43,122 nucleotides of DNA from Buttiauxella sp. A111 (GTDB lineage Bacteria; Pseudomonadota; Gammaproteobacteria; Enterobacterales; Enterobacteriaceae). The notes under the pieces were generated by a model. It ran no database searches and had not been told where the DNA came from. It saw only the letters and a program-made list of their open reading frames with translations. A program made the position numbers and the translations under genes. The stretch covers positions 1-43,122 of the forward strand of contig NZ_BJFN01000012.1 of NCBI RefSeq assembly GCF_014189855.1. The letters are read 5' to 3'. Position 1 is the first letter of the stretch. Each line of letters starts with the position of its first letter. Below are positions 1 through 43,122 of the stretch, one piece after another.

Positions 1-42
1 AGTCGTAACGTGAAACGAGATCAAGAGCCTGCCCGATATGCA

Positions 43-77
43 TAAAAAAATCCGGAAACGAAGAACATTTCCGGATT
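43..77 (-). terminator. Rho-independent terminator downstream of hldE
   Basis: A perfect 10-bp inverted repeat (AATCCGGAAA at 49-58, TTTCCGGATT at 68-77) has a 9-nt loop. Read on the minus strand the stem is followed by a run of seven or more T. It lies about 90 bases past the hldE stop and probably ends the glnE-hldE transcript. Confidence 0.75.
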
Positions 78-126
78 CTTACACAGCTACTGGATCGATC
101 AACTGATCCTTAACTGATCGGCATTA

Positions 127-148
127 CCCCAAATTTGGGGCGTTTTTT
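127..148 (+). terminator. Terminator for a plus-strand gene left of the window
   Basis: The perfect palindrome CCCCAAATTTGGGG (127-140) is followed on the plus strand by CG and six T. The orientation fits a gene entering from the left edge, of which nothing else is visible. The first 163 bases hold no convincing coding sequence, only this hairpin and the opposing hldE terminator. Confidence 0.6.
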
Positions 149-163
149 ATTATCCGTAACCGC

Positions 164-1594
164 TTATGCGTCGTGGCTTTGAATCTTCTTAATGATGTTG
201 GTTGTTGAGCAACCATCTTCAAAATTCAGCACCATCACTTCACCACCGTTGGCCCAGACCTCTTTACTCCCGGCAATATCATCCGGTTTGTAATCGCCGC
301 CTTTAACCAGCAAATCAGGCAGAATCTCGCCGATCAGGCGTTGTGGCGTGTCTTCTTCAAACAACACCACCCAATCCACGGCTTCCAGCGCGCCGAGCAC
401 GATCATGCGTTGATCTTGCGGATTCACCGGGCGAGTTTCGCCTTTCAGGCGTTTGGTTGACGCATCACTGTTGACCGCAACGATCAAGCGGTCGCCAAGC
501 TTACGTGCATTTGCCAGATAAGAAACATGACCAGCATGAAGAATATCGAACACGCCGTTGGTCATGACGACCTTCTCACCGCGTTTACGCGCCGCAGCCA
601 CAGCCACTTTCAACTCAGCTTCGGTCATCACACCAAAACCTGAATCAGCACGCCCACGCACCGCATTTTCCAGTTCGATAGGTGAAACGGTAGATGTACC
701 CAGTTTTCCCACCACAACCCCTGCTGCCGCATTCGCAAAGTAGCACGCTTCTTCAAGCGAGTTACCCGCCGCAAGCGTCGCCGCCAGCACGCCAATCACC
801 GTATCGCCAGCACCGGTCACGTCATACACTTCTTGTGCCTGGGTTGGCAGATGGAACGGCTTAATACCCGGTTGTAATAGCGTCATGCCATGTTCAGAAC
901 GGGTAATCAGTAGCGCAGAAAGTTCGTATTCAGCAATAAGCTTCATACCACGTTCCACCAGCTCTTCGTCGTTCTTGCATTTGCCGACCACCGCTTCGAA
1001 CTCAGACAGGTTGGGTGTCAGCAGCGTCGCGCCACGGTAACGGTTAAAGTCTGTGCCCTTAGGGTCAATCAGCACCGGAACATTGGCCTTACGCGCAAGG
1101 CTAATCATTTGCTGAACGCTCGCCAATGCACCTTTTGCGTAGTCAGAAAGCACCAACGCGCCAATGTGTGGCAGCGCCTGGCTAATGCGTTCATGAATTG
1201 GCTCTGGATCAACGCCTTCGAAACCTTCTTCGAAATCGAGCCGAATCAGTTGCTGATTGCGGGAAAGTACACGCAGTTTGGTGATTGTCGGGTGCGTCGG
1301 CACCGAGACGAAATCGCATTTAACGTTCACGCCAGCCAGTGTTTGGCTGAGTGCACGCGCCGCATCGTCAATCCCCGTCAGACCCACCAGACGCGAATTC
1401 GCGCCCAACGAAGCAATGTTCATTGCCACGTTTGCAGCACCGCCAGGGCGTTCTTCAATGGTATCGACTTTCACGACCGGCACCGGCGCTTCCGGGGAAA
1501 TGCGGCTTGTAGGGCCATACCAGTAGCGATCCAGCATCACATCACCCACTACCATGACGCCTGCACGGCTGTATTCGGGCAGCGTTACTTTCAT
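164..1594 (-). CDS. hldE: Bifunctional heptose 7-phosphate kinase / heptose 1-phosphate adenylyltransferase
   Basis: Cytoplasmic bifunctional enzyme of ADP-heptose synthesis for the lipopolysaccharide inner core. The N-terminal two thirds is a ribokinase-family sugar kinase: GDVMLDRYW near the start, a GGAANVAMN substrate motif and the TGAGDT anion-hole/catalytic motif. The C-terminal third is a cytidylyltransferase-fold domain with [12 protein letters not shown]. The product is 476 aa, one residue shorter than I recall for E. coli HldE and nearly identical over most of its length. A longer frame opens at 1672, but the start at 1594 is chosen because it gives the conserved MKVTLPE N-terminus and has a GGAG box eight bases upstream. 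It lies 55 bases downstream of glnE on the same strand, as in E. coli, and is probably cotranscribed with it. Confidence 0.97.
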
Positions 1595-1649
1595 TCCTGA
1601 CTCTCCAGAGAGGGATAAAATTTTGTCGCGAATAATATCACAATTAATC

Positions 1650-4502
1650 TTATGCGCGTGTTTGCGGCTCAATCAGCCACGTTTGCCAGCTTTTCATTAC
1701 CTGCTCGCGCTCTTGAATGAAAGTATCCATTGCCACATTCCCGGGCAGCTCTTGCAATGCAAGGTGATGAAGTTCATCACGTAACGTGACATAAGCATGT
1801 GTCAACGCTTTCGCTTCGTCATCACTCATAATGTCGTTTTGCGCCATTAATTCCAGAATGCGTACATTGTCAGACCAACGCGTCAGTTTTGGAGCCTGCG
1901 CCGCATAACGCAAAACCAGATACTGGGTGATAAACTCAATATCGGTAATACCGCCTTCATCGGCTTTTATATCAAAGCGTTCACGACTTTTGCCACCCAA
2001 ATGCGCGCGCATTTTTTCACGCATTTCTCGCACTTCGGTCTGGAGTTTTTCGCCTTCACGCGGAACACACAAAATGCTGCGGCGAATAGCATCAAACTCC
2101 TGCGTCAATTGCGGATCGCCATAGACAACACGCGCACGAACCAGGGCCTGATGCTCCCAGGTCCAGGCTTCATTCTGTTGATAATCGCCAAACGCTTCGG
2201 CAGTCGTGACCAACATGCCCGCAGCACCAGAAGGGCGTAAACGCATGTCCACTTCATACAAAATACCTGATGAAGTTCGGGTGCTAAACAGGTGCACTAC
2301 TCGCTGTGCGAGCCGCAAATAGAACTGACGGCCATCGATTTCACGCTCACCATCGGTCATGACATCCGATGGGCAATCATGGAGGAACACGAGATCCAAA
2401 TCAGAGCTATAACCCAGCTCCCAACCCCCAAGTTTCCCGTAACCGACCACGGCAAAACCGCGCCCTTCACGATTCTGTAAGTGTTTTGGCTGACCATAAC
2501 GCGCCACCATTTGCACCCAGGCCTGCTGGACTACAGCATCTATCATCGCTTCAGCAAGCCAGGTGAGGTGGTCACTCACTTTCATCACCGGCAATGTACC
2601 TGTGATATCCGCTGCAGCAACGCGTAGCAGCTGCGCTTGCTTAAACTGGCGCAATGCTTCCAGTTGTTGCTCTTCATCGTCATCCGGCACTCGCAGCAAA
2701 TACTGGCGAAGTTCGTCACGATAAGCATCGGTAGCGGTAGGTTGGTAGAGTGTATTCGGGTCGAGCAGTTCATCAAGCAACAGCGGGTAACGCGCCAGTT
2801 GGCTGGCAATCATCGGAGATGCCGCACATAACGTTATCAGATGCTTCAATGCGCCCGGATATTCCGTGAGCAGCTCAAGATAGGTCGTCCGCGTGACAAT
2901 ACCGAGCAGCAGCGGCGTTAAGCGTGACAACGGCAAAGGTGCATCATTGCGGGAGCAGGCTTCGCACAACAAGCGTGGCATGAGCTGATCCAACACCTGG
3001 CGGCCACGCGGGCCGATGGTGCGTTTGTCGGTATCCTGACGGAAATCGCTGATCAGGCGTAACACTTCGCTACGTGCTTCTGGCGTTAAATGTTCCAGAA
3101 CTGGCGTGTTGGCATCTGCATCCAGCGCATCCTGCCACAGTTCGCGCCACGCTTCAGAAAGCTTATCTTCACCCGGTTCAGGTTCATCGTCGCCGATTAA
3201 TTCGTTAAACACCTGACGCACTGCATTCATATGCTGTTGCAGGCTGACTTGCAGAGAATCCCAGGTTTGCTCGTTCATGCCCCACGCAAGGCGCGCACGG
3301 TTCAGTTCATCGCCAGGTAGCGTCTGAGTCTGCTCATCATTAATGCTCTGCAGGAGGTTTTCGAGGCGACGCAGATATAAATAGGCTGCATGCAATTTTG
3401 CTGCATCAGATTCCGACAGCAGATGTAATTGCTGAATAGCTTCAAGGGTTGGCAGTAACGAGCGGGATTGCAAAGCAGGCTCGCGGCCCCCGCGAATCAA
3501 CTGGAATACCTGGACGATAAACTCAGTTTCACGAATCCCGCCCGCGCCGAGTTTAATATTATCGGTCAACCCTCTGCGGCGAACTTCGCGAGCAATCATC
3601 CCCTTCATGTTTCGCAGCGACTGAATGACGCTGAAATCGATATAGCGACGGAAGATAAACGGCCGCAACATGTTGCGCAGTTCCTGGCTCCACACGTCAT
3701 CGGTATCACCCATAATTCGGGCTTTGACCATGGCGTAACGTTCCCAATCGCGCCCCTGCTCCTGGTAATAATCTTCTAACGCGGCATAACTGAGCACCAG
3801 TGGGCCACTGTCGCCAAACGGACGTAAGCGCATGTCGACGCGGTAGACGAAACCATCTTGCGTAGGCTGGTCGAGGACTTTAATCAACCGCTGGCCTAAA
3901 CGGGTAAAGAATTGCGCGTTATCCAGTTCGCGCCGCCCGCCCTGCGTCGAACCGTTTTCCGGCCAGGCAAAAATCAGGTCGATGTCGGAGGAGAAATTCA
4001 GTTCGCCACCGCCCAGTTTCCCCATGCCAAGAATCATCAATGGCTGCGCGACGCCGTTTTGATTGCACGGCGTACCCCACTCGCGACAACAGGCGCTGTA
4101 CAGCCAGTCACGGGCAGCAATAATGAGCGTTTCGGCAAGCTGGCTGAGCTGCTGAAGAGAGCTTTGAGTGGAGACCTTTTGCAGCGTTTGCGCCCAGGCA
4201 ATTCTGACCATCATGCGGCGACGGAACAGACGCAACGCGGCCATTAGCGCAGATTCACTGTCCACCCCCTGCAATTCTTCTTGCAGCCAAGCCGCATAGT
4301 GTTGCCATTCGTCGGCTTGCGGTGGGAACTGTTCGATTTCCGCAATCCATGCGGGGTAAGCCGTCATGCTGTCACAAACAAAATCACTAAACGCCAACAC
4401 GGCTTGAGCTTCGAGGCTCAGCGTTTGGCCGTCAATCTCTTGTGGCAGACGCGCCAGCGCCGCCTGCAAATGCTGCTGTAAAAGTGGCGCTTGCGACATC
4501 AT
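1650..4502 (-). CDS. glnE: Glutamine synthetase adenylyltransferase / adenylyl-removing enzyme
   Basis: Controls glutamine synthetase by attaching AMP to, and removing it from, a tyrosine of GlnA in response to PII and glutamine. At 950 aa it has the family's length and its duplicated layout. The N-terminal adenylyl-removing half has a [10 protein letters not shown] motif and SSDIDL near residues 159-176. The C-terminal adenylyl-transferase half repeats it as [10 protein letters not shown] and SSDLDL near residue 690. These are the metal-binding nucleotidyltransferase signatures. Two ATG codons are adjacent; the first has AAGGGA seven bases upstream, so 4502 is used. hldE follows after 55 bases. 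An ERIC element separates it from ygiF upstream. Confidence 0.97.
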
Positions 4503-4527
4503 GGTCGTATCCCTTATTAACGATATC

Positions 4528-4717
4528 CCCTAAATAATTCGAGTTGCAGGACTAAAACGCCAGTGCGTTTTTGAACAGCGCTTGCGCTGGCCCCAAAGGG
4601 GCGAGGCCACCGGCCGAGTAACGCGGCAAAGGAACGAATCCCCTGGAGCTTACAAGAGTAAGCGACTGGGGTGAGCTCCTGCGGCTAACAACCCTGCAAC
4701 TTGAAGTATGACGGGGA
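4528..4717. repeat. ERIC (enterobacterial repetitive intergenic consensus) element, long form
   Basis: Both ERIC ends are visible: TTCGAGTTGCAGG at the left, and CCTGCAACTTGAAGTATGACG as its imperfect inverted partner at the right. The central block at about 4636-4676 (GAATCCCCTGGAGCTTACA, then GTAAGCGACTGGGGTGAGC) matches the core from which ERIC PCR primers were designed. The element is about 190 bp, against the usual 127 or so. The excess, around 4552-4630, contains smaller inverted repeats. It fills the glnE-ygiF gap and would be transcribed if the genes share a message. ERICs are non-autonomous, MITE-like palindromes restricted to enterobacteria and relatives. Confidence 0.88.
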
Positions 4718-4720
4718 AGA

Positions 4721-6019
4721 TTATTTCCCGCTATGCAGCCAGAAAGGCGCCTGCGAAATAGCTTCATTGCGATAATGTTCAATTTCAACCTGTTGGCGTG
4801 TCACAATGGCATGACGCAGCCCTTGCCAGTTATCCAGCCATGGTTGTGTCTTCGTATCGTCGTAAACGCCCGCCAGCAGGCGGATAGAACCGGTTTCTCG
4901 TGCCAGACGCGGCAGTTGATCGGCATAGCTATCACCCAGTGGGCGCTGGAAAGTCTCTTTCAGTTCCGCCGCGTGACGAGAAAGATGAGTATCAGCAAAA
5001 CGCTTAAACGAACCCGCCAATTTGGCGCTGGCTTTTTCGTCGGTGAATTTCTGCCACTGACGCCCGACCAACCATTCAGTCAGCGCCAGTTTTGCCTGGC
5101 TGCTTTGCGCGCTGAACGCGAGTTCAGGAGCTTTTAGTTCTTGCGGCAGCATCGCTTCATACGTTGCCAACAATTCACGCAGTTCAGTGCTCGCTTTACG
5201 TGGAATGATACCGCCGAACAGTGCCAGCGCGTGGCGCACAAGGCCAACCGCTTCCAGAACCTGAGCTTTCGCTTTGCCGTTACCACGCAACCACAACTCT
5301 TCGTGGTATTGCCAGTGGGAAAGCGCCAGTTCAACTGAACCTTCCAGTCCTTGCTCAACCGTTGCTTTCGCAGGCACTCGCAAAACCGTTAACGGTTTAA
5401 TTTCTCTTTCGCTATTGCCCTGAGCCAGGCGGTAGCCGCGCGCCGCTTTGCTCAGGCTACCCTGACGCAGCCCCGGTTGTGCAACCAGTTGTTTGGCAAA
5501 GGCCAGAACATCTGCCGTTTCGCCTTCCAACAATTCAAGCTCCAGCTCGCACAACGGTTCACTGAGTTCACCGGCTTTCACTTCACCGAGATCCAATGCC
5601 AATTCGATGCGGCTTTTACCGTGCGTCACGACCCATTTCTCACGTACAAAGTCAGTGCTAAATAAAGGATTCAGTTGTGCCTGCAACGCATCGGCAGAAA
5701 GATCTTCCGGCCAAACCTCTTGCGGAAATAGCGACAAGGCAAGTTCCGGCCCGTTCAACTCGACGTTATATTCCGGACGCTGATGTAGCCCGCCCGTGAC
5801 GCGGCCTGCGATTTTCATCGTCATTTCGTAATGACCGTTATCGCCGCGGATGCGCAGTCCCATATCATGACGGCGCAGTTGGTTATCAGCGGTTTCATAA
5901 TAGATGTTGAGTAGCTGGCGAGGTTCGCTGTGTTGGCTTTCCAGCGAATTTAACGTGTTACGAAGGGAATCCAGTTCAGCTGGATTAACAATAAATTTGA
6001 GTTCGATTTCTTGAGTCAT
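4721..6019 (-). CDS. ygiF: Inorganic triphosphatase, CYTH-CHAD protein
   Basis: Homologue of E. coli YgiF, a metal-dependent inorganic triphosphatase. The N-terminal CYTH domain opens with the EIELKF signature at residues 4-9 and continues with alternating charged strand residues typical of the triphosphate tunnel fold, for example RIRGDN and CELELELLEGE. The C-terminal half is a CHAD domain rich in conserved histidine and basic residues, for example WQYHEELWLRG and KRFADTHLSRHAAELK. Length is 432 aa, essentially that of E. coli YgiF, and the C-terminus FWLHSGK is conserved. It is divergent from ygiM, with 243 bases between them. Confidence 0.93.
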   Translation of the reverse strand: MTQEIELKFIVNPAELDSLRNTLNSLESQHSEPRQLLNIYYETADNQLRRHDMGLRIRGDNGHYEMTMKIAGRVTGGLHQRPEYNVELNGPELALSLFPQEVWPEDLSADALQAQLNPLFSTDFVREKWVVTHGKSRIELALDLGEVKAGELSEPLCELELELLEGETADVLAFAKQLVAQPGLRQGSLSKAARGYRLAQGNSEREIKPLTVLRVPAKATVEQGLEGSVELALSHWQYHEELWLRGNGKAKAQVLEAVGLVRHALALFGGIIPRKASTELRELLATYEAMLPQELKAPELAFSAQSSQAKLALTEWLVGRQWQKFTDEKASAKLAGSFKRFADTHLSRHAAELKETFQRPLGDSYADQLPRLARETGSIRLLAGVYDDTKTQPWLDNWQGLRHAIVTRQQVEIEHYRNEAISQAPFWLHSGK

Positions 6020-6262
6020 CGTCTTTTTACTTTTAGTTGGGTCAAACTGGGCTCACGCCCAGAGAACTTAATCGTTTAATGGGTGTCAGTAGATAATATT
6101 TTTCACCAAATTACCATGAGTGGCACGCATTTCGGCGGGCCCTAAATCACGAGTAAGTGGTCAAAATCACACCAGGATGATTCTCATTCAGGTTTACGGA
6201 TTGCACCGTCAGACTGATGCCACTACTATCGTTCCACTATTTATGACAATAATGACGAAATC

Positions 6263-6883
6263 ATGCACAAATTCCGCCTAATTTGCCTTACTTTGCTTTC
6301 TCTTAGCGTTTCTGTTGTGGCTCATGCCGATGAAAAACGTTATGTCTCTGATGAACTCAACACCTGGGTGCGTAGTGGTCCTGGGGACAATTATCGCCTG
6401 CAAGGAACCGTGAATGCGGGTGAAGAAGTGGTTCTGTTGCAAAGCAACGAAGAATCCAAATATGGCCAAATCCGTGACAGCAAAGGCCGTACCTCATGGA
6501 TCCCTCTGGCGCAACTGAGCACCTCACCAAGCCTGCGCACCCGTGTGCCAGACCTGGAAAACCAGGTTAAGACCCTGACTGATAAGCTGACTAATATCGA
6601 TACCACCTGGAATCAGCGCACCGCTGATATGCAGCAAAAAGTGGCCCAAAGCGACAGTGTCATCACCGGTCTCAAAGATGAAAATCAACAGCTTAAGAAC
6701 CAATTAATCGTCGCGAAGAAAAAAGTTGAAGCCGCGAATGTTCAGTTGGATGACAAGCAACGCGCCATCATCATGCAGTGGTTTATGTACGGCGGCGGCG
6801 TTGCAGGTTTCGGTCTGCTGCTTGGCCTGTTACTGCCACACATGATCCCAAGCCGTAAGAAGAAAGATCGCTGGATGAACTGA
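6263..6883 (+). CDS. ygiM: SH3b-domain inner-membrane protein YgiM (TIGR04211 family)
   Basis: 206 aa, the same length as E. coli YgiM. A Sec-type signal peptide covers residues 1-22, ending in AHA. A bacterial SH3 (SH3b) domain follows at about 27-90, with WVRSGPGDNYRL and WIPLAQL. Then comes a heptad-rich helical stretch (about 97-165), probably a coiled coil. A single C-terminal membrane helix (about residues 172-192) precedes a basic tail ending RWMN. The arrangement predicts a periplasmic SH3b domain anchored at the C-terminus. The molecular role is unsettled; a link to envelope maintenance is inference from the SH3b fold. It lies 67 bases before cca on the same strand. Confidence 0.92.
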   Translation: MHKFRLICLTLLSLSVSVVAHADEKRYVSDELNTWVRSGPGDNYRLQGTVNAGEEVVLLQSNEESKYGQIRDSKGRTSWIPLAQLSTSPSLRTRVPDLENQVKTLTDKLTNIDTTWNQRTADMQQKVAQSDSVITGLKDENQQLKNQLIVAKKKVEAANVQLDDKQRAIIMQWFMYGGGVAGFGLLLGLLLPHMIPSRKKKDRWMN

Positions 6884-6950
6884 TCGCCAACCCTGTATCC
6901 TACACTTACGTATTATCGTAATTGGTTAACAGATGCAGGGGCTTTAAAGC

Positions 6951-8198
6951 GTGAAGATTTATCTGGTCGGTGGTGCAGTACGCGATGGGTTATTGAGATT
7001 ACCGGTCAAAGATAAAGATTGGGTGGTTGTCGGTGCAACACCGCAAGAAATGCTTGATGCGGGTTTCCAGCAGGTTGGGAAGGATTTCCCGGTTTTTCTG
7101 CATCCTAAATCGCGGGAAGAATACGCATTAGCGCGCACCGAGCGTAAATCAGGCCAGGGATATACAGGTTTTACCTGCTATGCCGCGCCTGATGTCACGC
7201 TTGAGCAAGACTTGCTGCGCCGCGATTTAACCATCAACGCCATTGCCCAGGACGAACACGGCGAGTTTATCGACCCGTATCATGGGCGTGCTGATATCGA
7301 AAAACGCCTGCTGCGCCATGTCTCTCCTGCTTTCAATGAAGACCCGCTGCGTGTTTTACGCGTCGCGCGTTTTGCTGCGCGTTACGCCCATCTCAATTTT
7401 CAAATTGCCCCTGAAACGCTCTCCTTGATGACCGCAATGGCGGCAAACGGTGAGCTGGCGCATCTCACGCCAGAACGCGTGTGGAAAGAGACAGAAAACG
7501 CCCTCACCAGCCGCAATCCGCAAGTTTATTTCGATGTCTTACGCAAATGCGGTGCGCTGGCTGTGCTCTTCCCGGAAATCGATGCACTGTTTGGTGTTCC
7601 GGCACCAGAAAAATGGCACCCGGAAATCGACACCGGTATTCACGTACTGATGACGCTGTCGATTGCAGCACAACTCAGCCCTGATGTTGACGTCCGTTTT
7701 GCCACGCTATGCCACGATTTAGGCAAAGGATTGACGCCAAAAGAGTACTGGCCACGTCACCATGGGCACGGTCCAGCCGGGGTAAAACTGGTGGAGCAAT
7801 TGTGCCAGCGGATACGTGTGCCAAATGACATTCGTGACCTTGCCAAGCTGGTCGCCGAATATCACGACCTGATTCACACATTCCCGATTTTGCAGCCGAA
7901 AACCATCGTCAAATTATTCGACAGTATCGATGCCTGGCGCAAACCGCAGCGCGTCGAACAAGTGGCGTTGACCAGCGAGGCGGATGCTCGCGGGCGCACC
8001 GGTTTTGAAGCCAGTGATTATCCTCAGGGAAGGCTGCTTCGTGCCGCGTGGGTTGCGGCACAAAGTGTCACCAACAAAGAGGTGATTTATGCTGGATTTA
8101 GCGGCCCGGCGATTCGCGATGAGCTCAATCGCCGCCGTATTGCCGCCGTAGAAGCGTGGAAGAAAACAGCCGGGCTGGTGACACCTCCCGCTAACTGA
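6951..8198 (+). CDS. cca: CCA-adding tRNA nucleotidyltransferase / phosphohydrolase
   Basis: Adds and repairs the 3'-CCA of tRNAs. The class II nucleotidyltransferase head has GGAVRD at residues 7-12 and the metal-binding pair D21 and D23. The RRDLTINA motif is near residues 90-97 and the [12 protein letters not shown] motif near 134-145. An HD phosphohydrolase domain typical of the enterobacterial enzyme follows, with H255-D256 in CHDLGKG. The start is GTG, with a purine-rich AGGGG about ten bases upstream. Length is 415 aa, about three more than E. coli Cca. In E. coli the next gene is uppP; here a mannoside PTS operon intervenes. Confidence 0.97.
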
Positions 8199-8206
8199 CA
8201 GACACA

Positions 8207-8252
8207 GGTGGTTTGATCCCCGAGATTGCGCACGCTTTGGGAGAAAATCACC
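8207..8252. terminator. Imperfect hairpin between convergent cca and the PTS operon
   Basis: GGTGGTTT (8207-8214) can pair with AAATCACC (8245-8252), with an inner TCCC/GGGA pairing. It lies in the 73-base gap between two convergent genes. No clear T-tract follows on either strand, so a terminator role is only plausible. Confidence 0.35.
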
Positions 8253-8271
8253 GGATACATCAGCGAATTCG

Positions 8272-10752
8272 CTAAAGTGCCAGTTCAGTGGATAACAGAG
8301 CCGTGATTGCCGCTGAGTCTGACAGCATGTAGAGCTTTTCGCGAAAGTCGCTGTGCATGAGTTTACGAGCCAGGCGCGAGAAGATCTTCATGTGATCCTC
8401 CTGTTCCTGCTCATTGACCGTCAGCATAATGACCAGTTGTACATCCACATCTTCGCCCCAACAGAGCGGCGTCGTAAGACGTAAAAGCGAAATACTGCTG
8501 TGCAGTATGTGCGGTGATTTACAGTGGGGAATCGCCACCGAAAAACCCAGCGCGGTGGAGAATACCGCCTCGCGTTCCCAGATAGCCTTTTCCACCAACG
8601 ACCCCGATACAACCCGCTGCTGTACTTCAAGGTTGTCGGTCAGCAATTTGATGGCTTCCTCTTTGCTGCTCACGGTTTTATCCAGTAACAGCAAATCCGC
8701 ATCCAGAACCGGTTTTTGCATTTGTACTCGCATGAATTGCTCTACATGCTCCGATACGTCTTCACTGCTTTCGCTTAAAATAGCCGTTTCAAGTAACTGC
8801 TGGCATTGCTGAATATTCAGTGACATCAGCGCTTCCTTGCATGAAGCGATCGTCCCTGCAGCCATACTCAACTGCGTTAACCCCATGCCCACTAGCAACG
8901 GCAACATCTGCTTATCTGCCGCCATTTCCCCACACAGACTGATAGCCAGCCCTGCCGCCTGCGCACGCTGGGTTATATCGCGCATTAACGCTAAAAACGT
9001 CGGGTTACGGTAATCATACAGATGCCGGACATAAGGATTACCACGATCGCAAGCGAAGAAATACTGCGCCAGGTCGTTACTCCCGATAGAGACAAAATCG
9101 AGATATTTCGCTGCTTTTTCGAGGAGATAGAGGGTCGATGGTACTTCAACCATGATCCCGAGGTGCCATTCGCCAACGGGAATTTCTCCTTGTTGCAAGG
9201 TGTCTGCGATCTGATGGAATTGGCTGTGCAACCACTGGATTTCTGCAAGCGTTGCCACCATCGGCACCATAATATTCAGCGGCCCAGCGACACTCGCTCT
9301 GAGCAACGCGCGCGCTTGTGTGGTGAAAATATCGTGAAATTGCGGATACATGCGCACGGCGCGATAACCCAAAAAAGGGTTTTCCTCTTTGGGTAAATCG
9401 AGAAAATCACAGGGTTTATCGCCGCCAATATCTAACGTTCGAATCGTGATTTTTTTACCCGCAGCACATCGCAATACCTCGCTGTATGCCTGATATTGCT
9501 CTTCCTCATCGGGTGCCTGGCTGCGTTCACAGAACAGCATTTCGGTGCGGAACAGTCCGATACCATCGGCCCCCTGAGCAAACACGCCTTGCGCTTCAAC
9601 CGCTAGCGCAATGTTTGCCAGAACGCTGACGGGTGTTCCATCAGCTGTCAAAACCTGCTGCCCACGCAGCGGCGCACTACGGGCAGAAATCCGCTGCTGT
9701 TTTTCGCTTTCCATTCGATACCAGCTTTCCATCGCCGCATTGGGATTTGCCACCAGCACGCCGTGGCGGCTATCGAGAATCAACATGCTGGCCGTGCGCA
9801 TTATCGAGTCGCATTGAGTCACGCCACTCAGCAATGGAATGCCAAAAGAGCGCGCCAAAATAACGGTATGCGAGGTTTCACCGCCGTCGCCCATCACAAT
9901 GCCTTTTAAATGCGGATTCCGCAGCCGCAGGAACTGCCCCGGCGTCAACGTTCCGCTGCTTATGACAATGCTGTCCTGATTGAGGGTTAATGGTGGTTCC
10001 AGCGCCCTGCCCAGCAGATTAGCGGCGATGCTCTGACAAAGATCGCGTATGTCGATGACGCGCTCCCGCAGATACTGGCTGCTGCTTTTGAGCAACGGTT
10101 CACTTAACGCCTGTGCCGTCAGCGCAATCGCCTGCAATGCGTTACGCGTCGTGGTATGCGAGAGCAAGCATCTTTTAAAGGCAGGATCACTCAACAATTT
10201 CAACTGCGCCGCCAACACCGGTGCAGCCCCTGTATCGGCATCACCGAAGTTTTTTTGCGTTAACGCCCAGGCATCTTTCAATTGCTGCTGCTGGCGTACT
10301 GCGTCAGTTGCAGGCTCAAGGCGGGATAACTCAAGGAGATCAACTGCATCAATATGAACCGGAATACCGCGCCCAATCCCCTTGCTGACGCCATTGCCAC
10401 GCACATAATCAGGGTTGGCATGCTCAATAAAGACCGGCAGCGGCAACGTGTGGTTGTCCGGTGAGACTGCCAGCGGTTCGTCGCAATCTTCAAATTCATC
10501 GCGTAAAAACGCATGCAGAAGATCAAAGGCCGCCTGCTGATCGCGGCCTTCAATCAGAAACTGGCACAGGTCGCCATGAGTGATATCCGCACCAATCATC
10601 CCCAACACACTTTTCGCATCGGCCTGGGTCTTTTTACTCAAATTGATCAGTGTGATCGATGCGCTAAAGGCTTGTGCGCGTTGTTCAATTTCACTGGCTG
10701 GCCGCGCATGAATGCCATTGGGCAAAGTACATGTAAAGTCGAGGGTTAACAT
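8272..10752 (-). CDS. Multiphosphoryl transfer protein: HPr - Enzyme I - EIIA(Fru) fusion
   Basis: 826 aa protein carrying three sequential phosphotransferase domains, like E. coli PtsA and FryA. The HPr domain (about 1-90) has its phospho-His15 in NGIHARPAS. Enzyme I (about 115-680) has the phospho-His295 in GGETSHTVILARSFGIP, the PEP-site motif GIGLFRTEM near 398-406, and catalytic C607 in SLCGEM. The fructose-type EIIA domain (about 690-826) has phospho-His743 in VAIPHCKSPH. It would draw phosphate from PEP and pass it to the EIIB encoded upstream, independently of the general ptsHI system. The start overlaps the stop of the mannosidase gene by seven bases, which implies translational coupling. 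Exact orthology to ptsA or fryA is unclear, so no symbol is given. Confidence 0.93.
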   Translation of the reverse strand: MLTLDFTCTLPNGIHARPASEIEQRAQAFSASITLINLSKKTQADAKSVLGMIGADITHGDLCQFLIEGRDQQAAFDLLHAFLRDEFEDCDEPLAVSPDNHTLPLPVFIEHANPDYVRGNGVSKGIGRGIPVHIDAVDLLELSRLEPATDAVRQQQQLKDAWALTQKNFGDADTGAAPVLAAQLKLLSDPAFKRCLLSHTTTRNALQAIALTAQALSEPLLKSSSQYLRERVIDIRDLCQSIAANLLGRALEPPLTLNQDSIVISSGTLTPGQFLRLRNPHLKGIVMGDGGETSHTVILARSFGIPLLSGVTQCDSIMRTASMLILDSRHGVLVANPNAAMESWYRMESEKQQRISARSAPLRGQQVLTADGTPVSVLANIALAVEAQGVFAQGADGIGLFRTEMLFCERSQAPDEEEQYQAYSEVLRCAAGKKITIRTLDIGGDKPCDFLDLPKEENPFLGYRAVRMYPQFHDIFTTQARALLRASVAGPLNIMVPMVATLAEIQWLHSQFHQIADTLQQGEIPVGEWHLGIMVEVPSTLYLLEKAAKYLDFVSIGSNDLAQYFFACDRGNPYVRHLYDYRNPTFLALMRDITQRAQAAGLAISLCGEMAADKQMLPLLVGMGLTQLSMAAGTIASCKEALMSLNIQQCQQLLETAILSESSEDVSEHVEQFMRVQMQKPVLDADLLLLDKTVSSKEEAIKLLTDNLEVQQRVVSGSLVEKAIWEREAVFSTALGFSVAIPHCKSPHILHSSISLLRLTTPLCWGEDVDVQLVIMLTVNEQEQEDHMKIFSRLARKLMHSDFREKLYMLSDSAAITALLSTELAL

Positions 10753-13358
10753 GTTTTATCGCCCCCAAAATTGATAACACATGTCGCCGGCGCACACGTC
10801 GGCACCGACTCTTGATGGAGGTCTGTTTGCAACGTGGTTTCCGCAAGCGTTGCTGCCGCGACTTCGCCATTTGCCGTAATACTTCCACGCGCTAAAGTCC
10901 GTGCAGTCGGGTTCCAGGCTCGAACCACCAGAGCATCACTATGCTGGGCTTTTTTCAGGGTGCTGAAATGCAGCTCAGTATCCCAACTCAATATGCTGAA
11001 ATGAGGCGGAAATACACGTCCATGGGGATTGGTGCGAAAGCGTGACCAACCGGTAGCCAGCCATGCGTGAAGGTTGCCACGCGCGCGTTCAACATCACGC
11101 CAGAACGCGCTATCCGCGCCGTTATACATTGCCAGGAGGCTGAGTTTAAAGTGATGCATTCCCTGAATCTGCGAATCCGGTGATGGCAATACCATTCCGG
11201 AGGCCCGCCCAGGACGATAAGGCATATTGGCCTGTCCGAGCCAACCGACACTGCGCAGCAATGTCACCGCCATCACATCCTGCTGGTTTTCAGGAATTTG
11301 ATACTCGCGCAGCCCTTCGGTTAACACGCACAAGCCACGTTTTTCGTCATACATCATGACCTGACTCTGCATCGGATAAAGTGCAACCGGTGCTTCGGTC
11401 CATTGCTCGTCTTGCCAGACCGCCATTTCTGGAGGCATATTCTGGCGCTCAATCAGACCAAATGGCTGATCGGCAAAGTGAATATGTTGTTGTACGTTGG
11501 TCGGCAGCAATACCTGTAAACGGTGGTCGCAAACCGTGTTGTTGACACTGATCGCTACCTCAAGCCAGGCGTTAGTATGCGCAAGCGTGATGGTCATCGT
11601 GACATCAAGTTCACTGTTGGCGCGGCGCGCATTGCGCGCAGCCAGATCCTCAGGCACCGCCATTTGCCAGTTCAATGTCAAACTGCTTTGTAACACCCCT
11701 TGCTGCCCCGTCACTGAAGTCAGGAAATCATCGCTATTGATAAGCCAGTCATTGAACGGTGGCGAATAGTTGTAGTTGTCCCCCGCATCCCCACCATCCA
11801 CCAACTGCAAAACATGATGATAGGTCTGTTGATTGCGCTTGTCGGTTAAGGTGAGGACCCCTTGTTTATTCGCTTCCAGCAGCAGCCATGGGTTTTCTAG
11901 TTTCACCACCGATTCAACCTGATGATCACACTCCGCGCGGACGCCCTCTTGCAGATACAAGGTTTGATAGCCACACGCCGGAATATCCGCGACCTCCAGC
12001 AACAAACGGCATTTGCGATACCAGGTGGTTTCGGTGCTATTTGACAGTTCCTGCACGATTATCGACATGTCCTGACGACCTTCTTCGACAATCTGCCAGC
12101 GGCATTCGTTGCCGTCCCCATCGACCACACGGAAATCTTGTTCTGGCGTGTATATCGTCAGTTCGACCAGGCCCCCGCTAATTTGCGGGCGAGCGTTGAA
12201 GATAATGATTTTCTTGCCGTCAAGCTGTGCAGAAATCCCTTCGGCCAACATCTTCATATTCAGATCAATAAGTTGCTGAGCCATTTCCAGACCCGATTCA
12301 AGGCGGTTTTTTACCATCGCATTCACGCGATCGGAGTTGCATCCGCCAATGCTGTCATGAGCGTGAGATTTCATCGCTTCCCGCCAGATGTTGTCCACGG
12401 CGTGTTGTGGATACGGCAGACCCAGCCGCCAGTTGAGTGCGAGCAGCGGCTCCAGATGCTGACTCAGGGTCTGTTCAAGGCGAGCATTCAGTTGCTTAAT
12501 GTCGACGCGGGTTGAGAAAATCCCGCGATGAATACGCATGTATTTCGGGCTTATCAGCTCACCCTGATAAATCGGCAGAGTCACATTGGTATTTTCCAGC
12601 GACTGGAAAAACTGGCTGAAACTGCTGCGTACAAAACGATACTCATCTTGCTGTTGATTGAGTTGGTCGAGCAGTTGCGGGACGCGATATTCAAACGGCG
12701 ACTGGTCATTTCCATTGGGCAGCAGCACGTTCCCGGTGAGGGAAAAACGCGTCTGTTTTTCCAGAATCGGTTGCAGCGCTGCCAGGCATGCGGATGGAGA
12801 ATCTGGCAGCCATTTCGCACAACCATAACCCCAGGGGAGCACGGCGGTTGTCACTTTACTGCCGTCCGCTGCCTGCCAGCTAAACTCACTGAACGGCACG
12901 TTGTGTTCACTCCAACCGCGCCAGATAACGGCATGGTCGATAGCAAATTGCTGCAAGAACATCGGCAGTTGCGCGCTTTGTCCAAAAGAATCAGGGACAT
13001 AACCCACAGGCATCGCGTCACCAAAACGCTGGTAATCCGCCTGCCCGAGCAGCAAGTTGCGGGTTATCGACTCCGCACCGACCACCAGAAAATCGCTCTG
13101 CGTATACCAGGGGCCAATGACAATTCGCCCCTGCTCGATTAATTGCCGCAGCCGGGTTTCCTGTTGGGGCGCCACACTTAAATAATCTTCGATTACAACC
13201 GTTTGCCCATCAAGTACAAAGGGTCCTAAGGTGTTATCGTCCTCAAGACGCTGCAATAAATCATCCATAAAATAATAGAGCACGGCTTTTGAATCATTCT
13301 CAGTGAAATACCACTCGCGATCCCAATGAGTGTGTTGTACCAGATGAACAGTTTTCAT
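10746..13358 (-). CDS. GH38 alpha-mannosidase, MngB-like
   Basis: 870 aa, homologous over its length to E. coli MngB, which cleaves phosphorylated mannosylglycerate. Glycoside hydrolase family 38 marks are HTHWDREWYF at residues 9-18 (zinc-binding His and Asp), the predicted nucleophile D123 in VPDSFG, and the late zinc/His motif HAHDSIGG near residue 340. There is no signal peptide, so it acts in the cytoplasm, as expected for an enzyme receiving sugar phosphates from a PTS. It lies between the EIIC and HPr-EI-EIIA genes of one operon, so its substrate is probably a phosphorylated alpha-mannoside. Mannosyl-glycerate is a guess from MngB; similarity is moderate and the PTS differs from MngA. 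A GAGG box lies seven bases before the ATG. Confidence 0.9.
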   Translation of the reverse strand: MKTVHLVQHTHWDREWYFTENDSKAVLYYFMDDLLQRLEDDNTLGPFVLDGQTVVIEDYLSVAPQQETRLRQLIEQGRIVIGPWYTQSDFLVVGAESITRNLLLGQADYQRFGDAMPVGYVPDSFGQSAQLPMFLQQFAIDHAVIWRGWSEHNVPFSEFSWQAADGSKVTTAVLPWGYGCAKWLPDSPSACLAALQPILEKQTRFSLTGNVLLPNGNDQSPFEYRVPQLLDQLNQQQDEYRFVRSSFSQFFQSLENTNVTLPIYQGELISPKYMRIHRGIFSTRVDIKQLNARLEQTLSQHLEPLLALNWRLGLPYPQHAVDNIWREAMKSHAHDSIGGCNSDRVNAMVKNRLESGLEMAQQLIDLNMKMLAEGISAQLDGKKIIIFNARPQISGGLVELTIYTPEQDFRVVDGDGNECRWQIVEEGRQDMSIIVQELSNSTETTWYRKCRLLLEVADIPACGYQTLYLQEGVRAECDHQVESVVKLENPWLLLEANKQGVLTLTDKRNQQTYHHVLQLVDGGDAGDNYNYSPPFNDWLINSDDFLTSVTGQQGVLQSSLTLNWQMAVPEDLAARNARRANSELDVTMTITLAHTNAWLEVAISVNNTVCDHRLQVLLPTNVQQHIHFADQPFGLIERQNMPPEMAVWQDEQWTEAPVALYPMQSQVMMYDEKRGLCVLTEGLREYQIPENQQDVMAVTLLRSVGWLGQANMPYRPGRASGMVLPSPDSQIQGMHHFKLSLLAMYNGADSAFWRDVERARGNLHAWLATGWSRFRTNPHGRVFPPHFSILSWDTELHFSTLKKAQHSDALVVRAWNPTARTLARGSITANGEVAAATLAETTLQTDLHQESVPTCAPATCVINFGGDKTC

Positions 13359-13510
13359 ATATCGACCTCATCACGATGCGCGAGATAATATTAACACCAG
13401 CATCATGCCTTTATTTTAAGTGTGGAAAACTCTGAGACTAATAAGCCTCATTAATATTTATTAGCACCTTATAAAACCGCCCAAAAATACTTCTAGCCAC
13501 AGTCAACGAA

Positions 13511-13531
13511 CCTGCAATTTGAAGTATGAGG
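13511..13531. repeat. ERIC end remnant
   Basis: CCTGCAATTTGAAGTATGAG differs by two or three bases from the right end of the ERIC element at 4693-4713. No core or partner end is visible in the 150 bases beside it. It looks like a solo or decayed ERIC terminus just beyond the EIIC stop codon. Confidence 0.55.
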
Positions 13532-13535
13532 GATA

Positions 13536-14663
13536 TTATCGGCTCACTTTAAATTTCGGTGCAGGTGCACTCGCTTTTTCTACTTTGTTGCCAGAAAGTG
13601 TCGACTGACGGAAAACCAGCAACGACCCCAAAGCAACAATCGCTGAACCCACAGCAATAGACAGAACGTAAACCGGCCAACCATCGACGGCCAACCAGCC
13701 GTAGAAACCGGAAATCGGCGCATGGTTTACCGCACCTAAGCCCACCGCCATCGCCGCACCTGTTGCAGTCCCTACCACGTTGATAATGATGATTTTTGGA
13801 TTTGCTAAGGCAAAGGGAATCGCCCCTTCAGAAACGCCAATCAAGCCCATTAATGTTGACGCTTTTCCCGCTTCTTGCAAAGACTCAGGGAAGCGATGAT
13901 TCCAGATAAGTGTTGCGACGCCAAGGCCTATCGGCGGGATAATTATCGCCACTTGCGCCGCCGTATTAGGGTCGTATATGCCCGAAGCCAGCAGCGCCAT
14001 CGCTGTTGTCACCGCGGCTTTGTTTACCGGGCCGCCAAGGTCAAAGCCCACCATGCCACCCACAACCGCTGCCAGAATGATTTTGTTAGTACCGGACATC
14101 GTCAGCAACCACGCTTCCATGCCACGATTGAGTGCTGCAAGCGGTGTACCAATAACAAACGCCATGATGATACAAGTCAGCAGCGTCCCACCGACGGGCA
14201 GGATGAAAATCGGCCCTGCTGAGGCGAGCGAGCGCGGCAGTTTAATTTTTGCCGTCAGTAAGCGAACCACATAACCCGCGACAAAACCTGCCGCCAGCGC
14301 GCCCAGGAACCCGGTCCCCAGGTTACTTGCCAGCAGCCCGCCGACCATCCCAGGCGCAATCCCTGGTTTGTTGGCGATGGCAAAGCTGATGTAACCCGCC
14401 ACAATCGGCAGCATTAATGACAGCGCCAACCCGCCAAAGCCATCGAACTTATGCAGCATTTGCACCACCAGGCTTGCGGCCTGTTCATGGCTGGCATCCC
14501 AAATATTATCAATGCCATACATCGAAGCACCAATACGGGCAATCCCCATAATCACCGCTCCGGCGATAACAAAGGGCAGCATGTAGGAGACGCCAGTCAT
14601 GATGGCGTTTTTCACTTCCGTACCCGTGGAGGACTTCGGCCCGCCACCCTGAAATTTAGCCAT
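13536..14663 (-). CDS. PTS fructose-family permease subunit EIIC
   Basis: 375 aa polytopic inner-membrane protein with about ten hydrophobic segments. The family motif GFDLGGPVNKAA is present mid-protein, as in FruA and FrvB-type EIIC domains. It would form the translocation channel for a sugar phosphorylated by the neighbouring EIIB. The reading frame extends to 14705, but 14663 is chosen: AGGAG sits seven bases upstream and the first residues MAKFQGGG follow the family. This start overlaps the end of the EIIB gene by eight bases. The gap to the mannosidase start is 177 bases and holds an ERIC remnant, the only loose spacing in the operon. Confidence 0.9.
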   Translation of the reverse strand: MAKFQGGGPKSSTGTEVKNAIMTGVSYMLPFVIAGAVIMGIARIGASMYGIDNIWDASHEQAASLVVQMLHKFDGFGGLALSLMLPIVAGYISFAIANKPGIAPGMVGGLLASNLGTGFLGALAAGFVAGYVVRLLTAKIKLPRSLASAGPIFILPVGGTLLTCIIMAFVIGTPLAALNRGMEAWLLTMSGTNKIILAAVVGGMVGFDLGGPVNKAAVTTAMALLASGIYDPNTAAQVAIIIPPIGLGVATLIWNHRFPESLQEAGKASTLMGLIGVSEGAIPFALANPKIIIINVVGTATGAAMAVGLGAVNHAPISGFYGWLAVDGWPVYVLSIAVGSAIVALGSLLVFRQSTLSGNKVEKASAPAPKFKVSR

Positions 14664-14970
14664 GATTGATCTCCTGCTCGATGGCTTCAAAGACGGCTTC
14701 ACCAAACTTAATCGGGTCTGCCACGCTGCATTCCAGCTTCAGCATGCCATCGAATCGTTCTTTGTTGTTGATGGCAACATCCGCGGCAATGATAACCCCA
14801 TCAGCACGTGCCAAATCGTCAGCAGTTATTTCGTTTTCCACTCCCATACTTCCCTGGGTTTCGACTTTAATTTCGTGTCCACGACTTTTGCCCGTGATTT
14901 CCAGTGCTTCAGCGGCCATAAAGGTATGGGCGACGCCCGTTGGGCATGCAGCTACACAAACGATATACAT
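14656..14970 (-). CDS. PTS fructose-family phosphocarrier EIIB
   Basis: 104 aa single-domain EIIB. The phosphorylated cysteine C9 lies in the family signature VAACPTGVAHTFMAAEAL. Such domains take phosphate from EIIA and give it to the sugar during transport through EIIC. The frame runs upstream to 15108, but those residues include a terminator hairpin and are not EIIB-like. The start at 14970 places the catalytic loop at the usual distance. It is the first clear gene of the four-gene operon, and its start lies 33 bases after an intrinsic terminator (15004-15042), which suggests regulated read-through. Confidence 0.92.
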   Translation of the reverse strand: MYIVCVAACPTGVAHTFMAAEALEITGKSRGHEIKVETQGSMGVENEITADDLARADGVIIAADVAINNKERFDGMLKLECSVADPIKFGEAVFEAIEQEINHG

Positions 14971-15452
14971 AGTGACTTCTCTCTCGGGTCGGATTTGGAC
15001 AATAAAAAAAGCACAATGGCGATGAAGCGCATTGTGCTTTTTAAGCAATAAAACAGCATGTTGGGTAAATCTGAATTCGCATCTGACTCGCCGCTCAAAC
15101 GATGGCAAACCAGCAACTGGTGAACACTGCGGGTGGCATAACTAAACGCCAGTTCCTGGCGATGTTGCGCCACCAGACGAACCTGAACAGCGGTGTCTAC
15201 GGCGTTGGAAACGTGTGGAATAAGCAGAGGCTTCGATGTGATAAACAGGCTTTGACTTGCGCAGCCCCATAAACGCGACCATCCGCCAGAAATGTCATCT
15301 TCGTTATTTTCCTGCGGGCATCCGTCATCCGCACTCAGCGACTGAACCGAGTTGAAACAGCACAATCCACTCAGCAATGTCTTCACGCTGCTGAATTTCC
15401 CCAGCAGGCAGTAGAAGCAGTAGCTGATTAATCGGTGGACTATGTCGCGCAT
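14952..15452 (-). pseudogene. Doubtful leader reading frame, possible decayed gene
   Basis: A 166-codon frame starts at an ATG with a strong ribosome-binding site (GGAGG, about five bases upstream). It begins about 18 bases after the predicted transcription start and overlaps the EIIB start. I recognise no family. Its cysteine-rich N-terminal part does not look like protein, while residues about 85-125 (LVAQHRQELAFSYATRS onward) do. Two other frames also contain protein-like runs: one near 15440-15340 reads NQLLLLLPAGEIQQREDIA, and one near 15320-15200 contains TFLADGRVYGAAQVKACL. This patchwork fits a gene broken by several frameshifts, perhaps the lost operon regulator, or an untranslated leader. 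It contains the terminator at 15004-15042, which would be odd inside a functional gene. Confidence 0.3.
15004..15042 (-). terminator. Intrinsic terminator/attenuator upstream of the PTS EIIB gene
   Basis: GCACAATG (15011-15018) pairs with CATTGTGC (15030-15037), extended by A5/T5. On the minus strand it is followed by seven T, so it points towards the PTS genes. With the EIIB start only 33 bases beyond, transcripts from the CRP promoter at about 15470 must read through it. This is the layout of attenuation or of an antiterminator-controlled operon. Confidence 0.7.
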
Positions 15453-15473
15453 ATTTCCTCCAGGAGTGAACGA

Positions 15474-15519
15474 ATAATAATAGTCATTAACCTGATGAGT
15501 GAATGTGATTATTCGCACA
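15474..15519 (-). promoter_or_regulatory. Predicted class II CRP-dependent promoter of the mannoside PTS operon
   Basis: The box TGTGA-N6-GCACA (15504-15519) matches the CRP consensus TGTGA-N6-TCACA at nine of ten positions. On the minus strand, a TATTAT -10 hexamer at 15482-15477 predicts a start near 15470. That puts the CRP box centre (15511.5) at -41.5, the exact class II spacing. No good -35 is present, as expected for CRP dependence. It lies downstream of the uppP terminator and upstream of the leader. Confidence 0.65.
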
Positions 15520-15555
15520 ATTCCTGGCATTCTAATTAACCCAATAGCAGAAATA

Positions 15556-15583
15556 AAAAAGCCACTCATTTCGAGTGGCTTTT
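15556..15583 (-). terminator. Terminator downstream of uppP
   Basis: AAAAAGCCACT and AGTGGCTTTT form a strong stem with a seven-base loop. Six T follow on the minus strand, 18 bases past the uppP stop. It insulates uppP from the PTS operon. Confidence 0.8.
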
Positions 15584-15600
15584 ATTATTAGTGGCTAATG

Positions 15601-16425
15601 CTAGAAGAAAACGAAATACACCACCGCCGCGACCGCAAAACGATAAATTGCGAACGGAATAAAGGAAATGCGTTTGATGATATGTAAGAAAGTTTTAATC
15701 GCGACCAGTGCAACAATAAACGCGGTAATAAAACCAACAGCAAACATGGGCAAATCTGCCATGGTCAGGAAGCCGATGCTCTTATACACATCCAGCACGG
15801 TTGCACCCATCATCATTGGCACAGCCAGCAAGAACGAGAACTCAGAGGCGGCGTAACGGCTAACCCCCATGAGCATCCCACCGGAAATTGTGGCTCCAGA
15901 GCGAGAAAAGCCCGGCCACAGCGCCAGGCACTGGAAACAACCAATCATAAATGCCTGACGATAAGTAATGTCGTCGACACCCACCGCACGGGGTTCTTTC
16001 GGCTTCAACAGCTCTGCGGCAATCAGTAACACACCGCCAACCACCAGCGCATACATCACGTTTATCGGATTAAAGAGTGACTTGATGGTGTCGTGGAAAA
16101 TCAGCCCCAGAACAACGGCAGGCACCATACCCAGCAGAATATGGATAAGCGTCAAACGCCCTTTGCCTTCCCCTTCATGAGGCAGAGGCTTGCGGCCAAA
16201 ATGAATTCCGATAAGCCCAAACAGGCGGCGCCAGAACATCACCACAACAGCTAAGATCGAACCGAGCTGAATAACCACTTCAAATGTTTTCGCCGTATCA
16301 CCTTCAAATCCAAGAAGATGGCCGACAATAATCATATGTCCGGTGGACGAGACAGGTAAAAACTCCGTTAACCCCTCAACAACACCCAGAATCGCGGCTA
16401 TCGCCAGCGAGTGTAGATCGCTCAT
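15601..16425 (-). CDS. uppP: Undecaprenyl-diphosphate phosphatase
   Basis: Integral membrane enzyme (BacA) that dephosphorylates undecaprenyl diphosphate, recycling the lipid carrier for peptidoglycan and other envelope polymers; overexpression gives bacitracin resistance. Conserved motifs are [14 protein letters not shown] at residues 17-30 and PGFSRSGAT near residue 171, which build the active site. Several membrane helices are evident. The ATG at 16425 is used because AGAGG lies about eight bases upstream and it matches the E. coli N-terminus MSD. The codon before it is TTG and gives one extra residue if used. Length is 274 aa, one more than E. coli. Confidence 0.95.
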
Positions 16426-16456
16426 CAATAAATCCTCTAACCCCTAAAACGAACAC

Positions 16457-16477
16457 AAAAAAAGCGGCGACTGCCGC
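16457..16477 (-). terminator. Terminator downstream of folB
   Basis: GCGGC-GACT-GCCGC (16464-16477) is followed on the minus strand by seven T. It lies about 55 bases past the folB stop and just before uppP. A second 8-bp inverted repeat (CATATTTG/CAAATATG, 16507-16528) lies directly after the folB stop without a T-tract. Confidence 0.75.
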
Positions 16478-16531
16478 GAAAAGATGACAGTTATGACCAG
16501 GTTACACATATTTGGTTTAACAAATATGAAA

Positions 16532-16900
16532 TTAATTATTAGCTTTCAGATTACTGCCACGCTCAATGATAACGCCTACATTCGTGGCGTGTGCAACAGC
16601 ACCAGGCTTGCTCACTTTTAAACGCACCCAGGGTGAGTTAAAACGGGCTAATAATAGCTGTGCCACCTCTTCTGCGACACGTTCTACCAGTGCAAAACGC
16701 CCGCCAGAGACATGGTTTATCACCGCTTCGCTGACATCAGCATAACTTAAACAGTCATTAACATCGTCGCTACTGGCGGCCTGGCGGTTATCCCATGCCA
16801 TTTCGATATCGAATACCAGCTTCTGGGAAATCGTTTGCTCCCAGTCATAAACACCAATTGTTGTGATTACAGTAAGTTGCTCTATAAATACAATATCCAT
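16532..16900 (-). CDS. folB: Dihydroneopterin aldolase
   Basis: Converts 7,8-dihydroneopterin to 6-hydroxymethyl-dihydropterin and glycolaldehyde in folate synthesis, and can epimerise the substrate. The product is 122 aa, the same length as E. coli FolB and very similar: [21 protein letters not shown] at the start, the conserved [11 protein letters not shown] helix and the [14 protein letters not shown]-terminal segment. The ATG at 16900 is chosen over the upstream GTG because it matches the family start. It is divergent from plsY with a 107-base gap. Confidence 0.96.
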
Positions 16901-17007
16901 CACGCCCCGCCCGGTTTTTAGTCACGCCAGATACCACTTCTGGCGAAATATGCGTATTATCCACAGATGCAGAGAATACAACGACACTTTCAAAATGGAA
17001 CAGCGTT

Positions 17008-17625
17008 ATGAGTGCAATCGCGCCTGGCATGATCCTGCTTGCGTATCTTTGCGGCTCAATTTCTAGCGCCATCCTGGTCTGCCGAATCGCCGGTCTTCCT
17101 GACCCGCGAGAGAATGGTTCCGGTAATCCAGGTGCGACCAATGTCTTACGACTTGGCGGCAAAGGTGCGGCCGTAGCGGTACTGATTTTTGATGTTCTCA
17201 AAGGAATGCTACCCGTCTGGGCGGCTTACGCACTCGGCGTGACGCCATTCTGGTTAGGGCTTATCGCCATCGCCGCCTGCATTGGTCATATCTGGCCTGT
17301 CTTCTTTAACTTCCATGGTGGCAAAGGCGTTGCGACGGCCTTTGGTGCTATTGCCCCTATCGGCTGGGACTTAACCGGCGTTATGGCTGGAACCTGGCTT
17401 CTGAGCGTTTTACTGAGCGGCTACTCGTCACTGGGTGCGATTATTAGCGCACTGATTGCCCCGTTTTACGTCTGGTGGTTCAGACCGGAATTCACTTTCC
17501 CGGTTGCGATGCTTTCCTGTCTGATTTTGATGCGCCATCATGACAACATCCAACGTCTGTGGCGCGGCCAGGAAACCAAAATCTGGAAGAAGCTGCGCAG
17601 AAATAAAGACAAAAAAAAGGAGTGA
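17008..17625 (+). CDS. plsY: Acyl-phosphate:glycerol-3-phosphate acyltransferase
   Basis: Inner-membrane acyltransferase that makes lysophosphatidic acid from acyl-phosphate and glycerol-3-phosphate (E. coli YgiH). The three PlsY loop motifs are visible: CGSISSA with the following segment near residues 15-21, GSGNPGATN at 37-45, and FHGGKGVAT near residue 102. There are five or six predicted membrane helices and a basic C-terminal tail. Length is 205 aa, as in E. coli. It is divergent from folB and convergent with tsaD. Confidence 0.96.
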
Positions 17626-17638
17626 TTTCTCACTCCTT
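17617..17638. terminator. Bidirectional terminator between plsY and tsaD
   Basis: AAGGAGTGA-TTTC-TCACTCCTT is a perfect 9-bp stem that includes the plsY stop codon. Read on the minus strand it is followed by eight T, so it mainly serves tsaD. On the plus strand only CTT follows. Confidence 0.75.
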
Positions 17639-17659
17639 CTTAGCCTGTTCACTGAGCAA

Positions 17660-18673
17660 TTACGCCGCAGGTAACTCAGCCAACGGCCAACGCGGACGCA
17701 CAGTCACGCTCAACTCCCCTGCTGTTCCCGCTTTTAAACGAATCATACCTGCGTAAGCAATCATCGCACCGTTATCGGTACAGAATTCAGGACGTGCGTA
17801 AAATACTTCTCCACGACGCTTAGCCATCATCTCAGCCATTCGCGCTCGCAACGTGCGGTTTGCACTCACACCGCCCGCCATCACCAGACGTTTAAAACCG
17901 GTTTGATCCAACGCGCGCTTGCACTTAATTGCCAGCGTATCAACAACGGCGTCTTCAAACGCTCGGGCGATATCAGCACGGGTTTGAGGATCTGCATCAT
18001 TGCCACGAATGGTGTTAGCCGCGAAGGTTTTCAGGCCAGAGAAACTGAAATCAAGGCCGGGGCGATCTGTCATTGGACGCGGGAAAGTAAAGCGCCCTTC
18101 AGTGCCTTCAGATGCCATTTTTGACAGCATCGGGCCACCAGGATAATCCAGCCCCAATAGTTTGGCTGTCTTATCAAAGGCTTCACCTGCAGCATCATCA
18201 ATAGACTCACCCAATAGCTCGTATTGCCCGATTCCCGTCACGCTAATCAGTTGTGTATGACCGCCAGAAACCAGCAGCGCCACAAAGGGGAACTCTGGGG
18301 GATTTTCTTCCAGCATCGGCGCCAATAGATGCCCTTCCATATGATGGACGGGCACAGCAGGGACATCCCAGGCGAACGCCAACGAGCGGCCAATAGTTGC
18401 CCCCACTAACAGGGCACCAACCAGTCCAGGGCCTGCCGTATAGGCGACGCCATCAATATCTTTGGCGGTTAATCCTGCTTCTTTAAGAGCAGCCTGAATC
18501 AATGGTACGGTTTTGCGTACATGGTCGCGGGAGGCAAGCTCCGGCACCACACCGCCGTAATCAGCGTGTAATTTCACCTGACTATACAATTGATTAGCTA
18601 ATAACCCTTTTTCATCGTCATAAATGGCGATGCCAGTTTCATCACAGGAAGTCTCTATACCCAGTACGCGCAT
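17660..18673 (-). CDS. tsaD: tRNA N6-threonylcarbamoyladenosine transferase subunit TsaD
   Basis: Catalytic subunit of the TsaBDE complex that transfers threonylcarbamoyl to A37 of ANN-decoding tRNAs. ASKHA-fold marks are [10 protein letters not shown] at residues 5-14, the iron/zinc motif HMEGH (H111, H115), [10 protein letters not shown], and [11 protein letters not shown] with the late [12 protein letters not shown]. It is 337 aa, as in E. coli, with high identity. It is transcribed divergently from rpsU, sharing an intergenic region of about 250 bases. Confidence 0.97.
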
Positions 18674-18735
18674 GGCTTTCTCTACCTCAAAGTCTTGCGG
18701 CGAAGTTTAAGCCCCTGAGCGCTTATTGTAAAACT

Positions 18736-18768
18736 TTGCTCACCTATTGCGCGCAGGTGGTGTATAAT
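18736..18768 (+). promoter_or_regulatory. rpsU operon promoter P1
   Basis: A perfect TATAAT -10 lies at 18763-18768, followed by the GC-rich stretch CCGCACCCC. No good -35 is spaced correctly: TTGCTC at 18736 is 21 bases away, and TCACCT at 18740 has 17-base spacing but matches poorly. Confidence 0.55.
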
Positions 18769-18822
18769 CCGCACCCCTGGAAGATTCCGGCCTTAAAAGC
18801 CAGGTTTCTGGTTGTCCGGTGC

Positions 18823-18852
18823 TTTACAAAGCAGCAGTAGTTGCAGTAAAAT
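18823..18852 (+). promoter_or_regulatory. rpsU operon promoter P2
   Basis: TTTACA (18823-18828), an 18-base spacer and TAAAAT (18847-18852), followed by TCCGCACC. The -10 region and discriminator closely repeat those of P1, 84 bases upstream. Multiple tandem promoters before rpsU are known in E. coli. Confidence 0.55.
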
Positions 18853-18914
18853 TCCGCACCATTTTGAAATAGCTGACGCCTAAGTCAGCGGCAAACCGAA
18901 TTTATCAAAGGTGA

Positions 18915-19136
<222 letters not shown>

Positions 19137-19184
19137 TTTTCTGGAGGTTCAACCCTCCAAAACAGACCAGTAGTAGTTGTAAAG

Positions 19185-19216
19185 GCCGTGCTTCCGAAAG
19201 GAATGCGCGGCTTATT
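19185..19216 (+). terminator. Internal terminator (T1) between rpsU and dnaG
   Basis: GCCGTGCTTCC (19185-19195) and GGAATGCGCGGC (19200-19211) form a GNRA-capped stem, followed by TTATTTTC. It matches the partial terminator known in E. coli that makes rpsU more abundant than dnaG. A smaller hairpin (TGGAGG/CCTCCA, 19142-19159) precedes it. Confidence 0.75.
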
Positions 19217-19301
19217 TTCGTTCATGAACTGACATACTTCTGCTCTTTCATCGCGCTGTTATATCGCAAGATTGAAAGAAAGCGAGTACCAAACGGGGCC
19301 T

Positions 19302-21047
19302 ATGGCTGGACGAATTCCACGTGTTTTCATCAACGACTTGCTCGCTCGCACCGACATCATCGATCTGATCGATGCGCGTGTTAAGCTTAAAAAGCAGGGC
19401 AAGAACTATCATGCGTGCTGTCCGTTCCATAACGAAAAAACCCCCTCTTTCACCGTAAACGGTGAAAAACAGTTTTACCATTGCTTCGGCTGTGGGGCAC
19501 ATGGCAACGCCATCGATTTTTTAATGAACTATGACAAGCTTGAATTTGTCGAAAGCGTTGAAGAACTGTCGGCAATGCACAATCTTGAAGTGCCTTACGA
19601 AGCAGGTAGCGGACCAAGCCAGATTGAACGTCATCAACGGCAAAGTCTGTATCAATTGATGGACGGCCTGAACGCCTTTTATCAGCAATCCCTGGCTCAA
19701 CAATCAGCAGAACCTGCTCGCCAGTATCTGGCACAGCGCGGTTTAAGTACTGAAGTTATTCAGCATTTCGCCATCGGCTATGCCCCTCCCGGCTGGGACA
19801 ACGTGTTAAAGCGTTTTGGTGGCAATAGTGAAAACCGTCAGGCACTGACGGACGCAGGCATGCTGGTAACTAACGATCAGGGGCGCAGTTACGACCGCTT
19901 CCGCGAAAGGGTGATGTTCCCCATCCGCGACAAGCGTGGCCGGGTAATTGGTTTTGGTGGCCGTGTGCTGGGCGATGCCCTGCCAAAGTACCTGAACTCC
20001 CCGGAAACCGATATTTTCCATAAAGGCCGCCAGCTCTATGGCCTGTATGAAGCCCAACAGAGCCAGCCTGAACCCTCGCGTTTGCTGGTTGTGGAAGGCT
20101 ACATGGATGTAGTGGCGTTGGCACAGTACGGTATTTCTTACGCCGTTGCCTCACTGGGTACCTCAACCACCGCTGACCACATCCAACTGCTGTTTCGGGT
20201 TACTGATACCGTTGTCTGTTGTTATGACGGGGATCGCGCAGGACGAGACGCCGCATGGCGCGCGCTGGAAACTGCACTACCTTATATGACAGACGGGCGC
20301 CAGTTACGCTTTATGTTCCTGCCTGACGGTGAAGACCCCGACACGCTGGTGCGTAAAGAAGGTAAAGAAGCATTTGAAGCGCGCATGGAACAAGCCCTGC
20401 CGCTGTCTACGTTTCTTTTTAATAGCCTGATGCCGCAGGTCGATTTAAGTTCTCCTGATGGACGTGCGCGCCTGAGCACCCTTGCATTACCCCTGATTAG
20501 TCAGGTGCCTGGTGAAACTTTGCGTATTTACTTACGCCAGGAATTGGGCAACAAACTGGGTATTCTGGACGATAGCCAGCTTGAAAAGCTGATGCCTAAG
20601 CTTGCGGAAAACAGTACGCCGCGCCCGGCTCCACAGCTAAAACGCACAACCATGCGTATACTGATAGGACTACTGGTTCAAAATCCAGAATTGGCACCGA
20701 GTGTTCCGCCGCTAAATGGTCTGGAGCAGGCAAAGTTGCCAGGGTTGAAACTCTTTATCGACCTGGTGAATACCTGTCTGGCGCAACCGGGTTTAACCAC
20801 CGGGCAGCTTTTAGAGCTATATCGCGGCACAAATGAAGCGGCCACCCTTGAAAAACTCTCTTCATGGGACGATATAGCAGATAAGGACATTGCAGAAAAA
20901 ACGTTCAACGATGCACTGGAACATATGTTTGATTCCGTACTGGAGTTGAGGTTTGAAGAATTGATGGCACGTTCCAGAACAACCGGGCTAACGCCTGCGG
21001 AACGTGAGGAAGTCCGTGTGATAACAGAATCACGCGCGAAAAAGTAA
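19302..21047 (+). CDS. dnaG: DNA primase
   Basis: Synthesises RNA primers at the replication fork. The N-terminal CHC2 zinc finger has C40, H43 and the later pair in FYHCFGCG. The central TOPRIM core contains [11 protein letters not shown], the acidic metal motif [11 protein letters not shown] and [11 protein letters not shown]. The C-terminal region is the DnaB-binding helical domain, less conserved than the rest. Length is 581 aa, as in E. coli. A TTG-initiated extension to 19272 exists, but MAGRIPRVF at 19302 is the family start. Its ribosome-binding site is weak, as known for dnaG, where low expression is maintained by a terminator, poor initiation and rare codons. Confidence 0.97.
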
Positions 21048-21201
21048 ATATTCGCGGCTTAAGTGCCGAACATTAGTCGGGTCAAACCCGAACGCCGCAA
21101 GGATGGGCAGCGGCAATAAAATAAGTCAGCCCTCGTTACGTTATTGTTGGCGGTTTCGCCGACCGACACCAACCCTAATACTGAAGTGTGGATACCGTCT
21201 T

Positions 21202-23040
21202 ATGGAGCAAAACCCGCAGTCACAGCTTAAACTTCTTGTCCAACGTGGTAAGGAGCAAGGCTATCTGACCTATGCTGAGGTCAATGACCATCTGCCGGAA
21301 GATATCGTCGACTCCGATCAGATCGAAGACATCATCCAAATGATCAATGATATGGGCATTCAGGTGATGGAAGAAGCACCTGACGCCGATGACCTGTTGC
21401 TTGCTGAAAACTCAAACAACACAGACGAAGATGCGGAAGAAGCTGCCGCTCAAGTACTGTCCAGCGTAGAATCTGAAATCGGGCGTACAACTGACCCGGT
21501 TCGCATGTACATGCGTGAAATGGGTACCGTTGAGCTGTTAACCCGTGAGGGTGAAATCGATATCGCTAAGCGTATCGAAGACGGTATCAACCAGGTTCAG
21601 TGTTCCGTTGCCGAATATCCGGAAGCGATCACTTATCTGCTTGAACAGTACGACCGTGTTGAAGCAGAAGAAGCACGCTTGTCTGATTTGATCACAGGTT
21701 TTGTTGACCCGAACGCAGAAGAAGATCTTGCCCCAACCGCCACTCACATTGGCTCTGAGCTGACTAGCGAAGAAAACAGTGATGATGACGACGAGGAAGA
21801 AGATGAAGACGACGCGGACGATGACAACAGCATCGACCCTGAACTCGCTCGTGAGAAATTTGGTGAACTGCGCACGCAGTACGAAAGAACTCGCGATACG
21901 ATCAAAGCGAAAGGCCGTGCACACGCAGATTCCGCTGCTGAAATTCTGCAACTGTCTGAAGTCTTCAAACAGTTCCGCCTGGTACCGAAGCAATTCGATT
22001 ACCTGGTAAACAGCATGCGCGTCATGATGGACCGCGTTCGTACGCAAGAACGTCTAATCATGAGAATGTGTGTTGAACAGTGCAAAATGCCGAAGAAAAA
22101 CTTCATCACACTGTTCACCGGCAACGAAACCAGCGAAACCTGGTTCAATGCCGCCATTGCAATGAACAAGCCATGGTCTGAAAAACTGCATGACGTCGCA
22201 GACGACGTGCATCGTAGCTTGCAGAAACTGCAACAAATTGAAGAAGAAACCGGCCTGACCATCGAGCAGGTTAAAGACATCAACCGTCGTATGTCCATCG
22301 GTGAAGCGAAAGCCCGCCGTGCGAAAAAAGAGATGGTTGAAGCAAACTTACGTCTGGTTATTTCTATCGCTAAGAAATATACCAACCGCGGTCTGCAATT
22401 CCTGGATTTGATTCAGGAAGGTAACATCGGTCTGATGAAAGCCGTTGATAAGTTTGAATACCGCCGTGGTTATAAGTTCTCAACTTATGCAACCTGGTGG
22501 ATCCGTCAGGCTATCACCCGCTCGATCGCTGACCAGGCGCGCACCATCCGTATTCCGGTGCATATGATTGAGACAATTAACAAACTCAACCGTATTTCGC
22601 GTCAGATGTTGCAAGAGATGGGCCGTGAGCCAACTCCTGAAGAATTGGCTGAACGTATGCTGATGCCGGAAGACAAAATCCGTAAAGTGCTGAAGATCGC
22701 TAAAGAGCCAATCTCCATGGAAACGCCAATCGGCGACGATGAAGATTCGCATCTGGGTGATTTCATCGAGGATACCACCCTCGAGCTGCCACTGGATTCT
22801 GCCACTTCCGAGAGCCTGCGTAACGCCACGCATGACGTGTTGGCTGGCCTGACTGCTCGTGAAGCGAAAGTACTGCGTATGCGTTTTGGTATCGACATGA
22901 ATACCGACCACACGTTGGAAGAAGTGGGTAAACAGTTCGACGTCACCCGCGAACGTATCCGTCAGATCGAAGCGAAGGCACTGCGCAAACTGCGCCACCC
23001 AAGCCGTTCTGAAGTTCTGCGTAGCTTCCTGGATGACTAA
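21202..23040 (+). CDS. rpoD: RNA polymerase primary sigma factor (sigma 70)
   Basis: 612 aa housekeeping sigma factor. Region 1.1 starts [12 protein letters not shown]. Region 1.2 contains [16 protein letters not shown]. The non-conserved region has a long acidic run (about residues 190-215) of Asp and Glu. Region 2 binds and melts the -10 element ([23 protein letters not shown], then [14 protein letters not shown]). Region 4.2 ends with the -35-binding helix-turn-helix [24 protein letters not shown]. The ATG at 21202 is chosen over a longer frame from 21103 because it gives the conserved N-terminus. The 154-base gap after dnaG holds small hairpins (TCGGGT/ACCCGA at 21077-21091) where E. coli has mRNA processing. 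Confidence 0.98.
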
Positions 23041-23060
23041 GTTTTATTAGCATCAACAAG

Positions 23061-23084
23061 AACCCCGGCTCGCCGGGGTTTTTT
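23061..23084 (+). terminator. Terminator of the rpsU-dnaG-rpoD operon
   Basis: AACCCCGGC-TC-GCCGGGGTT followed by TTTT, 20 bases after the rpoD stop, is a classic strong intrinsic terminator. Its mirror orientation may also serve mug. Confidence 0.9.
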
Positions 23085-23088
23085 GCAT

Positions 23089-23577
23089 CTATTTCAATGC
23101 CAAAAACAGTTCGCGGTAACTCGCAACAAGTTGTTCCAGAGTGGCACGATTCAAGCCGCTGGGGTTGGGCAAAACCCACACTTCGGTTTCCCCCAACTTC
23201 AACTCCTGCCGTCCCCACGGTGGATTTCTCAGCCCAAACGCACTGCTGAACGCTTGTTTCCCTAGAATCGCTAACGCTCGCGGCTGATAGCGCAAGACTT
23301 TCTCTTTTAACACTTCCCCGCCGTCCCGCAGCTCATAACGCATCAACTCACTGGCCGCTACGGTCGGACGTGCAACCAGAGCCGTAATACCGCAGCCATA
23401 GTCCTGTAATTGCTGCCACTGCTCTGGTGCCAACTGATGCTCGGTAAAACCAGCCTGATGGATCACCTTCCAGAAACGATTACTGGCGTTAGCAAAAGGA
23501 TAACCTTTATGGGCAGAGGACAAGCCGGGATTGATACCACAAAACACCACCTGCAGGTTGGGTACTAAGAGTTCCAT
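23089..23577 (-). CDS. mug: G/U mismatch-specific uracil-DNA glycosylase
   Basis: Removes uracil or ethenocytosine opposite guanine. Family motifs are [13 protein letters not shown] near residues 10-22 (catalytic Asn in GINPG) and [10 protein letters not shown] near residue 140, which contacts the widowed base. Also conserved are [17 protein letters not shown] and LAILGKQA. The start at 23577 gives 162 aa and aligns with the E. coli N-terminus. Longer starts at 23610 and 23634 are possible, and none has a strong ribosome-binding site. It is convergent with rpoD and upstream of the tRNA gene, as in E. coli. Confidence 0.92.
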
Positions 23578-23684
23578 AAGCGTTGTAAGTCTAATAAAGT
23601 GATTAACCATGGTTATCGCAAAATCTACCTGCAATTACAACAAACTAGAACTGTGCATAAAAGCATCATATGGTTTTATGGCTG

Positions 23685-23714
23685 TAGACCTGCATCCCCT
23701 GATTACCGTATAAT
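23685..23714 (+). promoter_or_regulatory. Promoter of the tRNA-Ile(CAU) gene
   Basis: TAGACC (23685-23690), an 18-base spacer and a perfect TATAAT (23709-23714), followed by the GC-rich CCTGCGCC discriminator typical of stringently controlled stable-RNA promoters. The tRNA begins 10 bases past the -10. Confidence 0.65.
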
Positions 23715-23724
23715 CCTGCGCCAC

Positions 23725-23800
23725 GGCCCCTTAGCTCAGTGGTTAGAGCAGGCGACTCATAATCGCTTGGTCGCTGGTTCAAGTCCAGCAGGGGCCACCA
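23725..23800 (+). tRNA. ileX: tRNA-Ile2, anticodon CAU (lysidine-modified)
   Basis: 76 nt including encoded CCA. The acceptor GGCCCCT pairs with AGGGGCC. The D-arm is AGCTCAGTGGTTAGAGC, the anticodon loop CTCATAA gives CAU, and the T-arm contains GGTTCAAGTCC. A CAU anticodon with this body, located after mug, identifies the minor isoleucine tRNA of E. coli ileX, whose C34 is changed to lysidine by TilS so that it reads AUA. It marks the end of colinearity with E. coli in this window. Confidence 0.95.
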
Positions 23801-23808
23801 AACATATC

Positions 23809-23844
23809 AAGGACCTGGATAAGAAATTATCCAGGTCCTTTTTG
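23809..23844 (+). terminator. Terminator of the tRNA-Ile(CAU) gene
   Basis: A perfect 14-bp stem, AAGGACCTGGATAA (23809-23822) with TTATCCAGGTCCTT (23827-23840), closes a GAAA tetraloop and is followed by TTT. It starts eight bases after the CCA end. The next 170 bases, up to the uxaB terminator, hold no gene I can support. Confidence 0.9.
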
Positions 23845-24009
23845 TTTTGTTTCAATCTGGATGCTGTAGCTCAATTGCAGGTGCCGTAGTCAGAGAGATT
23901 GCCAGCAGCCAGCATTGGCGCTCACTCCACCCGGCCCGAAAGCGACCCAGCAGAATGAAATAAGCCTTGGATCGGCATGGTCGAAATCAAAGTGCTGTTG
24001 CTGAAGGGT

Positions 24010-24042
24010 AAAAAACAGCGCCCAACACAACTCCGGGCGCTG
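24010..24042 (-). terminator. Terminator downstream of uxaB
   Basis: CAGCGCCC (24016-24023) and GGGCGCTG (24035-24042) form an 8-bp stem. On the minus strand it is followed by six T, 16 bases past the uxaB stop. Confidence 0.85.
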
Positions 24043-24058
24043 CAAAGGCAAGGTAACC

Positions 24059-25504
24059 TTAATCCAGTGCTTTTACCGCCTGGCGCATCCCTTGCACCAG
24101 AATATTTTCCAGACATACAGTCACCTGGGCTGCAAGCCCCGGTAACAACGTTAAATCTTCACCCCAATGCGTGTTATCGCTGAGCACAGCATCCACCAGT
24201 TCGCGCAATGTCAGATCCGCCCCCACGCGCGGCCACATCTGCTGATAGAGCGTGAGCCACTGTTCATCGTCCTGGAGTGGATATGTCCCCCCCGCGCGCT
24301 CACCACGGTAAAAAGCAATCAGTGCAGCAAGCGCAAACGTCAGTCGCACGGGATACGCGCCATTCTGTTGACCCGCCAGTAACTGAGGCAAAATACGCGT
24401 GCGGAATTTCGTCATACCGTTGAGTGCGATAGAAAGTAGCTGATGGCGGATGTATGGGTTCTGGAAACGTCCTGTCACCGCATCGGCAAATTCACGCAGC
24501 TCGCCGGCGGGGAGATCCAACACCGGAATAATCTCCTGGTTAATCGCCTTTTCCACAAAGTGGCGAACATCATCGTCCTGCATCGCCTCGCCGACGGTAT
24601 CTAGCCCACACAGCAACGCCACTGGCACCAGTGCGGTATGCGCCCCGTTGAGGATGGCGACTTTACGCTCTTTATACGGTTTGATATCAGCAACAATGCG
24701 GATATTCAGCGAACACTCCGCCAGTTTTAACTCATCTGCCAGCCAGGCCGGCCCCTGAATCACAAACAGATAAAAATGCTCGGCGGCGACGAGAAACTCA
24801 TCGTGATACCCCAACTGATCTTCCAGCGCTGGCGCCTCCTCGCGTGGATAGCCGGTCACGATTCTGTCCACCAGCGTAGAGCAGAATGTGTTTGCCGTCT
24901 CCAGCCAGTCGAGAAACGCCGGAGACAGTTGCCACTCCTGTGCATAACGCTGAATTAAGGTCTTGAGCGCATCGCCGTTATAGTCAATCAGTTCGCAGGG
25001 AATGATCACCCAGCCTTTGTCTGGTGCGCCGTTGAAGTGGTTAAAACGTTCCAACAGCAGGCGCGTCAGTTTGGCCGGAAAGCTCACCGGTGGGGCATCA
25101 TTGATACTGTCACCTGCGTGATAGCTAATCCCGGCCTCAGTGGTGTTAGAAAAAACAAAGCGAATATCGGGGTTATGCGCCAGCGCCAGATATCCGGCAA
25201 AATCCTGATATGGGTTAATCTCGTTATTCACCGAGCGGATCAGCCGTGCGTCACTGACGGCCTCGCCCTGTTCGTTCAGGCCACGAACCACCGTGGTGTA
25301 CAGGCCATCCTGGGTATTTAACGACGGCGGAAAATCAGTATTAATGGGGCGAACAAGGGTGACTCCCGCCTGCAAATCGGTGTTCTCATTAAGGATATCT
25401 ATCTGCCAGTCCACGAACGCCCGCAGAAAGTTACCTTCACCAAACTGGATCACTTTCGTTGGATAGCTCGCACCAGGAAAATCATTCCGATTCAATGTGT
25501 TCAT
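24059..25504 (-). CDS. uxaB: Tagaturonate reductase (altronate oxidoreductase)
   Basis: NAD-dependent polyol dehydrogenase of the mannitol dehydrogenase family, very close along its length to E. coli UxaB. It reduces D-tagaturonate to D-altronate. The nucleotide-binding segment is [17 protein letters not shown] near residues 19-33. The catalytic signature [17 protein letters not shown] contains the family Lys, Asn and His. The ATG at 25504 is preferred to the one at 25510 because AAGGA lies about seven bases before it and the protein then matches MKTLNRRDFPGA of E. coli. Length is 481 aa. It follows lgoD by 13 bases, so both are in one operon. Its placement in an L-galactonate cluster, rather than with uxaC, suggests dedication to that pathway. 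Confidence 0.9.
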
Positions 25505-25517
25505 GGTCATATCCTTA

Positions 25518-26540
25518 TCAGAAAGTAATCACGCCTTTGATCAGATCACGGTTGTTAATCACATCACTTTCATAGATTTCCGCCAGGGTGGCGAAGGGGT
25601 AACGATGCGTCAACATCATGTCTGCGGTCAGTTTGCCCTCAGCCATCAGACGTCCCACTTTGGCGAAATCCTCCGGTGTGGCATTACGGCTGCCCATCAT
25701 CGTGGTCTCTTTCTTGTGAAAATCGGGGTCAGAAAACTGCAAATCGCCCTTAAACAACCCAACGAAAACGATACTGCCGCCATGGCGAATCAGATTGATG
25801 GTGTTGTTCATCGCGTGTTGATTCCCCGTGGCATCAATGACTTTTTGTGCCAATGAGCCGCCGAATTGCGCGCGCAGTTGGAGGTCAAAATCCTCGGCTG
25901 ACGGGTCGATAACCGGTAGTGCCAGACGAGATATCACATGCTCCCGACGAGAGGGACTGGTATCGGCGACGACGACCTGCGCGCCATCAGCTTTGGCGAT
26001 GGCTGCCGCACCCAAGCCAATGGGGCCGGCGCCGACAACCAGTACCTGTTCACCGGGTTCAATCGCCGCCCGGCGTACCGCATGTGCGCTAATGGCATAT
26101 GGCTCAATCATCGCTGCCGCCAATGGATCAATACCGTCAGCAACCAGTAGGTTCGTCACCGGAACAGACAAATACTCGCTGAATCCGCCATCCTGATGTA
26201 CACCAATCACCGAAATTTTCTCGCAGCAGTTGGTACGCCCGCTTTTACACGCTGGACATTGTTGACACGCCACGTAGGGAATAACCGCAACCTGCTGACC
26301 ATTTTTCAGCTGCTGGGTATTTTTTCCCAGCTCAACAATTTCACCGCATATTTCATGACCCAGAACGCGGGGGTAACTGAAAAAAGGTTGATTACCTCCC
26401 CAGGCATGAATATCTGTCCCGCAAATCCCAACGGATTTAATTTTTATTAATGCTTCACCTTCCCCTGGAATAGGAATTTTACGTTCATTCCAGACTAATT
26501 TTTTCGGTTCCTGACAAATCAGTGTATTCATCGTGGACAT
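25518..26540 (-). CDS. lgoD: L-galactonate 5-dehydrogenase, zinc-dependent
   Basis: Medium-chain zinc alcohol dehydrogenase, 340 aa and highly similar to E. coli YjjN (LgoD), which oxidises L-galactonate to D-tagaturonate with NAD. Catalytic zinc ligands are C40 in GICGTD and H62-E63 in GHE. The structural zinc lobe has the cysteines of [15 protein letters not shown] (residues 92-106). The Rossmann motif [12 protein letters not shown] lies near residue 168. AGGAG sits nine bases before the ATG. It is divergent from lgoR. The product feeds UxaB, encoded directly downstream. Confidence 0.93.
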
Positions 26541-26613
26541 AATTCTATTCTCCTGTTTTCTGTTGCATCAGATATCAATGAAAATAAAAACATCGGAGAA
26601 ACAGGAATCGTAA

Positions 26614-26688
26614 TCTGTGAATACAGACGCATAAAAATGTTCTAAATGTGGTTTTAATACACCAAAATCGGGTTTTAATTCGCCAAAA
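26614..26688. promoter_or_regulatory. lgoD-lgoR divergent control region with tandem operator-like repeats
   Basis: Two 18-base direct repeats, GGTTTTAATACACCAAAA (26650-26667) and GGTTTTAATTCGCCAAAA (26671-26688), are spaced 21 bases, two helical turns. A related motif, TTTAAACACCAGAAAA, lies upstream of lgoT near 27665-27680. The second repeat abuts the lgoR translation start, which suggests LgoR autoregulation. TCTGTGAATACAGA (26614-26627) is an inverted repeat that overlaps a weak CRP-like half site. Confidence 0.5.
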
Positions 26689-26700
26689 ATGGAGAGTCCA

Positions 26701-27615
26701 ATGAGCCGCTCGCAAAATTTACGCCACAATGTGATTAACCAAATGATCGATGATATGGCTCGCGACCATATCCCTTCCCCACTCCCTTCGCAGAGTGCTC
26801 TGGCGGAGATGTACAACATCAGCCGCACCACGGTGCGCCATATCATGGGTCATTTAAGTGAGTGCGGCGTACTGACGCCAGTCGGCAGCGACTACGTGAT
26901 CGCCCGTAAACCCAGCCATGACGACGGCTTCTCCTGCATCACCGCCTCACTGGCTGAGCAAAATCATATTTTCGAGCAAGCTTTTTTCACCATGATTAAC
27001 CAGCGGCAGTTGCGCGCTGGTGAGACATTTTCCGAACTTCAACTGGCGCGTGCCGCAGGCGTCAGCCCGGTCGTTGTGCGGGAATATCTTTTAAAATTCG
27101 GGCGTTACAACCTCATTCAAAACGAGAAACGCGGCCAGTGGAGCATGAAACAGTTTGATCAATCCTGGGCAGAGCAACTGTTTGAACTGCGTGAAATGTT
27201 GGAAACGCACGCTCTGCAACATTTTCTGAATCTACCGGATAGCGACCCTCGTTGGTTAAGGGCTAAAACCTTGCTGGAACGCCATCGGATGCTACGCGAT
27301 AGCATCGGCAGCAGTTTTCGCATGTTCTCCCAGCTTGACCACGAGTTTCACGCCCTGCTGCTTTCAGCTGCTGATAATATCTTTTTCAATCAATCCCTTG
27401 AGATAATATCCGTCATCTTTCACTTCCACTACCAGTGGGATGAGCGGGATCTCAAGCAGCGAAACATCATTGCTGTCGACGAACACATGACCATTCTCAG
27501 CGCCCTGATTTGCCGCAGCGATCTGGATGCGACGCTGGCGCTACGTAACCATTTGAATTCAGCCAAACAATCGATGATTCGTTCAATAAACCAGAGTCTT
27601 GAAAGTGCCCATTAA
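26701..27615 (+). CDS. lgoR: GntR-family regulator of L-galactonate catabolism
   Basis: Close homologue of E. coli YjjM (LgoR). The N-terminal winged helix-turn-helix contains LPSQSALAEMYNISRTTVRHIMGHL. The C-terminal helical FadR/FCD-like domain includes FELREMLETHALQHF and histidines typical of the metal-dependent ligand pocket. The ATG at 26701 is chosen because GGAG lies six bases upstream; the ATG at 26689 lacks such a site and overlaps an operator-like repeat. Length is 304 aa. It is divergent from lgoD-uxaB and followed by lgoT after 213 bases. Confidence 0.88.
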   Translation: MSRSQNLRHNVINQMIDDMARDHIPSPLPSQSALAEMYNISRTTVRHIMGHLSECGVLTPVGSDYVIARKPSHDDGFSCITASLAEQNHIFEQAFFTMINQRQLRAGETFSELQLARAAGVSPVVVREYLLKFGRYNLIQNEKRGQWSMKQFDQSWAEQLFELREMLETHALQHFLNLPDSDPRWLRAKTLLERHRMLRDSIGSSFRMFSQLDHEFHALLLSAADNIFFNQSLEIISVIFHFHYQWDERDLKQRNIIAVDEHMTILSALICRSDLDATLALRNHLNSAKQSMIRSINQSLESAH

Positions 27616-27772
27616 ATGCCGATTAAAAACAGATAATCATTAACGGCAACACGATTTTATCAAATTTAAACACCAGAAAATTGTGCCTTACCTATGCTCA
27701 CGTCAAGTCGACTGCATTAGAAAAACTCGTGAGTGGTGGTGAATAACATTTATCACTTGTCGTTTAAATAAA

Positions 27773-27799
27773 TTCTGCTCAGCATTTTGTTGAGCAGAA
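27773..27799 (+). promoter_or_regulatory. Hairpin in the lgoT leader
   Basis: TTCTGCTCA (27773-27781) and TGAGCAGAA (27791-27799) form a perfect 9-bp stem about 30 bases before the lgoT start. It could be an operator or an mRNA structure affecting lgoT; A-rich sequence rather than T follows, so it is not an evident plus-strand terminator. Confidence 0.4.
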
Positions 27800-27828
27800 A
27801 ATAAAATCATAAGGTTCAGGAGTCCGGT

Positions 27829-29190
27829 GTGGAAAGAGAAAACATTAGCCTAGACCCGCGTTCTTCATTTGACGCGCCCTCACCTGCGGATATTTCCGCC
27901 CCGCCAGATGGGATGATTCAACGTAGCAGTAGAATAAAAAGAATACAGACTACGGCAATGATTTTGCTATTTTTTGCTGCTGTAATTAATTACCTCGATC
28001 GAAGTTCACTGTCGGTAGCGAATTTAACCATTCGTGAAGAATTAGGACTCAGTGCAACTCAAATCGGTGTCCTGCTTTCCGTCTTTTCACTCGCTTATGG
28101 TATTGCACAACTTCCCTGCGGCCCGCTGTTAGATCGCAAAGGTCCGCGCATTATGCTCGGCCTGGGAATGTTCTTCTGGTCACTGTTCCAGGCGCTCTCC
28201 GGCATGGTGCATACCTTCACTCAGTTTGTCCTGGTCCGCATCGGCATGGGGATTGGCGAAGCGCCAATGAACCCGTGCGGCGTGAAGGTCATCAACGACT
28301 GGTTCAACATCAAAGAACGGGGTCGCCCGATGGGGCTTTTTAACGCCGCCTCCACTATTGGGGTAGCGATAAGCCCGCCAATTTTGGCCGCAATGATGCT
28401 GGTGATGGGTTGGCGTGGGATGTTTATTACTATCGGCGTATTAGGTGTTTTCCTCGCCATCGGTTGGTACATGCTCTATCGCAACCGTGAACAGATTGAA
28501 CTGACTGGCGTGGAACAAGCGTATCTGAATGCCGGAAGCGTTAACGCACGCCGCGATCCGCTGAGTTTTGCAGAGTGGCGCAGTTTATTTCGTAACCGCA
28601 CCATGTGGGGCATGATGCTTGGCTTTAGCGGCATTAACTACACCGCGTGGCTGTATTTGGCCTGGCTGCCTGGCTATCTGCAAACGTCTTACAATCTGGA
28701 TCTCAAAAGCACTGGGCTAATGGCCGCGATTCCGTTCCTGTTTGGTGCTGTGGGTATGCTGGTGAACGGCTTTGTCACTGACTGGCTGGTGAAAGGTGGG
28801 ATGGCACCGATTAAAAGCCGTAAGATCTGCATCATCGCCGGGATGTTCTGTTCTGCGGCATTTACCTTCGTGGTTCCTCAGGCCACAACGTCTATGGAGG
28901 CCGTCTTACTGATTGGTATGGCGCTGTTCTGTATTCATTTCGCCGGAACTTCCTGCTGGGGACTGATCCATGTGGCTGTTGCGTCACGCATGACCGCGTC
29001 AGTCGGCAGTATCCAGAACTTTGCCAGTTTTATTTGTGCGTCTTTCGCACCGATTGTCACCGGCTTTATTGTTGATACGACCCACTCGTTCCGTCTTGCG
29101 CTGATCATCTGCGGTTGCGTCACGGCTCTGGGTGCGCTCGCTTATATCTTCCTGGTCCGTCAACCCATCAGTGACCCACGTACTCATTGA
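27829..29190 (+). CDS. lgoT: L-galactonate/proton symporter, MFS (ACS family)
   Basis: 453 aa with 12 predicted membrane helices, nearly identical over long stretches to E. coli YjjL (LgoT), the L-galactonate importer of the anion:cation symporter family. Typical segments are INYLDRSSLSVANL in helix 1, GPLLDRKGPRIML (the MFS A motif) after helix 2, and GIGEAPMNPCGVKVINDWF in helix 4. The start is GTG, with AGGAG upstream. Together with lgoD and uxaB it gives uptake plus two catabolic steps. Confidence 0.92.
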   Translation: MERENISLDPRSSFDAPSPADISAPPDGMIQRSSRIKRIQTTAMILLFFAAVINYLDRSSLSVANLTIREELGLSATQIGVLLSVFSLAYGIAQLPCGPLLDRKGPRIMLGLGMFFWSLFQALSGMVHTFTQFVLVRIGMGIGEAPMNPCGVKVINDWFNIKERGRPMGLFNAASTIGVAISPPILAAMMLVMGWRGMFITIGVLGVFLAIGWYMLYRNREQIELTGVEQAYLNAGSVNARRDPLSFAEWRSLFRNRTMWGMMLGFSGINYTAWLYLAWLPGYLQTSYNLDLKSTGLMAAIPFLFGAVGMLVNGFVTDWLVKGGMAPIKSRKICIIAGMFCSAAFTFVVPQATTSMEAVLLIGMALFCIHFAGTSCWGLIHVAVASRMTASVGSIQNFASFICASFAPIVTGFIVDTTHSFRLALIICGCVTALGALAYIFLVRQPISDPRTH

Positions 29191-29198
29191 TCACTGGC

Positions 29199-29226
29199 AG
29201 CCCGATAACACAATGCTTATCGGGCT
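29199..29226. terminator. Hairpin between convergent lgoT and the LysR gene
   Basis: AGCCCGATAA (29199-29208) and TTATCGGGCT (29217-29226) are a perfect 10-bp inverted repeat that overlaps the LysR stop codon. No T-tract is present on either strand. It may still act as a 3'-end stabiliser or a weak bidirectional terminator. Confidence 0.45.
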
Positions 29227-30131
29227 AAGCCGGGACTGCAATGACTCATCAACGCCTCCATAAACACACGAAGAATAGCGGGTTGTGTTGCTGCACGTTT
29301 GGTGACTGAAGAGAACGGCCATTTAGAACCAAATTGCTTCGGCACAATCTGGCGCATCTGACCGGACTCAACCCATTGGCGGGCGTAATGTATGGGAAGG
29401 AAACCGATGTACGCCCCGGTCAGGATCAGAATGGCCTGTGCTTCGACATTGTCTACGGTCGCCGCCGCACTTCCTGATTTGAGCATTTGCAGATCGCGTT
29501 GTTGCAGGAAGCCACGCGCCACGATTTGACTATCCCGCACCGCTGCAATCAGGTCATCGCCCTCAGCCCGGTTTTCGAATAACGGATGGTAGCAACTGCA
29601 GTACAAACCATCTTCTTCGTCGTATACCGGCTTGTAGTCTAACCCTGCCACCTCGAACGGAAAATGTCCTATGGCGACGTGCAACCGTCCATCCAGCACG
29701 CGCTCCTCCAGCTCAGCAGGCGTACCAATGTAGATATCCAGTTGTACATCGTGTCCATGCGAGACGAACTGTCGCAAAGTGCGTGACAGTATGCTGCCGC
29801 TATCGGTAACGGTGTTGTCGATGATACCCAGATAGAGTCTGCCAGAGATGTGCCGCTTGAGTGACGAGGTATCCATACAAAATGTATCTACTGCCAATAA
29901 CAAACGTTGTGCTGCCTCGTAGGTAGCCGCGCCATGTTCAGTCAACCGAAAGCCACTTCGTCCGCGTTCGCATAATTTGACACCGAGCCGTGTCTCAAGG
30001 CTGGTCATCTGTTCACTGATCGTGGATTGACTGACATTCAGGGCTGCCTGAGCGGCCGAAAAGCCTTTGCATTTCACAATTGTCATGAAAATTCTCAGCA
30101 GCTTCAGGTCAATATTGTGCAGTTGATTCAC
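29217..30131 (-). CDS. LysR-family transcriptional regulator
   Basis: 304 aa. The N-terminal winged helix-turn-helix (about residues 8-67) reads LKLLRIFMTIVKCKGFSAAQAALNVSQSTISEQM, then LETRLGVKLCERGRSGFRLTEHG. The effector-binding domain (about 95-300) follows. The start is GTG, with AGAGG eight bases upstream. It is divergent from the agmatinase-family gene across 152 bases, where a T-N11-A motif typical of LysR sites can be found (near 30170-30182). The arrangement predicts control of the four-gene operon to its right in response to that pathway's substrate. The ligand is unknown. Confidence 0.88.
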   Translation of the reverse strand: MNQLHNIDLKLLRIFMTIVKCKGFSAAQAALNVSQSTISEQMTSLETRLGVKLCERGRSGFRLTEHGAATYEAAQRLLLAVDTFCMDTSSLKRHISGRLYLGIIDNTVTDSGSILSRTLRQFVSHGHDVQLDIYIGTPAELEERVLDGRLHVAIGHFPFEVAGLDYKPVYDEEDGLYCSCYHPLFENRAEGDDLIAAVRDSQIVARGFLQQRDLQMLKSGSAAATVDNVEAQAILILTGAYIGFLPIHYARQWVESGQMRQIVPKQFGSKWPFSSVTKRAATQPAILRVFMEALMSHCSPGLAR

Positions 30132-30283
30132 TTCTTTTTCCTCTTACGCTTTGCTTCGGAAATGGCGATATGAACATCTGATATTTTCTATTTTTATACT
30201 GCGAATTGTTGACCATAGTCATTGTTAAGGCAAATAAACCAGTGCCTGCCCTTTACCAGAAAATCCACAGATGGGGAGTGAAA

Positions 30284-31261
30284 ATGGGGAACAATAACTA
30301 TGAGTCTGGACGATTAAACTTGCCGTTTGTCGGGCATTGTACTTTTGCAAAATCGCCGGTGTGCCTCAACTGGGAAGAGATTGATGCCGACGTGGCAATT
30401 CTGGGTGCCCCTAACGATATGGGAACCCAATGGCGTGCTGGCGCCCGCTTTGGACCACGCGGTATTCGCGAGGCATCGACTCTGTTTTCATTTGGTCATG
30501 CCGGTGCTTATGACCATGAAGATGATGTGCTCTACCTGACTCAAGATCAGGTACGCATGGTCGATGTGGGTGATGCTGACATTGTGCATACCGATATGGT
30601 CAGTAGTAACGCCAACATCGAACTGGCAGTACGCAAAATTCTTGACTCCGGCGCCATGCCGGTGGTGCTGGGAGGCGACCATTCGATACACGCTCCGGTC
30701 ATCAAGGCGTATGCCGGACGAGGGCCGATTCACATCGTGCACTTCGACGCCCACCTCGATTTTGTCGACGAACGCCACGGTGTGCGCTACGGACACGGCA
30801 GCCCACTACGCCGCGCGTCAGAAATGGACCATATCGTCGGTATGACGCAGCTTGGTATCAGGAATGTCTCCTCATCCAACCGCAGCGACTATGACGCCGC
30901 CCGCGCAGCAGGTTCAAACATCTTGTCTGTGCGTGACGTGCGCCGACTAGGTACCGAGGCTGTGCTGGCGCAGATCCCCGAAGGTTGTAACTACTATCTC
31001 ACCATCGATATCGACGGTTTCGACCCGTCTATCGCGCCAGGTACCGGCACGCCGAGCCACGGTGGCTTCCAGTACTACGAGGTACTGGAAATCATTCAGG
31101 CACTGGCCAAACGCAGTGGTGGAAACATTATCGGCATGGATTTGGTCGAAGTGGCCCCTGCCTACGATCCCACCGGTGTGACCTCAATTCTGGCGGCCCA
31201 ATTGCTGATGAACAGCATTGGTTTCATTTTCCACGAGCGTAAGCAAGCCCTGTCTCGCTGA
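30284..31261 (+). CDS. Agmatinase-family ureohydrolase (guanidino-acid amidinohydrolase?)
   Basis: Arginase/agmatinase superfamily, expected to hydrolyse a guanidino group to urea plus an amine. All six metal ligands are present: H133 in GGDHS, D155, H157 and D159 in DAHLD, and D242 and D244 in DIDGFDP. E. coli SpeB has Thr in place of Leu in DAHTD, and overall similarity to SpeB appears modest, so agmatine may not be the substrate. Guanidinobutyrase, guanidinopropionase and guanidine hydrolase (GdmH) belong to this superfamily and are alternatives. The ATG at 30284 has GGGAG five bases upstream; a longer frame from 30206 lacks such a site. Length is 325 aa. First gene of an operon with an aldehyde dehydrogenase, an NCS1 permease and a GMC dehydrogenase. 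Confidence 0.85.
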   Translation: MGNNNYESGRLNLPFVGHCTFAKSPVCLNWEEIDADVAILGAPNDMGTQWRAGARFGPRGIREASTLFSFGHAGAYDHEDDVLYLTQDQVRMVDVGDADIVHTDMVSSNANIELAVRKILDSGAMPVVLGGDHSIHAPVIKAYAGRGPIHIVHFDAHLDFVDERHGVRYGHGSPLRRASEMDHIVGMTQLGIRNVSSSNRSDYDAARAAGSNILSVRDVRRLGTEAVLAQIPEGCNYYLTIDIDGFDPSIAPGTGTPSHGGFQYYEVLEIIQALAKRSGGNIIGMDLVEVAPAYDPTGVTSILAAQLLMNSIGFIFHERKQALSR

Positions 31262-31270
31262 ACATAATCC

Positions 31271-31287
31271 GGGTGGCGCTGCCACCC
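31271..31287. repeat. REP-like palindrome after the ureohydrolase gene
   Basis: GGGTGGC-GCT-GCCACCC, followed by CACATGACCCTAC, resembles enterobacterial REP units (GGGTGGCGCT..ACCCACCCTAC). It sits in the 91-base gap before the aldehyde dehydrogenase gene. A related unit occurs at 38454-38483. Confidence 0.45.
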
Positions 31288-31352
31288 ACATGACCCTACA
31301 TCCATAACCCGGAAGCCAAAATCCGGGTAATAAAAAAAGAGAGGATGATCAA

Positions 31353-32864
31353 ATGGATGCAACCGTAAAACACTATCTTGACCAATACGGTATTTCCGAG
31401 GCAACGCAACGCTTCCTGGCTAAGCCGCAGAAAATGTTTATCGGTGGCCAGTGGATTGATGGAAGCGCAGGGGAAGTGAGTGCCGTTATTGAGCCGTCCA
31501 CGCAAGGCATACTGACCTCTATTCCATTGGCGAGCACCGCAGACCTTGACCGCGCCGTGGCTGCTGCCCGCCACCAGTTCGACCACGGTGAATGGCGTCG
31601 CCTGAAGCCGCTGGAGCGCGAGCGCCTGATGCACCGCCTGGCTGACCTGATAGAAGCCAACGCTGATGAACTGGCTGAGATCGAATCGATTGATATGGGG
31701 AAATCGGTGTCACAGGCACGTGATGTCGACATTCAGGGCACCATCGACACCTTCCGCTATTTCGCAGGCTGGGCTTCTAAGCTGCATGGTCGCACCGTCG
31801 AGCCATCCCTGCCGGGCAATTATCTGGCGTATACCCGCAAAGAACCGATTGGCGTCGTTGCCGCGATTGTTCCGTGGAATTTCCCACTGCAAACCATGGC
31901 GTGGAAACTGGCGGCTGCACTGGCGGTAGGTTGTACTGCCGTGATTAAACCCGCTGAACTGACATCGTTGTCGACGCTGCGTTTTGCTGAATTAGTCCAG
32001 GAAGCCGGTATTCCTGACGGCGTGGTCAATATCATCACAGGACACGGCAATGTGATTGGCGCAGCTATGGCCAACCATCCGGGGATCGACAAAGTCACCT
32101 TTACCGGCTCCACTCCTGTTGGCCGTAAAGTCGGGCATACCGCCGTTGAGAACATCAAGCGTGTGACCCTGGAACTGGGAGGCAAGTCCCCTGTTCTGGT
32201 ACTGGAAGATGCGGATATTCCTGCTGCGGCTCAGGCTGTCGCCAACGGTGTGTTCTTTAACTCCGGCCAGGTGTGCGATGCCGGTACCCGCGCCTATATT
32301 CACCGCAGTATTTATGATCGCTTCCTGACCGCACTTGCCGACTACACCTCAACGCTGAAGGTTGCTCCAGGGCTGGATCGGGAGTGTTTCATCAGCCCAC
32401 TGGTATCAGCCAGGCAGAAGGACTCTGTTCTGTCCTACATTGATGCTGGAGTGCGCGAAGGTGCGAAACTTTACTATGGTGGAAAGCCTCATAAGGGCGA
32501 AGGGTTCTTCGTCGAGCCAACCATCTTTGCTCACTGTCGCAACGATATGCGTATCGTACAAGAAGAGATCTTTGGCCCGGTATTGGTGACTGCCCCATTC
32601 GATACCGTCGAGGAAGCTATTGAGCTCGCCAATGATTCGCCGTTTGGCCTGGCTGCCGCTATTTATTCTAACGACCTCGCCCGCGTACACACGCTGATTC
32701 CTCAGCTACGAGCCGGCTCAGTGTATGTCAACGCGCACAGCACAATCGACCCGGCACTGCCGTTTGGTGGTTTCAAGGATTCTGGTTTTGGTAAAGATCT
32801 GGGTCCTGAGCAGCTCGACTACCTGATGGAAACGAAAACGGTGTGGATCACCCTGCCTTCGTAA
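31353..32864 (+). CDS. NAD(P)-dependent aldehyde dehydrogenase
   Basis: 503 aa aldehyde dehydrogenase superfamily member, similar in layout to betaine-aldehyde and gamma-aminobutyraldehyde/guanidinobutyraldehyde dehydrogenases. The oxyanion residue N176 lies in PWNFPL, the cofactor loop is FTGSTPVG near residues 250-257, the general base E274 is in LELGGKSP, and the catalytic C308 is in NSGQVCDAGTR. A ribosome-binding site AGAGG lies eight bases upstream. In this operon it would oxidise the aldehyde produced by the GMC dehydrogenase. Neighbouring genes favour an amino- or guanidino-aldehyde. The exact substrate is not deducible. Confidence 0.88.
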   Translation: MDATVKHYLDQYGISEATQRFLAKPQKMFIGGQWIDGSAGEVSAVIEPSTQGILTSIPLASTADLDRAVAAARHQFDHGEWRRLKPLERERLMHRLADLIEANADELAEIESIDMGKSVSQARDVDIQGTIDTFRYFAGWASKLHGRTVEPSLPGNYLAYTRKEPIGVVAAIVPWNFPLQTMAWKLAAALAVGCTAVIKPAELTSLSTLRFAELVQEAGIPDGVVNIITGHGNVIGAAMANHPGIDKVTFTGSTPVGRKVGHTAVENIKRVTLELGGKSPVLVLEDADIPAAAQAVANGVFFNSGQVCDAGTRAYIHRSIYDRFLTALADYTSTLKVAPGLDRECFISPLVSARQKDSVLSYIDAGVREGAKLYYGGKPHKGEGFFVEPTIFAHCRNDMRIVQEEIFGPVLVTAPFDTVEEAIELANDSPFGLAAAIYSNDLARVHTLIPQLRAGSVYVNAHSTIDPALPFGGFKDSGFGKDLGPEQLDYLMETKTVWITLPS

Positions 32865-32876
32865 TCCCACTCGCCT

Positions 32877-32914
32877 GTCACTTCCGAATTAGCTTGCAGC
32901 GGTTCGGAAGTGAC
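32877..32914 (+). repeat. 12-bp perfect inverted repeat inside the operon
   Basis: GTCACTTCCGAA (32877-32888) and TTCGGAAGTGAC (32903-32914) form a stem with a 14-base loop, 13 bases after the aldehyde dehydrogenase stop. No T-tract follows. It may stabilise the upstream mRNA 3' end or act as an attenuator before the permease gene. Confidence 0.55.
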
Positions 32915-33007
32915 CAGATTGCACGCAACACACTGAACTAGCGAGCCGGTCAGCGCCTGGCTTAACGAATTCTTATTGCTTCACCCTTATAGCTCACGGG
33001 GTACATC

Positions 33008-34516
33008 ATGCAAACAGAATCAACAGCAGTTAAAGGGAGCAGCAACGAGCAAAGCACCATCGAAGGACGCTCAATAGACTTTGTGCCAGAACATGAACGT
33101 ACTGACAAACTCTCCAGTCAGGGGCCTTTCTGGTTCGTCGGCAACTTTACTTTTTTTACCATGACCATCGGCTTTGTCGGGCCGAGTGTCGGGCTTGATT
33201 CAATATGGACCACTGTCGCCGGTACCCTGGGCATCATGTTTGGCACGCTGTTTATGGCCTTCCATGGTTCACAAGGGCCGCATTTGGGGCTTCCGCAGAT
33301 GATCCAATCACGCGCCCAGTTTGGCTATCGTGGCGTGGTGCTGGTATTGATCGCGACCCTGTTTGTGTTCGCAGGCTTCAATATCGTCAACCTGGTGTTG
33401 ATGATGCAGGGGCTCAAAACGCTGTTCAGTTGGGATCCGATGCAAGTTGCGCTGGCCGTGACTTTACCGGCCACGATTCTTGCCATACTCGGCCACGACT
33501 GGATGCACAAAACCTTCAAATGGTCACTGTACCTGTCGCTGCCTTTATACGGCCTGGTCACTCTGGCGGTGCTGATGGGCTGGGTTCAGGATGCTCCGGT
33601 GATCAAAGGGGTTGTTCCGGAAACACCTTTAGGCTTCAACTGGACGGGATTTATTGCCCAGTTCGCAGCGGCTGCCAGTTACAACATCGCCTATGCACCG
33701 TATGTTTCTGATTATTCACGCTACCTGCCGAAAAACACGTCGAGCAGCAAGCTGATCACAGCGGTATTTTTGGGCGCATCGTTGTCGGGTGCATGGATGA
33801 TCTCGGTAGGAGGCTGGTTGGCGTCCCATCTGCACACAACAGATGTGCTGGTGGCACTTAACGCGGTCGGCGCAGGTTTTGCCCCTCATCTGGGTACGGT
33901 TGTGGTGGCGATTACTATCCTGGCTTTCCTGCCTGTTATCGCGATGAATATTTACAGCGCCAAACTCACCGCGATTACCAGTATCGACTCCTTCAAGAAG
34001 ATAGAACCGACTGCCAAAGCCCGTGTTGTGGCCATCATCTTCGTGGTGTGCTTGCAACTGGGTGTGGCGATGAGCATCTACAACTCTGGCTCTGGCCTGT
34101 CAGTGCTCAACATCTACCTCGTCGTGATGCTGTACTTCCTGGTGCCCTGGACTGCGGTCAACCTCACGGACTATTTCTTTGTGCGTAGAGGCCGTTATGC
34201 CATCCCACATTTCTTCTTGCCACACGACAACATTTACGGCCGCTGGGGGACGCGTGGCTTGCTCTCCTACCTGGTGGGTTTCATGGCGATGGTCCCGTTC
34301 TTCTGCATCTTTGATGGGAGTCGCGAGGTGTTTGTCGGCCCGATTGCGCAGGCAATGGGCAGCGTGGATTTAGCCTGGCTGGTGGGGCTTATCGTTTCAA
34401 GCATCGTCTACTACCTGTCTTGTCGTTCGCTGAATCTTCATCACGAAGAAGCGGTTATCGCGCATATCGAAATCAATATGCCGGAATACACCACCGGGAA
34501 TAAAAGGCGCGCCTGA
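33008..34516 (+). CDS. NCS1-family permease (cytosine/purine/thiamine/allantoin type)
   Basis: 502 aa inner-membrane transporter with about 12 hydrophobic segments, related to CodB-type nucleobase:cation symporter-1 proteins. Family features are the N-terminal GPFWFVGNFTFFTMTIGF segment, a helix 3 region with GPHLGLPQMIQSRAQFGYRG, and ASYNIAYAPYVSDYSRYLP in the middle. NCS1 members import nucleobases, hydantoins, allantoin and related nitrogen-rich compounds. It is third in the operon after a ureohydrolase and an aldehyde dehydrogenase, so it probably imports the pathway substrate. The substrate is unknown. Confidence 0.88.
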   Translation: MQTESTAVKGSSNEQSTIEGRSIDFVPEHERTDKLSSQGPFWFVGNFTFFTMTIGFVGPSVGLDSIWTTVAGTLGIMFGTLFMAFHGSQGPHLGLPQMIQSRAQFGYRGVVLVLIATLFVFAGFNIVNLVLMMQGLKTLFSWDPMQVALAVTLPATILAILGHDWMHKTFKWSLYLSLPLYGLVTLAVLMGWVQDAPVIKGVVPETPLGFNWTGFIAQFAAAASYNIAYAPYVSDYSRYLPKNTSSSKLITAVFLGASLSGAWMISVGGWLASHLHTTDVLVALNAVGAGFAPHLGTVVVAITILAFLPVIAMNIYSAKLTAITSIDSFKKIEPTAKARVVAIIFVVCLQLGVAMSIYNSGSGLSVLNIYLVVMLYFLVPWTAVNLTDYFFVRRGRYAIPHFFLPHDNIYGRWGTRGLLSYLVGFMAMVPFFCIFDGSREVFVGPIAQAMGSVDLAWLVGLIVSSIVYYLSCRSLNLHHEEAVIAHIEINMPEYTTGNKRRA

Positions 34517-34552
34517 GGCGGTTGTCCAGAATAAAAATGGAGCAAGAATATT

Positions 34553-36241
34553 ATGTCTACCAAACAATATGACTACATCATCGTGGGTGCCGGATCGGCA
34601 GGTTGTGTGCTGGCAAATCGTCTAACCGAAGACCCTAAAGTCAGCGTGCTGGTGGTCGAGTATGGCGGAAGTGATAAAAGCGTCATCATTCAGATGCCCA
34701 GCGCATTCTCGATACCGATGAACACCAAAAAATACAACTGGCACTATGAAACCGAACCCGAGCCACATCTGGATGGCCGCCGCCTGCACTGCCCGCGCGG
34801 CAAAGTGCTTGGCGGTTCGTCGTCGATCAACGGCCTGGTTTACATTCGTGGCCATGCCTACGACTTCGATGAATGGGAGTCATTAGGTGCCAAAAACTGG
34901 GGTTATCGCAACTGTCTGCCGTATTTCCGCAAAGCGGAAAACTTCAAATTTGGCGGCGATGATTATCGTGGATCAGAAGGCCCACTGAGCACCAACAACG
35001 GCAACAATATGCAAAACCCGCTGTACGGTGCCTGGATTGAGGCTGGCGCGCAGGCGGGCTACATCAAGACCGAAGATACCAACGGATACATGCAGGAAGG
35101 TTTTGGTGCGATGCATATGACGGTCAAGAATGGTGTGCGCTGGTCGACGGCGAACGCCTATTTACGGCCTGCGATGGAGCGCCCAAATCTGACCGTCGTC
35201 ACCCATGCGATGACCCGTAAACTGGTGCTCGAAGGCAAGCGTGTGGTGGGCGTCGAGTATGAGCAAAATGGGGAAGTACACACCGTACGCTGTACACGAG
35301 AGGTGTTGGTGTCTTCTGGCCCTATCGGCTCCCCTCACCTGTTGCAGCGTTCTGGCATCGGCCCGGCTGAAGTGCTGCGTAAAGCCGGGATTGAGGTGAA
35401 ACACGACTTGCCCGGTGTCGGTGAAAACTTGCAGGATCACTCCGAGATTTACATTCAATTCGAATGTAAGGAACCGGTGTCGCTTAATAGCAAAATGGGG
35501 TTGTTCTCTAAGGCGCTGATTGGCCTGCGCTGGTTATTGTTCAAAGATGGTTTGGGCGCGAGCAACCATTTTGAAGCCGGTGGATTCATCCGCTCAGGGA
35601 AAGGGTTGCGCTGGCCGGATATCCAGTTCCATTTTTTACCTGCGGCGATGCGCTATGACGGTGATAAACCGTTTAAAGGACACGGTTTTATGGTGCTCAC
35701 AGGCCCGAATAAGCCCAAAAGCCGGGGTTATGTGCGTGTGCGCTCAGCCGACCCGTATCAACATCCGGAAATCCGTTTTAACTATCTTGAGCGCGAAGAA
35801 GACCGCGAAGGCTTCCGCCGTTGTGTGCGCCTGACGCGTGAGATAATTGGCCAGCAAGCGATGGACAGCTTCCGTGGTGTGGAACTGGCCCCCGGCCCTA
35901 ATGTGAAAACAGACGAAGAAATTGATGCGTTTGTGCGTGCCAACATGGAAAGCACCATGCACCCGTGTGGTTCTTGCCGGATGGGTGAAGACAGCCTCGC
36001 CGTGGTGAATTCCGAATTGCGCGTACATGGCCTGCAAGGTGTGCGAGTGGTTGATTCATCGGTGTTTCCAACTGAGCCGAACGGCAACCTGAACGCACCG
36101 ACTATTATGCTGGCAGAACGTGCGGCTGATCTGATTCGTGGCAACACTTTGCTGGCACCGTCCGATGCGCAGGTCGGCCTTGCCGATAACTGGGAAATTC
36201 AACAACGCACCAGCATCCCTCGTCGCGACGTTGCCGTCTAG
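34553..36241 (+). CDS. GMC-family FAD-dependent alcohol dehydrogenase (choline dehydrogenase-like)
   Basis: 562 aa, homologous throughout to BetA choline dehydrogenase. The FAD ADP-binding motif GAGSAG is at residues 12-17 with the ribose-binding Glu in VVEYGG. Also present are the GMC signatures [19 protein letters not shown] and the second Prosite-type segment [18 protein letters not shown]. The active-site pair is H470 (MHPCGSC) and N514 (NLNAP). Members oxidise primary alcohols and often pass electrons to the respiratory chain. There is no betT, betI or close betB here, and a ureohydrolase is present, so choline is doubtful. A gene order of ureohydrolase, ALDH, permease and GMC suggests an alcohol that is oxidised twice and then stripped of urea. 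Confidence 0.88.
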
Positions 36242-36277
36242 GTCTGCCTGTTTCGATAAATTATTGATTAATCCCGC

Positions 36278-36309
36278 AAGCCACCAGCCCAAAAAGCGGT
36301 TGGTGGCTT
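36278..36309 (+). terminator. Hairpin after the GMC gene
   Basis: AAGCCACCA (36278-36286) and TGGTGGCTT (36301-36309) form a 9-bp stem 37 bases beyond the operon's last stop codon. The following CGTGC is not a T-tract, so it is a probable but not canonical terminator. Confidence 0.5.
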
Positions 36310-36406
36310 CGTGCATATACCCTGTTAGTTGCACTGGAAATAGTGTTGAATAATACCTTTGGCGGCTGGCATCCGCTTAATTGGTACTCATAAGGGTCAA
36401 TCAATA

Positions 36407-37129
36407 ATGAATGCTCAAACACCGAAAACCCCAACGTCTTCTGTATCAACAGGTGGGATATTTAGCGCGGCTTGCCTGCAATTTCTAAAACAACTTGCGC
36501 AAAACAACTCCCGCGAGTGGTTCAAAGCCCATCAGGATGAATACGAAAATAGCGTGAGAACGCCAGCTCTACGGTTTATTGAGCAGATGCAGCCCAGTAT
36601 TCTTGCTCTATCACCGAAGCTCACCGCCGTGCCGAAAAAAGTCGGTGGTAGCCTTATGCGCCCGCAGCGGGATAGCCGCTTCAGCAAAGATAAAACACCT
36701 TACAAAACCAATGTTGGCATTCAATTTCGCCATTTTCAGGGCAAAGATGTCCATGCACCGGGGTTATATCTGCATATAGCTGAGGAGGGTTGTTTTATTG
36801 CGGCGGGGATCTGGCACCCTGAATCTAAAGCCTTAAATGCTATTCGCAGGTGTATTGATGAAAACCCAAACGCTTATCAAAAGGCATTACAAGCATTGCA
36901 AAGTCAGGGATTTATCATGGATGGTGATAGCTTAAGTCGCCTACCAAAAGGCTACGACAAGACTCATCCTTTGTTACAGGAATTAAAACGCAAAGACTTC
37001 ATCGCGGTGAAAAATATCGACTTTGAAGAGCTGTGCAAGCCTGGGTCCGTCAATTTCTGTGCCGAACAGTTTCAACATTGCAGTCAACTGATGGCCTACC
37101 TGTGCTTTGCTCTGGAACTGGATTTCTAG
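36407..37129 (+). CDS. DUF2461 / TIGR02453 family protein
   Basis: 240 aa cytosolic protein with DUF2461 hallmarks: FLKQLAQNNSREWFKAHQDEY near the start, then RDSRFSKDKTPYKTNVGIQF, and LYLHIAEEGCFIAAGIW. No function is established for the family that I know of. The ATG at 36407 is used because AAGGG lies about ten bases upstream; a longer frame from 36359 has no supporting site. It stands alone between the GMC operon and nepI. Confidence 0.8.
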   Translation: MNAQTPKTPTSSVSTGGIFSAACLQFLKQLAQNNSREWFKAHQDEYENSVRTPALRFIEQMQPSILALSPKLTAVPKKVGGSLMRPQRDSRFSKDKTPYKTNVGIQFRHFQGKDVHAPGLYLHIAEEGCFIAAGIWHPESKALNAIRRCIDENPNAYQKALQALQSQGFIMDGDSLSRLPKGYDKTHPLLQELKRKDFIAVKNIDFEELCKPGSVNFCAEQFQHCSQLMAYLCFALELDF

Positions 37130-37222
37130 AACACGCCGGAACAGTTGCCAAAATGTTAATTACGTCACAAATATGGTGCTACACTACGCGGCTTTATCGC
37201 AGAAACGACGCCAGGTGACGAA

Positions 37223-38407
37223 ATGAGTGAGCATATTGAAGGGACAATCGAAGCAAGGGCCAGAACGCGGCCTAACTGGTCAGCGGTATTTGCCGTAGCG
37301 TTTTGCGTAGCCTGTCTGATTACCGTGGAGTTTTTACCGGTAAGTTTGCTGACACCAATGGCACAAGAGCTGGGAATTTCTGAAGGACTTGCTGGGCAGT
37401 CCGTCACCATCACCGCTTTTGTCGCCATGTTCGCGAGCCTGTTTGTGACCAGTATTATTCGCACAACCGACAGGCGCTATGTGGTAATCCTGTTCTCCGT
37501 GCTGCTCACCCTCTCCTGCCTGCTGGTTTCCTTTGCGAATAGCTTCACCATGTTGTTGATTGGCCGCGCGTGTCTGGGTATCGCGCTGGGCGGATTCTGG
37601 GCGATGTCAGCGTCCCTGACTATGCGACTGGTTCCGACGAGCAAGGTGCCAAAAGCACTCTCGGTGATCTTTGGCGCCGTCTCAATCGCACTGGTGATTG
37701 CCGCCCCGCTCGGCAGTTTTTTAGGCGGTATTATTGGCTGGCGCAATGTGTTTAACGGCGCGGCACTGATGGGTGTTGCCTGCATCATTTGGGTGTGGAA
37801 AGCGCTACCTTCGCTTCCTGGCGAATCGACCCAACATAAGCAAAACATGTTCGGCCTGCTTAAACGTCCCGGCGTGCTGGCAGGTATGACGGCAATCTTT
37901 ATGACATTTGCCGCCCAGTTCGCCTTCTTTACTTACATCCGCCCGGTTTACATGACGCTCGCCGGATTCGACGTTGATGGCCTGACGCTGGTGCTGTTGA
38001 GCTTTGGTATCGCCAGTTTTGTCGGCACATCGCTTTCCGCAGTATTCCTCAAGCGTTCGCTGAAACTGGCGCTCACCTGTGCCCCGCTCATATTGGCACT
38101 GAGCGCGGTAATACTGGTGTTGTGGGGTTCGGACAAAATTGTCGCCTCAGCCATTGCCATTATCTGGGGCTTCTCGTTCGCGTTGATCCCAGTCGGTTGG
38201 TCAACATGGATAACCCGTTCACTTGCGGATCAAGCTGAAAAAGCGGGATCAATTCAGGTTGCGGTGATCCAGTTAGCGAACACCTGCGGTGCCGCAATTG
38301 GTGGGTTCGCGCTTGATAACCTCGGCTTGCTTTCGCCGCTGGTGCTGTCTGGCAGTTTGATGCTGCTAACGGCATTGTTGGTGGCGGTAAAGGTTCGAGT
38401 AAAGTAG
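37223..38407 (+). CDS. nepI: Purine ribonucleoside efflux pump, MFS
   Basis: 394 aa MFS drug:proton antiporter-1 type exporter, very similar to E. coli NepI (YicM), which exports inosine and guanosine and confers 6-mercaptopurine resistance. Matching segments include [40 protein letters not shown] and [36 protein letters not shown]. Twelve membrane helices are predicted. The 93-base upstream gap contains a plausible promoter (TTAATT, 18 bases, TACACT). Convergent with tauD. Confidence 0.92.
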
Positions 38408-38414
38408 TGGTGCC

Positions 38415-38449
38415 GGACGGTGCGTTGCTTTTCGGAACGACCGTCCTTT
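38415..38449 (+). terminator. Terminator downstream of nepI
   Basis: GGACGGT (38415-38421) with ACCGTCC (38440-38446), and an inner CGTT/AACG pairing, give an 11-bp broken stem followed by TTTAAA. Confidence 0.6.
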
Positions 38450-38453
38450 AAAC

Positions 38454-38483
38454 GTAGAGTGGGTAAGCGCCAGCGCCACCCAC
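38454..38483 (-). repeat. REP-like palindrome between nepI and tauD
   Basis: On the minus strand GGTGGGTGGCGC, then TGGCGCTTACCCACTCTACG, matches the REP pattern of a GC-rich hairpin ending in a CTAC tail. It lies in the convergent gap, a usual REP position. Confidence 0.5.
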
Positions 38484-38492
38484 CAAAAACAG

Positions 38493-39341
38493 TCAGCCCC
38501 GCCAGAAAGGTTTATCCCCAAGAATCGTCGCGCGATGCATTATGCGGCGAGCCGGCAGGTAGTCGGCATTCGCATAATGCTGTGTCACACGGTTATCCCA
38601 GATGGCAATATCGTTTTCAGCCCAGCGCCAGCGCACCTGAAACTCCGGCTTTGTAATGTGCGCGAACAAGAAGGCGAGCAGCGCATCACTCTCTTTTTGT
38701 GAGAGATCGACAATCCGCGTGGTGAACCCTTCATTAACAAACAGCGCCTGTTTGCCGCTCACTGGATGAGTGCGGATAACCGGATGAAGCAGTGGGGGAT
38801 TTTTAACAACGGCCTCGCGCCAGCGCTGATGCTCTTCCTCACTTCGCAGATGCTTATACTCCGGGAATGACTTCTTAAAATCATGCTCCGCATGAAGACC
38901 AGACAGCAAACGCCTGAAGGGTTCCGAAAGCGCTTCATAGGCCGCAATGCCGCTGGTCCACAACGTATCGCCACCGGTTTCAGGAATCAGCTTCGCTGCC
39001 AATATTGCCCCGGCTGGCGGCGTTTCAATAAACGTGACATCGGTATGCCAGTTATCGTTATCCGGCGGATTATCGTTGTGCGTATCCAGCACGATTATCT
39101 CTTCCACCCCTTCCGCGTGTGGATAAACCGGGTGAATGTGCAGATCGCCAAAGCGCTGCGCCAGTGCACGTTGCTGTGCGGGTGTAATAGGCTGATCGCG
39201 CAGGAACAGCACCTGATGGCGGATCAGCGCATGATAAATCTGCTCAAACTGGTTATCGGTCAACCCTCGGCTCAGCGTCACACCGCTGACCTGCGCACCA
39301 ATGTAAGGCCCCAGAGGCGTAATATTCACTTTTTCACTCAT
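38493..39341 (-). CDS. tauD: Taurine dioxygenase
   Basis: Fe(II)/2-oxoglutarate dioxygenase that hydroxylates taurine, releasing sulfite and aminoacetaldehyde. The facial triad is H99 and D101 in HTDVTF and H255 in [11 protein letters not shown], with the 2-oxoglutarate-binding R266/R270 region in [15 protein letters not shown]. Length is 282 aa, one shorter than E. coli TauD, with high identity. The start at 39341 overlaps the tauC stop in an ATGA motif. A longer frame to 39404 lies inside tauC and is rejected. Last gene of tauABCD. Confidence 0.96.
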
Positions 39342-40165
39342 TGCCCTTCTCCATGCCATGGGGTTAAACGACGCTGCAAAGCACGCAAACCCAGCTCTAA
39401 ACAAAATGCGATTACGGCAATCACACCGATGCCTGCAAGCACCACGTCTGTTGCCAAAAACTCACCTGCAGATTGCACCATGAAGCCCAGCCCACGCGTG
39501 GCGGCGATAAGCTCAGCGGCAACCAGCGTTGACCAGCCCACGCCAAGTCCAATGCGAAATCCAGTCAGGATTTCCGGCAGCGCACCAGGCAAAATGACAT
39601 GCCACACAACCTGGAGGCGTGATGCCCCAAGAGCCTGGGCGGCACGAATGCGAACCTGTTTTGCACTGCGAACCCCAGCCATGGTCGACATCGCGACAGG
39701 GGCGAAAATCGCCAGGTAAATCAGCAAGATTTTCGAGGTTTCACCAATGCCGAACCAAATCACCATCAGTGGTAGATAAGCCAGCGGAGGTACCGGGCGA
39801 TAAAGCTCAATCAGAGGATCGAGAATGCCTCGAACCGTTGGGCTAAGCCCCATGGCGATGCCTACCGGAATGCCAATCAATACTGCGGCTAAAAGTGCTG
39901 TGAGGATACGCAACAGGCTGGCGGCAAGATGCTGCCAAAGTGTTGCATCCATAAACCCCTGCGGCCCGGCAATGCTAATCAGCTTTACCAATACCTGGCC
40001 TGGAGGAGGCAAAAACAGCGGGCTTACCCATTGCTGTGCGGCCACCCACCACCACAGCAATACGATTGCCGTGACCGTTGCGATGCTCAGCGTTAGCTGG
40101 CGCGAGAATGGCCAGTGCACTGCCAGCCTTTTGCGGCGGGCTTTATCCTGAATAACGATGCTCAT
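39338..40165 (-). CDS. tauC: Taurine ABC transporter permease
   Basis: 275 aa inner-membrane permease of the nitrate/sulfonate/taurine class. About six membrane helices are present. The EAA loop that contacts the ATPase is visible as [29 protein letters not shown] near residues 175-205. The start overlaps the tauB stop by four bases and its own stop overlaps tauD, indicating tight translational coupling. Confidence 0.95.
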
Positions 40166-40929
40166 AGGAAGCCCTCGCGTTGCTCAAACACTCGGCTCAA
40201 CACGTACTCGCGTTTAGCAATAAACTCAGGGTCGGATTTGATACTGCGGCATGGCTCGCCTTCTGTGAAACGGCGGCCAAAATCGAGCGGTAAACGCTCC
40301 AGTACACGCCCAGGTCCGGGTGACAACAACACCAACTCAGTCGCCAGGAAAACCGCTTCTTCAATGTCATGCGTAATCAGCAGCACCTGACGGCGGCTTT
40401 CGTGCCACAGCTTTAAAAGCAGCGTCTGCATTTGCTCGCGGGTGAAGGCGTCCAGTGCGCCAAAGGGTTCGTCGAGCAATAAAAGTTGTGGCCGTGTTGC
40501 CAGCGCTCGGGCAATCCCTACTCGCTGACGCTGTCCACCAGAGAGCTGCCAGATGGCTCGTTTCGCCTTATCTTCCAGACCCACTTTGCGCAGCATATCG
40601 AGCGCGATTTCCTCACGCGCTGGCTTTGGCTCCCCTGCAAGTTGCAGGCCAAAAGCGACATTTTCCAGCACCGTACGCCACGGCAGCAGCCCTTCATGTT
40701 GAAAGACCACGCCGCGCTCAGCGCCCGGTCCCGTCACCGGTTTGCCTGCAAGCGTGATGCTCCCGGAATGATAAGGAACAAAGCCAGCAATCAGGTTCAA
40801 CAGCGTGGTTTTCCCGCAGCCGGATGGGCCGAGAACGACCAGTAACTCGCCCTCATCCACGGTCAGATTGATGTCGTTGAGAACAGTTTTACCGTCATAA
40901 TCCACGCTTAAATGCGAAACCTGTAACAT
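40162..40929 (-). CDS. tauB: Taurine ABC transporter ATP-binding protein
   Basis: 255 aa ABC ATPase. Walker [10 protein letters not shown] is at residues 34-42, the Q-loop glutamine at 77 in VVFQHEG, the signature LSGGQRQR at 129-136, Walker B LLLLDEP at 149-155, and the switch histidine in [10 protein letters not shown] near residue 191. It powers TauC-mediated import of taurine delivered by TauA. It is ten bases downstream of tauA and overlaps tauC by four. Confidence 0.95.
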
Positions 40930-40939
40930 GACTTACCCC

Positions 40940-41911
40940 TTACTGCGCCAGCGTTTTCACGAAGCGGTCAGTGACGAACTGGCTGTAATCCGTCTCAACT
41001 GCCGGGACTTTACCCTGCGATTTTAGGAACTGCGCGGTATCGACAATCGCTTTATTCACCGGGCCACTGAGCTGCTCTGTTTGCTGGCTCGCGGTGAGAT
41101 AGGTATTGCCCTTCACCAGCACAGGAACGTCGCTTTCAGGCACGCCGCTCAAACGTGAGAGCTTGCTAAGGTTGTCCGGTTGTTTAAGCCAAACATCTGG
41201 GTTATCGATGTAACTTTTCTGTGCCGCAAGTGCACTTTTGGCAAAGGCTTCAACCACTTCCGGATGCGCTTGAGCAAAATCTTTACGCACGACCCAAACA
41301 TCCAACGTCGGAGCTCCCCACTTGCCGACTTGTGCAGAATCCGTCAGCACGGTGCCCTCTTTTTCCAGCTCGTTAACCGCTGGCGCCCAGACATAAGCAC
41401 CATCAATATCGCCACGTTGCCAGGCCGCGATAATCGCTGGAGGTTGAAGGTTAAGGATTTCCACCTGGCCAGGCTTAATACCCCAGTGTTTCAGAGCTGC
41501 CAACAGGCTGTAATGCGTGGTGGAGATAAACGGCACGGCAATACGCTTGCCGATAAGATCTTTTGGACTGGTGATGCCTTTCTTCACAACCAGCGCTTCG
41601 GAGTTACCCAACTGCGAAGCAAGAAGGAATACTTCGATAGGTACATTCTGGCTTGCAGCCACTGCCAGCGGGCTGGAGCCAATATTACCAATCTGCACAT
41701 CGCCCGATGCCAACGCGCGCACAACACTCGCACCGCTGTCGAATTTGCGCCATTCGACTTTTGCGCCACTATCTTTGGCAAAAGCATTATCGGCCTGCGC
41801 AACTTTGGCCGGTTCAGCGGAAGTTTGATACGCGACGGTCACATCCACCGCGAAGACAGGCGTTGCAATAAGAGCCAGAGCGGCCAGCCAGAGAGAATGT
41901 CGTTTTGCCAT
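40940..41911 (-). CDS. tauA: Taurine-binding periplasmic protein
   Basis: 323 aa solute-binding protein. The signal peptide covers residues 1 to about 21 (MAKRHSLWLAALALIATPVFA). The mature part starts VDVTVAYQTSAEPAKVAQAD and includes the conserved ligand region FDSGASVVRALASGDVQIGN, then FISTTHYSLLAALKHWGIKPGQ. It is close to E. coli TauA throughout. AGGAG lies eight bases before the ATG. The operon is expected to need CysB and Cbl under sulfate starvation; the AT-rich stretch at 41955-42020 upstream is the likely activator-binding region, although I cannot define exact boxes. Confidence 0.95.
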   Translation of the reverse strand: MAKRHSLWLAALALIATPVFAVDVTVAYQTSAEPAKVAQADNAFAKDSGAKVEWRKFDSGASVVRALASGDVQIGNIGSSPLAVAASQNVPIEVFLLASQLGNSEALVVKKGITSPKDLIGKRIAVPFISTTHYSLLAALKHWGIKPGQVEILNLQPPAIIAAWQRGDIDGAYVWAPAVNELEKEGTVLTDSAQVGKWGAPTLDVWVVRKDFAQAHPEVVEAFAKSALAAQKSYIDNPDVWLKQPDNLSKLSRLSGVPESDVPVLVKGNTYLTASQQTEQLSGPVNKAIVDTAQFLKSQGKVPAVETDYSQFVTDRFVKTLAQ

Positions 41912-42083
41912 GATGAGTGCTCCTGTATTGATGATGGGAGCAGTATTTCTAACGGCGACGATTACATAAAAGAATTAAAAATTATCGCTAATGCTTTTAT
42001 GTTTTTAGATGAATTTTGGGGAAGGATAGCTGGGGAATGGGATATGGATAATGATCAGAAAATCGAATCTTTTAGCGGCCTGT

Positions 42084-42131
42084 AGGTCTTTGGAGATCCA
42101 AAGACCTGGTGTGATCGGCGAGGATCCTCGC
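42084..42131. repeat. Two adjacent inverted repeats between tauA and the VOC gene
   Basis: AGGTCTTTGG-AGAT-CCAAAGACCT (42084-42107) is a perfect 10-bp stem-loop. Ten bases later GCGAGGATCCTCGC (42118-42131) is a perfect 14-base palindrome. Neither has a T-tract. They may form the 3' end of the VOC gene transcript or be protein-binding sites. Confidence 0.5.
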
Positions 42132-42180
42132 GTCCAGTCACATTCTTTCCTTTGCGACAAACACTGGCTCCAGGTACTCG

Positions 42181-42654
42181 TCAGCCTCGTATCGCGGCTT
42201 CGATAGCAGCAACGTCTATTTTCTTCATCGACATCATCGCACCAAATGCACGCCTGGCGGTGTCACCACCCGTGGCCAGAGCATCGGTTAGTACACGTGG
42301 AGTAATTTGCCAGCTAACACCCCATTTATCCTTGCACCAGCCGCACTCACTTTCCTGGCCGCCGTTACCGACAATAGCGTTCCAGTAGCGGTCTGTTTCC
42401 GCCTGATCGTCGGTGGATATCTGAAAGGAAAAAGCTTCATTATGTTTGAAATGCGGCCCGCCGTTGAGGCCAATGCATGACACGCCCGCGACGATAAACT
42501 CGACAACTATTGTGTCGCCAGCCTTACCATTCGGATAGTCGCCTGGGGCAGGAATGACGGCTCCAACACTGCTGTCTGGAAAAGTCGCAGCATAGAAACG
42601 TGCGGCCGCCTCCGCATCATGATCGTACCAAATGCAGATTGTATTCTTAGCCAT
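42181..42654 (-). CDS. VOC-fold (PhnB/glyoxalase-like) protein
   Basis: 157 aa with the YdhN/PhnB-type '3-demethylubiquinone-9 3-methyltransferase' VOC domain pattern: ICIWYDHDAEAAARFYAATFPDS at the N-terminus, GGPHFKHNEAFSFQI in the middle, and CGWCKDKWGVSWQITP toward the end. Such proteins form beta-alpha-beta-beta-beta metal pockets. Their functions vary and this one's is unknown. The ATG at 42654 has a modest AGG upstream. It stands alone and shares orientation with tau. Confidence 0.82.
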   Translation of the reverse strand: MAKNTICIWYDHDAEAAARFYAATFPDSSVGAVIPAPGDYPNGKAGDTIVVEFIVAGVSCIGLNGGPHFKHNEAFSFQISTDDQAETDRYWNAIVGNGGQESECGWCKDKWGVSWQITPRVLTDALATGGDTARRAFGAMMSMKKIDVAAIEAAIRG

Positions 42655-42956
42655 AAGTTAGCCTGCTTGTCATGTTTCTTACCGGGTGGCACCGATACCT
42701 GTGCGCTCAATTCCGGTAACCGTACCCGCAGTGCCTTACCGGCATTACGCCTTTTGTGTTTAACCAACCATAAGTATGTACCGGATCTGGATCATGTGAC
42801 TGTAAGAGGTGTAATTTGTGGTCTGTATCGCTTAACTGACGGGAAACTTACCCACGAAAACAGTGAATAAATAGAGTCATTCTACGAGGGTATTAAGGGT
42901 ATTTTCACAGGTTGGCTTGCATGAGAGCGGATATGCAGGAGCGGTTCGGGTAAATC

Positions 42957-42996
42957 GCAGACAGCAAAAAGCCCTGTACGTCAGTACAGGGCTTTT
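42957..42996. repeat. Hairpin repeat, copy 1
   Basis: The 39 bases from GCAGACAGC to GGGCTTT recur exactly at 43071-43109. The core AAAAGCCCTGTAC-GTCA-GTACAGGGCTTTT is a perfect inverted repeat with A and T flanks, so it could terminate transcription in either direction. Confidence 0.85.
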
Positions 42997-43070
42997 ACTC
43001 GTATCATCCTGATACTCGCCCCTCCGGGGCCGCCGTGACCGGCGTGCAAAATTGTTCCCGACAGTTTATT

Positions 43071-43109
43071 GCAGACAGCAAAAAGCCCTGTACGTCAGTA
43101 CAGGGCTTT
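43071..43109. repeat. Hairpin repeat, copy 2
   Basis: Exact second copy of the 39-mer at 42957, offset by 114 bases. After the copy the sequence differs (CCACTT instead of TACTCG), so only the 39 bases are duplicated. Confidence 0.85.
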
Positions 43110-43122
43110 CCACTTATTTGGA

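Follow-up and report, generated by a model that had tools for sequence, protein, structure and literature searches.

A widely shared five-gene operon with a possible role in guanidino alcohol catabolism

What does a LysR-type regulator control when it faces genes for a ureohydrolase (UH), an aldehyde dehydrogenase (ALDH), an NCS1 permease and a choline-dehydrogenase-like GMC flavoprotein? A sequence-only reading of 43,122 nucleotides from Buttiauxella sp. A111 (contig NZ_BJFN01000012.1; this whole stretch is called the window) had described such a layout, with the last four genes co-oriented, and it was borne out: all five are open frames and their Pfam matches agree with the assignments.

29217..30131, minus strand: LysR-type regulator of the operon (PF00126 and PF03466)
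30155..30182, no strand assigned: probable LysR operator, a conserved block around TTCGGAAATGGCGATATGAACATCTGAT (intergenic alignment)
30214..30219, plus strand: CATAGT block, possible -10 element (same intergenic alignment)
30284..31261, plus strand: UH, proposed guanidino-acid, probably guanidinoacetate, hydrolase (PF00491, metal-ligand motifs)
31353..32864, plus strand: ALDH, proposed to convert a guanidino-aldehyde to the acid (PF00171)
33008..34516, plus strand: NCS1 permease (type A), proposed alcohol importer (PF02133)
34553..36241, plus strand: GMC flavoprotein, BetA-like, proposed guanidino-alcohol dehydrogenase (TIGR01810, PF00732/PF05199)

The open frame of UH as listed spans 30206-31261 (plus strand), with a TTG start at 30206. 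Since the alignment with many relatives begins only around residue 14-27 and a GGGGAG stretch lies ahead of the ATG at 30284, the start is probably that ATG, which would give a protein of 325 aa.

The five genes and their control region

The five-gene set is one unit, a widely shared bacterial operon. Of 80 loci collected by similarity to UH, 73 contained all five genes, and order and orientation were as in the window in 70 of the 73; neighbours in these loci were counted by tblastn because ORF-based calls produced many shadow frames where GC content was high. The idea of a single pathway had been said to fail if the four genes facing the regulator were rarely neighbours elsewhere, and it survives this check. 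In the genus of genome G352, where presence meant E <= 1e-200 for GMC and E <= 1e-120 for UH, both genes were present in 5 of 25 genomes and both absent in 20 (one-sided Fisher 1.9e-5; the genus was entered via the UH match in G352 itself, and leaving this genome out gives 4 of 24 and 9.4e-5), with a spacing of 4.2 kb from start to start in all 5 positive genomes. In a sister genome (G661) the window's site is filled by exactly these five genes and nothing else, and they occupy it in 3 of the 12 genomes of that genus. Since G661 has the five genes without them, the ADH (25518), GntR (26689) and MFS (27829) genes to the left of the operon were dropped as pathway members.

The LysR protein has 77 orthologues at more than 90% coverage and 58-86% identity, and no NCBIfam family was over its cut-off among the 25 matches listed. 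We aligned 14 intergenic regions from enterics, Burkholderiales, Neisseriales and Pseudomonas, including that of a solo-UH locus (L110). The block around TTCGGAAATGGCGATATGAACATCTGAT is conserved across the alignment, although its left part is missing from one truncated row (L049); we regard this block (30155-30182) as the probable LysR operator, and a T-N11-A scan matched it in only 4 of the 14 rows. Further downstream, CATAGT is found in 13 of the 14 rows (L095 has GATAGT) and may be a -10 element with a putative promoter role.

Properties of the encoded proteins

UH scores 268.6 bits against PF00491 and carries all three binuclear metal-site motifs of the ureohydrolase superfamily (GGDH, DAHxD and DxDxxDP), here GGDHS, DAHLD and DIDGFDP, which are invariant in 80 of 80 aligned orthologues. 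It also exceeds the NCBI agmatinase cut-off (SpeB, TIGR01230; 187.6 vs 174.3), but this is a weak test and not specific for agmatinases, since the second ureohydrolases of L149 and L143, which group with GpuA, pass it too (177.7 and 190.0). In our tree, read with a long-branch caveat, the UH clade stands apart from SpeB, GbuA, GpuA, PAH and GdmH, so that UH falls outside the GbuA/GpuA clade and does not group with SpeB; nor does it keep the EcAGM loop A motif in the alignment. In the genome's second ureohydrolase, 35% identical to UH, the EcAGM loop motifs are found as TYANGCEFDH and TEFD, and UH lacks them (loop residues as named in an excerpt of PMC8125230). The closest solved relative of UH, the Deinococcus radiodurans 'agmatinase' 1wog (198.6 bits), lies on the same side of the tree, on a long branch, and differs in having Asn where UH aligns its catalytic-loop His; the excerpt of PMC8125230 notes this Asn and says that agmatinase activity had been reported for 1wog, without kinetics. 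The substrate-binding residues of UH were left unplaced because its AlphaFold2 model, made from a 16-sequence alignment, was too poor (mean pLDDT 62.8; residues 45-88 and 161-176 under 50). A search of the genome for urease alpha gave no match.

The GMC protein is over the NCBI choline-dehydrogenase cut-off (BetA, TIGR01810; 786.8 vs 732.1) as the sole TIGR01810 match in the genome, and its best PDB match is 9lq0. The His and Asn of its HP and GNLNAP motifs are invariant in 72 aligned orthologues, as is a Glu in FEAGGFIR that 9lq0, which is of BetA type, shares and 8b7s lacks. We take this Glu to correspond to Glu312 of choline oxidase; its conservation counts for a cationic alcohol as substrate. 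A search of the genome for BetI gave nothing over cut-off (best 66.6 vs 201.3), and no bet regulon context was seen. ALDH scores 583 against PF00171, and its best NCBIfam matches are phenylacetaldehyde and betaine-aldehyde dehydrogenases, with none over cut-off among the 25 matches listed (509.5 vs 668.6 for betaine-aldehyde dehydrogenase, TIGR01804); the Cys of its GQVCDAG motif is invariant in 73 aligned orthologues. The catalytic motifs of UH, GMC and ALDH are intact and conserved among aligned orthologues. The permease belongs to the PF02133 family (122.9 vs a gathering score of 23.5) and falls short of the TIGR00800 subfamily cut-off (81.7 vs 353.1); 49 of the 80 loci have an NCS1 permease of type A in this slot, and 25 have one of type B. 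In our view the labels that the NCBI models give to UH (agmatinase) and GMC (choline dehydrogenase) are probably wrong for this operon.

Gene neighbourhoods and the proposed pathway

Where the UH clade occurs without this operon, TRAP or amino-acid ABC importers lie beside UH in 6 of 35 such regions. TRAP genes adjoin UH in L054 and L057 (DctQ and DctM were identified in L054, DctP in L057 and, by tblastn, DctM in both) as well as in L113, L114 and L196, and in L115 UH is embedded in an ABC gene cluster for polar amino acids. For the TRAP binding protein of L057 the nearest structures are 3fxb, 3gyy, 4pfi and 2vpn, and we take 3fxb, 3gyy and 2vpn to be binders of ectoine, which combines an amidine with a carboxylate. 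As the same UH clade is found with these importers and without GMC, its substrate is probably an acid, and probably a small zwitterionic guanidino acid. No telling neighbour was found in 22 of 27 further UH regions (20 of the 22 other-class matches plus 7), where, as in 4 others, neighbours were identified by eye, with a few Pfam/NCBIfam scans and with blastp against a restricted set of references, such that a transporter outside that set could escape notice. In L195 a different GMC protein (40%) adjoins a UH of 79%, which suggests a functional link between GMC and UH.

Neighbourhoods also bear on the product. In Azoarcus (L086) one strand reads ALDH, NCS1, GMC, porin, UH, gcvH, gcvP, an unmatched frame, AGCS, SHMT, an APC permease and sdaA (serine dehydratase); this arrangement was sought in two Aromatoleum loci and was absent. 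A gcsR-like regulator gene lies near UH in 45 of the 80 loci (32 left, 13 right), which do not represent 45 independent events since the Pseudomonas loci share ancestry. All but one of these 45 also have gcvH, gcvP or SHMT in the stretch (44 loci), 49 of the 80 have at least one of gcsR, gcvH, gcvP and SHMT, and gcsR is missing from the fetched stretch in 18 of 63 Pseudomonadales loci. Three loci with LysR and UH only (L055, L059 and L110) lie beside gcsR, gcvH and gcvP; the gcs2 operon converts glycine to pyruvate (PMC4894688, in excerpt). Neither the window nor the surroundings of the Citrobacter and Serratia loci yielded a glycine-catabolism gene. The UH gene of L158 is next to that of an amidinotransferase homologue whose best PDB match is 1jdx, L-arginine:glycine amidinotransferase; matches to it of at least 90% occur in 6 genomes, all with UH and only 1 with the two genes adjacent, and 7 further genomes with weaker matches had no UH at a threshold of 1e-80. 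Given the Azoarcus run, the gcsR-like neighbours and the L158 homologue, glycine is probably the product of the UH step. Counting against guanidinoacetate as its substrate, human AGMAT, which is GbuA-like, does not hydrolyse this compound according to an excerpt of PMC9772407. The agmatinase name of 1wog, the choline-dehydrogenase score of GMC and the loci that lack glycine genes also weigh against the pathway proposed next.

We give about even odds to the reading that LysR here controls an operon for the breakdown of a small guanidino alcohol, with 2-guanidinoethanol as the likeliest substrate. In this scheme the alcohol would enter through the NCS1 permease, the GMC flavoprotein would oxidise 2-guanidinoethanol to guanidinoacetaldehyde, ALDH would convert this to guanidinoacetate and UH would split the latter into glycine and urea, with glycine passing to glycine cleavage or other glycine metabolism. 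The reactions, the sequence in which they occur and the identity of the substrate are all inferred, with chain length judged from gene neighbourhoods. The sequence-only reading had proposed a single pathway with import, GMC, ALDH and urea release in this order; conserved co-occurrence, the pairing of UH with TRAP or ABC importers and the downstream glycine genes support it, while the substrate stays conjectural. Among guanidino-ethanol, -propanol and -butanol, which it had left side by side, the neighbourhoods favour the two-carbon guanidinoethanol. The natural supply of guanidinoethanol is uncertain, and we counted this against it. Somewhat more tentatively, we suggest that guanidinoethanol to guanidinoacetate to glycine plus urea is a new pathway, that the UH clade is a bacterial guanidinoacetate hydrolase family and that, in certain relatives from beyond the class (probably alphaproteobacteria), UH and arginine:glycine amidinotransferase would together close a cycle in which arginine is stripped of urea and glycine acts as carrier.

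Alternative explanations and related systems

The anatomy of the operon would suit any guanidino alcohol, and by the same logic 3-guanidinopropanol could yield beta-alanine, 4-guanidinobutanol GABA, or N-methylated creatinol creatine and sarcosine. Next to the Citrobacter R56 operon are genes for CsiD, a DAO-type oxidase, an ALDH and a class III aminotransferase, a setting that may be of GABA type. We nevertheless consider these substrates unlikely, as genes of glycine cleavage, the kind that was searched for systematically, turn up repeatedly (in 49 of the 80 loci), UH lies outside the GbuA/GpuA clade and no sarcosine oxidase was named among the eight Azoarcus proteins scanned. More doubtful still is a gathering of glycine-yielding steps in which GMC and ALDH act on choline or ethanolamine and UH separately on guanidinoacetate. 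It would fit with the BetA score of GMC, the only such match in the genome, and with the finding of UH elsewhere without GMC and ALDH, but no BetI in the genome is over cut-off, ALDH is under that for betaine-aldehyde dehydrogenase, and the different GMC in L195 suggests that GMC and UH are functionally linked.

Urea release could also come first, with UH turning guanidinoethanol into ethanolamine, from which GMC and ALDH would make glycine. UH is indeed the operon's first gene and one human AGMAT variant hydrolyses guanidinoethanol, if poorly (PMC9772407, in excerpt), but the company that the UH clade keeps elsewhere, TRAP or amino-acid ABC importers and no GMC, suits an acid, and we rate this order as less probable again. 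Least probable of all is an agmatine or polyamine operon with UH as agmatinase and ALDH as aminobutyraldehyde dehydrogenase: the agmatinase cut-off that UH passes is unspecific, being passed by GpuA-grouping enzymes as well, the EcAGM loop motifs reside in the second ureohydrolase, and GMC would have no role, even though the nearest solved relative of UH bears the name agmatinase and 7 of the 80 loci have an Orn/Lys/Arg decarboxylase gene convergent with the operon.

The gpu and gbu systems of Pseudomonas aeruginosa comprise a regulator, a transporter and a ureohydrolase (GpuA, 3nip; GbuA, 3nio) that cleaves a guanidino acid to give urea and an amino acid. The operon that we would assign to guanidinoethanol shares these three parts and differs in the proposed prior oxidation of alcohol and aldehyde, in a UH of another clade and in its NCS1 transporter. 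In betIBA, which takes choline to glycine betaine, a GMC flavoprotein and an ALDH likewise oxidise an N-cationic alcohol to the acid; here, by contrast, no BetI is over cut-off, ALDH is under the betaine-aldehyde dehydrogenase cut-off, and a ureohydrolase and an NCS1 permease are added. The guanidine hydrolase GdmH, which we take 7esr to be (the PDB lists probable agmatinase 2), is a member of the ureohydrolase superfamily with a guanidino-type substrate like UH, but on the other side of the tree; metformin hydrolase, of the same superfamily, is known here from PDB matches alone and is outside the tree. The GcsR-gcs2 glycine catabolism operon is a frequent neighbour with glycine as the proposed shared metabolite, whereas the UH operon has its own LysR; genes of GcsR-gcs2 type continue in the direction of the UH operon in Azoarcus L086, and 13 loci show the same run behind an intervening CycA-like permease gene.

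Among the papers listed from an open-licence library that includes few subscription papers, we saw none on this gene set or on guanidinoethanol catabolism in bacteria. If the proposal is true, bacterial guanidinoacetate hydrolysis would gain a gene, guanidino alcohols would join the microbial nitrogen sources and two branches of NCS1 permeases would gain a substrate.

Three further kinds of neighbour, each near 7 of the 80 loci, were clade-limited and left out of the model: MocR-type regulators, a D-amino-acid dehydrogenase (all in Burkholderiales) and the convergent Orn/Lys/Arg decarboxylase.

The five-gene operon and its genomic site

The LysR regulator facing four co-oriented genes, as described in the sequence-only reading, is present at 29217-36241, with LysR on the minus strand and the ureohydrolase (UH), aldehyde dehydrogenase (ALDH), NCS1 permease and choline-dehydrogenase-like GMC enzyme on the plus strand; Pfam and NCBIfam gave the same protein families as that reading. 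Gaps of 91, 143 and 36 bases separate UH from ALDH, ALDH from NCS1 and NCS1 from GMC. UH probably starts at the ATG at 30284 and not at the TTG at 30206 of the listed ORF, since alignment with many relatives begins only at residue 14-27 and a GGGGAG stretch precedes this ATG. UH exceeds the NCBIfam agmatinase cut-off (187.6 versus 174.3) and GMC that for choline dehydrogenase (786.8 versus 732.1), and neither ALDH nor NCS1 exceeds a cut-off among the models listed; the curated names for the operon proteins are less secure than they appear.

The idea of a single pathway depended on these genes being neighbours elsewhere, and we found that the five-gene set is a real unit. Among the best 80 of 249 UH loci found in named genomes (62 Pseudomonas, 1 Metapseudomonas, 10 Burkholderiales, 3 Rhodocyclales, 2 Enterobacterales and 2 Neisseriales), tblastn placed LysR, UH, ALDH, an NCS1 protein and GMC together in 73, and 70 of these have the window's gene order; LysR lies on the opposite strand in L067 and UH comes last in L077 and L086. 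A contig end falls inside the operon in L041 and L062, and five loci (L054, L055, L057, L059 and L110) have LysR and UH only. Because the 80 loci were selected by UH similarity, we also examined 25 genomes of a single genus, chosen through a UH match in its member G352. GMC (83-86% identical) occurs in five of them and UH (86-88%) in the same five, 4.2 kb apart from start to start (Fisher 1.9e-5; 9.4e-5 without G352). UH at 60% or above was found in 4 of 295 genomes sampled from the window's order, the window's own included.

Within the genus the operon is an accessory block. Its right flank is present in 12/12 genomes; at the same site in 11 other regions, the five genes are found in G666 (same species) and G661 and are missing in nine; for two of these nine, G112 and G140, a genome-wide search gave no UH above 35%. 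DNA that G661 shares with the window resumes at 29210, so the ADH, GntR and MFS genes left of the operon lie outside the G661 block. Also on the left are:

21103-23040, rpoD, read by eye
23725-23800, tRNA-Met

The stretch from this tRNA to a DUF2461 gene (23725-36373) is variable among the 12 genomes and resembles an insertion hot spot. What looks like a separate sugar-acid operon occupies 24059-29190, with zinc ADH, GntR and MFS genes and one identified by eye as a mannitol/altronate-type dehydrogenase. A possible taurine operon lies at 38493-40165, where frames inspected by eye resemble a TauD-like dioxygenase and an ABC permease.

The ureohydrolase clade and its likely substrate

The metal-site motifs of UH are complete. 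In a 24-protein tree, which has several long branches and drew a program warning of false joins, the UH clade and the adjacent Deinococcus 1wog stand apart from SpeB, GbuA, GpuA, PAH and GdmH at 100/98. The motifs FGHxGAY, HLDFVDERxGV, RNVSS and TPSHGGF are common to enteric, Pseudomonas and remoter UH copies and are not kept in L161 (about 50%), L007 or 1wog. Given these motifs, the clade likely shares one substrate, and the neighbours of its other members therefore count as evidence.

We favor a small guanidino acid as the most likely substrate of UH. Our reasoning for this is that importer genes accompany UH in 6 of the 35 regions with a UH relative but no operon (L054, L055, L057, L059, L110, L113-L116, L142-L161 and L196-L201): TRAP genes in L054, L057, L113, L114 and L196, and a polar amino-acid ABC cluster in L115. 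Such importers fit acids and zwitterions better than alcohols. Furthermore, 3fxb, 3gyy, 4pfi and 2vpn are the closest structures to the binding protein of the L057 TRAP system; 3fxb, 3gyy and 2vpn are ectoine binders, and ectoine is an amidine joined to a carboxylate. Counting against a guanidino acid are the uninformative surroundings of many distant relatives: telling neighbours, judged with a limited reference set, were absent from 22 of 27 further regions, the other five having TRAP genes (L196), GMC (L195), an amidinotransferase (L158) or tandem ureohydrolases (L143 and L149). In each tandem (L143:9015-10954 and L149:8275-10333) one gene is UH-type and the other groups with GpuA.

The L158 region belongs to G502, a genome from a different class within the phylum and probably alphaproteobacterial. 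The gene directly after UH has L-arginine:glycine amidinotransferase as its best PDB match (290 bits), and no NCBIfam model gives it that name. Enzymes of this class produce guanidinoacetate. According to PMC11641458, AGAT also converts ethanolamine to guanidinoethanol. The homologue was matched at 1e-60 in 13 of 398 phylum-sample genomes; six, of family f73, carry it at 90% identity or above, and UH is present in 6/6 versus 24/398 overall. The seven genomes with weaker matches have no UH at 1e-80, and the two genes adjoin in one of the six. The row at L158:5821-11695 (flavin reductase, luciferase-like monooxygenase, ALDH, UH and amidinotransferase homologue) could be another guanidino pathway.

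A proposed route from 2-guanidinoethanol

Between ALDH and GMC, 49 of the 80 loci have the window's NCS1 type (type A) and 25 another NCS1-family protein (type B; PF02133 in 2/2 scanned), the two types sharing about 23-25% BLAST identity at best over 198-363 residues. Replacement from within one transporter family is an argument for a role of the permease in the operon's pathway. GMC is BetA-like (9lq0 match, 639 bits), and a cationic amino alcohol would therefore suit it. The FEAGGFIR Glu and the active-site-motif His and Asn are invariant in 72 orthologues; this Glu, which we take to be Glu312 of choline oxidase, is found in 9lq0 and not in 8b7s. In L195 a 79% UH is followed directly by a different GMC, 40% identical to the window's (L195:7833-10537), a further indication that the two enzymes are linked; ALDH and NCS1 had no match in this 10.7 kb, which ends close behind UH. 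A block in the LysR-UH gap is conserved from enterics to Pseudomonas, including the solo-UH locus L110. This points to a common inducer of the two forms, a role that a guanidino acid could fill.

If UH acts on a guanidino acid, it would be the last pathway step. With guanidinoacetate as its substrate, GMC and ALDH would supply this acid from 2-guanidinoethanol. We infer the chain length and methylation of the substrate and the reaction order. Urease alpha had no match in the genome. The earlier proposal of a single guanidino-alcohol pathway, running from NCS1 through GMC and ALDH to UH, is largely upheld: it retains its unit and, from the UH neighbourhoods, its probable final release of urea, and is sharpened to 2-guanidinoethanol as the most likely substrate. 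Relative to known guanidino-acid catabolism, the new element would be the alcohol-oxidising front end. Among the matches listed from open-licence papers we found no description of this gene set, and two papers naming both agmatinase and choline dehydrogenase mention them in unrelated places.

Glycine genes near the operon

Glycine would be the other product of UH. In Azoarcus sp. Aa7 (L086) the plus strand carries ALDH, type B NCS1, GMC, a TorF-family porin, UH, gcvH and gcvP, followed by a 176-aa frame without a match, an AGCS amino-acid carrier, SHMT, an APC permease and L-serine ammonia-lyase. Scores against cut-offs are 146/115.9 bits for gcvH, 1508/859 for gcvP and 723/345 for L-serine ammonia-lyase, and 358 bases separate UH from gcvH. 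Judged by these assignments, the genes straight downstream of UH are a glycine-to-pyruvate route. This arrangement was not seen in the related Aromatoleum loci L077 and L062.

Of the 63 Pseudomonadales loci, 45 have a gene for a TyrR-like sigma-54 activator, a count inflated by shared ancestry. This gene lies left of UH in 32 loci; in the other 13 it is on the right, behind a permease resembling CycA. We equate it with gcsR; against NCBIfam TyrR the copy in L043 reaches 432 bits, below the cut-off of 576. In 40 of the 45 loci the same stretch also contains gcvH. According to PMC4894688, GcsR responds to glycine by activating gcvH2-gcvP2-glyA2-sdaA-gcvT2, whose products convert glycine to pyruvate, and almost all members of the Pseudomonadales have gcsR adjoining genes of this kind; gcsR and gcv therefore make a single landmark, not two. 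There are at least three different juxtapositions with glycine genes (Pseudomonas left, Pseudomonas right and Azoarcus). The landmark is missing from the fetched stretch in 18/63 Pseudomonadales loci, from the window and from beside the Citrobacter and Serratia copies.

Near the operon of Citrobacter sp. R56 (L033:635-5881) are CsiD, DAO-type oxidase, ALDH-like and class III aminotransferase genes. A D-amino-acid dehydrogenase-type gene lies near LysR in 7/80 loci: L036:1888-3495 (NF009074, 724 bits), L049:7237-8778 and five more from Burkholderiales.
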